A stretch of DNA of 64,000 nucleotides from Nanobdellota archaeon. Lineage in GTDB: Archaea > Nanobdellota > Nanobdellia > Pacearchaeales > GW2011-AR1. The stretch spans positions 147,331 through 211,330 of the forward strand of contig JANLHM010000005.1 in the NCBI GenBank assembly GCA_024654565.1, in the 5' to 3' direction. The notes under the pieces were generated by a model. That model searched no databases. It saw only the letters and a program-made list of their open reading frames with translations, and was not told the DNA's origin. The stretch's first letter is position 1; the number at the start of each line of letters is the position of its first letter. Positions 1-64,000 of this stretch are shown in pieces. The translations under genes were made by a program, and so were the position numbers.

Positions 1-1
1 G

Positions 2-319
2 AGACAAAAAGCAAAAAAATTGATTAAAGCAACACCTGAAGAACAAAAAATTCTCTTTTTAAGGTTGCAAAAATTAGGACTTAAAGTTTCTTCAATCTCT
101 GACGTACTTGGACTTGACAAGACTAATTACCTTGACAGAAGACTTCAAACAGTTGTATTTAAAAAGGGAATTTCTCCAACAGTAAGGACTGCAAGACAAA
201 TGATTTCACACAAGAAAATTCTTGTAAGTGGAAGTGTTATTGACAGTCCGTCTTACATTGTCCCCATTGAAATTGAAAACAAAATAGAATTAAAGAAAAA
301 GGTTAAAGCGGAAAATTAA
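2..319 (+). CDS. rps4: 30S ribosomal protein uS4, 5'-truncated by window edge
   Basis: Frame open to window start (RQKAKKLIKATPEE...); S4 domain-like LDRRLQTVVFKKGISPTVRTARQMISHKKILVSGSVIDSPSYIV. Confidence 0.88.
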   Translation, partial: RQKAKKLIKATPEEQKILFLRLQKLGLKVSSISDVLGLDKTNYLDRRLQTVVFKKGISPTVRTARQMISHKKILVSGSVIDSPSYIVPIEIENKIELKKKVKAEN

Positions 320-321
320 AA

Positions 322-792
322 ATGGTAAAAGAAAAAATTGAAAACAATGAAGAAATGAATGAAGCTGAAGAAGTGGAAGTTGAAGAGAAGAAAATTTCAA
401 AAAAAGCAACAGTTAGTAAAGAATCTGAAGCAATAATGAACATTTACACTTCTTTTAACAACACAATTGTTCACGTGACAGATATGTCAGGAAAAACTAT
501 CTCAAAAGTTACAGGCGGAATGATTACTAAACACGACAGGCTTAAAGCAAACCCTACAATTGCGATGTTTATTTCAAAGAGGATTGCTGAAGAAGTTAAA
601 GACTCTGGAATAAAATCTTTCTTTGTTAGAATAAGGGCAAAAACAAGAAACCCTGCCCCTGGACCAGGAGCTCACAGCATTGTCAAAAGCCTCACAAGAG
701 ACGGGTTTAAAATACTTAATATTCTTGACACTACAAGGATGCCTCGTGGAGGGCCTAAGGTCAAGGGTGGTCGAAGAGGAAGAAGACCATAA
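322..792 (+). CDS. rps11: 30S ribosomal protein uS11 with acidic N-terminal extension
   Basis: NIYTSFNNTIVHVTDMSGKTISKVTGGM...TRMPRGGPKVKGGRRGRRP. Confidence 0.95.
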   Translation: MVKEKIENNEEMNEAEEVEVEEKKISKKATVSKESEAIMNIYTSFNNTIVHVTDMSGKTISKVTGGMITKHDRLKANPTIAMFISKRIAEEVKDSGIKSFFVRIRAKTRNPAPGPGAHSIVKSLTRDGFKILNILDTTRMPRGGPKVKGGRRGRRP

Positions 793-823
793 GAGTTAAA
801 TAGGGCGTAAACAAAAAAATAAA

Positions 824-1534
824 ATGAAAAAAGAAAATTCAAACAAGCTCGTTTTTGAATTAAAAACAAACGAAAACCTTGCAAATGCAATAAGGAGAAG
901 CGTCGGATTAATTCCAACTATGGCAATTGATGAAGTTGAGATTTCAAGGAATGACTCTGCCCTATATGACGAAACAATCGCCCACAGACTTGGCCTTACC
1001 CCCTTAGTATTTGAAAAGTCATGGAAAAAAGATTCAGTACTTAAATTTAAAATTGATTCAAAAAAAGGGGGAACAATTTACTCAGGGGACATAAAGGGCG
1101 AGTTTGGTGTAGTTTATGAAAAAATCCCAATAACAATTCTTAATTCTGATCAGGAACTTAAGATAAAAGGAACTACTAAGATGGGAATCGGTCGTGAACA
1201 CGCTAAGTTTTCACCTGGAATACTTTTTTACCGAGATGTAAGTGAAATAGTTCTTGAAAAAGAATTTGAAAAAGAAGTTTCATCCACTTTCCCTGAAAAT
1301 GAGATAAAGACAAAAGGAAACAAAATTGTTATACTTGATAACAAGGAAAAAACAATACTTGACTTTTGTGAAGGACTCTCTCAAAAGGCCAAAAAAAAGG
1401 TTGAGACAAACGAAACTGGAAGTCTTCTTTTTACCGTTGAATCTTTCGGACAAATGAGCCCTGAAGACGTTTTCAAAAAGGCTGTTGACGTCTTAAAGAA
1501 AGAACTTGATTCAATTCTAAAAAAATTGAAGTAA
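824..1534 (+). CDS. rpoD: DNA-directed RNA polymerase subunit D
   Basis: ANAIRRSVGLIPTMAIDEVEISRNDSALYDETIAHRLGLTPL; follows S4-S11 as in archaeal operon. Confidence 0.93.
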   Translation: MKKENSNKLVFELKTNENLANAIRRSVGLIPTMAIDEVEISRNDSALYDETIAHRLGLTPLVFEKSWKKDSVLKFKIDSKKGGTIYSGDIKGEFGVVYEKIPITILNSDQELKIKGTTKMGIGREHAKFSPGILFYRDVSEIVLEKEFEKEVSSTFPENEIKTKGNKIVILDNKEKTILDFCEGLSQKAKKKVETNETGSLLFTVESFGQMSPEDVFKKAVDVLKKELDSILKKLK

Positions 1535-1538
1535 TTTT

Positions 1539-2567
1539 TTAAAATCCCCCTAAACCAAAGATTTCCTTTTTTTCAATTAATTTTTTAAAAATTGCAGGAA
1601 TTGTCCCAAAAAAACTAAAACTTTTATATTCAAAAATTCCCTTTTTTCTCCCGAGGCTAATAACCATTGGTCGCGACTTTGAAAAATAAGGAATGAGGTT
1701 TTTACTTTTCTCAAGGTTCACAATATTTTTTGAAATTATTTTTGCATGAATAACTGCGGACTGTGCGGTTTTCTCTTCAATTGTTGCTGAAACGTCCCCC
1801 CCTGAAAAAATATTATTAAATCCTTTTACTTGTAAAAACTTATTAACTAAAAACTGACCTTTTTTGTTTAAAATTTCTTTCATTTCTTTTTTTATAAATT
1901 CACTGTTACTTTTTATCCCGGTGCACAAAAAAAAGTAATCTCCTTTTATTTTTTTGTGATTAAAAAAATAATCTCTTCCTTTATAATTTACATTCCAATT
2001 GAAATTTAATTTAACATTCCTTTTTTCAAGGAAATTTTTTGCAATTTCTCTACTTTTTTTATTGTTTCTTGGTAGAAGTTTGGAAGAAGTAAAAATTTCA
2101 ATTTTTTTCTCGGGATAAAAATTTACTAATTCTGAAGCGAGCTCCACCCCGACGAGGCCTCCCCCGACAACAACAATTTTTTTTGCTTTTCCAAGTTTTT
2201 CATGAATTTTTTCTAGATTCTTTAATTTTGAAACTGAAGACATGTTTTTTGTTTTTATGGGGGACGAGTAGTTAGAACCTGAAGCAAGAACAAGGTAATC
2301 AAAAAAAATTTGTTTTTTACCTAAAAAAACAGAATTCTTTGAAATTTTTTTTACTTTTCCAACAATTACTTTTGAATTCTTTAAAAAGTCGTTATGAAAA
2401 ACTTTTATTTTTTCAAACAATTTTGGGTCAGTTATTGTTTTTAAAATAGAGGGGGTAAATTCGAAGTAACTTTTTGTGTCAATAAGCGTCACCTCGAACT
2501 TTTTTTCTAAACGTTTTGCAACGTTTGAACCTGTGAACCCCCCACCAATTATAATAACCTTTTTCAT
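1539..2567 (-). CDS. FAD-dependent NADH dehydrogenase (NDH-2 type) / pyridine nucleotide-disulfide oxidoreductase
   Basis: KVIIIGGGFTGSNVAKRLEKKFEVTLIDTK and KIVVVGGGLVGVELASEL dinucleotide-binding motifs. Confidence 0.85.
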   Translation of the reverse strand: MKKVIIIGGGFTGSNVAKRLEKKFEVTLIDTKSYFEFTPSILKTITDPKLFEKIKVFHNDFLKNSKVIVGKVKKISKNSVFLGKKQIFFDYLVLASGSNYSSPIKTKNMSSVSKLKNLEKIHEKLGKAKKIVVVGGGLVGVELASELVNFYPEKKIEIFTSSKLLPRNNKKSREIAKNFLEKRNVKLNFNWNVNYKGRDYFFNHKKIKGDYFFLCTGIKSNSEFIKKEMKEILNKKGQFLVNKFLQVKGFNNIFSGGDVSATIEEKTAQSAVIHAKIISKNIVNLEKSKNLIPYFSKSRPMVISLGRKKGIFEYKSFSFFGTIPAIFKKLIEKKEIFGLGGF

Positions 2568-2580
2568 AAAAAAAATAAAA

Positions 2581-2931
2581 TTAATCTTTCTGACCTAAAA
2601 GCCAGTAACTTGAAACCGCAACAAGGTGAAGGAGTACATTTGACCAGTTTCCCCAGTGAACTGCGAAAGTTGCAACAAGTAAAATTATCATTGGTATGTA
2701 AACTACATACTTTAATTTCCATCTTGCAAAGATTGCAACACCTGAACCAATTTCACCAATTATCAAGACCCATGCAAAAAAAGCTGCGGCGGGAAACCCC
2801 ATCCCTGTAAGCATTCCCGTAACTCCTCCAACACCTGAAACAAAGAGTTTTGTTAAACCTGGAACAAGCATAAGAAGACCTAAAAGAACCCACGAGACTA
2901 CTTTTGCTTCTTTTTTAAAATTTTTTTCCAT
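2581..2931 (-). CDS. DoxX-like membrane protein
   Basis: 4-TM small protein, LMLVPGLTKLFVSG...EIGSGVAIFARWKLKYVVYIPMIIL. Confidence 0.65.
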   Translation of the reverse strand: MEKNFKKEAKVVSWVLLGLLMLVPGLTKLFVSGVGGVTGMLTGMGFPAAAFFAWVLIIGEIGSGVAIFARWKLKYVVYIPMIILLVATFAVHWGNWSNVLLHLVAVSSYWLLGQKD

Positions 2932-3043
2932 TTATATTTTCCTCCTTATAACTTTCTTTAAAAAAAACTCAACATATGAAGAGTTTTTCATATTAAAAAG
3001 ACAAAAAAATAATATAAAAACCTTATGGAACACAAGAAAAATG

Positions 3044-3159
3044 TCCGAAATTTTGCAAAAAAAATATTTTCAGGTCAGAAATTTTGCAAAAAAAATATGA
3101 TTTAAATAAAAAGATATTTGTAAGTTTGAAAGGATAATCTGAAGTGTAAGTTTGAAAGG
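3044..3159. repeat. Two tandem direct-repeat pairs at left edge of accessory island
   Basis: TCNGAAATTTTGCAAAAAAAATAT at 3044 and 3075; GTAAGTTTGAAAGG at 3120 and 3146. Confidence 0.85.
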
Positions 3160-3196
3160 TTGAATGTGGCAGGAATTTTAAAAGAGGATTTTAAAT

Positions 3197-3231
3197 GAAG
3201 CCCCTCGCTTCAAAAAGATTAAAGGGGCTTC
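3197..3231 (-). terminator. Hairpin after 3253..3771
   Basis: gaagcccct/aggggcttc 9-bp stem, same loop sequence as hairpin at 3826. Confidence 0.55.
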
Positions 3232-3252
3232 ACGAACTGTTTTTTTTTGAAA

Positions 3253-3771
3253 TTACCTAATTACCTCAAGAAAAATAACCCCCCTTCCTTCTTCAATGGA
3301 ACAAAGAATAAAGTCTCCCCACGATGTTTCAATTACTAAGTAATCACCATCCGAATGGTATATCCCTTTTACCGTCCCCGTAAATTCATAAGGGTCAGCA
3401 GCCTGAAAAGTGTAAAACTTCTCAGATTCAAATTCGGACAAAGGAGTGAATTTTGAACATTTTCTACTGTCAACTATCTTTGAATTATCCACATATTTTC
3501 CCGGATCAGATGAAATAATCAGATGATTATATTTATTGACTTTTTGTATAGAGAATGTTCTCTCATTAAACCCATTAAGAAAAGATTCTTTATCTTTTGT
3601 TAAGGTCATTAAATCAAACCAATAGAAACCTTTATTCCCCTTCATTTTTTCCAACTCTTCAAAAGAAATTTCTTTGAGTTCAATTCTTTTATTTGAATTT
3701 CTTCTTACCTTTAGGAAATATATCGGTGCAATCACCGCAACAACGATTACAATTCGGATTAAATTTTCCAT
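3253..3771 (-). CDS. Membrane-anchored hypothetical protein, tandem paralog family member 1
   Basis: N-terminal TM; C-terminal domain shared with 3876..4682 and 4788..5636 (ELKEISFEEL, DPYEFTGTVKGIYHSDGDYLVIETSWGDFIL). Confidence 0.7.
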   Translation of the reverse strand: MENLIRIVIVVAVIAPIYFLKVRRNSNKRIELKEISFEELEKMKGNKGFYWFDLMTLTKDKESFLNGFNERTFSIQKVNKYNHLIISSDPGKYVDNSKIVDSRKCSKFTPLSEFESEKFYTFQAADPYEFTGTVKGIYHSDGDYLVIETSWGDFILCSIEEGRGVIFLEVIR

Positions 3772-3825
3772 TTTGTTTGCCTGTTAATTTGTTTAGAAGA
3801 TGGTTAATTAAAAATTAAAATAAAG

Positions 3826-3858
3826 AAGCCCCTCACTTCAAAAAGATTAAAGGGGCTT
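3826..3858 (-). terminator. Hairpin + T-rich tract between paralogs
   Basis: aagcccct/aggggctt stem; minus-strand continues CTTCTTTATTTTAATTTTT. Confidence 0.65.
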
Positions 3859-3875
3859 TTTTTATAAAACAAAAA

Positions 3876-4682
3876 TTATTCAAAAATTTGCATATAACAA
3901 ACCTCTTCCTCCTCCACTCTCGCAAGAAGGAAGTCATTAAACGAAGTTTTAATTACAATGTATTTGTTTCCCCCCGAATAAAAAATCCCTTCTACAGTTC
4001 CTGAAATTTCATAAGGATCCCCAACAAGGAAGCTATAATTCTCTCCCTGGTTGAATTTAACAAGGGGGGTATGCACTACACAATTCCCGTGAACAATTTC
4101 CACATTCTCGACATAATGTTCTTTACTTTCTGAGAATACATAATGGTTCCCATCGAGATTCTGAAAGTTATGTTCTTCCTCTAACGACATAAGGAAATCC
4201 TCTTTACTTTCCGCCGAACAGGCCCCATGCCAATAAAGTTTCTTTCCCGCGGTAATTTTTTGGAGTTCTTCAAAAGAAATTTCTTTGAGCTCAATTTTTT
4301 TATTTGAATCTCTTCTTACCTTTAGGAAATATATCAGTGTGCTAAGAATAGAAATAGCTGTTGCAATTTGGAGTAAAGTTTCCTTTTGGGTTTCGGAAAA
4401 GTACCGATAAGAGATCATTAGAGTAACAGCATAACAACCCAAAAGGGGAAAAATTCCCTTAGTGTATTTCTTGGATTCGTATTTAAAAAATCCCGTAGCT
4501 ACACCCAGTGAAACAAAGAAAGCAACCGTAAGAAGAATGAGGATAAGATAAGACAACTCCAGAGGCTCATTTGAAGAGGAATTTATCAGCATGATTGAAA
4601 GAAACAAAAAACACACTAAAATTGCCGTGGCAAATCCAAAAAATCGCCTTTCATGAAATGAAAACTTTTTCAAATTTTCCAT
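3876..4682 (-). CDS. Multi-TM hypothetical protein, tandem paralog family member 2
   Basis: 4-5 TM N-terminus; LKEISFEELQKITAGKKLYWHGACSAESKEDFL...TPLVKFNQGENYSFLVGDPYEISGTVEGIFYSGG. Confidence 0.75.
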   Translation of the reverse strand: MENLKKFSFHERRFFGFATAILVCFLFLSIMLINSSSNEPLELSYLILILLTVAFFVSLGVATGFFKYESKKYTKGIFPLLGCYAVTLMISYRYFSETQKETLLQIATAISILSTLIYFLKVRRDSNKKIELKEISFEELQKITAGKKLYWHGACSAESKEDFLMSLEEEHNFQNLDGNHYVFSESKEHYVENVEIVHGNCVVHTPLVKFNQGENYSFLVGDPYEISGTVEGIFYSGGNKYIVIKTSFNDFLLARVEEEEVCYMQIFE

Positions 4683-4731
4683 TTTGTTTACCTGTTAATT
4701 TATTTTGAAAATTGTTAATTAGAAATGATAA

Positions 4732-4768
4732 TTAAGCTTCTCTCTTCACGTGGAATTGAGAAGCTTAA
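4732..4768 (-). terminator. Hairpin between paralogs
   Basis: ttaagcttctc/gagaagcttaa 11-bp perfect stem. Confidence 0.55.
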
Positions 4769-4787
4769 CCCTGAGAAATAACTAAAC

Positions 4788-5636
4788 TCATTCGAGGATT
4801 TGGAGATGTTCAACCTTTTCATCATCTCCCACTCTTGCAAGAAGAAATTCTCCAAAAGAAGTTTTGATTACAAGGTATCTGTTCTCTCCTGAAGAAAAAA
4901 TCCCCCCCACAGTCCCCCTAATTTGATAAGGGTCTCCCGCAAGTAATTTGTAAGTCTCTCCCTGATTGAATTTGACAAGAGGTGTAGATTCTGCACAATT
5001 CCCGGGAACAATTTTGACATTATTCACATAATGTTCTTTACTTTCACAGAGGATATAGTGGGCCCCATTCATATTTTGGAGGAGATATTCTTTCCGTAAC
5101 TTGAGAAGGAAGTTTTCTTTACTCTTTACAAAAAGACCTTCATGCCAATAAAGTTTCTTTCCATTAGCCATTTCTCTCAACTCTTTAAGGGAAATTTTCT
5201 TTAGTTTCTTTGGATTTGAGAATTCTTGAAATGCCCCGAAGATCAATAGAAGAATTCCCACCAAGAAAAGAAGAATGCTTGAGGCAGGATCAAGGAATAA
5301 CAAACAAATTATTACTTGCCCAGTCATCCCGACCGTTACACAACCGGACCAATAGAGAAATCCTTCTTCCTTTTTAGGTTTCAATTTTAGTTTTATTACT
5401 TTTATTAAAAGAAGTAAAAAAAGAGTAATCAAAAGGTAACCTAAATAGAAATGAATCAGAAGGTATGCATCCATATTTGTTTTTGGAAAAATCTTATCAA
5501 AGGAAAAAATTTCTTCCCAAATAAGAACAACTTCCCTGAAGTTTAAAATTAATAGGGAGATTGTAATTCCGGCTAAAGCCAGAAAAAACAGCCTTTTTGC
5601 GAAACTAACTAAATTTTTGTCCATCTTTTTCACCAT
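4788..5636 (-). CDS. Multi-TM hypothetical protein, tandem paralog family member 3
   Basis: TM N-terminus; LKEISLKELREMANGKKLYWHEGLFVKSKENFL...TPLVKFNQGETYKLLAGDPYQIRGTVGGIFSSGENRYLVIKTSFGEFLLARV. Confidence 0.75.
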   Translation of the reverse strand: MVKKMDKNLVSFAKRLFFLALAGITISLLILNFREVVLIWEEIFSFDKIFPKTNMDAYLLIHFYLGYLLITLFLLLLIKVIKLKLKPKKEEGFLYWSGCVTVGMTGQVIICLLFLDPASSILLFLVGILLLIFGAFQEFSNPKKLKKISLKELREMANGKKLYWHEGLFVKSKENFLLKLRKEYLLQNMNGAHYILCESKEHYVNNVKIVPGNCAESTPLVKFNQGETYKLLAGDPYQIRGTVGGIFSSGENRYLVIKTSFGEFLLARVGDDEKVEHLQILE

Positions 5637-5657
5637 TTATTTTATTTAAATTATTAA

Positions 5658-5966
5658 TTAAAGTTCATTAAAGAAATCGGAATCAACGAAATCTTTTTTC
5701 CATTTTTTCTGGAAAAGTTTTATTTGCTTTTGAAGAAGATTTCCGCCATTTTCCTTGTATGTTCTAAATGCTACACTGAACTCTGATGGCGAATAGTTAA
5801 GGAGAAGTACTTTTTCAACTTTTTCGACTTTCCCCGGAAGAAAGTATATCTTCATGTATTGCCATTCCTTCTTCCGAGGGTCAAACACAAGAACGTGTTT
5901 TATTTTTGAATTTTTTGTTTTGGGGTTTTTTGTTTTCTTTTTATTTTCTTTCTTATTTGTTTTCAT
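5658..5966 (-). CDS. Small Lys-rich hypothetical protein
   Basis: ORF with recurrent TTTAATTAA leader. Confidence 0.5.
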   Translation of the reverse strand: MKTNKKENKKKTKNPKTKNSKIKHVLVFDPRKKEWQYMKIYFLPGKVEKVEKVLLLNYSPSEFSVAFRTYKENGGNLLQKQIKLFQKKWKKDFVDSDFFNEL

Positions 5967-6009
5967 GTTTTGCCTTATTTGTTTTTAAAAGTTTAATTAA
6001 AAAAATAGT

Positions 6010-8244
6010 TTAGTGGTAGGTTATTTCTAGTATTGGTCTTTTAGATGAATTTTCATGATCTCCTCCGTATACTCCCCCGTGAGAATCATTGTATTCATTT
6101 ACAAAACCAAATCCATAATTTGAATCCCCGTTTATCCAAGATTGAACTGTAGAAGTAACATCCATCTCATACCATGAAAGAACTCCTTCATATGTAAACT
6201 CCTTCACCAAAATTACTTCATATGAAGGTTTTGTAGTCCAAGTGACGGTATTTTCATTCCAAGGGCTAATCAATTTAACTAAAGACATTTTCGGAATTAA
6301 CGAAATGGAGTTTATAGTTGCCCACCCATATACTTTTAATTTTGCAGAAATTATCTCAGAATTAGATGGAACACCTGAAACATTAAATTGTATTAAAGAT
6401 TCCGATAAATATGCGTGGTTCCCAATTGCTTCATGATCAAACCTAAGAATACTTGTATCAGGATAATTATAGTAAGACTCATCCCCATTTGGATAAAGAT
6501 AATATTTTAACCATGTGTCTTTACCTTCAGGGCCAGGTTGCAAAACTAATGTACTTTGAGAAACTCCTGCAGTAGTAAAGTTCCAAATTGGTCCTTCAAC
6601 AGATTCCCCAAGAGAATTTTTTACGACAACCTTCCAATAAGCTTTTGTATTTGGAGGAAAGAAACTTGCAAAAGTGTAATATGGATTTTGCAGATTTGGA
6701 AGGGGAATTAATGAAGAAGGACTGTCCCCTACATAAAGGTCATATTTTAAAGGAGTATTTGGATCACTACATTCCCAGGATAAAGTTAGGTTATTGTGAA
6801 GCACCCCTATTTGATTGTTTGCAGGATTTGGATTTTTAGGAGGATAACCCGCAACTGAACTTGCAGTCCGAAAGTCCCATAAATCCCCGTGAGTTGAATC
6901 TGCCTTTGAATCAAAAGCAATTACCTTCCAGAAAATCTGCTCATTTGAGGGAAGAGTTCCAAGAGAGTAATTGTTAACTGTTAGATTTTTTATCCTCACT
7001 GGAGTATTAAATCCAACTCCCCATATCAAATCATAATGGAGCGGATCATTATCCGGATCTGAACAATTCCAACTCAAAGTTACAGGAGAAGGAACATTTT
7101 GCGAACTTGTAACTGGAGAAGGGTTTGAAGGTTTGTCGGGAGGCCTATTTGCGCTTCCTGAACTCGCAATTAATTTTTGGGAATCGGACAATGGATAGTT
7201 GTATCCAATGTTAAGACGAGTTATTGGTTTGGCTTCAACATACAACTTTCCCCCTAACCCTACATAAAGATTCCACCAAGGAGTTAATGTGGGAGTGACT
7301 TTTAATTCAAGATATGGTCCAAAACTTACCCCCGTTGCCACCAGTTCATAAATTGAGACACCAAATTTGAAATTGAGGGTTCCTTTGAGAGTTCCTCCAT
7401 TTAAGGACACTTCAACTTCTTTTGAAAGAAAAGCATTTTGGAAATTTTTTGTTAATTTCCAACCGGACTTGTAATTAAGCGAAGAATTTAGAGTAATTTT
7501 ATCCTTAAATCCTCCTTTTGCTTTACCCCCTACTGAAATAGCAGGAACGAATTCGACGGAAAATTCTGGAGTAAAAACAACTCCATAAACAACAACTGGG
7601 GCACCTTTTGCTTCGAATATTGTTGACTTTGTACTGTAAGTCAAGGCCCCCGTTACATCAACACTTAAGTCGATATCCATAACTAAATTAAAGTTTGAAT
7701 TAACCTCAAGGGGAGAAATATTTATCTTTCCGCCAATACTTCCGCTAAGGTTTATACTCCCTTCTGACCTTATCTGATCATTTAAAGTCAGGTTGTTTCC
7801 ATCTTTGTCAAAAATAAGGTAACTCAAAGAAAAAGAACCGCCTTCAACTTCCGCTTCTTTTTCAAGAGATTTTTTAAGGCTTGTAGCTGAAAGGTTATAT
7901 TCAACTGAACCTTTAAAAGCTTCATCAAGCGAAGCGGGGGAAGTATAAACAGTATTTCCTGAGATTGAACTTACTCTACGAAGAAACCCTTTTGGGGCTT
8001 TTGAATTGTATCCTTCAGAAAAAATTATGTCTCCCGCTTTAAAATTGTGCTTGGAGAAGGAGATTGAATTTGCAGTCAGTGAGGTTATTTTTTCCATTTG
8101 TTCTTTTTTTACCTGTACAGCTCCATCTCTAAGAGTCAATCCTCCAGATTGGGTAATGGGTTCTGGAACAACAACAGGATTATCATCTTTTTTGCAAGAT
8201 GAAAAAAACAAAACAAAAAACAAAAATAAAATTATTTTTTTCAT
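6010..8244 (-). CDS. Secreted lipoprotein with FN3-like repeats and C-terminal DNRLRE-like domain
   Basis: MKKIILFLFFVLFFSSCKKDD lipobox; two PXNPXPXXXXXXV..LSW.CSDP repeats; DTWLKYYLYPNGDESYYNYPDTSILRFDH...SAKLKVYGW...VTWTTKPSY...DVTSTVQSWINGDSNYGFGF. Confidence 0.75.
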   Translation of the reverse strand: MKKIILFLFFVLFFSSCKKDDNPVVVPEPITQSGGLTLRDGAVQVKKEQMEKITSLTANSISFSKHNFKAGDIIFSEGYNSKAPKGFLRRVSSISGNTVYTSPASLDEAFKGSVEYNLSATSLKKSLEKEAEVEGGSFSLSYLIFDKDGNNLTLNDQIRSEGSINLSGSIGGKINISPLEVNSNFNLVMDIDLSVDVTGALTYSTKSTIFEAKGAPVVVYGVVFTPEFSVEFVPAISVGGKAKGGFKDKITLNSSLNYKSGWKLTKNFQNAFLSKEVEVSLNGGTLKGTLNFKFGVSIYELVATGVSFGPYLELKVTPTLTPWWNLYVGLGGKLYVEAKPITRLNIGYNYPLSDSQKLIASSGSANRPPDKPSNPSPVTSSQNVPSPVTLSWNCSDPDNDPLHYDLIWGVGFNTPVRIKNLTVNNYSLGTLPSNEQIFWKVIAFDSKADSTHGDLWDFRTASSVAGYPPKNPNPANNQIGVLHNNLTLSWECSDPNTPLKYDLYVGDSPSSLIPLPNLQNPYYTFASFFPPNTKAYWKVVVKNSLGESVEGPIWNFTTAGVSQSTLVLQPGPEGKDTWLKYYLYPNGDESYYNYPDTSILRFDHEAIGNHAYLSESLIQFNVSGVPSNSEIISAKLKVYGWATINSISLIPKMSLVKLISPWNENTVTWTTKPSYEVILVKEFTYEGVLSWYEMDVTSTVQSWINGDSNYGFGFVNEYNDSHGGVYGGDHENSSKRPILEITYH

Positions 8245-8296
8245 TTTAACACCTTATAAATTATTTAGAGATTGTGAATTATTTGTAAATTATTTG

Positions 8297-8491
8297 TTAA
8301 GAATGGTACTCATGTCCGATACCATTCGTGTATGTTCTTTTTATTTTTTTTTCTTTAATCAAAACTCTTAAACTTTTGCTCAAAGTCCTTTTACTGATGT
8401 CAAGCTCCCTGCTTATTTTCCCAATTGTTCCCCTTCCACCATTTTCAATAAATTGAGCTAATATGTCCCTTTTGCATTTCATTTTGTTCAC
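8297..8491 (-). CDS. Small helix-turn-helix DNA-binding protein
   Basis: GTIGKISRELDISKRTLSKSLRVLIKEKKIKR wHTH-like. Confidence 0.6.
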   Translation of the reverse strand: MNKMKCKRDILAQFIENGGRGTIGKISRELDISKRTLSKSLRVLIKEKKIKRTYTNGIGHEYHS

Positions 8492-8529
8492 CTTTGAAAT
8501 TATTTTTGAATTATTTAATTAAAAGAAAA

Positions 8530-8564
8530 AAACCTCCTCAACGGAAAAAGAAATGAGGAGGTTT
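8530..8564 (-). terminator. Intrinsic-terminator-like hairpin (copy A of about 50-bp repeat)
   Basis: aaacctcctca/tgaggaggttt 11-bp stem; minus strand continues TTTTTTTCTTTT. Confidence 0.75.
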
Positions 8565-8595
8565 CTTATTGAACAGTTTTGCTTTATTCTTTTGG

Positions 8596-9117
8596 TTACT
8601 TCTTTTTTTGATTTTTTACATAAAAATAAACCTTGTTCTCTTCCTCTATAAAAGGAAATAAATGAACCCATGCTTTAGGATCTTCCTCTGAAAAAGATAG
8701 AATATTTATCCAACACTCTAAGTCCTTTGACTCCGAACAAAAGTTTATCATTCCCAAAGATTTCCTTTCGCATTCAGGAAAGATATTCAAAAACGTACCG
8801 ATAGAATCTCTTTTTGACCTTGAAACAAAATTTAAAAAAACTGAAAAAGAGCTACCTCCTGCAAAAGAGAAGAGATTTAATATTCCCCCCACAGAATCCC
8901 CCCTAGTCTTTGAAGAGAAGCTAATAAATGAAAAAAGGTCCTCAGACTCAGAGAAAACATTTATAATAGTCCAAGAATTTCCTTTTGACTTTGTAAAAAT
9001 GGAAATTACAGACAAAACACTTCCCTTTTTGTTTATTCCCCCAAAGAATCCAAAGATCAATCCTTCTCGGGGGATAAACGCATAAATAAAATTTAAAAGA
9101 AATAATCCTAAATTCAT
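8596..9117 (-). CDS. Repeat-containing hypothetical protein (about 14-15 aa repeats)
   Basis: Tandem S(I/V)G..LN(L/I/F)F...(S/E)....D units. Confidence 0.6.
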   Translation of the reverse strand: MNLGLFLLNFIYAFIPREGLIFGFFGGINKKGSVLSVISIFTKSKGNSWTIINVFSESEDLFSFISFSSKTRGDSVGGILNLFSFAGGSSFSVFLNFVSRSKRDSIGTFLNIFPECERKSLGMINFCSESKDLECWINILSFSEEDPKAWVHLFPFIEEENKVYFYVKNQKKK

Positions 9118-9165
9118 TTTGTTTACCTTTTTGTTTTATTTTTGAATTGTTAATTAAAAGAAAAA

Positions 9166-9200
9166 AAACCTCCTCAACGGAAAAAGAAATGAGGAGGTTT
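9166..9200 (-). terminator. Intrinsic-terminator-like hairpin (copy B)
   Basis: Same hairpin and flanks as 8530..8564; minus strand continues TTTTTTTTCTTTT. Confidence 0.75.
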
Positions 9201-9247
9201 CTTATTGAACAGTTTTTTTTATTTTAGAAATTTGAAAAAAGGGATTA

Positions 9248-9580
9248 TTAACGAACTCTAACTGTCCATCCCACTTTAATTTTATTTTTATTTTTTATCC
9301 ATGGATTTAAGTCCATAATTCTTCTTACAGTGGTTCCGTACCACATGCCTATTGCGGATAATGTGTCTCCCCATTTTACTTGGTAAAAAATAGGGTGGCA
9401 ACAACAATGAGAATGATACTCTATTTTTTTCACTTCTGGAGTTGGTATTGTCTCCTCCTGTGCATGGGGTGGAGGGGAAACGGGGGATTTAGTTGTTTCT
9501 TCTACACTGGAACACCCCATGAAGAAAAAAATAATTAACCCAAAGACAACCATGACAAAAATAACTAAGAATTTTTTCAT
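9248..9580 (-). CDS. LysM-domain lipoprotein
   Basis: Lipobox FFFMGCSS; YQVKWGDTLSAIGMWYGTTVRRIMDLNPWIKNKNKIKVGWTVRV LysM. Confidence 0.82.
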   Translation of the reverse strand: MKKFLVIFVMVVFGLIIFFFMGCSSVEETTKSPVSPPPHAQEETIPTPEVKKIEYHSHCCCHPIFYQVKWGDTLSAIGMWYGTTVRRIMDLNPWIKNKNKIKVGWTVRVR

Positions 9581-9677
9581 TTTAGTACCTATTAGTTTAT
9601 TTTACATGTTAATTAAAAGAGACATCTCGCTTTATTTCTAAATCGGGAGGTCCTTTTTTATACAACGAAATCTAAAT

Positions 9678-10649
9678 TTAGCTTCCACCAAGAATTAATG
9701 GAAGGCCATCTTTTCCTGAACCGATTATCACCACCTTTGCATTGTTTGACCCGGCAATTTTTTCCGTTGCTTCAATCCCCTTCCATTTTAAAAGTTGATC
9801 GCTTATCCCGTGAGAAACAATTGTTTGAAAGTCCGAAATTCCTTTTGCTTCTATTCTTTTTCTTTCGGCTTCCTGAGTTTCCTTCAGCAGGATAAATTCC
9901 ATACGCTGACTTTCCTGTTCGGCTTTTAACTTTTCTTCGATGGAAGCAGTTAGGCCACTAGGAAGGAGAATTTGACGCATGGGGGAAGATTCTATTGTTA
10001 TCCCCCTGGGTCCTACTAACCTTGACAACTCTCTCTCAATTGTTATTGAAAGAGAATCTCTCTTCTGAGTATAGAGTGCTTTCGCATCATACCCGGCAGT
10101 AACACCCCTTACAACTGATCTAAATTGAGGAATTATGATCTTTTCAACGTAATCTTCCCCAACAGTTTTGTATATTTTGTTGGCGTCTTCAAAACTTAAA
10201 CTGAAAATTAAACTTATTTCCAGTTCGATATTCAAACCTTCTTTTGAAGGAACGTTCATTACCTCTTTCAACTCCTGCGTACGTGCATCGAATTTGACGA
10301 CTTTTGCCAAGGGGTTAACAAGACTAATTCCGGGGTAAAGAGTGTTATCCCTTACATTTCCAAATATATCTACTACCCCGACATGACCCGCGGGAATAAT
10401 TGTAAAAAACTGGACAAACGACAGAACAAAGAACAGTATTGAAAAACCGAGGGACACTTTTCGAACAAGTGAACCAAATTTGCTGTGACTATTCATTCTA
10501 CGAAAGTTGTGATGAGAATAAAGACTTTCCTCATCTTCTTCTGGTTTTTCCTCTGCAGAAGAAGATTTTAATTTCCTCTCTTTTAAATAATGAAAGAGAA
10601 ACACTGAAACAGAAATTAGAAACAATAGAACAAAAATTATGAATAACAT
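9678..10649 (-). CDS. SPFH/Band 7 (prohibitin-like) membrane protein
   Basis: FFTIIPAGHVGVVDIFGNVRDNTLYPGISLVNPLAKVVKFDARTQELKEVMNVPSKEGLNIELEISLIFSL. Confidence 0.9.
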   Translation of the reverse strand: MLFIIFVLLFLISVSVFLFHYLKERKLKSSSAEEKPEEDEESLYSHHNFRRMNSHSKFGSLVRKVSLGFSILFFVLSFVQFFTIIPAGHVGVVDIFGNVRDNTLYPGISLVNPLAKVVKFDARTQELKEVMNVPSKEGLNIELEISLIFSLSFEDANKIYKTVGEDYVEKIIIPQFRSVVRGVTAGYDAKALYTQKRDSLSITIERELSRLVGPRGITIESSPMRQILLPSGLTASIEEKLKAEQESQRMEFILLKETQEAERKRIEAKGISDFQTIVSHGISDQLLKWKGIEATEKIAGSNNAKVVIIGSGKDGLPLILGGS

Positions 10650-10843
10650 TTGTGACTCCTAAATTAATTTTTTGGAAACAATTAGTTACTTGAACAATTG
10701 AACTAAACAAAAAATCCAACCTTTCTCTAAGAGATTTGGGAAAATTTACAAAATAAGAATTAAAGAAAAGCCCCCCAAGGGAAAAAAGGGAGGGGCTTTA
10801 ATTAAAAGAGTTTGTTAAAGATTAAAACAACCAAGAAGATAAA

Positions 10844-11911
10844 TTATAGTTTACCCTGTTCAGCTAGACGCATGAAATAAGAATCAAAAATAAACTGAAC
10901 ATTCTCCTTGTCCCCCTGAACACTTCCGTCTGGATACCTAATCCCTATTTCGTCAACACTTTTTGCTTTTTCCCCCAGAAGATCATGCTCAAAGCAGAAC
11001 TTTCTTACTCTATCCATATTTGTTTTTAGTTCTTGGCTTTCAGTATATTCCGCAGCTTCTTTAGGAGTATAAAACATCGCAGTTGTCTTTAGTTGGGCTT
11101 TGTAATCCCCAACAGAACAACCTGCTGATTCAGACATGATTTCAAGGGCTTTTTGACTTTCCTTATTTCTTTTGGTCATTATCCCCATAACTTCATACCA
11201 TGCCCCAACAAGCGCTTTACCTATATTTGGATTTTTTTCCAATTTTTTTGTATTAACACAAAGCAAATCTAGAATTTCACCCGGGATTTCGCTTGAGTTG
11301 AAGACATCACGTACTCCAACTTCTTTCAAGATGTTCATTGCCATAGGATTCCATGTGACAACCACTTTTTGGCTTTTGTTTGCCGTGAAAATGGCTTCAA
11401 TATCTGAATCAATCGTGTTTAGAATTTGAACATCACTTTCTTTCATCCCATTCTTTTCTAATCCGCGATTAAGAAGATATTGAGAAACAGATAATTCAGT
11501 GAGCATCGCTTGTTTGATGTCTTTCATTTTCAGTCCATCTCGTGTCAACACTTTATCGCTTCCGTTTGAGAAGTCCCCCATTAGAAGGGAAGTCGTTGTG
11601 ACTTTGGCTACACAAGGCATACCAAGAGTTTCCATATTTGTCATCACAACGCCATCAACTTGTCCAGAAACGTATGCTTCAATTGAAGGAATGTAATCCA
11701 TCCTTAGCAGTTCTATATCCAAGCCATATTTCTCGCCCCATTTTTTTACAATTCCGGATTTGTAGGCAAAGTCCCAGGGTTGCCAACCGGCATAAATGGA
11801 CCAGGCAATTTTAACCTTTTGTTTTTTTACCGGAACATGGTTTGCTCCAATATTTAACGATAAGAACAAAAAGGCAAGAATGAACAGTAGAACAGGTTTG
11901 AACTTTTTCAT
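10844..11911 (-). CDS. NitT/TauT-type ABC transporter substrate-binding protein (resembles urea-carboxylase-region SBP)
   Basis: Signal peptide; KVKIAWSIYAGWQPWDFAYKSGIVKKWGEKYGLDIELLRMDYIPSIEAYVSGQVDGVVMTNME. Confidence 0.8.
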   Translation of the reverse strand: MKKFKPVLLFILAFLFLSLNIGANHVPVKKQKVKIAWSIYAGWQPWDFAYKSGIVKKWGEKYGLDIELLRMDYIPSIEAYVSGQVDGVVMTNMETLGMPCVAKVTTTSLLMGDFSNGSDKVLTRDGLKMKDIKQAMLTELSVSQYLLNRGLEKNGMKESDVQILNTIDSDIEAIFTANKSQKVVVTWNPMAMNILKEVGVRDVFNSSEIPGEILDLLCVNTKKLEKNPNIGKALVGAWYEVMGIMTKRNKESQKALEIMSESAGCSVGDYKAQLKTTAMFYTPKEAAEYTESQELKTNMDRVRKFCFEHDLLGEKAKSVDEIGIRYPDGSVQGDKENVQFIFDSYFMRLAEQGKL

Positions 11912-12072
11912 GAGTTTTTTCCTTTATGAATTTTAAAAATTTAGAACATTAGAACAATTGTTTAAAGAACAGAACTAAAACAGAACTCTCCCCTTCTTTG
12001 GAAGGAATAAAAAACCCCCTTGTTTGGAAGGTATAAAAGAATCCCCTATTTTTTATGAATGCAAGAACCGAA

Positions 12073-13272
12073 CTAAACCTTCTCACCCATTTCTTCAACA
12101 GAGATGTGGATTTTGCTTCTTGCTGAATCACCTTTTTCTAATTTGGTGATTGTTTCTTCGGCGTCAAGAGCGAGTTTATTTAGTTCTTGGATATTTTGGC
12201 TCATTCCCGAAAGAGCATTTCTTCTAAATGTGGTGATGTCTTCAACCGCTTCATTTATATTCCTAAACGCAGCCTTTAAAGATTCCATTTCAATCATTGT
12301 TGAAGATGACTGTTTTTGTATTTCGACTCCCTGAGTTTTGAGCCTCTCTGAAGTGTGTACAATAAGAGCACTTGTAATTTTGTTAACGCCATCTATTTTA
12401 TCCAACACAATGCGCTGGTGGTTTAAAACAAAAGCTGCAGTAACAGCAACGTTAAGAGCATGAATTGTTACATTTAGAGCACGATTCACACCACGAATAA
12501 GTTCCCGATTATTTCTAATCAGGATCTCATAAACAATTACTCCCTGCTGATTTACAGCCAGAGTTTGCTGTAAGTCTATTATCCTTTGCTTCATCGGAAA
12601 TAATAATTCTTCTTGAACAAATTTGTATTTCTGGTCTTCAGGTGACATGTTAATAAGTCTCTCACTCATTTCTTCATCCATGAGGATTCCCAGTTCAATT
12701 GCTTTTTTTAATCCAATTGAAGACTTGCGCATTTTTTCCTGATCTACTGCGAGTATTTTATTGTCCCGTATTAACTCATCTCTTCCAAACTTTAGAGATT
12801 TAATTATTGCGGAGATTATGGTTTGCCCGCTGGAGTACTTATCAAAGTATGCCTTCATCTTGTTCCCGACAAATGGAATTTTTGAAATTAATTTTGACCA
12901 GGCAGTTACACTGAAATCAAAGTTAACGGGATCAAGTTCTTCCACCTGATTTTTTAGTTCAAGAAGAGCCTGTGCTACCTTACCCCCATCTTTTCCTTCG
13001 GCATCTGCGAGGTTTTTTATGGATTCTTTTAACAATTCACTGTTTGGATTTGCCCTCTTTTGATCCTCAGAGGACATCTCATCAATGGCATCCCTTTTTT
13101 CATTTGCATTTATGCTCTCATCAAAAAGCATATCGACGAAACCTTTGGCCTTTCCAACTAACACAGGATCCGCGGTTTCTTTGGTTACGGGAACATCTTC
13201 AACAGAGATTGGTTTCATCTCAGTTTGAATGTTTTCTGCGGTGGCTACCACCAGCTGATTATTTCCAGACAT
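12073..13272 (-). CDS. TelA-family toxic anion resistance protein
   Basis: LDPVNFDF...KLISKIPFVGNKMKAYFDKYSSGQTIISAIIKSLKFGRDELIRDNKIL...; coiled-coil C-terminus. Confidence 0.85.
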   Translation of the reverse strand: MSGNNQLVVATAENIQTEMKPISVEDVPVTKETADPVLVGKAKGFVDMLFDESINANEKRDAIDEMSSEDQKRANPNSELLKESIKNLADAEGKDGGKVAQALLELKNQVEELDPVNFDFSVTAWSKLISKIPFVGNKMKAYFDKYSSGQTIISAIIKSLKFGRDELIRDNKILAVDQEKMRKSSIGLKKAIELGILMDEEMSERLINMSPEDQKYKFVQEELLFPMKQRIIDLQQTLAVNQQGVIVYEILIRNNRELIRGVNRALNVTIHALNVAVTAAFVLNHQRIVLDKIDGVNKITSALIVHTSERLKTQGVEIQKQSSSTMIEMESLKAAFRNINEAVEDITTFRRNALSGMSQNIQELNKLALDAEETITKLEKGDSARSKIHISVEEMGEKV

Positions 13273-13350
13273 AATAACACCTCAATTTATTTTAAAAAAT
13301 AGGACATTAATTACAATTATAGAAAATTCTATTACACTTTTAGAAAATCC

Positions 13351-14196
13351 CTATACTTTAATAGAGACTTTTTCAAAGTCTTTTGAAAGCTCTTTACCCA
13401 ACTGAACCATTTCTGAAAGTTGAGACATAGAGTCTTCCATATTGACATTTGATTCCCCTGAAAAAGTTTTCATACTTCCAATAGAGGCTGACGTTTCATC
13501 TAGAAGAGTTATCGCTTTTTCATTTTGTAGAAGAAGAAACTCAACTTTATCCTGTTGACTCCTTAAGAGTTGAAGCCGCTTTTCTAACACGTCGAGCTCG
13601 GCTTTTTCTACGTCAGTTACAATCCCGTCAGAATGTATTGATTTTTTTCTCTTTTCTACTCTTTTGACATCAATCTCTAAAAGACTTTTTGTCAAGTTGA
13701 CAACTTCACTCAGATTATCCACTATTGAAAGAAAAACTTCCTGGGTAATTCCCATATACCTTTTGTAAGCTAATTCACCCGCATTAAGTTTTTCACCTAA
13801 AAGTTCACAGAACCTTTCAAAACGACCTTCTGCAGCTTCTAGTTGTTCCTTTCCGCGAATGCAACCAACTTCAACGAGGCTTTCCTTTAAGTTTTCTCTC
13901 TTCAGTTCTGTTATCCTTTCAACTTCCTTTCTAAGATTTTCAAAGTATTCGTGACCAAACGATTCTGCTTTGATAAATCTCTTATAGAGATATGTTCCTC
14001 CTGCAACAACCCCTGCCCCTACTGTAGCAATAACACCTGCTGGCGGGAAACCAAACAATGTAGTATATAGGAGTGAAAGAACCGTCGCTGAAGAAAATCC
14101 CAAGAAAGTTGTATTATTGGCCAGGGATTTGTTTAAAGCTTTTTTAGTTGCTTCTTTTGAGAAATCCTCCACCGATGGAGCTCTTATTTGTTTCAT
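13351..14196 (-). CDS. Membrane/coiled-coil protein, positional counterpart of XpaC-like TelA partner
   Basis: Hydrophobic N-terminal hairpin + long coiled coil; adjacent to TelA. Confidence 0.5.
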   Translation of the reverse strand: MKQIRAPSVEDFSKEATKKALNKSLANNTTFLGFSSATVLSLLYTTLFGFPPAGVIATVGAGVVAGGTYLYKRFIKAESFGHEYFENLRKEVERITELKRENLKESLVEVGCIRGKEQLEAAEGRFERFCELLGEKLNAGELAYKRYMGITQEVFLSIVDNLSEVVNLTKSLLEIDVKRVEKRKKSIHSDGIVTDVEKAELDVLEKRLQLLRSQQDKVEFLLLQNEKAITLLDETSASIGSMKTFSGESNVNMEDSMSQLSEMVQLGKELSKDFEKVSIKV

Positions 14197-14272
14197 AATA
14201 ATCCTTTCTTTTTTTGAATTTATTTGATTAAAGTTTGCTTGATTAAATTTTAGTTAATTAAAGTTTAATTGA

Positions 14273-15832
14273 TTAAAGGGTATTTCCTTCAAGAAGAACA
14301 AACTCAACTCGTGCTCTCCGGTTCATCCATTCTCTTGTGGATTCACCTGGCTTTCTTATGGGAGGTATGCCATTTGCATATCCTTTAGAACGAAGACGAT
14401 TTACATTTATTCCGTGGATAATTAACCTTTGAAGAACTATTTCAGACCTTTTCTGAGAGAGTTTAAGGTTCTCATTGTAGTCTCCATCTCCCGTGTGACC
14501 CCTGATCTGAATTCGGTAATTTGGATAGTTGTTAATCAATAAGTTAGCCATCTGATCAACAAGTTCCTCTCCCTTTGAATCTAGATAATCTATCCCCTGT
14601 TTGAAGGTAATGTCTTCAACTCTCATTACTCCAACCTCTCTTAACCGATCCCATTCTGAATCAGATAAGGGATTGAATTGGATTTCCTTTCCGACATCCA
14701 CTTTAAGATTTTGAACACCATCTTTAACCATTTCTTTTAGAAATGAAGAATTGACTACCATAAATGGATCTGAAAATTCATGAGTGTTGAAAGTTTTTGT
14801 TCTTCCCATAACATCACTTGTTGCAATAATTGAACTAAACAACTGATCCCTGTAACTTCCTCCTGCAACTAAAGGAATTCCGAATTGTTCAGCACAATTT
14901 TCTTCAAAATTAAACCAGTCTATTTTTTCAATCATTCCTTTTATCACTTCTTCTTCAAGGCCGGTAAACCTTTCCATGTCTTCAATCATCCCGGTTTTGT
15001 CATTAGAATACATTCTTAAGACCCTAAAATAAGTTTTAAGAAACGATTTAATTATATTTGGTTCATTAAGAATAAAGTCTGATCTGAAAACAAGTACATC
15101 TATTATGTACCCTTTGAATTTATCACTTCCCCAAACAACTTTCATATCAAGTTTTGACACTGCACGAGAGATGTCTGGTTCCCACATAGTGTAATAGCGT
15201 TTTCTTGTTTTATTGTTTTCTTTGTCTTTCTTTGCCTGATTATAAACTTCACTTGAACCACCTGCATCAACTTTCCAGGAAGAATTTTTTGTAAGGTAAT
15301 CAAGATCGAAGTTGATTATAAGCAAGTCGTTAAGAAAAGAACTAGGAGAGGATGGAGTTGAGACTATTTTTATCTCACTGTCATTAAGGTCATTAACTTT
15401 CCACTTTTCATTAATATTCTCCTTAAAAGTTAAGAGGGCATCTGCTCCTTTAGACTCGCAAAGAGAGATAACAACTGCTCCTGGAAAGTTATATTTTATT
15501 CCATGCCTTAGATATTCATTTATTGGGAGAACTATGAAATCGTATTCTCCGTCCTTAAATTTTTTCAAACGTTCATCATAAAGTCCGCCGTCATCAGTAA
15601 ACTTAAGGTGAAATCCTGATTTTGGCGCAAGGAGTCGCATCTTTTGGGACTGAAGAAAGAAATACCCAAAATAGCTGTCTCCGGCCCACCTTACTTCTTG
15701 GCCACCAGTTGCATCAGAAGAATCGAACAATTCTCCTTCTGAAATCCATGGATCAAGAACAAATTTATACAGGATGATTAAAACAACCAACCCTATAAAA
15801 ATGAAGGCCACAAACTTTTGTTTTGCAGTCAT
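14273..15832 (-). CDS. Substrate-binding protein fused to C-terminal OmpA-like domain
   Basis: TM anchor, SBP-like body, then YRIQIRGHTGDGDYNENLKLSQKRSEIVLQRLIIHGINVNRLRSKGYANGIPPI...NRRARVEFVLL. Confidence 0.83.
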   Translation of the reverse strand: MTAKQKFVAFIFIGLVVLIILYKFVLDPWISEGELFDSSDATGGQEVRWAGDSYFGYFFLQSQKMRLLAPKSGFHLKFTDDGGLYDERLKKFKDGEYDFIVLPINEYLRHGIKYNFPGAVVISLCESKGADALLTFKENINEKWKVNDLNDSEIKIVSTPSSPSSFLNDLLIINFDLDYLTKNSSWKVDAGGSSEVYNQAKKDKENNKTRKRYYTMWEPDISRAVSKLDMKVVWGSDKFKGYIIDVLVFRSDFILNEPNIIKSFLKTYFRVLRMYSNDKTGMIEDMERFTGLEEEVIKGMIEKIDWFNFEENCAEQFGIPLVAGGSYRDQLFSSIIATSDVMGRTKTFNTHEFSDPFMVVNSSFLKEMVKDGVQNLKVDVGKEIQFNPLSDSEWDRLREVGVMRVEDITFKQGIDYLDSKGEELVDQMANLLINNYPNYRIQIRGHTGDGDYNENLKLSQKRSEIVLQRLIIHGINVNRLRSKGYANGIPPIRKPGESTREWMNRRARVEFVLLEGNTL

Positions 15833-15851
15833 TTTTTACTCCGTTTAAAAA

Positions 15852-15883
15852 TTTGGCGAAGAAAACTTTTTCTCCTCGCCAAA
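15852..15883 (-). terminator. Hairpin after 15909..16613
   Basis: tttggcga/tcgccaaa stem. Confidence 0.5.
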
Positions 15884-15908
15884 CTAATTAAAGAATTTGA
15901 ATTATGTT

Positions 15909-16613
15909 TTAGAGAGAGTCAAAGTCAATGGAATCAAAACTTTCAGATTCCGAGACTGCTCCTTTGAGTGCTTTTGTTAACTCCCCTTTACTTTCCGCAG
16001 ACCGGTATTCCCTTGAATACCTTTTTAGAGGATGATCTCCATCAACTTGAAACCCAATAGCATACAGATCAATAAAAGAATATGTTGAAATTTGACTACA
16101 TATCCTTGAAAAAGAAGAACTGTTGTCAGCCTCCCCATCAGTTACAACAATTATCCTAAAATTACCATATCCAAGCTGTTTCTTGTACTGAAGAGTAATT
16201 GACTCAAGAGCCGTTTCGAGAGACTCTGTAAGAGGAGTTCCTCCACCGGCATCTACCTCTTTAATTACAGAAACAAATTTACTCCTGTTTTGATTTCCTA
16301 AAGGAATCATCTCTTTAGTTACATCTGAATCGAAAAGGAACAAACCGAGATTTGCATCTTCAGGAACAATTTTTAAGAATTCGAAAATTGCTTCTTTTGC
16401 AATTCTAATTTTATCCCCGGACATCGAACCAGAAGCATCAAGAATGAAGTAAAAGTTCTTTGTAGTTACCGCTTTTCCTTCAATGTCGAACTTTATTTCA
16501 ATTTGTACAAAATTTTCCTGAAGATTTGAGTCTTCATAAAAATCAATTTTCTCGTTTTTACACCCAAAGAGTGCAAGAAAGAGAAGAAACAATAAGAGAT
16601 TTATGTATTTCAT
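15909..16613 (-). CDS. VWA-domain lipoprotein
   Basis: Lipobox LALFGCKN; MIDAS-like FYFILDASGSMSGDKI...GGGTPLTESLETALESI...IVVTDGEAD. Confidence 0.9.
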   Translation of the reverse strand: MKYINLLLFLLFLALFGCKNEKIDFYEDSNLQENFVQIEIKFDIEGKAVTTKNFYFILDASGSMSGDKIRIAKEAIFEFLKIVPEDANLGLFLFDSDVTKEMIPLGNQNRSKFVSVIKEVDAGGGTPLTESLETALESITLQYKKQLGYGNFRIIVVTDGEADNSSSFSRICSQISTYSFIDLYAIGFQVDGDHPLKRYSREYRSAESKGELTKALKGAVSESESFDSIDFDSL

Positions 16614-16646
16614 TTTTTTACCTTAAAATATTTTTGTTAAAGAGTT

Positions 16647-18359
16647 TTAAAAATCAAAGTCAGAACTTTCAGTTTCCATCTGTTTGACTCTAAAAACCAC
16701 ACGCCTGTTTTCTTCCCACATTCTTTTTGCGCGATCAAAGTCCTTTCCTTTCATGGATTTGATTTCTTCAACACTAAATTTTGGGGAATTAATAGAAAGT
16801 CCTGCAGGAATAAACTGAGAATGGTCCACCTTGAGACCGATCTTCTTTGCATATGAAAGAACATAATTTTTTACTTGTTCTGCCCTTTCAAGAGATTGAT
16901 TCTTTGCGACCTGTTTCATTTGCTCCACTTCTTTTTTAGGTGTTCCTGAATCCTCAGCCCTTTTTATCCCGGTGGGTTCAGTATGGCCTTCAATAATTAA
17001 AAGTGCACCATAATAAGTTTGAGCCATCTCTATAACTTTTTTGAATGACTTTTCATATTCCTTACCATTAAAATCCACTTGATTTGGCTCAAAGTATATT
17101 TCAAATGAAAATAAAGTTCCTTCTTCATCCCAGTTTTCTGATTCAGAACTTATTTTATTTTCAACTACTTTTTGAACCTTGTCAACATTATACTTTGGCT
17201 TTTCTTCTTTAACAGAAGCGTATTTAAGTCCGCTTGCTAAAGAGTTGTAGTCCAAGTTTCCTGAATTTAAGCTGAATGAACCAGCAATTAAACCCATTGA
17301 TTTAAATGAAGATTGTATTTCAGAATTGAGGTTTTTCAGGTTTCTTGTTGTTCCCGTTCCGGTGAAAAAAGAAACATTTCCGTTAAAACCTGCAAATTCA
17401 CAGTCACCAAGAAGTCCTTCAGTTTCTGCAGCCATCGTAGGAGTATCAAATAACATGCTTGAACTAAAAGATAAAAGTTTAGTCCACTTTGCACCTTTTG
17501 ATTTCTTTAAGTCCCTTAAAGATTCTTCACCTTTCATCAATGCATTTACAAAGAGGTTTACTTTATCCGGATTTGCATTCTTGTAATCTTTTCTTGTAGC
17601 ATAAACATCTGCAATAATTCTAGATGCGGATTTTGTTGAAAGAAGAATCTTTGCACCTTTTACTGAATTGTCTTTTCCTGTTCCAGTCCCACCCGAAGTT
17701 AAAAGGAGTGCATCAGGAATAATACACATAACCGCATCAAGGGTTTTGTCATTTAAGAAAGCTGTAACGGGGTCAACTATTTTTCCTTTGGAATCGTAAG
17801 TTGGAAAAGTTAACTCTTTATAATAAACAAATTGGACATCGTTAAGTCTTCCTGCGTCCCTAAACAATTTTGCTGCATAGTCCATGTGTGGGCCATACAA
17901 CTGAAGAGCAACTTTCTTTATGTTTTTGATATTTTTTCCTGGACGAACGACCATTGCGTCACCCCCGGCTGACCAGGTGAGTTGATAAATTACTTCAAGC
18001 TCCACACCTTTTTTAAGAAGGGCGTCAGTTGCAAGGTTTACCATCGCAAGAGTTCCGCGTAGGTAGGGGGTTCTTCCTGTAAGAACGTCATTTGCTTGTT
18101 TTTCAAGAACGTCTTCCCTATAGAGGCTTATGTTTAACCCGGCCTGTGAAAAAAATCCTTCCTGTTGGGTTAGGATTGTTAAAAGATCTCCTCCCCATAA
18201 AATAATTGGAAGGTCGAAGTTTGTTGCGGATTTTACCTGACCTTTACTGCCTGAAAGTGTTAGAGGCTTTGGCTGGAGAGTTTCATGTTGAGAAAAACCC
18301 GTCCCTGCAAATAAGAACAAGAAAAGAAATAACGAAGAAAACTTAATTAGAGTTTTCAT
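16647..18359 (-). CDS. NitT/TauT-type substrate-binding protein fused to C-terminal OmpA-like domain
   Basis: Signal peptide from ATG at 18359 preceded by TAAGGAGCTC; SBP body; ALLIIEGHTEPTG...QSLERAEQVKNYVLSYA...DRAKRMWEENRRVVFRV. Confidence 0.83.
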   Translation of the reverse strand: MKTLIKFSSLFLFLFLFAGTGFSQHETLQPKPLTLSGSKGQVKSATNFDLPIILWGGDLLTILTQQEGFFSQAGLNISLYREDVLEKQANDVLTGRTPYLRGTLAMVNLATDALLKKGVELEVIYQLTWSAGGDAMVVRPGKNIKNIKKVALQLYGPHMDYAAKLFRDAGRLNDVQFVYYKELTFPTYDSKGKIVDPVTAFLNDKTLDAVMCIIPDALLLTSGGTGTGKDNSVKGAKILLSTKSASRIIADVYATRKDYKNANPDKVNLFVNALMKGEESLRDLKKSKGAKWTKLLSFSSSMLFDTPTMAAETEGLLGDCEFAGFNGNVSFFTGTGTTRNLKNLNSEIQSSFKSMGLIAGSFSLNSGNLDYNSLASGLKYASVKEEKPKYNVDKVQKVVENKISSESENWDEEGTLFSFEIYFEPNQVDFNGKEYEKSFKKVIEMAQTYYGALLIIEGHTEPTGIKRAEDSGTPKKEVEQMKQVAKNQSLERAEQVKNYVLSYAKKIGLKVDHSQFIPAGLSINSPKFSVEEIKSMKGKDFDRAKRMWEENRRVVFRVKQMETESSDFDF

Positions 18360-18440
18360 TTTTGAGCTCCTTATATATTGGTTAATAATTTTATTAGTTA
18401 ATAATTTGTTTTTTAGAAAGAACATTTAAAAGAAAATTAC

Positions 18441-19445
18441 TTAATCTAAAATTGCATCTGCATGAGTTAAATCGAACTCTGAAATATGTTGAAGAAACTT
18501 TGGATTCATTCCTTCATGGCGAATGTCCTGCATTAACTGAACAAATTCCATTGTTCCTTTAATTGAAGTTGGAGCTGGAATGGGCCATGGAAGTGGAATA
18601 TCTTTCACGATCTTTGCACCCACTCCCGGCTCCCCATTATTAATAGAATAATACTGAGAAATCACAATTACTCTTGTACCCAGAAACAATGCTTCTTCAA
18701 GGTCATGTGTTACAAAGATTACTGTTTTTTTGTCTTTGTTCCACTGTTCTAAAAGAAACACTTGCATCTCTTCCCTTGTTCCGATATCTAAAGACTTAAA
18801 ACATTCATCCATAAGTAATACTTCCGGATCCATAATAAAAGTTTGAGCGATGGAAACCCTTTGTTGCATTCCTCCTGAAAGTTCATAAGGATTTGCATGC
18901 CTATCCTTGTATAGACCGATTCTGTTTAAGTATTCATCCGCCCTTTCGTAAAATTCTTTACGTTTATGGTGATGAGGTGTATCGCACAGCTCATTATGAA
19001 GTTTTGGAAACCGGGTTTTAAATCCAAGGAATTGCGAAACAAACCCGATAAGGTTTAATGGATTGTAGTACCTCTCAAAAAGATCAAACTCTTTTAAGAG
19101 GAGGCCAAGAACAACATTTTCCCTTACAGTTAAATTTGGGAAAAGGGAATGCTTTTGAAAAACAATCCCGCGAGTTTCATCAGGACCAAGTATCTCCTTC
19201 CCGTGCATTAAAGCTTGTCCTGAATATGGCTTTTCAGACCCGAGAAACATCCTTAAAAGAGTGGATTTTCCACATCCTGAAGGGCCAACTAAAGTTATAA
19301 ATTCCCCCTTTTTTACATTCAGATTTATTTCGTTAAGAACCGTCTTAATCCCTCCATCGACGGAATATTTTTGGGAAGCATTTATTAGTTGAAGAACATA
19401 ATTTTTGCCTTCACCATTTTTGCTACCATTTGATTTTTGATTCAT
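18441..19445 (-). CDS. ABC transporter ATP-binding protein (NitT/TauT family)
   Basis: Walker A GPSGCGKST, signature LSGGMQQRVSIAQ, Walker B VLLMDEC. Confidence 0.95.
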   Translation of the reverse strand: MNQKSNGSKNGEGKNYVLQLINASQKYSVDGGIKTVLNEINLNVKKGEFITLVGPSGCGKSTLLRMFLGSEKPYSGQALMHGKEILGPDETRGIVFQKHSLFPNLTVRENVVLGLLLKEFDLFERYYNPLNLIGFVSQFLGFKTRFPKLHNELCDTPHHHKRKEFYERADEYLNRIGLYKDRHANPYELSGGMQQRVSIAQTFIMDPEVLLMDECFKSLDIGTREEMQVFLLEQWNKDKKTVIFVTHDLEEALFLGTRVIVISQYYSINNGEPGVGAKIVKDIPLPWPIPAPTSIKGTMEFVQLMQDIRHEGMNPKFLQHISEFDLTHADAILD

Positions 19446-19484
19446 AATTTTTTTCCTTAAGACTTTTCTAAATTTTTACTTATT

Positions 19485-20867
19485 TTACTTATTTAACCAT
19501 TTATACCTCTTCTTGATCCACATTTGAATTAAGAAGTCTAGAAGAAACGCTGCTAAACAGAGCCAACCTACATAAACAAGGATAAGGGGCATATCCATAT
19601 ATCTCTTCGCAAGAAAAATTCTGTAACCAAGACCCGCAGTTGCTGACAACGCTTCACCCACAATTAAGAAAGTGACGATAGACTTTATTGAAAGCCTAAA
19701 CGTGTCTAAAACCATCGGAAATATTCTTGGAAGAATTATTTTGAAGATTAATTCTGGATTGCTTGCCTTTAAAGTCATTGCTTTGATTATGCTTTCTTGC
19801 GGAACTCCTTTTGCTCTTAATCTAGTGTCAAGGATTAATGTTGTAGAAGTTCCAAGAACAATAAGCATAATTTTTGCAGTTTCATCCAATCCAAACGCAA
19901 TAAAGAGAATTGGAAGTAAAGCCATCGGGGGAATTTTGTCAAAAAGGGCCATATATCCACCGAAGACTTTATCTATATATGGAAATGAACCCATAAAGAG
20001 TCCAACAAATAAACTTAAGAAAACGATTCCAGAAGAAATCACAAATCTCTGAAGAGAGACAAGACTGTCTTCCCATAAACGTATTTCTCCATCTCTGTCT
20101 TTTTCAAAAGCTACCCTTTTAGAAGCATCTACAATTTGTTCAACACTTGGAATTAATTTGTCGTCCGGGTTTTCTTCATGCCTTGCTATTGAAGCCTGAA
20201 TATAAAAGAAAGTAGCCAAAATAAAAGGTAATAAAGGAAGAGTTATCTTTGCAAATTTTCCTGGCTTTGCCAAAACCCGAAGAAATTTTTTAAAGAGGGG
20301 AAAGGACGTTTTAAACAAAAGAACCATGAATAAATTTACAAGAACTTGAGTGATTAAACAAAAGAGTAGAAGTAATCCAATTGAAGAACAAAATTCCGTT
20401 AGATTTGTCCATGCATAAACACTAATTGTTATATTTATTAATGAAAAAAATCCAACATGAAACTTCGTCCAGAAATATTTAATAGAAACTAATCCTGCAA
20501 CAAGGGTGGCTGATGAAAGAAGGATTCCGAGTTTCAATCCCCTTAAAAGAGTTTCTATTGGTTCATCTGAAACATCTATTGAAGACAAAATTGCAAAATA
20601 CCCTATCCCGAAAGCCATCACCCATATTAGAGGGATAAATCTGCGATCTGGATCAAAAGGGGTTTTGATATTCACTATTAAATAAACTCCCATAAAAATA
20701 AAGAGAGTTAGAATTATGACATTAATAATAAGATTGGCCTCTGAGGAAAATTGAAATAAATCAGAACCTATCTTCAGAAAATGAGAACCTGTTCCCGCCG
20801 AGTTTTCAATGAAAACAAAGACGAGGGAAGCAGATAAGCAACCTAATAACCATTTGAATAGTTTCAT
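19485..20867 (-). CDS. ABC transporter permease with extra N-terminal TM region
   Basis: EAA-loop-like MTLKASNPELIFKIILPRIFPMVLDTFRLSIKSIVTFLIVGE. Confidence 0.88.
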   Translation of the reverse strand: MKLFKWLLGCLSASLVFVFIENSAGTGSHFLKIGSDLFQFSSEANLIINVIILTLFIFMGVYLIVNIKTPFDPDRRFIPLIWVMAFGIGYFAILSSIDVSDEPIETLLRGLKLGILLSSATLVAGLVSIKYFWTKFHVGFFSLINITISVYAWTNLTEFCSSIGLLLLFCLITQVLVNLFMVLLFKTSFPLFKKFLRVLAKPGKFAKITLPLLPFILATFFYIQASIARHEENPDDKLIPSVEQIVDASKRVAFEKDRDGEIRLWEDSLVSLQRFVISSGIVFLSLFVGLFMGSFPYIDKVFGGYMALFDKIPPMALLPILFIAFGLDETAKIMLIVLGTSTTLILDTRLRAKGVPQESIIKAMTLKASNPELIFKIILPRIFPMVLDTFRLSIKSIVTFLIVGEALSATAGLGYRIFLAKRYMDMPLILVYVGWLCLAAFLLDFLIQMWIKKRYKWLNK

Positions 20868-20912
20868 GGTTTTTCCTTAAATTATTGATAAATTATTGAA
20901 TTAATTTGAAAA

Positions 20913-22151
20913 CTATATTTTTCCTTCTTCTACTAACTCTCCTTCTTGAGTACTCTCTGTGTCAAAGCTGAAGTTGACCAGGGACGTGGCATTTTTCAAT
21001 TCAAGTCTCTCTTTTAGAGTATTTTTGAATTTTTCAAAAGTGAGGTCTTTTTTTATTACCTCTTCTTCTAAGTAAGTTCCTTGAATCAGGGATTCCTGAA
21101 CTGTTTTATTTAGTTTAGTTAATGTGAACGTCTGAACAGTTGAATAATAAGTTCTCGTAAATTCTTCCACAAATGCGCCCTGCTCCCTTGGAGTGAACTT
21201 TGCAAGGTCCCAATATTCTTCTTCACTAAACTCAATATCCATATTCTTCTTTATGTAATGTGCCCACATTTTTTTTAATTGAGTCTCATTCGGGTATTCT
21301 ATTTCAATTGGAGAGAGCCTTCCTTCCCTTACAATCGGTGCTTCGAAATCGGCTTTTTCGTCATTTGTTGAAATTGCAAATATCAGTTCCCGATAGTTCC
21401 CGATGTATTTCTTTAGAACATCTCTCCCTTCCTTGTAGTATTTATCAGAAGACCCGCCTTCGTCATCAGCCATTAATGTAGAAGCTTCATCTAAATATAC
21501 AAAAGAGGGAAGGTTTCTCTCTTTTGATTCGACCAAGCAAGCTTGAATGATTGCTTCGAGTGCCTTTCCCCTTGAACCAACGTACTGATCAGACACTTCC
21601 GCTGAAAGATGAATCTCTCGGACATAGCAACCCATCTTTTCGAAAATTTTGGAAATCGTTTTTATAAGGTGTGACTTTCCTGTTCCGCCTTTACCATATA
21701 AAATTGCTCCGGGGTACTTTGGTTCTTTTCCACGAATTAAATCAGCGATTGAAGTTTTAAGAAGAACTTCATTTAAAACCATTGGAGTAAAAAAGGCAGA
21801 GTTCAAGGGGGATAAAACTTCTTCTATCTGTTCCGGAGTCATCTTTCCAGGGATGTAAATTAATTTTTCAAGAACTTCCTTTTCTTCCTTCTCTGACAGT
21901 TTATTTATATCGGCCTCAAAGAAAAAGGCATTTTCCGATTCAAGATAAGGAATTTTTAATTCTTCAAGGGCTTTTCTGACCGCTGGAGAAACAGTTTTAT
22001 CTTCCAAAACAACTAACCACAAATTACCTTTATTACTTCTCCATAGGTTTTTTGGACGCTTTTCTCCGTTGTTTAATTCCTTGTAGAATTCAGATATTTT
22101 TTCCAACACAATGTTGTCAAAAAACGCAAGATTTGGATTTGCATTGTCCAT
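20913..22151 (-). CDS. AAA+ ATPase
   Basis: AILYGKGGTGKSHLIKTI Walker A; SFVYLDEASTL Walker B; sensor-1 IFAISTND. Confidence 0.88.
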   Translation of the reverse strand: MDNANPNLAFFDNIVLEKISEFYKELNNGEKRPKNLWRSNKGNLWLVVLEDKTVSPAVRKALEELKIPYLESENAFFFEADINKLSEKEEKEVLEKLIYIPGKMTPEQIEEVLSPLNSAFFTPMVLNEVLLKTSIADLIRGKEPKYPGAILYGKGGTGKSHLIKTISKIFEKMGCYVREIHLSAEVSDQYVGSRGKALEAIIQACLVESKERNLPSFVYLDEASTLMADDEGGSSDKYYKEGRDVLKKYIGNYRELIFAISTNDEKADFEAPIVREGRLSPIEIEYPNETQLKKMWAHYIKKNMDIEFSEEEYWDLAKFTPREQGAFVEEFTRTYYSTVQTFTLTKLNKTVQESLIQGTYLEEEVIKKDLTFEKFKNTLKERLELKNATSLVNFSFDTESTQEGELVEEGKI

Positions 22152-22153
22152 TT

Positions 22154-22357
22154 TTACTTCTCCTTATTTGAAGGATTTTTTTTAAGAATTAAATAAATGG
22201 CGTACCCTATCCCAAAGATCATAAAGATTAGAATAATTCCTAGGGAGATCATAAATGAAATTATCCACATTATCATACTAACAACAAGTTCCGCGATACC
22301 CGTAAAAATTAAGAACAGGACAACAATTATTATTATTAAAATTGTTTTATGTTTCAT
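22154..22357 (-). CDS. Small TM protein
   Basis: Two hydrophobic helices; TTAATTAG leader. Confidence 0.5.
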   Translation of the reverse strand: MKHKTILIIIIVVLFLIFTGIAELVVSMIMWIISFMISLGIILIFMIFGIGYAIYLILKKNPSNKEK

Positions 22358-22408
22358 TTTGTTTTACCTTTGATATTTTGTTTTTATTTTTGTTAATTAG
22401 AGATTAAG

Positions 22409-22440
22409 AAACCCTTCGCTTCAGAGGAATTGAAGGGTTT
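22409..22440 (-). terminator. Hairpin after 22461..22916
   Basis: aaacccttc/gaagggttt stem. Confidence 0.6.
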
Positions 22441-22460
22441 TTAATTGAGAATTATTAAAG

Positions 22461-22916
22461 TCACTTTTTGAATTCTTTCTTGAATCCCAAAATTAGTCCG
22501 ACAATTAGTCCGGGTTGAGTCCCCATAATCAAACCTAAAAGTGTGAAAACGATAGGATCCCCCCCAAATAACAACCTCATGATTCCTACAGTCATCCCAA
22601 GAAACATTCCAATAGAAGAGAAACCGACAACCCATCTTACTAATCCTTGTTCTCCATATCCCTTCAATTTTCCTTTGATAGTCAAAGTGATAAAGACGGA
22701 AATAAGAAAAATAAGGAGATAATGAAAAAGGACCGGATAAATTATTGGAATTTGCTTTTTTGAAAAAACATCTGCACCCATATCCAGTCGGCTCCATTCA
22801 TTGACTAAATGGAGAAAATTGAAACCGAAAAAAATTAAGAAGGAAATTGTGAGTAAAGCGAAGCCAAGCTCTTTAGAAGTTGGCAAAGGAAGTTGTTTTC
22901 GTTCCATTTGATTCAC
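22461..22916 (-). CDS. Multi-TM hypothetical protein
   Basis: 4 hydrophobic segments; leader AAAGGTGAATCAAATG. Confidence 0.6.
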   Translation of the reverse strand: MNQMERKQLPLPTSKELGFALLTISFLIFFGFNFLHLVNEWSRLDMGADVFSKKQIPIIYPVLFHYLLIFLISVFITLTIKGKLKGYGEQGLVRWVVGFSSIGMFLGMTVGIMRLLFGGDPIVFTLLGLIMGTQPGLIVGLILGFKKEFKK

Positions 22917-22962
22917 CTTTTTGTTTGTTGTTATTTTTGTTAATTAAAAATTTGGTCAAGAC

Positions 22963-23547
22963 TTAAAGAGCCTTTGTGAAATATGCGGAAAATAGAGTGT
23001 TTTCATTATTGAAGTCCCACATTATTTTTCCGAAAAGAGACATGTCCTCCGAAATTTCGAACTTCTGTTTCAAACCAATGAACTTATTCCATTCATCTTT
23101 CTTGAACTTGAGGATTTCACAACTAACGGAGAAGCTACTTATGTTCAAACTAACACTTTCGAAGCTGAAAAGGAATCTCGGTTCAATCCCTGCTTTTTCT
23201 ATTGTCCCTTTTTTGCAACACCCAATCCCGTTCCATGATGTTAGCGTAAAAAAATCCCAAGTATAAATTATTCTTCCGGCAACAAGAGGAATTCCTCCTA
23301 AGAACCCAATTGTTGAAGCACAGGAGAAGTTTGCGACCTTTTTCCCATAGTTAAATAGGAATTTTGTTGAACTTCCCTTTAACTCCATAAAAGTGCTTTC
23401 GATGTCATTTGAAAGGTCTAATTGAACTTCTAACTTTGGAGAAAGAGCAGCATCTCCAAAACTAAGGTTTACTTTGTCAATTTTATACTGTGAAAATGAC
23501 AAGTTTAGGTTGAAAAGAACAACGAGAGAAAGAACGAATGTTTTCAT
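22963..23547 (-). CDS. Secreted hypothetical protein
   Basis: Signal peptide MKTFVLSLVVLFNLNLSFSQ; beta-rich body. Confidence 0.6.
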   Translation of the reverse strand: MKTFVLSLVVLFNLNLSFSQYKIDKVNLSFGDAALSPKLEVQLDLSNDIESTFMELKGSSTKFLFNYGKKVANFSCASTIGFLGGIPLVAGRIIYTWDFFTLTSWNGIGCCKKGTIEKAGIEPRFLFSFESVSLNISSFSVSCEILKFKKDEWNKFIGLKQKFEISEDMSLFGKIMWDFNNENTLFSAYFTKAL

Positions 23548-23623
23548 TTTTTTCCTTTAGATTTTTGTTATTTTTTTATTTTTTTGTTATTTTGAATTTT
23601 TTATCTGTTAATTATCTGAAAAG

Positions 23624-23950
23624 TTATTCAAACTTGAATACATTAAGCAGGATTATAATTAGGACAACAATTCCTACACAGAAGATGATAATATCCTTTT
23701 TCTTAGAGGAGGGGTTACTTAATTTAATGAAAAATATATTTACAGAAACAAATGGGAGGAGAACCCAATATAAGAGGAGAGCATAGGAGCTTATAGCCGG
23801 TTTTACATAAATGAAAAGGAGACTAAAGAACAGAAAGATTAAACCAGATAAAAGGATTGAAGTACGGGAAATATCTATTTTTTTGTTGAATAAGGAGCCC
23901 AGCACTAAAATAAGAAAAATTAGGACAGACACAAGAATTATAGTAAACAT
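23624..23950 (-). CDS. Small multi-TM hypothetical protein
   Basis: Hydrophobic segments; leader AAAGGTGAACAAATG. Confidence 0.55.
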   Translation of the reverse strand: MFTIILVSVLIFLILVLGSLFNKKIDISRTSILLSGLIFLFFSLLFIYVKPAISSYALLLYWVLLPFVSVNIFFIKLSNPSSKKKDIIIFCVGIVVLIIILLNVFKFE

Positions 23951-24002
23951 TTGTTCACCTTTTAAGTTTGTTAATAAAAATAATTTAATGGTCGTTAAAC
24001 AC

Positions 24003-24167
24003 GAAATACCTGATTTCGGGGTATTTCAAGGGTATTTCAGAGGGTGAAATACCTAAAAGTAGGGTTTTACATCTCAGGAACTTCTTTGTTCGGGAGGTAT
24101 TTCTTCAAACCTAGAGCGGTTCAAAGGGTTTTTCATCAAAATCTTTTTCGACTTTGAATGGTATTTC
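24003..24167. repeat. Six copies of GGTATTTC/GAAATACC
   Basis: 24003 (-), 24020 (+), 24031 (+), 24046 (-), 24096 (+), 24160 (+). Confidence 0.9.
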
Positions 24168-24195
24168 AGTTTGGGCATTTGAAGTCTTTGTTTAT

Positions 24196-24213
24196 ATTTA
24201 GGTAAACCTAAAT
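24196..24213. promoter_or_regulatory. Palindrome ATTTAGGT-AA-ACCTAAAT
   Basis: Perfect 8-bp arms, just beyond the herA-like stop codon. Confidence 0.7.
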
Positions 24214-24230
24214 TTGGATGAATTGCGACT

Positions 24231-26210
24231 TTATGCATTAATTGAAATTTTGTTTGATTTGTTTGAATATGATTTATTGAGTCTTAAGAGTTTTTTCCAT
24301 CCTTTGGAACTTTTTTCTTCTATTACTTCTATTAATCCTTTTTCGAAAAGTTTATTTTTTACTACATTTCCTTTCCTAGAAGAAAGTCCAAGTGAGTTAT
24401 AAACGTCAACTGTTGAAAGATTGTGCTCGGGAGAATTAAATAAAAAGTCCACAATCAAAAGTTCTTCTTTTGATAGGTTAGATGGAAGAGAAGTCCCTCC
24501 AACTTCATTAGTTTCTTCTAAAGATTCAATTTTTCTATTCCCAAGTTTTTCACTTAATGCTCGGTTCATGACTATTAAAACATCTTTTTTTGTGTAATAT
24601 CCTGAGAAAATTCCTGAATCAAGGAGTTTTTCAATTTCATTTAGTTTTTTGTTTACATTTAATTTTGACACTACAAACTCATAAAGCACATTTTGAGTCT
24701 TTGACAAGGAAATTACCTCATAAGACTCTTTATTTTGATCTTTTTTTGGTTTGACTTCAACCCTTTTCATCGCTTTCTCTTCGTCTTCTCCTATTAGATC
24801 TTTTTTAAATTCTGGATCACTTTTTTCTATTTCATATCCTTCAACGACTGAACCCATTTTACTTTTTATCTTTTCATCAACGAATGAAGAATTTCTTGAT
24901 TCACTAAATGGAACTTCAATTAAAAATGGAGAAGTATGTCTTTCTGACAACTTGACAATTGCTGAACCTACAGGAAGCTGAGTAAAAATTTCTTTTCTGT
25001 CTCTTAATTGCATCAAAGAACTTATTTCATCGACGTCTTCGGGAAGTTGCTGTTGAAAGGCAACGTGGCACGCACTATTTCCAACGACGGTGTCACTCAA
25101 CTTTGAAGCGTGCTGATCAAGGCAAATTAGACTTGTACCATATTCACGCATCTCACGGTAAATCATGTCAGTTACAGATTCAGTCATAAAATTTGTTTTC
25201 TTCTTTAAAAAAACATTATGAGCTTCATCAACTAAAATTGCATGGTTAAACTCTTCCTTTGACTTTTCGGAACCTGATTTTTTCAATTTATAAATATAAG
25301 TTAAAATATATTCACAAAAGAACTTTTTTTCAATGTTTGACAAAGAATTTAATTCAAAAATAACTTTTTTGTTAAAAAGTTCTTCCACTGAAAGGCACTT
25401 TTTACCGTCGTAATTTATCGCTTTTCCAAAGTCTCCAAAAGTGAGTACTGTTGCAACCCTCATAGCACTTTCATACCATCCAGTTTCCCTTCCCTTTGAA
25501 TCTCTTGCTTTAACTTCAAGCATTCTTTTCACGTGTTCCCAATTAGGGTAAAGGTTAGACCCTTCATACACTCCCCATCCTTGGAAAGTTTCGTCGAGAG
25601 TTTCCAAAAGAATTTTGTGAACCCCAAATGAAACATTGAAACTTTCAGTTAATAGGTCACAAAGAGTATTAATCCATTCCTTTGGTGAAACTCCTTTAGG
25701 AGGCCTGTTTATATTTGTTTTAAACAGATTACTAATCCCCTCATTTCCAACGGTAAAACACATAACTGAGTTGTCAACATTCATTAATGGCCTGAAACTT
25801 TTTTTCCAATCAAAAACTAGAAAGGGTTTGTCTTTTTCTATGAATTTTTCAAGAATGTTTAGGGCAAAAGTTGTTTTTCCACTTCCACTCATTCCTGTAA
25901 CACATACGTGTCTAGGCCAATCCTTTTCCCTTAAATTAAATGAAAAAAGCTTTTTTCCGGCGTAACTTACTTTTGCAAGGGGATACTCTCCCTTCAGACT
26001 TTCTTCCTTTGGGGGCTCAAGCAAAAAGTCTTTATCAAGAAGTTGATTTAAGTGTTTTTGATAGAGGGTTGTTAAAAATTGGAGAATTTCCCCTTTTTCT
26101 TCAAGGTTTTCACTGTTCATGTATCTAAAATACAATTCATCAATTTTCTTTCCAAGTATTGGTTTTAACTTTCTTGCAATTTCTTCGACGCTAATTTTAT
26201 TTTGAAACAT
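24231..26210 (-). CDS. HerA-like/DUF87-type ATPase with C-terminal winged helix
   Basis: VCVTGMSGSGKTTFALNILEKFIEKDKPFLVFDWKKS; AILVDEAHNVF; C-terminal LSKEELLIVDFLFNSPEHNLSTVDVYNSLGLSSRKGNVVKNKLFEKGLIE. Confidence 0.82.
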   Translation of the reverse strand: MFQNKISVEEIARKLKPILGKKIDELYFRYMNSENLEEKGEILQFLTTLYQKHLNQLLDKDFLLEPPKEESLKGEYPLAKVSYAGKKLFSFNLREKDWPRHVCVTGMSGSGKTTFALNILEKFIEKDKPFLVFDWKKSFRPLMNVDNSVMCFTVGNEGISNLFKTNINRPPKGVSPKEWINTLCDLLTESFNVSFGVHKILLETLDETFQGWGVYEGSNLYPNWEHVKRMLEVKARDSKGRETGWYESAMRVATVLTFGDFGKAINYDGKKCLSVEELFNKKVIFELNSLSNIEKKFFCEYILTYIYKLKKSGSEKSKEEFNHAILVDEAHNVFLKKKTNFMTESVTDMIYREMREYGTSLICLDQHASKLSDTVVGNSACHVAFQQQLPEDVDEISSLMQLRDRKEIFTQLPVGSAIVKLSERHTSPFLIEVPFSESRNSSFVDEKIKSKMGSVVEGYEIEKSDPEFKKDLIGEDEEKAMKRVEVKPKKDQNKESYEVISLSKTQNVLYEFVVSKLNVNKKLNEIEKLLDSGIFSGYYTKKDVLIVMNRALSEKLGNRKIESLEETNEVGGTSLPSNLSKEELLIVDFLFNSPEHNLSTVDVYNSLGLSSRKGNVVKNKLFEKGLIEVIEEKSSKGWKKLLRLNKSYSNKSNKISINA

Positions 26211-26212
26211 TT

Positions 26213-26677
26213 TTAATTTTCCTCCTCAGACAAAATTTTATTGAACATTTTGAGCCTTTCTTCTTTTTCAAGAAGTTCTCTTTCGTATTCTCTTAATTCT
26301 TTTTTCAAAAGAGCAACATCTTTCCAACAACCTATTTTTTCATTCATTTGAAGTTCTGAAATTTCAATTTTTTTGTGCCTCAAGTCATTCTTTTCACGAG
26401 CGGGATCAGTTGAAGAAATCTGTATTTTTTCATTTTCAGACAAATATCCCATTATCTCTGACTTAAGGGTTTCTCCTTCATCATGAATTTTACGACTAAG
26501 TTTTTCTCTGCCCCTAATCATCTCATGAATTTCTTCAATTAAATTTCTTAATGCATCTACTTTCCCTTTCCCGATTTCATCAAAAGACCTATCTGAAACA
26601 CCAGGTATTTCATGGTTTTTCCCTATTTCCAGCTCTGAAAAACCCTTCTTCAATGCCTCCCTAACTTCTTTTTCCAT
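26213..26677 (-). CDS. Coiled-coil protein co-transcribed with HerA-like ATPase
   Basis: 2-nt gap to 24231..26210; Lys/Glu-rich helices. Confidence 0.6.
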   Translation of the reverse strand: MEKEVREALKKGFSELEIGKNHEIPGVSDRSFDEIGKGKVDALRNLIEEIHEMIRGREKLSRKIHDEGETLKSEIMGYLSENEKIQISSTDPAREKNDLRHKKIEISELQMNEKIGCWKDVALLKKELREYERELLEKEERLKMFNKILSEEEN

Positions 26678-26800
26678 GCATTTACCACTATGAAGTCACT
26701 TATAAATGTTTCTGTTTATGTGTAACTCAATAATGGTACAAAATGTAGAAAGTTGGATGTTTTACAAAAGGAACTGGAGAGATCGATGCCCCCAATCAAA

Positions 26801-26813
26801 TATGTGGATGCTA
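26801..26813 (-). repeat. 13-bp copy of tRNA-Leu 3' end (tatgtggatgcta)
   Basis: Identical to 26901..26913, exactly 100 bp away. Confidence 0.8.
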
Positions 26814-26903
26814 AACTCAAACTTCGTGTCATCTAAATGTTAGTAAAAATGATGCCAGAAGATTCTCGGGATTCGAGACCAACGGTTCAAATCAATTTAA
26901 TAT

Positions 26904-26985
26904 GTGGATGCTAGGATTCGAACCTAGGTAAGCATAAGCTAAGGGATCTTGAGTCCCTCCCGTTTGACCACTCCGGCACATCCAC
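26904..26985 (-). tRNA. tRNA-Leu(CAA)
   Basis: Acceptor GTGGATG/CATCCAC, anticodon arm AGGGA-CTCAAGA-TCCCT, long variable arm with AGC-TTAT-GCT hairpin, T-arm CTAGG-TTCGAAT-CCTAG. Confidence 0.93.
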
Positions 26986-27029
26986 ACATATGCGTTGTGC
27001 TGGTTTTAAGCAAAAAGATATTTGCGACT

Positions 27030-27044
27030 TCCGGCACATCCACA
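27030..27044 (-). repeat. 15-bp copy of tRNA-Leu 5' end (tccggcacatccaca)
   Basis: Identical to 26972..26986. Confidence 0.8.
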
Positions 27045-27187
27045 TGTGACTTAAAAAATAACAAGGCACACCTATTTAAATTTTGAGGGAAGAAAAGTTT
27101 ATAAAAGGAAATTAGCTCAAAGTTTTACCTGCGAGTTGAAAACACTTGAAGCGTTAGCGGGAAGGTTTTCTCGTTATATTTAAAAAA

Positions 27188-27553
27188 ATGGTAAAAACAA
27201 AAACAAAAATTGAAAAACAAATTGGTAAAAAAACCAGTTCAAGATTAGTTGAGACAATAATCCTTGCCAAAAAGAACCCGAAGTGGATTGAGGTTGCAAG
27301 CATACTCACTGGTCCGAGGAGGTTAAGAAGGAATGTAAACTTAAGTGAACTCGAAGGATATTCTGGAAGTACGGTTGTTGTCTGCGGAAAAGTGTTAAGT
27401 CAGGGGGAATCTCCTCAAAAACTAAAAGTCGCGGCCCTCGGTTATTCTGAAACCGCAAGGGAAAAACTTCTAAAGGCAGGTTGCGAGATAAATCTACTTA
27501 TTGAAGAAATAGAATCAAATAAAGAAGCAAAAGGAGTTAAAATTTTAAAATGA
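27188..27553 (+). CDS. rpl18e: 50S ribosomal protein L18e (eL18)
   Basis: WIEVASILTGPRRLRRNVNLSELEGYSGSTVVVCGKVLSQG. Confidence 0.92.
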   Translation: MVKTKTKIEKQIGKKTSSRLVETIILAKKNPKWIEVASILTGPRRLRRNVNLSELEGYSGSTVVVCGKVLSQGESPQKLKVAALGYSETAREKLLKAGCEINLLIEEIESNKEAKGVKILK

Positions 27554-27942
27554 AAATTGTGAACGGAAAGGGTGTAGCTCTTGGAAGGATTGCAAGTTAT
27601 GCGGCAAAGGAGTCTCTTAAAGGAGAAGAAATTTCAATTGTTAATTGCGATGAAGTGATCATAACAGGAAACTTTGAAACGACAAAGAAAGACTTTCAAG
27701 AAAGGAGAAGTAGAGTTGGAAGTAGTCAGAAAGGTCCAAAACTTCCTTCAACAAGTGAAAAAATTGTAAAAAGGGCTGTTAGAGGAATGCTCCCTAATTA
27801 CAGGGAAGGTAGAGGAAGAGTTGCATACAAAAGGGTAATGTGCTATTCAAAGATTCCAAAGGAATGTGAAGGAAAGGAATTAATTGAAGTTCATAAAGAC
27901 AAAAAAATGAAATATTCAGAAGTTAAAAAATTTACAAAATAA
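27550..27942 (+). CDS. rpl13: 50S ribosomal protein uL13
   Basis: GKGVALGRIASYAAKESLKGEEISIVNCDEVIITG...RAVRGMLP. Confidence 0.93.
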   Translation: MKIVNGKGVALGRIASYAAKESLKGEEISIVNCDEVIITGNFETTKKDFQERRSRVGSSQKGPKLPSTSEKIVKRAVRGMLPNYREGRGRVAYKRVMCYSKIPKECEGKELIEVHKDKKMKYSEVKKFTK

Positions 27943-27943
27943 A

Positions 27944-28354
27944 ATGGAAGGAAAAACAAAAATTCACGCATCGGGAAAGAGAAAAGCTGCAGTTGCAAAA
28001 GCTGTTCTAACTGAAGGGAAAGGAAAGATTACTGTCAATGGGAAAGACTACAAAAACCTTGACCTTTTTAATAGATTAAAAATTGAAGAACCGATAAGAA
28101 TTGCTGAAATTGTTCTTGGAAAGGCAAAATTTGATATTGTTGCAAGCGTTCGTGGGGGAGGAGAGCAGGGCCAAATTGAAGCAGTGAGGTTGTCAATTGC
28201 AAAAGCAATTCTAAGTTTCACAAAGTCTGAAGAACTAAAAAAGTCTTACCTTGATTACGACCGAAACCTTCTTGTTGCAGATGTTAGAAGAAAAGAAACA
28301 AGAAAACCAGGGGATTCTAAAGCGAGAGCAAAAAGACAAACTTCATACAGATAA
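27944..28354 (+). CDS. rps9: 30S ribosomal protein uS9
   Basis: ASGKRKAAVAKAVLTEGKGKITVNG...RKETRKPGDSKARAKRQTSYR. Confidence 0.94.
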   Translation: MEGKTKIHASGKRKAAVAKAVLTEGKGKITVNGKDYKNLDLFNRLKIEEPIRIAEIVLGKAKFDIVASVRGGGEQGQIEAVRLSIAKAILSFTKSEELKKSYLDYDRNLLVADVRRKETRKPGDSKARAKRQTSYR

Positions 28355-28572
28355 TGATAAAGAAAAACACCAAAGCTATTTTTATAGATTCTGGAAAGGA
28401 AAGAGAAGAAGATTTGATTGGGGGTATTCCATTATGTGTCGGGGAAAATATGACTATAATTGGATCAAATTCAAAAAAAATTAATTGGAAGGTTGTTGAT
28501 AAGAAAGTTGAGTATATTAATGGGGGAGAGAACCAAACAGTTAATATAACTTATACTTTTGAAAAACAATAA
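28354..28572 (+). CDS. Small hypothetical protein
   Basis: ATG overlaps the rps9 stop codon region. Confidence 0.5.
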   Translation: MIKKNTKAIFIDSGKEREEDLIGGIPLCVGENMTIIGSNSKKINWKVVDKKVEYINGGENQTVNITYTFEKQ

Positions 28573-28576
28573 TTTA

Positions 28577-29002
28577 TTAATTTTGTTTTATTCCTAATCT
28601 TTCAAGTTTATCCTGAACATGATTAAACAAGGTTGAAGAAATCAGGGGTTCATGAGTTCCACTGTGAACATCCCCGTCAAACTTTATTTTTCCTAGATAA
28701 GTAAAATTCCTTAAAATTTTTTTCACTCCATTTAATGAAAACCCATATTTTTTTGAAAGTTTGTTTAGACTAATTTTGTTATTCTGAAAATCAAGAAAAA
28801 TATTTTCAACTACCTGAAAATTTTGGGCTTTAGTGAGTTTACCCTCAAAAAATTTATAACCGAATGGTGCACGTGACACAGGATTACCCTCTTTCGCTTT
28901 TTCAACCATTCCTTTTTTTTGTCTATTTTTATAGAGTTTTAACTTTTCAATTTCTTCTTTAAGTTCTTTATTCTCTTTTTTTAACGTCTCTAGTTCATTC
29001 AT
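28577..29002 (-). CDS. Serine-recombinase 'Recombinase'-domain protein lacking the resolvase catalytic domain
   Basis: APFGYKFFEGKLTKAQNFQVVENIFLDFQNNKISLNKLSKKYGFSLNGVKKILRNFTYLGKIKFDGDVHSGTHEPLISSTLFNHVQDKL. Confidence 0.75.
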   Translation of the reverse strand: MNELETLKKENKELKEEIEKLKLYKNRQKKGMVEKAKEGNPVSRAPFGYKFFEGKLTKAQNFQVVENIFLDFQNNKISLNKLSKKYGFSLNGVKKILRNFTYLGKIKFDGDVHSGTHEPLISSTLFNHVQDKLERLGIKQN

Positions 29003-29843
29003 CTTCTAAAACCTCCAAAGTGTCAATAGGACTTTTTATTTTTTTTAATTCTTCTGTTGAGACATGAGTGTATATCTGAGTAGTTGAAAGGTCCGCGTGA
29101 CCCAAAAGCTCTTGAATTTTTCTTATGTCTACCCCATTTTCAAGAAGGTGAGTTGCAAAAGAATGCCTAAGAGTGTGACAATGGATTTCTTTTTTTATTT
29201 CTGCCTTTTTACCAGCATTTTTTACAATCTTTTGCATATTTCTTGAAGACATTTTTTTCCCTTTTCTTCCAGAAAAAAGGTAAACTTCCTTCAAACTTTT
29301 TTGTCTTTCAACTTGTCTTTTTAATTTTGAAAAAATTGATTTGGGGATATTAAAAATCCGGTCTTTTTTCCCTTTTGCCTGCCTTACATTCCCTACTTTT
29401 TCTTCAAAATTTAAATCTTGAACTTTAAGTGAGACTAATTCTGAAACTCTTAGTCCTGCGCCGTACATCAAGGAAACCATCAGACGAGATTTTTTTGTGC
29501 TCAGAGATTCAAACAAAGTGACCACTTCTTTTTTTGTTAAAACAGTCGGGATTCTTTTTTCTCTTTTTGGTCTCCTTATGTTTACTGTTAAGTCTTTTTT
29601 GAGAATTGTAGAATAAGCAAATTTGATTGCAGCAAGAAACATTATTGTTGAAATTGCCGACCTTTCAGACAGCTTCTCTGCAACATATTCTTTTACATCG
29701 TCTTCGGTCACTTCTTCAGGAGTTTTATTTACAAATTTTATTAAGTCTATATTTGACTTCACATAATTTTTGACAGTGTAAACAGAATTTTTTGAAACTT
29801 TTAATTCAATCTCAATTTTTTTGAAAAACTCCTCTTTATTCAT
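28995..29843 (-). CDS. xerA: Tyrosine recombinase, XerA-like
   Basis: GAGLRVSELVSL, HTLRHSFATHLLENGVDIRKIQELLGHADLSTTQIYTHV. Confidence 0.9.
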   Translation of the reverse strand: MNKEEFFKKIEIELKVSKNSVYTVKNYVKSNIDLIKFVNKTPEEVTEDDVKEYVAEKLSERSAISTIMFLAAIKFAYSTILKKDLTVNIRRPKREKRIPTVLTKKEVVTLFESLSTKKSRLMVSLMYGAGLRVSELVSLKVQDLNFEEKVGNVRQAKGKKDRIFNIPKSIFSKLKRQVERQKSLKEVYLFSGRKGKKMSSRNMQKIVKNAGKKAEIKKEIHCHTLRHSFATHLLENGVDIRKIQELLGHADLSTTQIYTHVSTEELKKIKSPIDTLEVLEDE

Positions 29844-30487
29844 ATGACTATTCCAAATTCTTTTAATCTCTTTTTAATGTTTGAATTCCCCTTAAAATGA
29901 ATCGTTTTTATTCCTAGTTTTTCGGCTGGAGGAAGGTTCCATGGACGGTCATCAATGAAAAGCACTTCTTTTGGGAGAACTTTCAATTTTTTAAGAAGAA
30001 TTTTGTAGATATCTAAATTAGGTTTTCTTGTTCCGACATCACATGAGACTACAACAGGATTAAATATTCTGTAAAACTTTTTAGGAATTAAAGATGGGCT
30101 CGACAAGTGCCATTGGTCTGAGAGAACGGCAACCTTAAAACCTTTTTTTTTCAAATTTTTTACTAAATCAAGAAGAAAAGTGTTTTCAAGATATTTATTT
30201 GTATAAGCACTTGAATAAAGTTTTTCGATTTTATTTTTGGGATATTTAAATTTCTCTGAGAGACGGGAAAGAAGTTTTGACTTTTTTATTTTTCCTTCCA
30301 TTGAAAGAGAATAGTCTGTATCAAGGAGGTCAAAATAAGTGTCAAGAGAGATTTTAAGTTTTTTTAAAACGTTTTCATGAACTCCTAAATTAGTGTGAAG
30401 TCTCTTTTGATAAGATTTGTTTTTTGCGATTTGTAAAACCCCTTCAACATCAAAGACAATTACTTTTAACCCCCCCTTTAATTCCAT
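29840..30487 (-). CDS. HAD-superfamily hydrolase
   Basis: IVFDVEGVLQ motif I; VLFIDDRPWNLPPAEKLGIKTIHF motif IV. Confidence 0.82.
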   Translation of the reverse strand: MELKGGLKVIVFDVEGVLQIAKNKSYQKRLHTNLGVHENVLKKLKISLDTYFDLLDTDYSLSMEGKIKKSKLLSRLSEKFKYPKNKIEKLYSSAYTNKYLENTFLLDLVKNLKKKGFKVAVLSDQWHLSSPSLIPKKFYRIFNPVVVSCDVGTRKPNLDIYKILLKKLKVLPKEVLFIDDRPWNLPPAEKLGIKTIHFKGNSNIKKRLKEFGIVI

Positions 30488-30548
30488 TAACTGATTATAC
30501 GAACTTTATTTAAATAACTTTCCTGATTAAAAGACCCGTTTTTCCAAA

Positions 30549-30683
30549 TTACTTTTTAAGTAAAATTCTCTGATTCACAATCATAAGAACTACTGCTCCT
30601 ATAAGAAAAAGCCAGTCAATTCTAAAAGCAAGATAAACAAAAGTTAATGCGATAAGAGAATTAAAAACAACAATTTTATTCAT
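30549..30683 (-). CDS. 44-aa membrane protein (not in supplied ORF track)
   Basis: MNKIVVFNSLIALTFVYLAFRIDWLFLIGAVVLMIVNQRILLKK*. Confidence 0.5.
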   Translation of the reverse strand: MNKIVVFNSLIALTFVYLAFRIDWLFLIGAVVLMIVNQRILLKK

Positions 30684-30761
30684 GTAAACAAAAGAGAAAG
30701 AAGATTTTTATATGTAATTGAGACCACAAAAGATTATAAAAGAAAAAAATTTCTTTAAATT

Positions 30762-31067
30762 ATGGAAACAAAAAGAAAAATAGAATTTCTTGTGGCAGGA
30801 ATGTTTGTAGTTTTTCTTTTGATTTTGGTTTTGGGAGTTTTGTCCCTTGAAGAAGAAAAGTCAAAGAAAAGTGAAAGACTTAAGATCTATGAAAGAAGTT
30901 CCAAAGTTGTTTTAGACAGAGGATTTTACTACAGTGAAGAAAAGATAAAAATGATTTCCCTAAATAACGGAGTCTACAAAGAATATATTTTGGAGAGAGA
31001 CTCGATGAACTTTAGAAACAGAATTTTTACAGAAAATGAGTTTTTCTTCGAAAGAACTGTTAATTAA
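30762..31067 (+). CDS. Small single-TM hypothetical protein
   Basis: N-terminal TM VAGMFVVFLLILVLGVLSL. Confidence 0.5.
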   Translation: METKRKIEFLVAGMFVVFLLILVLGVLSLEEEKSKKSERLKIYERSSKVVLDRGFYYSEEKIKMISLNNGVYKEYILERDSMNFRNRIFTENEFFFERTVN

Positions 31068-31078
31068 ACAAATTAAAA

Positions 31079-33043
31079 TTAACCTTTCAACCTTTTAGTT
31101 AGATTTTCTATTCTATTTTTTATTCTTATTGCATCCTCAAATTCAAGTTTTTCGGCAAGTTCTTTCATCTGTGACTCAAGTTCGATAATTAAATTTGGGA
31201 TTTCCTTTTTGGGAATGTGCTTTGTGTCTGTTAAATCAACTTCTTTTTCTTTTACGGGTTTCACGATTGTTTTTGGGGTGATGTTATTCTCTTTATTGAA
31301 CTTTTCCTGGATTTCCCTTCTTCTCCTTGTTTCTGAAAGGGCTGTTTTTATTGAATCAGTTAACACATCTGCATAAAGAATTACTTTTGAATCTAAATTC
31401 CTTGCAGCACGACCTATTGTTTGAATTAAAGATTTATCATTTCTTAAAAACCCCTCTTTATCGGCGTCGAGAATCCCGACAAACCCCACTTCAGGAATGT
31501 CGAGTCCCTCTCTTAAAAGGTTTATCCCGACAAGAACATCAAACTTTCCTAAACGCAATTCCCTTATGATTTCAGTTCTTTCAAGGGTGTCTATTTCTGA
31601 ATGGAGGTATCTTGTTTTGATATTGTTTTCAGACAAATATTCAGAGAGTTCTTCAGCTAATTTTTTCGTGAGGGTCGTTACAAGAACCCGGTTTCCCCTC
31701 TTTATTGCACTTCCAATTTCACGAGTTACATCTAAGACTTGAGACTTTGCAGGACGAACTTCTACTTCAGGGTCAAGTAGACCAGTTGGTCTAATTATTT
31801 GCTCAACAATTCCTTTTGAATTTGAATGTTCATAAAAACCAGGGGTTGCCGAAACAAAAATTGTTTTATTCTTTTTAATATACTCTTCAAACTCTTCAAA
31901 TTTAAGGGGTCGGTTGTCGTATGCACTTGTTAACCTAAAACCATAATCAATAAGATTTTTTTTTCTTGCTCTGTCTCCTTTAAACATTCCATGAAGTTGG
32001 GGGATTGTCTGGTGACTTTCATCAATTACAATTAAAAACTTCCCTGAAAAATAATCAAGAAGGCAATAAGGTTTTTCTCCCTCGCTTCTCTTGTCAAAAT
32101 GTCTTGAATAATTTTCTATTCCCTTGCAATAACCCGTTTCTTTAATCATCTCTAAATCATAGCGCGTTCTTTGATTTAACCTATGGGATTCTAAGGGTTC
32201 TAATTTAGGTAAATCTTTTTTTAATTGTTCTAAGATAGAATCTTTTACTTCTTCAAACTCTTCACTTGAAATAACAAAGTGTTTTGCGGGGTAAACGGTG
32301 AAGTGGTCCCACATTTCAACTCTTTTTCCCGTCATCCTGTCCAATTCTGTGAGTGTTGCTATTTTGTCTTCAAACAATTCAATTCTAATTATATTTTCAT
32401 AACCAGACGGAATAAAATCAATTGTGTCTCCCTTCACTCTGAAAACTCCTGGAGAAATTTGAGTGTCATTCCTTTTATACTGGGAATCAATAAACTTCAA
32501 AAGAAGGTCCCTTCTTTTTATTTCCATTCCTTTTTCAAGTGAAAACCTAAATCCAAGGTAATTTTTTGGGTTTCCAAGACCATATATACATGAAACCGAT
32601 GCCACAACAATTGTGTCCTTCCTTCCCAAAACTGAAGAAGTTGCTGCAAGTCTCATTTGATCTAGCTTCGCGTTTATTGCCGCATCTTTCTCTATATATT
32701 GGTCTGTTGTAGGAAGGTATGACTCTGGTTGGTAATAATCATAATAGGAAACAAAGTATTCTACTTTATTTTTTGGAAATAGAGTTTTTAATTCTTCATA
32801 GAGTTGTGCTGCGAGAGTTTTGTTGTGGGCAATTACTAATGTAGGCATCTGAACTTTTTCGATTACGTTTGCAATTGTGAAAGTTTTTCCAGAGCCAGTT
32901 ACTCCAAGAAGGGTTTGAATTTTCTTTCCTTTCTTTATCCCTTCTGTTAATTCCCTTATTGCTTCTGGCTGAGATCCTGCTGGCTTATGCTCTGAAACAA
33001 TCTTAAAATTTTGAGTTTCCATAAAAAAAGATAAAATAACCAA
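31079..33043 (-). CDS. uvrB: Excinuclease ABC subunit B
   Basis: QTLLGVTGSGKTFTIANVI; YYDYYQPESYLP; C-terminal UVR motif; true start may be 33022. Confidence 0.97.
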   Translation of the reverse strand: MVILSFFMETQNFKIVSEHKPAGSQPEAIRELTEGIKKGKKIQTLLGVTGSGKTFTIANVIEKVQMPTLVIAHNKTLAAQLYEELKTLFPKNKVEYFVSYYDYYQPESYLPTTDQYIEKDAAINAKLDQMRLAATSSVLGRKDTIVVASVSCIYGLGNPKNYLGFRFSLEKGMEIKRRDLLLKFIDSQYKRNDTQISPGVFRVKGDTIDFIPSGYENIIRIELFEDKIATLTELDRMTGKRVEMWDHFTVYPAKHFVISSEEFEEVKDSILEQLKKDLPKLEPLESHRLNQRTRYDLEMIKETGYCKGIENYSRHFDKRSEGEKPYCLLDYFSGKFLIVIDESHQTIPQLHGMFKGDRARKKNLIDYGFRLTSAYDNRPLKFEEFEEYIKKNKTIFVSATPGFYEHSNSKGIVEQIIRPTGLLDPEVEVRPAKSQVLDVTREIGSAIKRGNRVLVTTLTKKLAEELSEYLSENNIKTRYLHSEIDTLERTEIIRELRLGKFDVLVGINLLREGLDIPEVGFVGILDADKEGFLRNDKSLIQTIGRAARNLDSKVILYADVLTDSIKTALSETRRRREIQEKFNKENNITPKTIVKPVKEKEVDLTDTKHIPKKEIPNLIIELESQMKELAEKLEFEDAIRIKNRIENLTKRLKG

Positions 33044-33079
33044 GTTAAAAGAGTTTCGGATAAACCTATTCTTAAATTT

Positions 33080-34654
33080 TTAAGACTTGTCAAAAAACCT
33101 TTTGGTCCTTCTTTCTCTTTGAAATTTTAAAACAAACCGATGAGCTTCGTCCCTTATTTCCCTTAAAAACAGAAGCCCCTTATTTTTGTTGTCCAATTTA
33201 AGGACTCGGCCATCAGGCAAGTATATTTCTTCCTCTCTCTTTGCAAGAGAAATTATTGGAACCTTTACTTCTATTTCATCAAGAGCTTTTATTGATGAAC
33301 TTAACTGCCCCTTTCCTCCGTCAATTACAACGAGGTCGGGCATTGGTTCTTTATTTATTTTTAATTTGGAATACCTTCTTCTTACAACCTCATTCATTGC
33401 CCTGAAGTCATCATTTCCTTCAAAAGACTTTATTTTAAATTTCCTGTAATTAGACTTATACGGTTTTCCATTCTGAAACTGCACCATTGAGGCCACCACC
33501 TCAGTTCCCGAAAGGTGAGAGATGTCAAAACATTCAATTACTTTTGGGGAGGATTGCAGATTTAATACAAACTTTAAATCCTCAACTTTCCTAATATCCC
33601 CAAAGTATTGAATTTCTATATTCTTTAAAATGAGGTTGAGAAGCTCTTTCAACTCTCCTTTTTTAGAAAAAATTACTTGAGACTTTGAACCTTTCTTTTT
33701 CGTTAAAAATTCATTTATTGAGGAAGGTACTTTTTCAGGAATAATTACTTTTTTGGGAATTTTATTTTCCCCATAAAATTGAATTAAGAACTCTTCAAGA
33801 AAGTCCTCCTTAAAATCAAATTCAAAAGACCTTTTATTTTCAAGGCTTCCCTTGTTAATATTAAAAATCATAAGGTAAATTTTTTCACCCTTACGAAGAT
33901 AGTTTAGAATATCCTCGTCATAAATTTTATTCCTCTCCACATTCTGTTTTTCACTTAAAGAATTTACCGCCCTTATTTCATCTCTTAGAACCAGTGCTTT
34001 TTCATAATCTTTTTTTTCTGATGCTTTTTCCATCTTTCCTTCTAAGGCATTAATTAATTCTGAGCCCTTTCCTTTCAAAACCAATTTTGCTTTACGTATG
34101 TTTTCCAGATATTCTTCTTCAGAAATTTTATTTATGCAAGGAGCAGAACAAATCCCTAAATCATAACGAATACACTTCTTCTTGGGAAGACTCCTGCACG
34201 TTCTTATACGAAAAGTTTTGTTTAGTGTTTCAAGAAGGTAATCTCTTGTTTTCCCGGAAGTAAAAGGCCCAAAAACTTCTGATTCAAATTTTTTGTTTTT
34301 TATCCTTTCAGTTCTTGAAGCAATGAGCCTCGGAAATTTTTCAGAGGTTAACCCAATTACTGAATAAGACTTTGAGTCTTTCAGATTGATGTTATATTTC
34401 GGGGTGTGTTTTTTAATAAGGTTGTTTTCTAAGAGAAGTGCCTCCACTTCCGAATCAGTTGCGATAAAATCTATTTTATGGATATTTTTAATAAGAGCCT
34501 TTGTTTTTGAGTCAAGGTCTTTATTAAGAAAATAACTTTCTACTCTTTTTTTGAGATTTTTTGCCTTTCCCACATATATGACTTTTCCGGATTCATCTTC
34601 ATAAAGGTAACAACCCGAACTTTCCGGAAGAAGGGGAATTTCTTTTTTATCCAT
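33080..34654 (-). CDS. uvrC: Excinuclease ABC subunit C
   Basis: GIY-YIG GCYLYEDESGKVIYVGKAKNLKKRV; CRSLPKKKCIRYDLGICSAPC. Confidence 0.96.
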   Translation of the reverse strand: MDKKEIPLLPESSGCYLYEDESGKVIYVGKAKNLKKRVESYFLNKDLDSKTKALIKNIHKIDFIATDSEVEALLLENNLIKKHTPKYNINLKDSKSYSVIGLTSEKFPRLIASRTERIKNKKFESEVFGPFTSGKTRDYLLETLNKTFRIRTCRSLPKKKCIRYDLGICSAPCINKISEEEYLENIRKAKLVLKGKGSELINALEGKMEKASEKKDYEKALVLRDEIRAVNSLSEKQNVERNKIYDEDILNYLRKGEKIYLMIFNINKGSLENKRSFEFDFKEDFLEEFLIQFYGENKIPKKVIIPEKVPSSINEFLTKKKGSKSQVIFSKKGELKELLNLILKNIEIQYFGDIRKVEDLKFVLNLQSSPKVIECFDISHLSGTEVVASMVQFQNGKPYKSNYRKFKIKSFEGNDDFRAMNEVVRRRYSKLKINKEPMPDLVVIDGGKGQLSSSIKALDEIEVKVPIISLAKREEEIYLPDGRVLKLDNKNKGLLFLREIRDEAHRFVLKFQRERRTKRFFDKS

Positions 34655-34726
34655 ATATTTTCAACAAACCTCCCAATTATAAATTTGTTGGAAAAGTTAT
34701 TTAAACAAAAGTTTTCTTTGTATTTC

Positions 34727-35167
34727 ATGAAAACTTTTTTTGCCATAATCCTTTTCTTTTTTCTTTTAGTTGGAAGTATTAGTGCTTTAGAAATTAACGG
34801 AAAAAATGTATCTTGTGAAGACTTTGAGTCATTTAATGAAAATTTCGGGGGAAAGGGTGTTCCCTCTTCAATTCCATATCAAAATGAAATTTTAAATGTC
34901 TACATTAAAAATGAGAGTTTTGGACACATAAAAGTTGAAAAAGGAAATTTTTCTAACTTTTCTTGTGAAAAAAGTGACAACGCGACATATGACCTGAAAA
35001 TTAATAACCTTTCTATTTTTGAAAACCTTGACTCAAACCAAAGCTTGATTGAAACTTTAAACAAAAAATTGTCTGATAAAGAGATTGAAGTTGAAGGACT
35101 TACTTTAGGAAAAAAAATAAAATGGTTTTTTACGACAATTTTGTTAAAAGTTTTAGGTTGGTTTTAA
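34727..35167 (+). CDS. Secreted/anchored hypothetical protein
   Basis: MKTFFAIILFFFLLVGSISA signal peptide; C-terminal TM. Confidence 0.5.
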   Translation: MKTFFAIILFFFLLVGSISALEINGKNVSCEDFESFNENFGGKGVPSSIPYQNEILNVYIKNESFGHIKVEKGNFSNFSCEKSDNATYDLKINNLSIFENLDSNQSLIETLNKKLSDKEIEVEGLTLGKKIKWFFTTILLKVLGWF

Positions 35168-35171
35168 AAAT

Positions 35172-37964
35172 TTAACTTAATATTTTTTTTAAATACTTTC
35201 CAGTCCAACTCTTTGGATTTTTTGAAACTTCTTCAGGAGTTCCTTTTGCAATTACGAGTCCTCCACCTTCTCCTCCTTCAGGACCTAAATCAATGATGTG
35301 GTCTGCACATTTTATAACGTCAAGATTGTGTTCGATTACTACCATTGTGTTTCCCTTATCGACTAAGTCTTGAAGAACCTCCACTAATTTTTTTACATCA
35401 TGGAAATGTAACCCTGTTGTTGGTTCGTCTAAAATATAAAGCGTTTTACCTAAAGTCCTTTTCCCCAGTTCCCGAGTTAATTTTATCCTCTGACTCTCTC
35501 CCCCTGAAAGAGTTGTTGAACTTTGGCCCAAGTGGATATATCCTAAACCCACTTTAACAAGAGTTTCAAGTTTATTTTTAATTGAAGGAATAAATGCAAA
35601 AAAGAGGAGTGCCTCTTCAGTTGACATTTCAAGAACTTCGGCAATTGACTTTCCTTTGTAATTTATTTCAAGAGTTTCTTTGTTATACCTCTTTCCTTTA
35701 CAATCTTCACATTCAACATACACATCTGGTAAAAAATTCATTTCTATTTTTATTGTTCCGTCCCCCTTGCATTTCTCGCACCTTCCCCCTTTTACATTAA
35801 ATGAAAACCTTCCAAGCTTGTAGCCTTTTATTTTTGCTTCTTTTGTTTCTGAAAAAACTTTTCTTATTTCATCAAAAACTTTTGTGTATGTTGCAGGATT
35901 ACTTCTCGGAGTTTTTCCGATGGGAGATTGATCAATTATCACAACTTTGTCTATATAGGCGTCTGTATAAATCCCCTTGTGTTTGCCTGGAACTTCTTTT
36001 GAAGAACCGAGTTTTTTTGAAAGCCCTTTATACAAAATTTCATTTACTAAAGTGGATTTGCCTGATCCTGAAACCCCTGTAATCAGATTTAAACATTGTG
36101 TCGGAATGTCAACATCGATTTTTTTTAGATTGTTTTCTTCTGCCTCTTTTATTTTAATTGGAATTCCTAACTCTCTTCTTTTTTCAGGGATTTTAATTTC
36201 TTCTTTTCCTGAGAGATACCTTCCAGTCAGAGAAATTTTATTTTTCTCGATTTCTCCCGGGAGCCCCTGCGCAATTATTTCTCCCCCATGAATTCCTGCT
36301 CCAGGACCTAAATCTACCACATAGTCTGCTGCTCGGATGGTGTCTTCATCATGCTCTACAACAACCAGCGTGTTTCCAAGATCCCTTAATTTATGGAGGG
36401 TTTCAATTAACTTTGAGTTATCTCTTTGGTGTAAACCAATTGAAGGTTCATCCAAAACATAAAGGACACCAGTTAAATTTGAACCAATCTGAGTTGCAAG
36501 TCTTATCCTCTGAGCCTCTCCCCCTGAAAGAGTTCCTGCACTTCTTGAAAGAGAGATATAATTTAACCCCACGTTATCTAAAAATTCGAGTCTTTCCCTT
36601 ATTTCTTTAAGGATTTGTTTTGCAATTAATTCTTTTTTTTCTGACAAAACCAATTTTTTAAAAAAATCTATCCCGTTTTTGACAGAAAGGTCTGTCACTT
36701 CAATTATTGACTTTCCCCCAATTTTTACCGAGAGTATTTTTTCTTTTAACCTTTTACCCAAGCACTTTGGGCAGGTTGACGTTCTCATGAATTTTCCAAG
36801 CTCTTTTTTCCGGTATTCTGAATCTGTCTCTTTGAAAAGTCTTTCTGACTGGGGGAGTATTCCTTCCCACCCATTTTCAAAATGCATTTTCGCTCCCCCT
36901 TTCCAACTTCCGTTTATCTCTTTCTCGGACCCGTAAAGTAGAACATCAAGTTGTTTTTGGGTAAATTTCTCAAGAGGAGTTAACAAATCAAAACCGAAAT
37001 TTTTTCCGACAACTGCAATCTGCTGTTGCCTCCATGAACGCTCTATTTTTCCATAAAGAGCAATTGCCCCATCAAGGATAGACTTTTTTTTATTTGGAAT
37101 AATTAAATCGGGATCAAACTCAATTTTTACACCCAATCCATGACATTCTTCACATGCCCCAAAAGGAGAATTAAATGAAAACATCCTTGGTTGAAGTTCT
37201 TCAAATACAATTCCGCATTCCGGGCAAGAAAGACTGCTTGAAAAAAGCACTTCTTTTTCATTCCCAGATTCAACAATTACTAGTCCCCCAGATTTCTGAA
37301 GAGAATTTTCAACTGCTTCATTAAGTCTGGAAAAATCTTTCACATCAAAAGTGTCAATGATTAAGTCTATATCGTGTTTTTGATATTTCTTCAAATCAAG
37401 TTTTTCGTCTGTCCTAACAACTGTCCCGTCAACCCTTGCTTTTGAGTACCCTTCTTGATTATAATCTGAAATTAATTTTTCATATGTTCCTTTCTTTTGA
37501 CGAACAATTGGAGAAAAGAGGGTAACCTTACCTGAAAATTCCTCCCCAATTTTTTTAGAAATCTCCTCAGGAGTCTGAGAAACAATTGGAAGGTTGTGGA
37601 CGGGGCAATACGGAACACCCGCTCTTGCATAAAGAAGCCTCAAGTAATCATAAACTTCTGTAACTGTTCCCACAGTTGAGCGAGGATTTTTTGAGGTTGT
37701 TTTTTGTTCAATTGAAATTGCAGGGCTTAACCCCTCAATTGAGTCTACATCTGGTTTATTCATAACTCCTAAAAATTGACGAGCATATGAAGACAAGGAT
37801 TCCACATATCTTCTTTGACCTTCTGCATAGAGAGTGTCAAATGCTAATGTTGACTTCCCTGATCCAGAGAGACCAGTAAAAACTATGAACTTTTCCTTCG
37901 GAAGAGTCAAATTTATGTTCTTAAGATTGTGTTCCCTTGCACCTTTTATTACAATATTTTTCAT
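35172..37964 (-). CDS. uvrA: Excinuclease ABC subunit A
   Basis: IVIKGAREHNLKNINLTLPKEKFIVFTGLSGSGKSTLAFDTLYAEGQRRYVESLSSYARQFL. Confidence 0.98.
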   Translation of the reverse strand: MKNIVIKGAREHNLKNINLTLPKEKFIVFTGLSGSGKSTLAFDTLYAEGQRRYVESLSSYARQFLGVMNKPDVDSIEGLSPAISIEQKTTSKNPRSTVGTVTEVYDYLRLLYARAGVPYCPVHNLPIVSQTPEEISKKIGEEFSGKVTLFSPIVRQKKGTYEKLISDYNQEGYSKARVDGTVVRTDEKLDLKKYQKHDIDLIIDTFDVKDFSRLNEAVENSLQKSGGLVIVESGNEKEVLFSSSLSCPECGIVFEELQPRMFSFNSPFGACEECHGLGVKIEFDPDLIIPNKKKSILDGAIALYGKIERSWRQQQIAVVGKNFGFDLLTPLEKFTQKQLDVLLYGSEKEINGSWKGGAKMHFENGWEGILPQSERLFKETDSEYRKKELGKFMRTSTCPKCLGKRLKEKILSVKIGGKSIIEVTDLSVKNGIDFFKKLVLSEKKELIAKQILKEIRERLEFLDNVGLNYISLSRSAGTLSGGEAQRIRLATQIGSNLTGVLYVLDEPSIGLHQRDNSKLIETLHKLRDLGNTLVVVEHDEDTIRAADYVVDLGPGAGIHGGEIIAQGLPGEIEKNKISLTGRYLSGKEEIKIPEKRRELGIPIKIKEAEENNLKKIDVDIPTQCLNLITGVSGSGKSTLVNEILYKGLSKKLGSSKEVPGKHKGIYTDAYIDKVVIIDQSPIGKTPRSNPATYTKVFDEIRKVFSETKEAKIKGYKLGRFSFNVKGGRCEKCKGDGTIKIEMNFLPDVYVECEDCKGKRYNKETLEINYKGKSIAEVLEMSTEEALLFFAFIPSIKNKLETLVKVGLGYIHLGQSSTTLSGGESQRIKLTRELGKRTLGKTLYILDEPTTGLHFHDVKKLVEVLQDLVDKGNTMVVIEHNLDVIKCADHIIDLGPEGGEGGGLVIAKGTPEEVSKNPKSWTGKYLKKILS

Positions 37965-38285
37965 AAGAAACCCAAAAAAGAATTTCTTTTAAATTCTTTG
38001 GTCACAATTATAAAATTAAATTGAAAATCACAAAAACCGTTAAAAAAGTTATTCGTTTAATCGAAAAAAAGAATTAACCTTTCTTTTTTGAAAATTCTTT
38101 CACTTAGCTCCCTTTATTCAAACAAATTTTGATTTTCTAACTCTCACTTTTGTAAATTTTAAAGGGAAATTTTTTGGAAACCCTTTTTTTAAAATTTAGG
38201 TCCTTCCTAAAACTAAAAAGGAATCTTTTCAAAAAGAAATTAAAAGAAAGTGCAACAGAAGGTCTAAAAACCCTAATTTTTGGGA

Positions 38286-38311
38286 GTTCGTACAATATAT
38301 CTTGTACGAAC
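38286..38311. repeat. Perfect inverted repeat GTTCGTACAA-tatatc-TTGTACGAAC
   Basis: 10-bp perfect arms, 6-nt centre. Confidence 0.85.
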
Positions 38312-38642
38312 TTCTGAAAGAAAGACCCAAAATAACCCTAAATTCCTTTAATTTGGCATTAATTATCTTGGTTTTGGGCTTTTAATTGCCTTTGTTTTGA
38401 CCTTTTGGCCTCCTGTTTGGTTTGCCTTGAATCCCTTTGAATTCCCTTTGAAGGCCCTTTAAATTGCCTTTAGGCCTTTCTTTGATTTCCTTTGAATTCC
38501 TCACTATTTTACCCTCTTTTTGATTGAAATTAAAGGCCTGAATGCTTTTTCTCCTTACCGCTGACCTTTCCTTTATTACCCCTTTTATTTTAAAAAAATG
38601 AGATCAAAAATTTCAATTTTTCAAAAAAAAGATTTTCTTCCT

Positions 38643-38885
38643 GATTATAGGAACTTTTAATTAAAAAAATTTTTCTCTTATTTAAGTTTTTAATAGTTTT
38701 GCACTCTCCTTTCTTTGATTATCAGAACTTTTTATATTTAAAAAGATGCAAAATATTAAAATTAAAAGATGTCTCTCCATTTATTTTTAAATTATACGAA
38801 CTTTTTATTAACGAAACCTGGTTTTAATATAGGATGGAACCTTTTTTTAATAAATTTTATTTAATTATGCGAATGATTTACTCTC
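38643..38885. repeat. Degenerate repeats (ATTATNNGAACTTTTTA-like), about 74-bp period
   Basis: gattataggaactttta (38643), gattatcagaacttttta (38717), aattatacgaacttttta (38790), weaker aattatgcgaatgattta (about 38873). Confidence 0.6.
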
Positions 38886-39225
38886 TAAACAAGAAATAAA
38901 TATTTTATTAAAATCTTGGAATTTCTGTTATAAATTGTTTGAACTTAGGCGACCTTAATTAAATGAGGAGAATTTTTATGAAATTTGGCTGTTTTCAAGA
39001 AGAATTTATTAAAACCGAGGAAAAACCATTAGGAAAACTGTGTTTATGGCTGTTTGAAGGTGTTTAAACAGCTGTTTTTTTCTGGAAAAAGGCTGTTTGG
39101 GTGTTCAAACAGTTGTTTTTGAGATAACAATAAAAGAGGGAAAATTAATCAAAAAAATGGGGAAAAACGCCTTTTTATCGTCATAAAAGAGAAAGATATT
39201 TAAATGAAAATTTCTTTTAACTTTT

Positions 39226-39864
39226 ATGTTTTGGATTTTTAAGACAAAAAAAAATGTTGAAGAGGTTAGAAAAGAAGCAAAAACAGGTTTTGATGCAGTA
39301 AAAAAAGATATTAATTCTATTGGAACTTGGATTAAACACCTTGATTCTGAAAAAAAGACCCATAAAAAAGAAATTGAACTCTTAAAAGAAGATTTGTCGA
39401 CGCTAAAAGAAGATATTGAAGAAATTAAAAACCTTGTGTCTAACATCGCTGTTTTAAACACAAACAGCCGTTTAAACACCCCGTTTAAAACAGCCAAGCC
39501 ACTGTTTGACAAACAAACAAGTGTTTTTCCTGTTCAAACAGATGTCCAAACAGGTGTCCAAACACCAAATTTAAACAATTTTTCAGTGACCGAGAGGGCA
39601 ATCCTGTTTGTACTCTTGAATACTGACATGAAATTGAGCTACGAAGACCTTGCTGCCATGCTAAATAAGGAAAAGTCTACAATAAGAGGGCAAATAAACT
39701 CGATAAAATCAAAAAGTGAGAGTTTGATAGAAGAAGTAATAGAGAAAAATGGTAAAAAAAGAGTCTTTATCCCTGAGAAAGTTAAAGAAAAACTGTTAAA
39801 AAAGCAAAAAGTGAGTGTTAAAACCCAAAAAGGAAAGGGTGAAAAAGGAAAAAATGAGATTTAA
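39226..39864 (+). CDS. Coiled-coil protein with QT-rich linker and C-terminal wHTH
   Basis: Coiled coil; PVQTDVQTGVQTPN; LSYEDLAAMLNKEKSTIRGQINSIKSK. Confidence 0.65.
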   Translation: MFWIFKTKKNVEEVRKEAKTGFDAVKKDINSIGTWIKHLDSEKKTHKKEIELLKEDLSTLKEDIEEIKNLVSNIAVLNTNSRLNTPFKTAKPLFDKQTSVFPVQTDVQTGVQTPNLNNFSVTERAILFVLLNTDMKLSYEDLAAMLNKEKSTIRGQINSIKSKSESLIEEVIEKNGKKRVFIPEKVKEKLLKKQKVSVKTQKGKGEKGKNEI

Positions 39865-39900
39865 AAGAAGAAAGGGCTCAAAAAAGGCAAAAAGAGAGAG

Positions 39901-39999
39901 TTAAATTGGGAGAGACCCATAGGGGGGGTCAATTTAAACTAAAAAAGCCAGAAAAGGGGGGTTAAATTGAATAGATTTTAGGGAGATTATTCAATTTAA
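39901..39999. repeat. Two inverted repeats sharing TTAAATTG...CAATTTAA arms
   Basis: 39901-39937 and 39962-39999 (12-bp arms TTAAATTGAATA/TATTCAATTTAA). Confidence 0.8.
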
Positions 40000-40115
40000 A
40001 ACGAGAAAAGCCCAGAAAGAGAGGTTTTTACGCCTTAAAAGGAAAAGAAAAAGAGACTTTCAGTTATTCGGTGAAGGAGAAAACTGGCAAGAGAAAGAAA
40101 GGATAAAAGAAAAAA

Positions 40116-40850
40116 TCAAAGATCTACTAACTTAAGAATGGTGTCCAGGGACACCACTTTTTTTAGAGTTTCAGAGATATAAATCTTAACTTCTTTATTT
40201 TTTTCCTTTTCTTTTTTGAGAGGGATTTCTTTTAAAATTAACCTCCTAACATAATCTCTTATTGAACTTTCGGTCAAATTTAGCCTCGAGGAAAGGGATT
40301 TGTAGTTTGAAGACCCTTTCTCTTCTTCTAGCTGGTAAATTGCAGAAAAAACAAGTATTTCCTGGGGAGTTAACTTCTTGAATTTTAGTCTTAACTCTTT
40401 TTTTAAGTTATCAATTGAATTTAAGGCCGTTAATGCCTCTTCAAAAGAGTTTTTCTCTTTTAATTCAAAATCTCCTTTTGAAAAGGTTTCCTCCTTTAAA
40501 GGGGGGGAAAAATTTATCTGTCTGTCTGTCTGTCTATTTGTCTGTCTGTCTGTCTGAACCCCTTCATTTCCAGTGGAAATACCTAAAATTTGACCTTTTC
40601 TGAGGTTAAGATTAACACTATCTGTCTTATTTTGGGTGATTTGTGTAGGAAACCCTCCTTTTTGTGTCTGAAAAGAAAGAGTTCGGTTTTTTATGTCCTT
40701 TATAGAAAAATCTAATCTAATAAGAGCTTTACAAGTCTCTTCTAGAACTTTCTTTGTTTCAAAAAGATCTGCCTTTACAAATTCTAACTCTTTTTTAATT
40801 AATTCAAAATCTTCTTTTATATTTGAAAAAGAACGCCTTACCTCATCCAT
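40116..40850 (-). CDS. Coiled-coil protein with QTDR repeat linker and C-terminal wHTH
   Basis: GVQTDRQTNRQTDRQINF; NYKSLSSRLNLTESSIRDYVRRLI. Confidence 0.65.
   Translation of the reverse strand: MDEVRRSFSNIKEDFELIKKELEFVKADLFETKKVLEETCKALIRLDFSIKDIKNRTLSFQTQKGGFPTQITQNKTDSVNLNLRKGQILGISTGNEGVQTDRQTNRQTDRQINFSPPLKEETFSKGDFELKEKNSFEEALTALNSIDNLKKELRLKFKKLTPQEILVFSAIYQLEEEKGSSNYKSLSSRLNLTESSIRDYVRRLILKEIPLKKEKEKNKEVKIYISETLKKVVSLDTILKLVDL
40557..40583 (-). promoter_or_regulatory. ORB-like element inside CDS
   Basis: Minus strand GGTATTTCCACTGGAAATGAAGGGGTT. Confidence 0.6.
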
Positions 40851-40905
40851 TCTAAAATTAGAAATGTTTTGTTTAAAAGGATTGAGATAATTAAAAAGAT
40901 ATTTT

Positions 40906-41175
40906 TTAATTCTGAGCCTCTTTATACACTAAATAAGCTTTCTCAGAGAGTTTCCATCTTAATCTTTTAAGGTAGGTTATTCCTTCTTTATTTTTGGTAA
41001 TCTTAACTACTAATTTTTTTTCTTTCATTTCCTCTAAAAGAGATTTAGTAAATTCTTCATCCCTTGCAACTTCCTTTGCTATTTGAGAGGTAAATAAAAG
41101 ATGGGGGTTTTCCTGAAATAGAAGAGAAAGAATTTGTTCTGAAATTTTTTTTTTCTTTTCTTCTGAAATTCTCAT
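40906..41175 (-). CDS. Small wHTH-like protein
   Basis: LLFTSQIAKEVARDEEFTKSLLEEMKEKKLVVKI. Confidence 0.55.
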   Translation of the reverse strand: MRISEEKKKKISEQILSLLFQENPHLLFTSQIAKEVARDEEFTKSLLEEMKEKKLVVKITKNKEGITYLKRLRWKLSEKAYLVYKEAQN

Positions 41176-41216
41176 TTTAATCTAAAGAAAAAATGTTTTA
41201 ATAAGTTATCCAAAAA

Positions 41217-41633
41217 CTATTCTTTTTTTGGGAAGGTCAAAGAAGGCATCCTAAAATGGGGGGGAAGTCCGAGTTCTTCTTCCACCTGAAGTGCCTTTAG
41301 GTTGGCCTTCAGAAGAATTGCATTAAAAATATTAATCTTTAATTCGTCTTTAAAGTCTTTTTTCTTCCAATTTTTCAAAATTTCTTCTCCTAAAGCATTT
41401 TCAACGGAAAGGATTATCTTCCCTTTAAGTTCTATCTTTGCGATTTCCTTTGAATATTTAATAGAATAATTAAAAAGGATATCTAAAAGGGTTGAATTTT
41501 CTCTCTTCGAGGGGAATTTGTTCTCTTCCACAGAGTCTAAGTTAATTGAAGTCTCTACTTTTAAATCTGAAAATTCATTAGAAAACTTCTCTGCATTCAC
41601 TTTTGTTAATCCAAACCCAACTAATCTCATCAT
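41217..41633 (-). CDS. Hypothetical protein
   Basis: ORF, no recognised motif. Confidence 0.5.
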   Translation of the reverse strand: MMRLVGFGLTKVNAEKFSNEFSDLKVETSINLDSVEENKFPSKRENSTLLDILFNYSIKYSKEIAKIELKGKIILSVENALGEEILKNWKKKDFKDELKINIFNAILLKANLKALQVEEELGLPPHFRMPSLTFPKKE

Positions 41634-41752
41634 AAATTTATAATCGACCTTTTCCTTTTTAAAGATTTGTATTCTTTCTTAAAAAATTTAACAAATCTTA
41701 AAAAAATGATTAAATAGAACAGAAATAAAAAAATTTTAATCAAAAAAGAAAA

Positions 41753-42013
41753 TTAAATAAGGTCTTCTTCAGAGACAATTACAAAATCTCCGATAGCAAT
41801 TATTGCAGAATAAGGAATTAAAGCTTCTCCTGAATTCAATTTTTCAAGGTTTAAGTTCCGAGTATAAATTGTTGCATCTTTTAGTACTAAACTTATCAAT
41901 TCTCCAGATTTAGTCTCAAAAGTTACATCTTTAACAAAACCCAATCTTTTTCCTTCTTTTGTGACAATCATCTTGCCCAAGATTAAATTGAAAGGTAATT
42001 TTTCTGTTTGCAT
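41753..42013 (-). CDS. PRC-barrel-like protein
   Basis: LGKMIVTKEGKRLGFVKDVTFETKSGELISLVLKD. Confidence 0.72.
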   Translation of the reverse strand: MQTEKLPFNLILGKMIVTKEGKRLGFVKDVTFETKSGELISLVLKDATIYTRNLNLEKLNSGEALIPYSAIIAIGDFVIVSEEDLI

Positions 42014-42177
42014 AGTGTGTTTAGATTTAATTTATTTATAAATTTATCTCTAAAGAAGGATATGTTTTATTCTTTAAAAAATGCCAATAAATATGTAACT
42101 ATAAAATTAAATTAAAGTTATATAAACAAAAAGTTCTTTTCCCTTTTCTAGGCAAAAAAAGGGTTTGGAAGGGGTGA

Positions 42178-42655
42178 CACACCTTCATTTCTTTTGGAAC
42201 TTTTGTAATTTAATTCTTTTTGATTTTTTTGTTTTTAAATTTACTTAAAAAAATTTGTATGTTTTAGTATTCATATTTATATATTATTATCTTATTATTA
42301 TTATTATCTTATTATTCTTATATTATTATCTCATCTTAGTTTAGATTAGATTATTTTATTATTATTATCTTATTATGGATATTTTATTTTTAGTTGGAAT
42401 TAGATTCTTATTGATTATTCTTATTTTATTATCGGACTATTTTATTATTTTATTATTATTTTTTTATCAGTGTGAATTTCCCTTCTTATATCAAAAATAT
42501 ATTTTTGATTTTTTATCCAAAAAATTAATTTCCATGAGAAATAGAGGCGTCCTTCTTTTTTAGTAGTCATAATCTTTTATATATGGTTCCCCTCTTTTTT
42601 CCGTTAGAAAGAAAAGAAAGGAGAGAAGTTTCCACTTGAAATTGACGGGGGTCAC
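42178..42655. other. Candidate replication origin (oriC): AT-rich unwinding region flanked by inverted ORB-like elements
   Basis: ORB-like at 42178-42200 (-) GTTCCAAAAGAAATGAAGGTGTG and 42628-42655 (+) GTTTCCACTTGAAATTGACGGGGGTCAC; ATTATTATC-rich tract 42270-42450; adjacent orc1/cdc6. Confidence 0.7.
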
Positions 42656-42688
42656 TATTATCCTTTTTCTAATCTTTTAAGAGGAAAA

Positions 42689-43906
42689 ATGAATAATGAA
42701 TTAGATAAAATTTTTGATTCTTTTGATAAGAATAGTATTTTCAAAGATAAATCTTTTTTACAATCTAACTATAAACCGAGTGATATTCCTCACAGGGAGA
42801 AGGAAATAAATCAAATTGCTTCAATTCTTGCTCCTGTTCTCAGGGGTGAAAAAACAAGCAACCTCTTTTTATATGGTAACACTGGCACAGGAAAGACTCT
42901 TTCCATTTTCAAGGTGCAAGATGCTCTTGAAAAAAGGATGGAAAAACATGTGGGTTCTGAATTTGAATTAAAAATTCAATATTTAAATTGTAAATTAAAA
43001 CAGGTTGCAGATACTGAATACAGGATTCTTGCAGAGATAATAAAACAACTTGGAGGAGAGGTTCCTGCAACAGGTCTCCCCACACAATCAGTATACAATA
43101 AGTTTATTGAGATTGTTGACGAAAAAAAACAGCTAATTGTTCTTATTTTAGATGAAGTTGACCAATTAGTTAAAAAAATTTCAAATAATTTTTTATACAA
43201 CCTTACAAGATTAAATTCTGAACTTTCTAAATCTCAAATTTCCCTTGTAGGAATTTCAAATGATTTGACTTTCCTTGAAAATATTGATCCTCGGGTAAAA
43301 AGCTCCCTTTCTGAGGAAGAAATTGTTTTTTCTCCTTATAATGCCCTCCAAATTCAAGATATTCTTACCAAGAGGGTAGAGGGGGCATTTAAGAAAGGGG
43401 TTCTTGAGGGAGGAGTAGTTTCAAAGTGTGCGGCATATGCTGCAAGGGAATCTGGTGACGCAAGGAGAGCCTTAGATCTCTTAAGAGTTTCTGGAGAGCT
43501 TGCCGAAAGAAGAGGAGAAAAAAAAGTAACAATAAAACACATAGACGAAGCAAAAAACAAAATAGAACGGGACAAAATACTTGATTTAATAAGTAATCAC
43601 CCTAAACAATTTCAAATAGTTTTAAATTCAATTATTTCAATTTCTGAAGAAAAAAAAGGATCTCCTTTTTTTACAGGGGATGTTTACCATGTTTATCAAA
43701 AAACATGCAAACAATATCATGTAGAACCCTTAACTCAAAGAAGAGTGGGAGACATTATTCAAGAATTTGATATGCTGGGAATACTAAATGTAAGGGTGAT
43801 TTCAAAAGGCAGAGGCGGGCGAATGAGAGAAATAAAGCTAGATCTTTCTGAGCTCCTTTTAGAAAAAACCAAAGAAATTATAGAAACTCGTCTAAATTAT
43901 CTTTAA
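42689..43906 (+). CDS. orc1/cdc6: Orc1/Cdc6 replication initiator
   Basis: LFLYGNTGTGKTLSIFKV; ARRALDLLRVSGELAER; C-terminal wHTH. Confidence 0.95.
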   Translation: MNNELDKIFDSFDKNSIFKDKSFLQSNYKPSDIPHREKEINQIASILAPVLRGEKTSNLFLYGNTGTGKTLSIFKVQDALEKRMEKHVGSEFELKIQYLNCKLKQVADTEYRILAEIIKQLGGEVPATGLPTQSVYNKFIEIVDEKKQLIVLILDEVDQLVKKISNNFLYNLTRLNSELSKSQISLVGISNDLTFLENIDPRVKSSLSEEEIVFSPYNALQIQDILTKRVEGAFKKGVLEGGVVSKCAAYAARESGDARRALDLLRVSGELAERRGEKKVTIKHIDEAKNKIERDKILDLISNHPKQFQIVLNSIISISEEKKGSPFFTGDVYHVYQKTCKQYHVEPLTQRRVGDIIQEFDMLGILNVRVISKGRGGRMREIKLDLSELLLEKTKEIIETRLNYL

Positions 43907-43907
43907 A

Positions 43908-45491
43908 ATGAATATCTCTGAATTACAAAAAGTTTGCATGGAAAAAGAAGTCTTGTTAGATAGTTCTCTTTTGGATGTTTTTTGTTCTTTTGAAAATCCC
44001 TCACTTGTAAAGTTTTTAATAGAAAAGATAAAAATTTCCACGGGAAAAAGATTTTTTAACAAATCCTTTATAAAAGGAAATAAAATTTTGGTAAAGGAGT
44101 TTGTGGATGAATTTTCAAATATAAAAAATCTTAATTCAACCATTTTTCTTGAAAAACTTGGGATTGAAGGAGAAAAAGAAAAAAAAGAAATTCTAAAAGA
44201 ACAAAAAAGTGAAAGTAAAGCAAAAGTTGTTTTTTCATCTCCCACAATTCCTAAAACTCTCCAAGTGACAGATTTTGTTACTCACTTCAGAAATAGGTAC
44301 GAAGAATTAAAAGAAATTTTACAGGAAAAAAAGGAGCTTGAAAATTTAATTTCTATTGGAAAAATTTCTAAAGAAAAGCAAAAATTTTCTGTAATTGGGA
44401 TGGTTTATAAAAAAAGCATAACAAAAACAAAAAAAATTATTCTTGAAATTGAAGATTTGACTGGTAAGATGAAAGTTTTGATAAATCCTGAGAAAGAAGA
44501 CCTTTTGAAAGAATGTGAAGACGTTGCACTTGACAGTGTTTTGGGTTTTAAAGGGGTCGGAAGCGGAGAAATTATGTTTGTTAATGAGATTATCTTTCCA
44601 GAGGTCTTTCTTCCTGAAAGAAAAAAGTCTTATGTTGAAGAGAGTGTGGCTTTCATTGGGGACCTTCATTTTGGAAGTAAAAACTTTCTTGAAAAAGACT
44701 TTCTTCGTTTTATTGACTACTTAAATGGGAACTCTTACAACTCTGAAGAAGCACTTAAAATAAAATATTTGTTCATTGTTGGAGATTTAATAACTGGGAT
44801 TGGAAATTATCCCAATCAGGAAAAAGACTTGAAGATTTCAGATTTAGAAGAACAGTTTGAAGGGGTTTCTAAGATTCTTAGCAAAATAAGGAAAGACGTT
44901 ACAATTATTATCTCTCCAGGGAATCATGACTGTGTGAGGATTATGGAACCTCAACCACTTTTAGACGAAAAATATGCTTGGCCCCTATATAACCTTGAAA
45001 ATGTTCTTCTTCTTGGAAATCCCGCTGTGGTAAACATTGGAGAAACAAAAGATTTTGAGGGATTTAATGTTCTTCTTTACCATGGTTTTTCTTTTCCTTA
45101 TTATGCAAACACTATCCCCAAATTAATTGAAGGAAAAACTATGAATCAACCCGAAAAAATTATGAGTTACCTTTTAAAAAATAGACATCTGGCTCCAACA
45201 CACTCTTCCACCCAGTATTTTCCTCTTGAAAAAGATGGGCTTCTTATAAGAAACACCCCCGACATTTTTTTATCTGGTCACACTCACAAAAGCGGGATAG
45301 TTCACTTCAATAATGTAATGGTTATCTCTGTTTCAAGCTGGGAAGGATTAACCCCCTATCAAGAAAAATTTGGAAATAAACCTGATCACTGCAAAGTTCC
45401 ACTTTTAAACCTTAAGACAAGAGCAATTAAAATTTTAGATTTTGAAACAGGTGAAGATGGAATTAGGTTATATCGGGAGGAGGAAAAGTGA
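43908..45491 (+). CDS. polB (DP1): DNA polymerase D small subunit (DP1)
   Basis: Calcineurin-like motifs AFIGDLHFGS, VGDLITGIGNYP, ISPGNHDC, FLSGHTHKSG. Confidence 0.93.
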   Translation: MNISELQKVCMEKEVLLDSSLLDVFCSFENPSLVKFLIEKIKISTGKRFFNKSFIKGNKILVKEFVDEFSNIKNLNSTIFLEKLGIEGEKEKKEILKEQKSESKAKVVFSSPTIPKTLQVTDFVTHFRNRYEELKEILQEKKELENLISIGKISKEKQKFSVIGMVYKKSITKTKKIILEIEDLTGKMKVLINPEKEDLLKECEDVALDSVLGFKGVGSGEIMFVNEIIFPEVFLPERKKSYVEESVAFIGDLHFGSKNFLEKDFLRFIDYLNGNSYNSEEALKIKYLFIVGDLITGIGNYPNQEKDLKISDLEEQFEGVSKILSKIRKDVTIIISPGNHDCVRIMEPQPLLDEKYAWPLYNLENVLLLGNPAVVNIGETKDFEGFNVLLYHGFSFPYYANTIPKLIEGKTMNQPEKIMSYLLKNRHLAPTHSSTQYFPLEKDGLLIRNTPDIFLSGHTHKSGIVHFNNVMVISVSSWEGLTPYQEKFGNKPDHCKVPLLNLKTRAIKILDFETGEDGIRLYREEEK

Positions 45492-48400
45492 ATACTCAAG
45501 ATCATTTTTTAGATCTCAAAAAAGAGGTGGACAAGGTTTATTCAATTATGAACCTTGCAAGGGCTAAGGGATTTGATCCGGTTAACCAAGTGGAAATTCC
45601 TCTTGCAATGAGTATGGCTGAAAAAGTTGTGGGTCTTATTTCAACAATCTATCCACAGATGCAAAACTCAGGAATTTCAGAGAGAATACTTGAATTAGAA
45701 AAAGAATACGGAAAGTTAGATCCAACGGTTGTTTTTAAAATTGCAGAAGAAATTTCAGAACAAAAATTTTGTAAATTCTCTTCTATTCTTGAAGGAATAG
45801 ATGGGGGAATAAGGGTCGGGATGGCTTACTCCACGCTTGGAGTTGTTTCAAGTCCCATAGAAGGTTATACTGGAATTGAAGTTGGAAAAACTAAAGACAA
45901 GAAAGACTATCTGATTGCAAACTTTTCAGGACCTATTCGTTCAGCAGGAACCACGGCTTCATGTTTAGCACTTATACTCATAGATTTTTTAAGAGAAAAA
46001 TTTGGATTTGAAAAATATGACCCTACTGAAAAAGAGGTTCGTCGTGTTTGGTCTGAAATTTCAGATTTTCATGAAAGAATTACAAACCTTCAATATATGC
46101 CAACAGAAGAAGAAACCCTTTTCCTTGCAAAAAATATGCCCATTCAGGTTTCAGGGGACCCCTCAGAATCTCTTGAAGTTTCAAATTATAAAAACCTAGA
46201 GAGAGTAAAAACTAACTTTTTAAGAAGTGGTTTTTGTTTGGTTCTTGCTGAAGGGCTTGCACAAAAAGCGGCAAAAGGATTTAGGCTTTTAAACCAAGCA
46301 AAAAAAAATGGGATTTCTTCTACAGGATTTGATTTCTTAAAAGAGTATATTGAAATTCATGAAAAGAGAACTCTTGGGAAAGATAAAAGCAATAGTTCTC
46401 CAACTTATATTAAAGACCTTGTTGCAGGGAGGCCTGTTTATGGGCATCCTTCTCGATCAGGGGGGTTTAGATTTAGGTATGGTCGAGGGAGGTCTTCAGG
46501 ATTTAGTGCTACTTCTGTCCACCCCGCAACAATGGGAGTTACAGATGGATTTCTTGCTATCGGGACTCAATTAAAAATTGAAAAACCCACAAAGGGATGT
46601 GTTGTTACAACTTGCGATTCCATTGATGGGCCAATTGTTAAATTAAAAAATGGGAGTGTAGTTTCTCCAAAAAATCAAAAAGAAGCAGAAAATCTTTACA
46701 AGGAGATTGAGGAAATTCTTTACTTGGGAGACATTCTTTTTCCTTTTTCCGACCTTTTAAACAGAAATGCTTCTTTAATAAAACCAGGATATGTCGAAGA
46801 GTGGTGGGATAAAGAATTAAAAGAAAAAGGTTTCAAAGGAGAGATTAATTGTTCTCTGGTTTCTTTAGAAAAGGCTATTGAATACAGTCAAAATTTTTCA
46901 ATTCCCCTCCACCCAAAGTATATTTTTTTCTGGACAGAGATTTCAAAAGAAGAGTTTTTTGAACTTCTTTCATGGCTTAAAAATTCATGGGTTGATTCTA
47001 ATTTAGTCTTACCCTGGACAAAAAAAGACAAGGAAATTTTTCCTCTTGGGAAAAGGGCGCTTGAACTTTTAGGAGTTCCTCATGAGGTCACTCTTGAAAA
47101 TGTAATAATAAAAGAAATTATTGCAAAATCTCTTCTTTTAAATTTAGGTTTTGATTTAAAAATTTTTGAAAAAAAGACCCCCCTTAAAAATTTTGAGTGG
47201 AACAAATTTTATTTGGACAAAAATGTTTTGGAAATTGTAAACTCCTTTTCTTTTTTTGAGATAAAAGACAAGGCAGGGGAATTCATAGGTGCAAGAATGG
47301 GTCGACCTGAAAAAGCAAAAATAAGGAAACTTACAGGAAGCCCAAATGTTTTATTTCCTGTAGGGAGTCAAGGAGGAAGACTTCGTAGTGTGGGCGTTGC
47401 TTATGAAACTGGTTTTGTTAAAGGAACGTTCCCTTTATTCTATTGTGAAAAGTGTGAGAATGAAACTATTTACCCTTCTTGTGAAAAGTGTGAAGGGAAA
47501 ACAAAAAAAAGATATTACTTTCCGGATATAAAAGAGAAATCCTTTGATCAAAAAATAGAATATTCTTCGATGGAAGGAGTCTCTTCATGTAGTCAAAAAA
47601 TTGACATCAAAAAGTATTTTGATTTTGCTAAAAATAAACTTGGTTTGCTAAGAGACGAGATACCTCCTTTAATAAAAGGTTTAAGGGGGTTAAGTTCAGA
47701 ATCAAAAATTCCTGAAAACCTTGCTAAGGGAATGTTACGTTCAAAATATGGTCTTCAGGTAAATAAAGACGGGACCATTAGGATGGACGCTACCGAACTT
47801 CCGCTTGTTTCATTTAGGCCAAGTGAAATTGGAACTTCTATTGAAAAATTAAAAGAAATGGGTTATGATGAGGACATTTATGGAAAGGAATTGAAAAGTG
47901 AAGACCAAATTGTCGAAATCATGCCTCATGATGTTTTAATTCCTTCTTCGACAGAAACTCCTGACGAAAAGGGTGAAGACGTTTTTATGAAAATTTGCAA
48001 CTTTATTGATGAACTTTTAGTGAAAGTTTATTCTCTTCCCCCTTATTACAATGTTAAAGAAAAGTCCGACATTATAGGGAAGTTAGGGGTTTGCATGGCT
48101 CCTCATAATTGTGCTGGAGTTGTTTGCAGGTTCATTGGTTTTTCAAACACTCTTGGATTAATGGCAAGTCCATATATGCATGCTGCAATAAGAAGAGACT
48201 GTTTTGATTTTAATACCTACCTTCCTGTCAGGGAAGGTGCTTTCTGGAGAAATGTTAAAATTGGAGAGTTGGTGGAAAAATTGAACCCTGACGAAGTGGT
48301 AGATAATTTTGGAACAAGAGAAAAAAAAATTGAGGGGATTAAAACCATTAGTTTTGAAAAGAATTTAAAGGAAACCGAAATAATTAATTTTACAAAACAT

Positions 48401-50350
48401 TCTCCAAGAAAGATGTTTAAAATTAAAACCTCTCTGGGAAAATCTTTAGAAGTTACTCAAAATCATAAATTTTTTATTGAGGGTAAAGAAAAAAGAATGA
48501 GTGAATTAAAAATTGGCGATAAGATGCCCCTTCCACGGAAAATAAAAATCAAATCCAGAGATTTGAAAGAAATAAATTTGGCTGAATTTTTAAAGGAGGA
48601 AAATCTTATGGTCAGAAATATAAATTTTGTTTTGAAAAATTTTAGTTTTGAAGGGGTTTTGTCTAAATTAAATATCTCTAAAAAACAATTTGTTAATTTT
48701 AAATTGAGAGATAGTTATCCTCTGGAGCTTATTCTAAATCTTGATAAAAAAATTCAAAAGAAAATTTTTAATTTTGGAAAATTAGCTGCAAAAAGGGATA
48801 ATGTTGAGGTTCCAATTAGAATAAAATTAACTGAAGAACTTTTAGAGGTAATTGGGTTGTATATTGCAGAAGGACATTCTAGGAAAGTTAATTCTAAAAA
48901 AGGATTGAATCAGGTATCTATCTCTTCAAATGAAACTAGAGTACGGTCCTTTATTGAGAAAGTAGTTAAAGATTCTTTCGGATTGGTTAAGACTGAAAAT
49001 AAAAAAGACCGAGTTACTTTTTCTTCAAAAATTTTGTATTTATTTTTTACAAAAATTCTTGAGGCCGGTTCCTTGGCTAAAAATAAAAGGTTGCCTTATT
49101 TATTTTTGAATTTGCCTTTAAATAGGTTGGCTTGCATTTTAAGAGGTTATTTTGAAGGGGATGGAAGTGTGAGTTCTTCTGATTGCAGAGTTAGCTGTGA
49201 TAGCATTAGTGAAGGGCTTTTGATTGATTTAGAATTTTGTTTGGCCAGATTTGGGATTTTTGCCAAGAGATATGAATATGAAAAAGAACCTGGAAAAAAA
49301 CTCAGAGATTTTTATATTTTAAAGAAGAGAGACCTTCCCAAATTCAAAATCACTAAATTAGTCATTGGTTCTAGTTTTATAAGGGATTTTAAAAAAATAG
49401 GTTTTTTATCTGAGAGGAAAAAAAGTATTTTTAGAGGTTTATTTAGAAAGAATCCTTATGGTATGAGAATTGATTTTGATAAAAATTTTGTTTATGATCC
49501 TATAGTTTCTATAGATTATGTCGGAGAAAAAGAAAGTTACTGTCTTAATGTCAGTACAAAAAGCCATTTTGTTATTGGAAATTCAATTGTAAGTAAGCAA
49601 TGTGATGGAGATGAAGCAGCAATAATGCTTTTAGGAGATGTCTTGTTAAACTTTTCGATGAAATTTTTACCCAGACATAGGGGCGGAACCCAAGATGCAC
49701 CACTTGTTTTAAACGCAAAAATTGATGCAGGAGAAGTTGATGACCAAATTTTAGATTTTGAAGCGGTTAGTGAATACCCCTTGGAATTGTATACTCTTGC
49801 AGAACAAAAAGTTCATTCTTCAAAAGTGAATATTCTTACAATAAGGCAAATCCTTCGTGAAGGAGGGGACCCTTTTAGAAAATTAGGATTCACCCATAAC
49901 ACCAAGGACATAAATGAGGGGGTCCTTTGTTCCTCTTATAAACTTCTAGGAAACATGGAAGAAAAAGTGAGCCATCAAATGGGTTTAGCTGAAAAACTCC
50001 GCTCCGTTGACACTTCAGACACGGCAAGACTCATTATTGACAGACATTTTATAAGGGATCTCCGGGGTAACTTAAGAAAGTTTTCAATGCAGGAATTTAG
50101 GTGTGTTGCCTGCAATGAAATTATGAGGCGACCCCCTTTAGAAGGAAAATGTATTTTATGTGGTGGAAAGATAATTTTTACAATTCATGAAGGGGGAATA
50201 AAAAAATATCTTGAACCTGCACTTTCTTTAGCAAAAAAATATAATTTAAGTCCTTATCTTCAACAAAATCTTGGTCTTGTAAAAGGGTATATTGACAGTA
50301 TTTTTGGAAAGGAAAAGGAAAAACAAGAAAAGTTAGAGCAATGGTTTTAA
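45488..50350 (+). CDS. polC (DP2): DNA polymerase D large subunit (DP2), intein-containing; GTG start
   Basis: AAIRRD[intein]CDGDEAAIMLLGDVLLNFSMKFLPRHRGGTQDAPLVLN; C-terminal zinc-binding Cys motifs. Confidence 0.95.
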   Translation: MNTQDHFLDLKKEVDKVYSIMNLARAKGFDPVNQVEIPLAMSMAEKVVGLISTIYPQMQNSGISERILELEKEYGKLDPTVVFKIAEEISEQKFCKFSSILEGIDGGIRVGMAYSTLGVVSSPIEGYTGIEVGKTKDKKDYLIANFSGPIRSAGTTASCLALILIDFLREKFGFEKYDPTEKEVRRVWSEISDFHERITNLQYMPTEEETLFLAKNMPIQVSGDPSESLEVSNYKNLERVKTNFLRSGFCLVLAEGLAQKAAKGFRLLNQAKKNGISSTGFDFLKEYIEIHEKRTLGKDKSNSSPTYIKDLVAGRPVYGHPSRSGGFRFRYGRGRSSGFSATSVHPATMGVTDGFLAIGTQLKIEKPTKGCVVTTCDSIDGPIVKLKNGSVVSPKNQKEAENLYKEIEEILYLGDILFPFSDLLNRNASLIKPGYVEEWWDKELKEKGFKGEINCSLVSLEKAIEYSQNFSIPLHPKYIFFWTEISKEEFFELLSWLKNSWVDSNLVLPWTKKDKEIFPLGKRALELLGVPHEVTLENVIIKEIIAKSLLLNLGFDLKIFEKKTPLKNFEWNKFYLDKNVLEIVNSFSFFEIKDKAGEFIGARMGRPEKAKIRKLTGSPNVLFPVGSQGGRLRSVGVAYETGFVKGTFPLFYCEKCENETIYPSCEKCEGKTKKRYYFPDIKEKSFDQKIEYSSMEGVSSCSQKIDIKKYFDFAKNKLGLLRDEIPPLIKGLRGLSSESKIPENLAKGMLRSKYGLQVNKDGTIRMDATELPLVSFRPSEIGTSIEKLKEMGYDEDIYGKELKSEDQIVEIMPHDVLIPSSTETPDEKGEDVFMKICNFIDELLVKVYSLPPYYNVKEKSDIIGKLGVCMAPHNCAGVVCRFIGFSNTLGLMASPYMHAAIRRDCFDFNTYLPVREGAFWRNVKIGELVEKLNPDEVVDNFGTREKKIEGIKTISFEKNLKETEIINFTKHSPRKMFKIKTSLGKSLEVTQNHKFFIEGKEKRMSELKIGDKMPLPRKIKIKSRDLKEINLAEFLKEENLMVRNINFVLKNFSFEGVLSKLNISKKQFVNFKLRDSYPLELILNLDKKIQKKIFNFGKLAAKRDNVEVPIRIKLTEELLEVIGLYIAEGHSRKVNSKKGLNQVSISSNETRVRSFIEKVVKDSFGLVKTENKKDRVTFSSKILYLFFTKILEAGSLAKNKRLPYLFLNLPLNRLACILRGYFEGDGSVSSSDCRVSCDSISEGLLIDLEFCLARFGIFAKRYEYEKEPGKKLRDFYILKKRDLPKFKITKLVIGSSFIRDFKKIGFLSERKKSIFRGLFRKNPYGMRIDFDKNFVYDPIVSIDYVGEKESYCLNVSTKSHFVIGNSIVSKQCDGDEAAIMLLGDVLLNFSMKFLPRHRGGTQDAPLVLNAKIDAGEVDDQILDFEAVSEYPLELYTLAEQKVHSSKVNILTIRQILREGGDPFRKLGFTHNTKDINEGVLCSSYKLLGNMEEKVSHQMGLAEKLRSVDTSDTARLIIDRHFIRDLRGNLRKFSMQEFRCVACNEIMRRPPLEGKCILCGGKIIFTIHEGGIKKYLEPALSLAKKYNLSPYLQQNLGLVKGYIDSIFGKEKEKQEKLEQWF
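48200..49600 (+). mobile_element. In-frame intein (467 aa) with LAGLIDADG-type homing endonuclease in DP2 active-site motif
   Basis: CFDFNTYLPVREG...; blocks TEELLEVIGLYIAEGHS and LACILRGYFEGDGSV; C-terminal VIGNSIVSKQ|C. Confidence 0.9.
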
Positions 50351-50352
50351 TT

Positions 50353-51555
50353 TTAGATTATTCCCATGTAAAAAATTATTGTGGGGAGGATTAAACACCC
50401 TATCATATTTGTTCTTTTCACCCCTAAAGAAATGGAATATATTCCCACAAAAGTTGAAATAACTAAAACAAGAATTCCCATAATTCCGGAAATAATCAAT
50501 GTAACCAAAACGATAAGAATTAATGTGGTTAAAGAGGTTTTGGAGTAATTTGTTTTTTCCAGAAATTGGATAAATTTTTTTGAAACAATTCCCGTAATAA
50601 AAAAAGAAATTCCTCCAGAAACAAAAATTACAATCACTATTAAAATGAAAACGTTCCACTCCGGAACCCCCACTAAAGATTTAATTGCTGCTGAAGAACC
50701 TGTTCTTGTTTTTGAGATTAAAAAAAGTCCAAGAAAAGAAAGACACATTGTGAGCATAGAGATTATCCCTAGAAGGAATAAAAATCCTTTTTTGTCTTTT
50801 TTTACGAACTGGTTTACAATTATTGCAATTTGCCCCCCACTCAGGGCGGGGAGAAAAAGACTCAATGGAGAAACAATTGCGGAGAATATTGCGGAATTTT
50901 TTTCATTTTGAAATTTTATTTTTTCTTTTTTTAAAGTTTCTTGCCTAACAACTGATGTTTTTTGCTTCATACTAAGAATAAGTCCCGCTGAACCAAATAA
51001 TCCCGTTAGTAAGGGGAGCAGTGGCTCATTTAATTCCATATTGAAAATAATAAACCCGAGTATTCCTGTAAGTAAGAACACCCCTAAAGCTCGAGCTTTC
51101 TTTTTTTCGGTGAGGACCATATTTGCTGAAATTGCGATTAGCCCAATTGAGATTATCATCCCTGGTATTTCTTTTAAAAAAGTGGAAATTAAATACAATG
51201 GAAAAATTAAAATTAAGAAGATAATTATCCCATAGAAACATCCGACTGACGTAAGTTTTACTGCCTGGAAACCTTCTCCATTTTTTAACATTTCATGACC
51301 AGGTAAAACAGAAAGTTCTGTGCCATCTTCAGGAGCCCCAAGGAAAATTGAGGGGATAAAATCAATATAAATGTGAGCAATAGACATGGATACAATAAAC
51401 GTCACAAAGAAGAGAGGTTCAATTCCCGAGAGGAATGCAAATGTTCCCGAGACAATTGCCGCACCTATGAGGTTGATGTGAATTCCTGGGATGAGGCCTG
51501 TTAAAGTTCCTGCTAATACCCCTAAAAATAAAAACAAAATTAGCTCTAACAGCAT
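50353..51555 (-). CDS. TctA-like (tripartite tricarboxylate transporter-type) membrane protein
   Basis: LGVLAGTLTGLIPGIHINLIGA; IPSIFLGAPEDGTELSVLPGH. Confidence 0.75.
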   Translation of the reverse strand: MLLELILFLFLGVLAGTLTGLIPGIHINLIGAAIVSGTFAFLSGIEPLFFVTFIVSMSIAHIYIDFIPSIFLGAPEDGTELSVLPGHEMLKNGEGFQAVKLTSVGCFYGIIIFLILIFPLYLISTFLKEIPGMIISIGLIAISANMVLTEKKKARALGVFLLTGILGFIIFNMELNEPLLPLLTGLFGSAGLILSMKQKTSVVRQETLKKEKIKFQNEKNSAIFSAIVSPLSLFLPALSGGQIAIIVNQFVKKDKKGFLFLLGIISMLTMCLSFLGLFLISKTRTGSSAAIKSLVGVPEWNVFILIVIVIFVSGGISFFITGIVSKKFIQFLEKTNYSKTSLTTLILIVLVTLIISGIMGILVLVISTFVGIYSISLGVKRTNMIGCLILPTIIFYMGII

Positions 51556-51645
51556 TTTTTTAATAACTTTTTTCTATTTAAAATTATTTATAGCCTGCAA
51601 AAAATAATTTTTGAAAAAGAATATTTTGGATTTTCTTTAGAATTT

Positions 51646-51775
51646 CCCCGAAAGAAATTCTTTCGGGGTGGTCAGCTTTTTATTTTGAACTTTCGTCGAC
51701 TTAAGTTTTACACTTTAACCAACCGAAGCTGGAGAAAACCTGCGAAAAGCAGGTAAGACTTTTTAGTCTATTTGA
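51646..51775 (+). ncRNA. Possible structured RNA or 5' leader upstream of TyrRS
   Basis: Successive hairpins CCCCGAAAGAAATTCTTTCGGGG, CAGCTT...AAGCTG, ACCTGCGAAAAGCAGGT, AGACTTTTTAGTCT. Confidence 0.35.
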
Positions 51776-51843
51776 TTCATAAACTTTTATTTCCATTTTA
51801 TTGTTACGAAATGTTTAATAATATGTTCTTGTTGAAAGACTTT

Positions 51844-52809
51844 ATGGGGTCAAAAGAAAAATTATTTCTTATAAAAAGAAATGTTTCGGAGATTGTGAGT
51901 GAAGAAGAATTTAATTCTCTTATTAAAAAAAAGAAATCTCCCGTGGTATACTGTGGTTATGAACCTAACGGTCCGATGCACCTTGGACACTTTGTAACAA
52001 TAACTAAATTAATGGACCTTGAAAAGTCTGGATTTAAGGTAATAATTCTTTTAGCCGACTTGCATGCTTTGTTGAATAGAAAAGGAACTGAAGAGGAAAT
52101 AAGTCAGGAAGTTGAAAGGTGGAAGAAAACGATTAAAGCAATTGGTTTAAATGCAAAAGTGGTTCTTGGAAGTAGTTTTCAATTTAAAAAAGAGTACCAA
52201 ATTGAAGTAATGAATCTTGCTCAAAATTCAACCATACAAAGAGGGCTTCGAAGTATGCAGGAGATTGCAAGGGACGTGGAAAATGCAACAATTTCACAAT
52301 TGTGGTATCCTCTTATGCAAGTTGTTGACATCAAATTACTCAAAGTTGACATCGCTCTTGGAGGACTTGAACAAAGGAAAGTTCACATGATTGGAAAAGA
52401 TATGTCCAATTCATTAAAATATAATTTTATTGCAATGCACACCCCCCTAATCACTTCACTTAAAGGCCCTGGACAAAAAATGTCTAAATCTCTTCCAGGT
52501 TCTGGGGTAAGCGTGACCGATAGTTATGACGAAATAAAAAAAACTATAAAGAATGCATATTGTCCCGAGGGAATTGTTGAAGACAATCCTTTACTTCAAA
52601 TTATGAAATTGATAATCTTCCCTAGGTTTGAAAAAATTGAAATTAAACGCCCCGAAAAATATGGGGGAAATTTAGTATTTAAAAATTATGAAGAACTTGA
52701 AAAAATATTTGTTGGAAAAAAACTTCATCCAATGGATTTGAAGTTATCCACTACTGAATATTTGGAAAAAATTATTGAACCAATAAGAAAAAGTTATGAA
52801 AACAATTAA
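51844..52809 (+). CDS. tyrS: Tyrosyl-tRNA synthetase
   Basis: YCGYEPNGPMHLGHFVTITKLMDLEKSGFKVIILLADLHALLNRKG; GQKMSKSLPGSG; internal ATG chosen. Confidence 0.9.
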   Translation: MGSKEKLFLIKRNVSEIVSEEEFNSLIKKKKSPVVYCGYEPNGPMHLGHFVTITKLMDLEKSGFKVIILLADLHALLNRKGTEEEISQEVERWKKTIKAIGLNAKVVLGSSFQFKKEYQIEVMNLAQNSTIQRGLRSMQEIARDVENATISQLWYPLMQVVDIKLLKVDIALGGLEQRKVHMIGKDMSNSLKYNFIAMHTPLITSLKGPGQKMSKSLPGSGVSVTDSYDEIKKTIKNAYCPEGIVEDNPLLQIMKLIIFPRFEKIEIKRPEKYGGNLVFKNYEELEKIFVGKKLHPMDLKLSTTEYLEKIIEPIRKSYENN

Positions 52810-52812
52810 ATT

Positions 52813-53733
52813 CTATTTAGTCTTGAATTCTACTGTATCAAGGTCTTTTAATTTATGATTCAATCCGACAATTTGCCCGCTGAACTTAGAAGAAGGTCCC
52901 CAAATTTTTGTTTCAATCACTTTTTTTGAAAAACCTTTTAGTATTTTTTCTGCTACTTCTTTAATTGTTGACCCCGGTCTTAAAATCATTGGTTTTACTC
53001 CTTTTTCTTTTCCGGGTTCTTTTGTAAAAATTCTTAATACTTCAAACGAATCGAAAATTTTCTTTTTTAACTCCAAAATTCCATTTTCTTTTATATAGGG
53101 AAGTGAAGAAATTATCTCAAAATTGTATTTTTTACTTTGCATTTGTGCTTTGATTTTTCTTTTGTCCTCGGGAGTAAGGAGGTCAGACTTATTTATTACA
53201 ATTATTTCTTTTCCTTCATGGGGGGGAATTTTTTTCTTAACTTCTTCGAGTTCATCTAAGGATTTCAGGAGAATGATGATGGTATCTGCAGTATGCACAA
53301 TCCCTCTTTCAAAGTTTTCCCCTTCAATTGCTGGAATCTCAATTATTTGTGTTGGACAGTTTTCATAATCCATTATCCCTACTTGATAAGATTCTGTTGA
53401 AAAGGGAACAGAACTTATTTTTGGGTTCGCATTTGTTAAAATTTTTAATAGGGAGGACTTCCCTGAATTTGATTTTCCAATAATCACTGCTTGCATTTCC
53501 TCTTTTTTTAATCCTGGCTTTGAACCTTTTTTTCTTGCCTTTTTCTTTTCAATTAATTCTTCAAGTTTTTTTCTTCTTTGAGTGAGTTGTTGCCTGAGGT
53601 TTTCTCCTCCTTTGTGTTTTGGAGCATGGGAAATCATCTTTTTGAGGGCTAAGAGTTGGTCTTCTTTGTCCTTAGATTCATGGTACTCTTTTTCCGCTTT
53701 TACATATTCTGGGTCATTTACATTTACGGGCAT
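52813..53733 (-). CDS. DRG/Obg-type GTPase with TGS domain
   Basis: AVIIGKSNSGKSSLLKILTNANPKISSVPFST; NKSDL; C-terminal TGS. Confidence 0.88.
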   Translation of the reverse strand: MPVNVNDPEYVKAEKEYHESKDKEDQLLALKKMISHAPKHKGGENLRQQLTQRRKKLEELIEKKKARKKGSKPGLKKEEMQAVIIGKSNSGKSSLLKILTNANPKISSVPFSTESYQVGIMDYENCPTQIIEIPAIEGENFERGIVHTADTIIILLKSLDELEEVKKKIPPHEGKEIIVINKSDLLTPEDKRKIKAQMQSKKYNFEIISSLPYIKENGILELKKKIFDSFEVLRIFTKEPGKEKGVKPMILRPGSTIKEVAEKILKGFSKKVIETKIWGPSSKFSGQIVGLNHKLKDLDTVEFKTK

Positions 53734-53766
53734 AAGGTTTTAAATTTGTCAAATTTTATAAGCTTG

Positions 53767-54588
53767 ATGGGAAGAAAAAGTGAATTAGATTTTTTGGATA
53801 AAGAAGGGCTCATAAAGAAAATAACTGAAAAAAAAGAGTTTTCAGAAATTCCGCCAGGAGATATAGAATTGATTTTTTCCAAATTTAACATGGAGCAAAA
53901 TTCCAACTCTGAAAAAATTAAATTGACCCGCGATTTTTTAAGAAAAGTTTATTCTTCATTCCTAAGCGAGAAACTTCTTAGTGAAAAGAAAAGGGATTAC
54001 AATTGGGTTCTTATGAAACACAAATCCACAAAGGAGAGACTTCCTTTTTACAGGGATATCTACTCCAAGTCTTTTAAGGGATTAGAGAAATCGAAAAGTT
54101 TATCTCTAATTGACCTTGGTTGTGGGGCAAATGGATTTAGTTTTGAATTTTTAAAAGAGGTAAACCCCTCAATTAAATATTTTGGAGTTGAGGCAATAGG
54201 ACAACTTTGTAAGGGCATGAACTCTTATTTTAATGAAAAAAAATTTAATGCAAGGGCTTATCACTTTAGTCTTTTTGAAATAGAAAAAGTTTTAAAATTG
54301 TTAAAAGAGGCTAGTCCCAAGAGAGTGGTTTTTTTGTTGAAGGTGATTGATTCTCTTGAGGCTGTTAAGAGAAATTATTCAAAAGAGTTAATTCTCTCTA
54401 TCGCTCCTTTCTCTGAAAGAATGGTGATTAGTTTTGCAACTAAAAGTATTGGAAGTAGAAAGAGGTTTTCTGCTCAGAGGAGGTGGATTACAATTTTTAT
54501 TCATGAAAATTTTATAATTGAAAATGATTTTGAATTTGGTGGAGAAAGGTACCTTATTTTTTCTTCTCCATTGAAAAAAGATTTATAA
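53767..54588 (+). CDS. FmrO/ArmA/Rmt-like 16S rRNA methyltransferase homolog
   Basis: HKSTKERLPFYRDIY; LSLIDLGCGANGFSFEF; VVFLLKVIDSLE; MVISFATKSIGSRKRF. Confidence 0.7.
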   Translation: MGRKSELDFLDKEGLIKKITEKKEFSEIPPGDIELIFSKFNMEQNSNSEKIKLTRDFLRKVYSSFLSEKLLSEKKRDYNWVLMKHKSTKERLPFYRDIYSKSFKGLEKSKSLSLIDLGCGANGFSFEFLKEVNPSIKYFGVEAIGQLCKGMNSYFNEKKFNARAYHFSLFEIEKVLKLLKEASPKRVVFLLKVIDSLEAVKRNYSKELILSIAPFSERMVISFATKSIGSRKRFSAQRRWITIFIHENFIIENDFEFGGERYLIFSSPLKKDL

Positions 54589-54610
54589 TACCCTGGACCC
54601 TTTTGAATCT

Positions 54611-54874
54611 ATGGAAGAAGAAGACCTGACGCTCCCGGAAGACGAATTCGAAAAAGATTCAAAATCAATATTTGGTGAAGAGAGAAAGAGGTCTAAAAAA
54701 GAAGAAAATATTCTTAAAAAACAGAAAGAATTTGAATACGAAGAAATTGGGAAAAGAAAAATTAGGGAAATCAATGAAAAAAGAGAAAAGTCTAAAGAAA
54801 GAAATTTCAGGATTTTTATTGGTGCCCTTGCAATTTTATTTTTAATTTTTCTCTATTTTTGGCTTTTAAATTGA
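54611..54874 (+). CDS. Small C-tail-anchored charged protein
   Basis: Charged helix + C-terminal TM. Confidence 0.5.
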   Translation: MEEEDLTLPEDEFEKDSKSIFGEERKRSKKEENILKKQKEFEYEEIGKRKIREINEKREKSKERNFRIFIGALAILFLIFLYFWLLN

Positions 54875-54930
54875 ATGGTTTAGTTGTCTTATAATCAAGT
54901 TTTATATACTCTTTTTCATTTTTTCTTTTT

Positions 54931-56151
54931 ATGGGGCTGAAAAAAGATTTTAAAAGAGTACTCTTAAAAAATGGTTTGACAATTCTTTTTGAAAAAAGGA
55001 ATCTTCCTCTTGTAAGTATTGGTATTGCAGTTAAAAGTGGAGGAATAAATGAATCTTCCTCTGAAAAAGGGATTTCTCACTTTATCGAACACCTTCTCTA
55101 CAAGGGCACCCCAAAAAGAAATGCATTACAAATTGCGGAAGAAATTGAAAAAAGAGGGGGGGAACTCAATGGATTTACTGAAGAAGAGGTGACTGCATAT
55201 TGGTGCAAAATTCCAAGTAACCATGCTGAAACTGGGTTTGAAGTTCTTTTTGACATGGTAAAAAACCCCCTTTTTATGGAAGAAGAAATTGAGAAAGAGA
55301 GAAAAGTAATCTTTGAAGAGATAAAAATGAGAAAAGACAACCCTCAACTTTATGTTCTTGATAAAATTCAAAATTTCCTTTATGATTCTCCACTTGGAGA
55401 GGACCTTATCGGAACCTATGAAACAATGAATTCGATTAAAAGAGAAGACATTTTAAAGAGGTTCAGGCAAATTTATCACCCGAATAACATTATTATTTCT
55501 GTTGTGGGAGATTATGATTTTGGAAAGCTGAAGAGGATTGTCAAAAAAAGTTTTGGAAATTCTAAAGGAAGTGTTCCAAAATTCCGTATAAAAGAAAGGA
55601 ATGAATCAAAAATTGAAAAAAGGAAAGGAATAGACCAGGCAAATTTAATTTTTGCATTTCACTCTCCACTTGCAAATGGAAAAGATTCTTATGCTGCAGA
55701 AATACTTATGAATTACATGGCTGGAGGGATGTCCTCAAGACTTTTTTCAGAGATAAGAGAAAAAAGAAACCTTGCTTATGCTGTGAAGGGGCAGGTTAAT
55801 ATAAGGAGAGATTATTCTTATTCTGTTGTTTATGTTGGATCAAGCGGAAAAAACGTTGGAGAAATAAAAAAAATAATTCTTGAGGAATTTAAAAAAGCTT
55901 CAAAAAATTTTACCTCTGAAAACTTGAAGAGAGCAAAAGAACAACTTATTGGAAACTACAGAATTTCAATGGAAGACTCTGAAGTTCAAATGACCCGTTT
56001 GATTTTTCATGAATTGGAAGGAGATGCTTCAAAATTTTATGATTTTGAAAAGAATATTTCAAAAGTTAAATTAAGTGAAGTCCAAAAACTCGCGTCAAAA
56101 GTTAAAGAAGGAAATTACAGTTTTTTTGCACTTGTTCCCGATAAGGTCTAA
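54931..56151 (+). CDS. M16-family zinc metallopeptidase
   Basis: HXXEH: GISHFIEHLLYKGTPKR. Confidence 0.93.
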   Translation: MGLKKDFKRVLLKNGLTILFEKRNLPLVSIGIAVKSGGINESSSEKGISHFIEHLLYKGTPKRNALQIAEEIEKRGGELNGFTEEEVTAYWCKIPSNHAETGFEVLFDMVKNPLFMEEEIEKERKVIFEEIKMRKDNPQLYVLDKIQNFLYDSPLGEDLIGTYETMNSIKREDILKRFRQIYHPNNIIISVVGDYDFGKLKRIVKKSFGNSKGSVPKFRIKERNESKIEKRKGIDQANLIFAFHSPLANGKDSYAAEILMNYMAGGMSSRLFSEIREKRNLAYAVKGQVNIRRDYSYSVVYVGSSGKNVGEIKKIILEEFKKASKNFTSENLKRAKEQLIGNYRISMEDSEVQMTRLIFHELEGDASKFYDFEKNISKVKLSEVQKLASKVKEGNYSFFALVPDKV

Positions 56152-56161
56152 TTTGGGGAAT

Positions 56162-56788
56162 TTAATTTTTTGAAATGAATCCGTTCTTTGAAGGAGTTAA
56201 CCCTGTTTTTTCTTTGAAAGTTTCAATCGTTTTTTTAAATAAATTTTTATCGGCGGACTCCTCTTCATTCAATATTCTTTGAAGAAAAAAATCATATTCA
56301 GTAATTATTTTTTTATTTTTGGAAATAAATGTCCTGAGAAGGTATTGGTCTATTGAAAAAAATTCTTCTTTTAAAATGGATTCGATTATTCTTGAATCTT
56401 TTTCGACACTTAAAGTTGCATGCAAAACTCGTTCATCTGAAATCTTTTTTGATTCATATAGAATTAATTGGGTTAGATTTTTTTCTAAACTGTCCACAAA
56501 CAAATCCAAACTTTTGTTTGAGTTAACACCTGCGTAAACAATTTTTTCTTCTTTTTTCATTACATCAAAAATCCCCCAATTTTCTAGTCGGAATTTCATA
56601 GGTTCTCTGAAATTTTCACATGTTTCTTTGAATTTTTGAAGAACGTCTTCCTCTTTTTTTGTAAAAAAAGGTCTTACAAAAGTTATGTGAGGAAGATATT
56701 CCTCTTCAAGCGAAATCAATTTTTTTCTCTCAGTAAGGAATTTTTTTGAAAATCCCCTTAATCTCGTTCCAATATAATATTTATTCAT
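56162..56788 (-). CDS. thpR: 2'-5' RNA ligase/cyclic phosphodiesterase-like (ThpR)
   Basis: Two HXT motifs PHITFV and HATLSV; start MNKYYIGTRLRG. Confidence 0.78.
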   Translation of the reverse strand: MNKYYIGTRLRGFSKKFLTERKKLISLEEEYLPHITFVRPFFTKKEEDVLQKFKETCENFREPMKFRLENWGIFDVMKKEEKIVYAGVNSNKSLDLFVDSLEKNLTQLILYESKKISDERVLHATLSVEKDSRIIESILKEEFFSIDQYLLRTFISKNKKIITEYDFFLQRILNEEESADKNLFKKTIETFKEKTGLTPSKNGFISKN

Positions 56789-58022
56789 TTTCTTTATACC
56801 TTCTATTAATAATTTCAAGGAATTCCTTTGTTTCTTTTCCGAGAACAGTTTTTAATTTTTCTTTAGAAGAGTTCACAATTCCTTTTATTGAGCCAAGTTT
56901 TTCCAAAAGTTTCTTTGATTTTACTGGACCTATTCCTGGAAAGGATTCCATTATAAAAATCAATTCCTCTTCTTTCGTAAGAGATTTTTTCATTGCATTG
57001 ATTTGTTTCTCGTGCTTTTGCTTTTTTCCAAGAAGAGTTAAATATTTTGCAGTGTCTTCTTCATTTTTTGAAAAAATTATTGGCACTTTATATTCAATTG
57101 CAATTGAAAGTAATAGTCCTCTCAAAGCATTTTTGTGCATTTTCATTTCACCCTCTAATTTCCCTTCTACGATTAAAATTTTTTTGTCATATTGATTTAA
57201 TTCCTCAAGCTGAGAAAAAATTCTTTTATCAAAAACAGAGGAAAAAAAGTCCTTTGCGGATTTCCTTTCTATTGCAATCCCTTTTACAATGTAATCCGCC
57301 ACTTTCAATTCTTTAAACTCGACAGAAAATGAGTTTTTTATCAGTTCTGAAGGAACAAGAGAATTTTTCTCCCTAAAATCTACTTCAATTATTTCTTTTG
57401 GTTTTTCTTGAGTCTTTTCTATTTGTTTTTTACTAAAAATGTCATACATTTTATTTATAAAAAAAAAGTTTTTATGTTTAAAATTATTTATGTTTTTTAT
57501 TTTAGAAAGGATAATTTTTACTACTTCCTGCGGCGAAAGATTAGTCGTATCAATTATAATGTTATAATTTAATTTGTCTAGGAATCTGACTCCATAATAT
57601 TTGTAAAATTGGTCATCTGAAGTGTTAACCCTTTTTTTTAACATTTCTTTTACTTCTTTTTCTGTCTTACATTTTTTTTCATCTTCTCTTTGATCAATAA
57701 AAATTCTTCTTGCAGACGATTTTTCGTCAACTTTGAGGAAGACTTTAAACGAGTTGGGTATAAAGTGGTACGCGAGCCAACCCTCTATCACAAAACTTTT
57801 GTCTGTTTTTCCAAGTTGGATTGTCTTTTCATCTGCTCTTTTATGAACCCAGTCTTCTTTTTTCCCAATTTCATTTAATTCATCAATTGTGAGTCTTTTT
57901 TCCTTTGCAATCTCCCCTCTTAAATCTCCTATTGAAATGAAAGGGATTTCTAACTTTTGTGAAATCATTCTTGCGACAGTTGTTTTTCCAGAACCGGGGA
58001 GCCCGGATATAGTTATTTTCAT
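56781..58022 (-). CDS. CMP/adenylate-kinase-like domain fused to ERCC4/XPF nuclease + HhH
   Basis: MKITISGLPGSGKTTVARMISQKL; IAIERKSAKDFFSS (ERKxxxD); FPGIGPVKSKKLLEKLGSIKGI. Confidence 0.85.
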   Translation of the reverse strand: MKITISGLPGSGKTTVARMISQKLEIPFISIGDLRGEIAKEKRLTIDELNEIGKKEDWVHKRADEKTIQLGKTDKSFVIEGWLAYHFIPNSFKVFLKVDEKSSARRIFIDQREDEKKCKTEKEVKEMLKKRVNTSDDQFYKYYGVRFLDKLNYNIIIDTTNLSPQEVVKIILSKIKNINNFKHKNFFFINKMYDIFSKKQIEKTQEKPKEIIEVDFREKNSLVPSELIKNSFSVEFKELKVADYIVKGIAIERKSAKDFFSSVFDKRIFSQLEELNQYDKKILIVEGKLEGEMKMHKNALRGLLLSIAIEYKVPIIFSKNEEDTAKYLTLLGKKQKHEKQINAMKKSLTKEEELIFIMESFPGIGPVKSKKLLEKLGSIKGIVNSSKEKLKTVLGKETKEFLEIINRRYKENE

Positions 58023-58106
58023 CTCTTATTTTTCCTTCTTTTACTTTTCAAAAAATTTCATTTAATAAAGATTTGTGCACAAGAACATCTTTTTTTCAAA
58101 GGCGCT

Positions 58107-59651
58107 TTAAACTAACTTCTTTTGAAATTCTCCTCTCCCCTCTTTCATTTCTTTTTTTATAATCTCAATAGACTTTTGCATCTTTTTTTCTCTTGAATAA
58201 GAGGAGTAATATGAAAATTCATCTTTTGTTTCTTTAGTTATGAGTATGATCAATTTTCCTTTTGAAAGGCGAGCAGTTCTCCCTCTTCTTTGAATGGACC
58301 GTATTGCGGAGGAAACCGGCTCATAAAAAATTACTGCATCGACTTCGGGAATGTCAAGACCTTCTTCTGCAATTGATGTTGCGCAAAGAACATTTACCTT
58401 TCCTTCACTAAATTCTTCAATTATTTTTTTTTGTTCTTTCTGGTTAAGTCCGCTTCCTTCCTTTTTTGCTTGACCGACAAAAATTTTTGATTCAACTCCA
58501 ACAAGTTTTCCAAGGTTTTTTGAGACGAGGCTTGCAGTATCTCTAAATTGAGTAAAAATTAATATTTTTGGGTTAGCTCCTTTTTTTCTTTCATCTCTTA
58601 CAACTTTAATTATCTCTTTTACTTTCGGATGTTCTTCACCTGAATTTATTAAATAAAGAGTTTTTTTGAATGCAAGAAGAAAGTCTTCCCTTTTTGTTAA
58701 ACGAATTACTCCTTTAGACTGTCCTTTCTCTGCTTGCCCAAGAATGTTTTTTAAATATTTGTGAAAACTTTCCAAAGTCTGAGTTTCCAAAAGTTCAAGA
58801 GCATGAGCTATTTTTATTGCTTGTGCAACAAGTGAAATTGCAAAATAACTTGATGGATGGGAGAGATTTCTTGAAATCTGGCCCCCTAATTTTTTTTGGA
58901 GTTCAATAAGACTTATTTTGTTTACTGGCCCAAAAAGAAAACCCTTTAACTTTAGGTCATCAGTATATTCCTCGTATATTCTTTTTAAAATTGCGCTTAT
59001 CTCTTTTATTTCTTTTGTTAGTTCTACTTCTCTTTTTTCGAATTCCAGTTCCTGAAGATATTCTTTTACATCTGGGGAATTCCTGGTTCTTAGTTCAACT
59101 TCTTCTATTGAAAGGTTTTTACATATTTCTTTTATCTTTTTCTGGTCACTTCCAGGAGAGGCGGTTAATCCAATTATCCTTGGGTTTTCTGAATCTTCAA
59201 TAAACCTTTTTGCAACGAAAGTGTAATCATAATTTTTTGTACATCTGTGTGCTTCATCTTCAATTAAAAGGGAAACTTCTTTTAAATCGTAAATTCTTTT
59301 TTTAAGGTCGTTTGCAATACATTGGGGGGTTGAAAAGATAATATCCCCTGTTTCCCATATTTTTTTTCTTTTGTCGGAAGAAACACTTCCAGTAAAAAGT
59401 TCGATTGATCCAAAAAGTTCAGGTAGATTTTTTTTAAAATATTTTAGGTGTTGTTCTGCAAGTGGCCTAGTTGGGGCAAGAAAAAGAATTTTTTTCCCTG
59501 GAAACCTTTTAGACCGCTCTATTGAAACCATCAATGCAATGAGTGTCTTTCCGATTCCAGTTGGAAGGACAACAAGACAATTTTTGTAGATACATGTCTG
59601 AAAAATTTCTTCTTGATATTTTCTGGGAGTTATATTTTTTAAAAATTCCAT
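58107..59651 (-). CDS. Hef-type DEAH/superfamily 2 helicase (helicase part only)
   Basis: CLVVLPTGIGKTLIALM; LLIEDEAHR; SIQRRGRTARLSKG. Confidence 0.9.
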   Translation of the reverse strand: MEFLKNITPRKYQEEIFQTCIYKNCLVVLPTGIGKTLIALMVSIERSKRFPGKKILFLAPTRPLAEQHLKYFKKNLPELFGSIELFTGSVSSDKRKKIWETGDIIFSTPQCIANDLKKRIYDLKEVSLLIEDEAHRCTKNYDYTFVAKRFIEDSENPRIIGLTASPGSDQKKIKEICKNLSIEEVELRTRNSPDVKEYLQELEFEKREVELTKEIKEISAILKRIYEEYTDDLKLKGFLFGPVNKISLIELQKKLGGQISRNLSHPSSYFAISLVAQAIKIAHALELLETQTLESFHKYLKNILGQAEKGQSKGVIRLTKREDFLLAFKKTLYLINSGEEHPKVKEIIKVVRDERKKGANPKILIFTQFRDTASLVSKNLGKLVGVESKIFVGQAKKEGSGLNQKEQKKIIEEFSEGKVNVLCATSIAEEGLDIPEVDAVIFYEPVSSAIRSIQRRGRTARLSKGKLIILITKETKDEFSYYSSYSREKKMQKSIEIIKKEMKEGRGEFQKKLV

Positions 59652-59930
59652 GTTCTTTTAGAACCTTTTTAGGGGTTATAAACTTGATTAGTTTTTATGA
59701 AAAGGGGTTTTTTTAGGGTAAAAACCTTTAAAAAGTCAAACTACTCTTTTTAAGTTTTTTGGAGAAAATGCAAAATTTCTTTCCTCTTTTTAAGGTCTAA
59801 TATCCCATTTCTTAGGCTTTTTAAAATTCTTCCCCTTTGAGTTTTTATTTTTTTTCGCTCCTCTTTACCGAGGGTGAAAAGTTTATAAACCGACGCTGAA
59901 TTTTATTTTTAGACCTGAAGGGGACTTAAA

Positions 59931-60557
59931 ATGCCATTAACAAACAATAAACTCGTGCCACCAATTTTTTATGGGAAGGGAATGGAAAAGTCAGACCACT
60001 GTGGCAGCAGTGCTGGAAGGGTTGTTTTAAAAGTTTTAAGAGGAATAGAATTTTCTGAAACAAAATTTTCAAAAAAATTAATGAAACTGTATAATCAAAA
60101 TAAAACTTCTTCAAAGAATGACAAGCGATATGATGTCGAAAAAAATGGGGTGGATACTCTTCACTGGATAAATTTTGCAAAGTATTATAATTTGGGTCTC
60201 TTTTCGTCAAATCATTCTGACAGGAAAACTGTTTCAAAAATTCTTGATTTGGGAGGGGTTGTTGTTTTGCATCGCCCTTGGAAAAGGGGAGGAAGCTACA
60301 AGAATGATGATGGCCATTATGTTGTCCCTTATGGACACTTCAAAAAAGAAAAATGTATTCTTGTTTTTGACCCTGGAAGAAGATATTTGAAAGGAAAAAA
60401 AATAAGGGTCCACAATGGAATTCACTTATTAGAATCTTATAAAGAGTTCAATAAAAACTGGAAATTTAAAGATTTTCCAAAAAATAAAGAAATGTTTGTA
60501 TTTTACAAAAAGCCGAAGAAATTTCAGCTTGAATGTAAAGGAAGATATTTAGTTTAA
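59931..60557 (+). CDS. C39-like cysteine peptidase fold protein (putative)
   Basis: DHCGSSAGRVVLKVL, DDGHYVVPYG, VFDPG Cys/His/Asp arrangement. Confidence 0.5.
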   Translation: MPLTNNKLVPPIFYGKGMEKSDHCGSSAGRVVLKVLRGIEFSETKFSKKLMKLYNQNKTSSKNDKRYDVEKNGVDTLHWINFAKYYNLGLFSSNHSDRKTVSKILDLGGVVVLHRPWKRGGSYKNDDGHYVVPYGHFKKEKCILVFDPGRRYLKGKKIRVHNGIHLLESYKEFNKNWKFKDFPKNKEMFVFYKKPKKFQLECKGRYLV

Positions 60558-60645
60558 TTAAGAGTCTAATTTCGAGTAAGGATAAATTTCTTTAAGAAAT
60601 AATTTAAGATTCTTTATTTAAAAATAAGAATTAATCATAATTGAA

Positions 60646-61887
60646 TTATTTTGTTGTAGAACTTTTTCTATCATCCTTTATGCGGGAAAGTGCAATAAGT
60701 CCAAGTATTATGAACCCCGTAATTGCCAATACTGCTATTCTATATCTGTCACTTCCTATTGAAACTAAATTTGAAACTATCAATCCCCAAACTATCGGTC
60801 CAATCAAAGATGAAGCTCTTTCTGCAAGTCCGTAATAAGCAAAAGCCAAATTATGTTTCCCTTTTGGAGCAATATGAGACATTACAGAGCGAGACACGGC
60901 CCAATTAGAACCAAACCAAAGACCCATAAGGATTGTAGCAAATACAAATAATACAAAATTCGTAATAAATCCAACAAGGGGCAAAATAATTACCCATCCA
61001 CAAAGAATAAACATGAGGGTTCTTTTATGGCCAAAACGATCTGAAATAAATCCAGATAATGTGCCTCCAATAGCAGATGTGATAAGTATCCCGAGTAAGA
61101 GATAAGTTTTTACAGTATCGGACACCCCCCAAACTTGTTCTAAAAAAATTGGGAAATTGTTTGCGGCAGTAAGAATTGCGTCATTAAATAAAAAAAAGGC
61201 AAGAAGAAAAAAGGTTATACTAGAATAAGAAAATAATAATTTAGTTTCGATGAGTATCTCCTTCAATCTCAATTTAATTAATAACTTTTCTTTAGGTCTT
61301 TTAGGTTCTTTGAAAAGGATAAGCATGGGTAGCGAAAGAATAAAGAATGCTAGGACAGAAGGTAAAAGTGTTTCTGCTCTAGGGGATGAACCAAAAAAAT
61401 TCAAACTTCCCGTTGCCAATGGCAAAGCAATTAGCAGTCCTGCAATTTGGCCAAGATAATTAGCAGTTATCCCAAGACCAGATATTCTGCCTCTTTTTTC
61501 TGGTTTGGAGATATCATTTAGTAAAGGAGTATAAAACGTGAATGATAGCAAGTAGGAATAAAGACCTAAAGTGAAAAATACAAGAGCACCAACTGCATGG
61601 TTAGATATTGCAAATAATGCGCAAAGTCCATAGAAAAAAACGGTAAATAGGGTCGTATACCGCAAGCCTGTAATTCTTCTTAGAAATTTATCGAGCAAGA
61701 CCCCTGTAAGAGGAACAGTGAAAAGTAGTAAGAGAGCAGAGATTGTAAAGGTTAGATTAAAATAGATATCAGGAATTCCGCTGTCAATTACTATCCACTG
61801 GGCGAAATAGAGAAAAAATACAATGGAAACAAGAGAATTAGCAAAGTCATATAACATCCAAAGAAAAACATTTCTTTTTGTGTCCAT
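60646..61887 (-). CDS. MFS transporter
   Basis: About 12 TM; GFISDRFGHKRTLMFILCGW. Confidence 0.88.
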   Translation of the reverse strand: MDTKRNVFLWMLYDFANSLVSIVFFLYFAQWIVIDSGIPDIYFNLTFTISALLLLFTVPLTGVLLDKFLRRITGLRYTTLFTVFFYGLCALFAISNHAVGALVFFTLGLYSYLLSFTFYTPLLNDISKPEKRGRISGLGITANYLGQIAGLLIALPLATGSLNFFGSSPRAETLLPSVLAFFILSLPMLILFKEPKRPKEKLLIKLRLKEILIETKLLFSYSSITFFLLAFFLFNDAILTAANNFPIFLEQVWGVSDTVKTYLLLGILITSAIGGTLSGFISDRFGHKRTLMFILCGWVIILPLVGFITNFVLFVFATILMGLWFGSNWAVSRSVMSHIAPKGKHNLAFAYYGLAERASSLIGPIVWGLIVSNLVSIGSDRYRIAVLAITGFIILGLIALSRIKDDRKSSTTK

Positions 61888-62000
61888 ATTGACGTTTATA
61901 ATCTCCCGAATAAAAACCTTTCTAAATGGGGTTTTCTATAATGAAATATTTCACTTTCTCCTCAATCTTTAACAGGAGTATTAAAATTATTTCTCTCTCT

Positions 62001-62627
62001 TTAAATAATAACTATTGTTGCAATCATTGCAAGAGAGGACAAAACTGCTAAAAACGCCCAGAAAGGAATATTTCCAAAAAAGACTTTTGCTCCGTCCCAA
62101 TCAAATGCAGGGATAATGTTAAAGAATGCATAAGTGATACTTATTTTTGCAAGGGTTTCCTGTCCTATCATATAAGCAATAACTGCAAAAAGGAGGTTTG
62201 CAATAATTCCTGCTCCTGCAATCCACCCCATTTCCTCTTCGGTTACTTCTGAAAAAGAATATATTCCATGCCTCTTTGCTGCACGATAAACTTTTCCTGA
62301 GGTGTCAAAAGTAAGGCAAGCCATCCAGTTTACAAGTCCAACCGAGATGAACTTTACCACCAATGGGACGAAAATTCCCATCATTACCGGACTTCGAAAG
62401 TGAGTGTGCCTTTTTACCCAGAACTGTTTAAGTTCCCATATTTTTATGTTTATTTCGGTATCTAAGTAATAACTAAAAACTTTTTTTGCTGAGACGTTTA
62501 CGATTATCACTACAAAAACAAAAAGAGAGGTTATGAGAAAGATGTTAATACTTTCAACAAGAGAAACAACTATTCCCAGGACAAGAGAAACTATGAGGAT
62601 TGAAAGAAATTCTTTTGTCGTTAGCAT
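62001..62627 (-). CDS. Site-2-protease-like membrane protein lacking HEXXH
   Basis: NIIPAFDWDGAKVFFGN resembles second S2P motif; no HEXXH visible. Confidence 0.55.
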   Translation of the reverse strand: MLTTKEFLSILIVSLVLGIVVSLVESINIFLITSLFVFVVIIVNVSAKKVFSYYLDTEINIKIWELKQFWVKRHTHFRSPVMMGIFVPLVVKFISVGLVNWMACLTFDTSGKVYRAAKRHGIYSFSEVTEEEMGWIAGAGIIANLLFAVIAYMIGQETLAKISITYAFFNIIPAFDWDGAKVFFGNIPFWAFLAVLSSLAMIATIVII

Positions 62628-62728
62628 TGCTTTTTAAGAACTCTTTTTTTTATAAAGGTTATTAAGGTAGAGTTTATGTTTATCTGGAGTATGGAAAACT
62701 ATTTAAATAAAAATATGCACTTTCTTTT

Positions 62729-63004
62729 ATGCGAGTTAAAAAAATTACAGAAGTTTTGGGGAAGAAAGTTTATACGGATTCGGGGGATTTCTTCGGAGCT
62801 ATCGAAGAGGTAAATTTATTTGAAAATAAAATTGATGGGTGGAGAATAAAAGTTGGTTCTGAACTTGCAACAGTTCTTGGTGGTGCAAGGGGAGTTGTTA
62901 TTCCTCACCAATTTGTAAGGGCGGTTAGTGATATATTCATCATAAATAAAGCCGCACTCCCAAGTCAAGAAATTGATATGGAAGAAAGTTCCGACTTAAT
63001 GTAA
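62729..63004 (+). CDS. PRC-barrel-like protein
   Basis: LGKKVYTDSGDFFGAIEEVNLFENKIDGWRIKV. Confidence 0.65.
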   Translation: MRVKKITEVLGKKVYTDSGDFFGAIEEVNLFENKIDGWRIKVGSELATVLGGARGVVIPHQFVRAVSDIFIINKAALPSQEIDMEESSDLM

Positions 63005-63011
63005 AAATAAA

Positions 63012-63521
63012 ATGGCCAACATTTTACAAGCTTCGATATTCACAGACTTTTTGTATCCATTTTTATTAATGTTTTTCATAATGTATGCTCTTCTTCAGAA
63101 GTCAAAGCTTCTTGGGGCAGATCAAACACAACTTAATGCATTTGTTTCATTAATTGTTTCATTAATTTTTGTTTCAGTTGTTTTTCCAGTGATGGTTGTA
63201 AATAACCTTGTTCTTTTTATGACTGTCGGGGTTATTGTTCTTTTTGTAGGTTTTGTCCTTTGGGGATTTATTAACAATGGAAACATTACTTTGAATGGGA
63301 AAGTTTTGAAAGGGATGGGGGTTTTAGTTTTTGTTGCAGTAATTGTTGCAGTTATTTGGGCAACAGGAGCATTTCCTTCTGTTTGGGATGGACTTGAAAA
63401 GATTTATGACTTTGCATTTTTGTCAAATGGTAGTGAAAACTTCTGGACAAACTTTTTGATTGTAGCCCTAGTTGTTGCGGCAGTTGCGGCTGTTCTTAGG
63501 AAAAAAGTCACCGCGGCATAA
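63012..63521 (+). CDS. Multi-TM hypothetical protein
   Basis: 4 hydrophobic segments; similar to following partial ORF. Confidence 0.6.
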   Translation: MANILQASIFTDFLYPFLLMFFIMYALLQKSKLLGADQTQLNAFVSLIVSLIFVSVVFPVMVVNNLVLFMTVGVIVLFVGFVLWGFINNGNITLNGKVLKGMGVLVFVAVIVAVIWATGAFPSVWDGLEKIYDFAFLSNGSENFWTNFLIVALVVAAVAAVLRKKVTAA

Positions 63522-63609
63522 AAGGAAAATCTTTTTTTCCTAGGTTTAATTTTTTAAAGAGAAAATTTAGAACAGAAATCTATATAAATAATATTTCTTT
63601 CCTTTTGAG

Positions 63610-64000
63610 ATGATAGAGGGGTTGATTTCACTTGCTTCTTATGGAATTGTTGGCGGGGGAGCTATCGGGAATATTTTATATGACTTGGAAAATGCTGGAG
63701 TCTTTAGTTATGTTTTGCCCTTCCTTATGATTTTTGCAATTATTTATGCAATTCTTTCTAAGGCGGGTTTTTTAGGTGAGAACAAGGCAGTTAATTTTAT
63801 CATCTCAATTGCTGTTGCATTGATGGCTTTACAGTTTCAGTTTGTGTCTTACTTCTTTGCTGAAGTTTTCCCAAGGATGGGAGTTGTTCTTTCTCTTCTT
63901 TTAGTTGGAATGATTCTACTTGGGCTCTTTGTTGATTTTAATGGGAGTGCTGGAAAATGGGGAATGGGAATCTTTGCAGGAATTGCTTTAATAGTAATAT
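63610..64000 (+). CDS. Multi-TM hypothetical protein, 3'-truncated by window edge
   Basis: MIEGLISLASYGIVGGGAIGNILYDLENAGVFSYVLPFLMIFAIIYAILSKAGFLGENKAVNFIISIAVAL; paralog of 63012..63521. Confidence 0.65.
   Translation, partial: MIEGLISLASYGIVGGGAIGNILYDLENAGVFSYVLPFLMIFAIIYAILSKAGFLGENKAVNFIISIAVALMALQFQFVSYFFAEVFPRMGVVLSLLLVGMILLGLFVDFNGSAGKWGMGIFAGIALIVI

Follow-up and report, generated by a model that had tools for sequence, protein, structure and literature searches.

Operons that combine PspA/Snf7, an AAA+ protein, an ABC transporter and a PBPB-OmpA protein have been proposed to link membrane remodelling with transport (PMC11237479). A second described arrangement is the tellurite and nisin tolerance pair TelA/XpaC (YaaN), such as lmo1966-lmo1967 of Listeria. 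A Listeria telA mutant is 4-fold more sensitive to nisin, and telA/xpaC is induced by a membrane-active bacteriocin (PMC12791056). The placing of TelA beside a membrane coiled-coil protein recurs in the archaeal locus described here, as do the binding protein, permease and ATPase families of the NitT/TauT importers (TauABC, SsuABC and NrtABC, with TIGR03427 for the solute-binding protein, SBP).

The stretch of DNA that we analysed, a window of 64,000 nucleotides, contains at positions 9248-22151 eleven intact open reading frames, all on the minus strand and separated by gaps of 15-194 nt. This confirms the contiguous, co-oriented block described in an earlier note, and domain searches bore out the assignments made there; 13351-14196 matched no Pfam family. 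The importer is represented by an ABC ATPase (18441-19445; PF00005 ABC_tran, E 2e-33) with intact Walker A, signature and Walker B motifs, a NitT/TauT-type permease (19485-20867; PF00528 BPD_transp_1, 1e-14) with an extended N-terminal membrane region in the TM scan, and a free SBP of the TIGR03427 family (10844-11911; 433.2 bits against an equivalog cutoff of 333.9). The highest scores of the ATPase and the permease are to taurine, nitrate and sulfonate systems, and with the BPD permease, ABC ATPase and NMT1-like SBP all present the set constitutes an importer of the NitT/TauT type. TIGR03427 is named for a putative urea ABC transporter; the cluster contains no gene for urea carboxylase or urea transport, and the word urea in the family name is not evidence for the ligand here.

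Two further binding proteins carry OmpA domains. SBP-OmpA2 (14273-15832) is membrane-anchored and matches PF00691 directly (46.7 bits, 4e-12). SBP-OmpA1 (16647-18425) is a secreted NMT1-like protein with a C-terminal OmpA-like domain, which by itself falls under the Pfam cutoff (17.3 versus 27.2 bits) and is recognised only through the family profile, which aligns with the solved OmpA-like domain 3td3 (E 6e-5). Between them lies a VWA lipoprotein-like protein (15909-16613; VWA 9e-13) with the lipobox LFGC and an intact MIDAS motif, DASGS. The TelA family protein (12073-13272; PF05816, E 3e-58) scores 197.9 bits against a curated cutoff of 30, and its match spans positions 13-331 of 332, the whole domain. 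The membrane coiled-coil protein in the TelA-partner position (13351-14196) is conserved at this position; Pfam did not recognise it as XpaC, and a homologue gave only coiled-coil matches below the Pfam cutoff. An AAA+ ATPase (20913-22151; PF00004, 6e-10) stands at one end of the block, and an SPFH/Band_7 protein (9678-10649; Band_7/SPFH, 4e-25) and a LysM lipoprotein-like protein (9248-9580; LysM, E 2e-9) at the other.

The conserved unit consists of eight genes: SBP-OmpA1, VWA, SBP-OmpA2, the membrane coiled-coil protein, TelA, the free SBP, the permease and the ABC ATPase. Co-occurrence of these genes in other genomes, without which the earlier proposal would have failed, is clear in bacteria: SBP-OmpA1 has homologues at 183 bacterial loci, and the unit recurs in most of the 80 that were retrieved. 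Its carriers are widespread, including Pseudomonadota, desulfobacterial lineages and Acidobacteriota, and gene order is alike in bacteria, in a genus-mate of the host (G007), on Vibrio plasmids and on viral contigs. The Vibrio megaplasmids NZ_AP019851 and NZ_AP025146 and two phage or viral contigs of more than 540 kb (LR756511.1 and IMGVR_UViG_3300037484_000435) carry a gene set like that of the window in near-identical order, although in LR756511 a different coiled-coil protein fills the TelA slot. Searches of viral contigs with single window proteins gave no match, and a search with the SBP-OmpA1 alignment gave one. G033 and G047 were set aside as carriers, their matches being weak SBP matches and not the unit.

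We counted the neighbours of SBP-OmpA1 in 39 fully flanked loci. VWA adjoins it in 39/39, as SBP-OmpA2 is present in 39/39, followed by the coiled-coil partner (35/39), TelA or an unrelated coiled-coil protein (32/39), the SBP (30/39), and the permease and ATPase (29/39 each). The AAA+ gene lies near 12 of the 39, a recurrent neighbour but not a constant one. Across all compared loci, the surroundings of the cluster showed no relative of SPFH or LysM, and we therefore regard these two as local neighbours and not, as had been suggested, parts of the system.

The protein that replaces TelA in the LR756511 phage is related to the one in Acidobacteriota (hhalign probability 96.6%). Its identification as PspA was unsupported by Pfam, by a PF04012 genome search and by profile-profile comparison. 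AlphaFold models of TelA and of the coiled-coil substitute were of low confidence (pLDDT 64 and 68), and fold searches with them returned no match below E 0.001; VIPP1 and CdvB were among the insignificant coiled-coil matches. The operon in the window has TelA in this slot and contains no PspA_IM30 protein, the mark of the PSP system. Since the PspA tests failed and the fold searches gave no significant match, the membrane-remodelling step in the model below rests on analogy.

We hypothesise that the unit is a membrane-protection module coupled to an ABC importer, acquired from bacteria and retained, a reading to which we give a probability of roughly one half. Outside the membrane, three binding proteins, two of them tethered to the surface and one free, would sense or gather a small ligand. 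The NitT/TauT-type permease and ATPase would import this ligand or relay its state, and the VWA lipoprotein may hold the outside assembly together. On the inside, TelA could join the membrane coiled-coil protein in a membrane-bound scaffold that guards membrane integrity under envelope stress, and the nearby AAA+ ATPase, where present, may reset this scaffold. The bacterial OmpA1 would fasten the assembly to peptidoglycan, while in archaea this tether may have been lost, weakened or redirected onto another surface layer. We infer the stress role from the Listeria telA/xpaC data (PMC12791056) and from the operon proposal on membrane remodelling and transport (PMC11237479). The association with the envelope is supported, and resistance to envelope stress, which the earlier note had listed as its second option, is our best-fitting guess. 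Two bacterial envelope markers that we tested, LspA and Mur ligase, were not found in the host genome; that LspA-type lipoprotein processing was not found weighs against the model where the anchoring of the VWA lipoprotein itself is concerned.

The unit could instead be a nutrient importer of the NitT/TauT type, taking up a nitrogen or sulfur compound through several tethered receptors, with its regulation or localisation as the sole task of TelA and its partner and no stress role. The complete importer core, the score of the SBP above the TIGR03427 cutoff and the taurine, nitrate and sulfonate systems as best matches would all fit. However, constancy is greatest in SBP-OmpA1, VWA and SBP-OmpA2, at 39/39 compared with 29/39 for the importer, and three binding proteins together with VWA and TelA are more than an importer requires. 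We judge this account distinctly less probable than membrane protection. Several of the loci that seem to be missing the importer may have it elsewhere. A broader reading, slightly more doubtful again, is that the unit may be a general, undescribed envelope-protection machine, independent of peptidoglycan and spread across domains by mobile elements, whose OmpA tether would have evolved in wall-less archaea to grip another surface layer, the S-layer or the envelope of a host cell.

Carriage on the Vibrio megaplasmids and the two large phage or viral contigs would also suit a defence or exclusion system that mobile elements carry as cargo, one that blocks the entry of phages or bacteriocins and that plasmids and huge phages dispersed and handed on to archaea. 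TelA has been linked with nisin tolerance, and VWA and TelA resemble plasmid tellurite systems, which also give phage inhibition and colicin resistance. Most carriers, however, are bacterial genome contigs and not known mobile elements, recurrent defence neighbours are absent from the 39 fully flanked loci, and PADLOC-DB signature proteins matched the unit only through generic ATPase and MotB-like domains. We consider a defence role improbable.

The wall-binding site of the OmpA domains bears on the earlier proposal that the system might serve the archaeon for docking onto the peptidoglycan of bacterial hosts. We examined the diaminopimelate-binding Asp and Arg, equivalent to Asp271 and Arg286 of AbOmpA. 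The Asp is kept in 82 of 84 OmpA1 sequences, and both exceptions are archaeal: in the window GHTE replaces GHSD, changing Asp to Glu, and in a third archaeon, from the class of the host, the residue is Asn. The OmpA2 family lacks the canonical Asp in nearly all members, and the copy in the window has Gly in its place. The Arg is retained in both window proteins, neither of which has the Asp-Arg pair. With three archaeal sequences to compare, the Asp change could be drift. Docking would be in keeping with the LysM protein encoded beside the cluster, with the Asp that G007 retains in OmpA1 and with the habit of DPANN archaea, which are often epibionts. Yet the Asp is altered in two of the three archaeal OmpA1 proteins and only there, nearly all OmpA2 members are without it, LysM shows no conservation alongside the unit, and most DPANN for which a host is known have archaeal hosts. 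A unit common across many bacterial lineages and present on plasmids and huge phages is also a poor fit for a system that serves bacterial contact alone. Judged from these sequences, peptidoglycan anchoring in the archaeon and docking to a bacterial wall are not favoured, and we think docking very unlikely.

The cluster lies on a 253-kb archaeal contig of DPANN type, with rps11 and rpoD on one side and HerA, tRNA-Leu, rpl13 and rps9 on the other. The stretch 8245-24230, bounded by a surface protein shared within the genus (6010-8244) and by HerA (24231-26210), has no counterpart in the sampled genus-mates without the unit. The rpoD-HerA interval is approximately 5-9 kb and free of the cluster in five genus-mates, and in G007 the cluster occupies the identical site. 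Given the contig, the short interval in these relatives and the cluster of G007, the archaeal setting is real. Codon usage of the cluster is near that of the host (RSCU r = 0.95), GC3 is slightly higher (0.31 versus 0.26), and we looked for flanking direct repeats marking integration and found none that was clear. That bacterial DNA was joined to the archaeal contig by binning or assembly is barely credible: the genome is a draft of 12 contigs and the GC3 of the cluster is raised, but both flanks carry archaeal genes, G007 provides an independent case of the unit at this site, in the third archaeon the unit shares a contig with archaeal genes, and the codon usage of the cluster is host-like.

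In a concatenated tree of six proteins the archaeal copies fall inside a clade of Bacteroidota, Acidobacteriota and Poribacteria, in agreement with the bacterial-type origin first suggested. This placement, the archaeal insertion site and the cluster-free intervals of relatives uphold the acquisition between domains that had also been proposed: we read the block as an envelope operon of bacterial ancestry that was taken into the rpoD-HerA interval of a DPANN-type archaeon and has stayed intact. The concatenated tree rejects a single archaeal origin (p-AU 3e-34), and archaeal monophyly is not rejected by the tree of SBP-OmpA1, one protein (p-AU 0.069). From these trees the unit appears to have moved into tiny archaea more than once.

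With this locus an entire envelope assembly has crossed between domains into DPANN archaea. The unit occurs in many bacterial phyla, on plasmids and in giant phages, and no function has been assigned to it. Repeated transfers into archaea without detectable peptidoglycan synthesis provide a natural test of the role of the operon without a wall, and a wall-binding residue changed only in archaeal copies separates a wall-dependent from a wall-independent role. The unit also gives a concrete way into a question that has long stood open, the function of TelA proteins. A bacterial relative containing PspA is briefly mentioned in the 2024 literature; we found no description of TelA, archaeal, plasmid or phage forms.

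The operons of Ravi et al. 2024 (PMC11237479) share with this locus the ABC ATPase, the permease, an OmpA-fused solute-binding protein and the AAA+ neighbour. Their main text does not mention TelA or VWA, and PspA/Snf7, which defines their type, was not found here, where TelA is present instead. Our unit further differs in its three binding proteins, in the VWA and coiled-coil partner of its constant core and in its carriage by archaea, plasmids and phages. Unlike the NitT/TauT importers, it has OmpA domains on two of three binding proteins, an extended permease, and TelA, VWA and AAA+ in addition. Compared with TelA/XpaC, the partner is one that Pfam does not recognise as XpaC, and the pair sits within an operon of importer, OmpA and VWA genes.

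The block comprises eleven consecutive ORFs on the minus strand (9248-22151), separated by gaps of 15-194 nt and lying between rpoD (824-1534) and HerA (24231-26210). Searches against Pfam and NCBIfam bore out the LysM, SPFH, TelA, OmpA, VWA, ABC ATPase, permease and SBP domains called in the earlier note, and a domain search also confirmed its AAA+ protein. The SBP matched TIGR03427 at 433 bits (cutoff 333.9). The catalytic motifs of both ATPases are intact, as is the VWA MIDAS motif. From hydropathy, SBP-OmpA1 starts with what resembles a signal peptide, SBP-OmpA2 has an N-terminal helix as anchor and the coiled-coil protein carries a hydrophobic segment close to its N-terminus.

A profile of SBP-OmpA1 identified 183 relatives in a one-genome-per-species collection, of which the best 80 were fetched. 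Among these, most adequately long loci have the order SBP-OmpA1, VWA, SBP-OmpA2, coiled-coil protein, TelA, SBP, permease, ATPase; in a variant the importer genes stand at the front. Because the loci were gathered via SBP-OmpA1, the counts refer to the surroundings of that gene: in the 39 loci flanked on both sides we observed VWA and SBP-OmpA2 in all 39, the coiled-coil protein in 35, TelA or a substitute in 32, the SBP in 30, and the permease and ATPase in 29 each. An AAA+ gene lies within 12 kb in 12 of the 39. The proposed association of SBP-OmpA, TelA and VWA thus recurs, both in bacterial loci and in G007, a genus-mate with the unit at the same site. SPFH and LysM, also taken as parts of the system, did not hold up, as relatives of these two proteins were seen in the window alone when the 39 loci were compared.

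Bacterial hosts include Pseudomonadota, Thermodesulfobacteriota, Acidobacteriota, Bacteroidota, Spirochaetota and candidate-phyla-radiation bacteria, and the unit is also carried by Vibrio megaplasmids, a 595-kb phage record (LR756511.1) and a 545-kb viral contig. By reading, the viral contig has homing-endonuclease-like genes just before the unit (L099:8781-9932) and between SBP and permease (L099:17300-18163), and in LR756511.1 GroES-like and DnaJ-like genes (L017:23534-24930) directly follow it. A Vibrio coralliilyticus plasmid (L018:9800-12845) holds a distant SBP-OmpA1 beside a VWA gene and nothing else of the unit, perhaps a minimal form.

The unit is truly resident in archaea. The source genome (772 kb in 12 contigs, 87.6% complete, 0.5% contamination) is archaeal, and by reading the window contains rps11, RNA polymerase subunit D, rpl13, rps9, a HerA-type ATPase and PolD; it also has one tRNA-Leu. 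In G007 the unit lies between the same two markers, in a rpoD-HerA interval of ~42 kb. A third archaeon of the class, G394, which matches the record of Euryarchaeota archaeon SM23-78 (L034), carries it on a 70-kb contig where, by reading, the rest of the genes seem archaeal (Elp3, MetRS, membrane pyrophosphatase). The unit is rare in this phylum, occurring in 2 of 371 genomes sampled; G007 was found separately, through a search of relatives. It is absent from the rpoD-HerA interval of five genus-mates (G002, G004, G005, G008 and G010), which spans ~5-9 kb, and several of these have the surface protein (6010-8244) or the oxidoreductase (1539-2567) in common with the window; the extra DNA of the window therefore falls between ~8.2 and ~24.2 kb.

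The G007 interval (contig C42, L008-L010) holds many small membrane and lipoprotein-like genes, mostly unlike those of the window, and may be a hot spot for insertions. The surface protein (6010-8244) bears a lipobox of bacterial type (FSSCKKDD) as well as a CBM96 domain, and occupies the same place in several genus-mates although LspA was undetected in the source genome. Two copies of an 81-nt hairpin sequence (CCTCCTCA...TGAGGAGG; 8500-8580 and 9136-9216, 93% identical) flank an ORF at 8596-9117; duplicated terminators and regulatory leaders are both possible. Elsewhere in the window, the translated DNA polymerase D large subunit (45488-50350, 1620 aa) reads as containing an apparent intein, and bacterial-type uvrB, uvrC and uvrA are by reading adjacent at 31079-37964 in this archaeal genome.

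In the SBP-OmpA1 tree the three archaeal copies and Bacteroidota form a six-member group, nested in a wider clade that also contains Acidobacteriota, Poribacteria and Aminicenantes. A concatenated tree of six proteins recovered the same group (support 100/100) and paired G007 with two Bacteroidota loci (100/100). A single archaeal origin was rejected by the six concatenated proteins (p-AU 3e-34); SBP-OmpA1 alone does not reject it (p 0.069). The Bacteroidota labels in this group depend on metagenome bins, and a search of these bin genomes, run without a positive control, gave no match to the archaeal rpoD. The direction of transfer within the group is not fully certain. Codon usage in the block resembles that of the host (r = 0.95), and its GC3 is a little above the host's (0.31 versus 0.26), which would suggest long residence or a similar donor.

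AbOmpA binds diaminopimelate via Asp271 and Arg286 (PMC12108004). Alignment to 3td3, where the two residues are 15 apart as in the AbOmpA numbering, maps these sites to GHSD and LSxxRA. The SBP-OmpA1 arginine is invariant (84/84 sequences) and the aspartate is kept in 82 of 84, the exceptions being the window (Glu) and G394 (Asn); G007 retains Asp, but Tyr replaces the His two positions earlier. The chance of both non-Asp sequences falling among the three archaeal ones, if placed randomly in 84, is ~9e-4, for a site picked with the wall question in mind and a test that was not pre-set. SBP-OmpA2 lacks the aspartate in nearly all members, whatever their origin, and neither Mur ligase nor LspA was detected in the 87.6% complete source genome. 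Taken together, these observations oppose the docking to bacterial peptidoglycan suggested in the earlier note, and argue for an OmpA tether that may be weakened or redirected in archaea.

Immediately after the coiled-coil protein, 36 loci carry TelA and nine an unrelated coiled-coil protein; two more loci unlabelled at this slot, including that of G394, have TelA by Pfam. This exchange suggests a common role for the two proteins, and fold searches gave no support for a common fold. PspA was considered as the identity of the substitute and rejected by Pfam, by profile comparison and by searching the genomes concerned with PF04012. A Listeria TelA mutant shows increased sensitivity to nisin, and a membrane-active bacteriocin induces TelA/XpaC (PMC12791056). 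By analogy, we infer that the unit may be an importer-coupled membrane-protection module; the main rival is that it is an ordinary nutrient importer. Literature searches, which covered open-licence papers, turned up no account of the TelA form or its VWA/SBP-OmpA core, nor of copies on plasmids, in phages or in archaea. A PspA-type relative is already known from a one-sentence mention, and operons of PspA or Snf7, AAA+, an ABC transporter and a PBPB-OmpA protein have been proposed to couple membrane remodelling with transport (PMC11237479).
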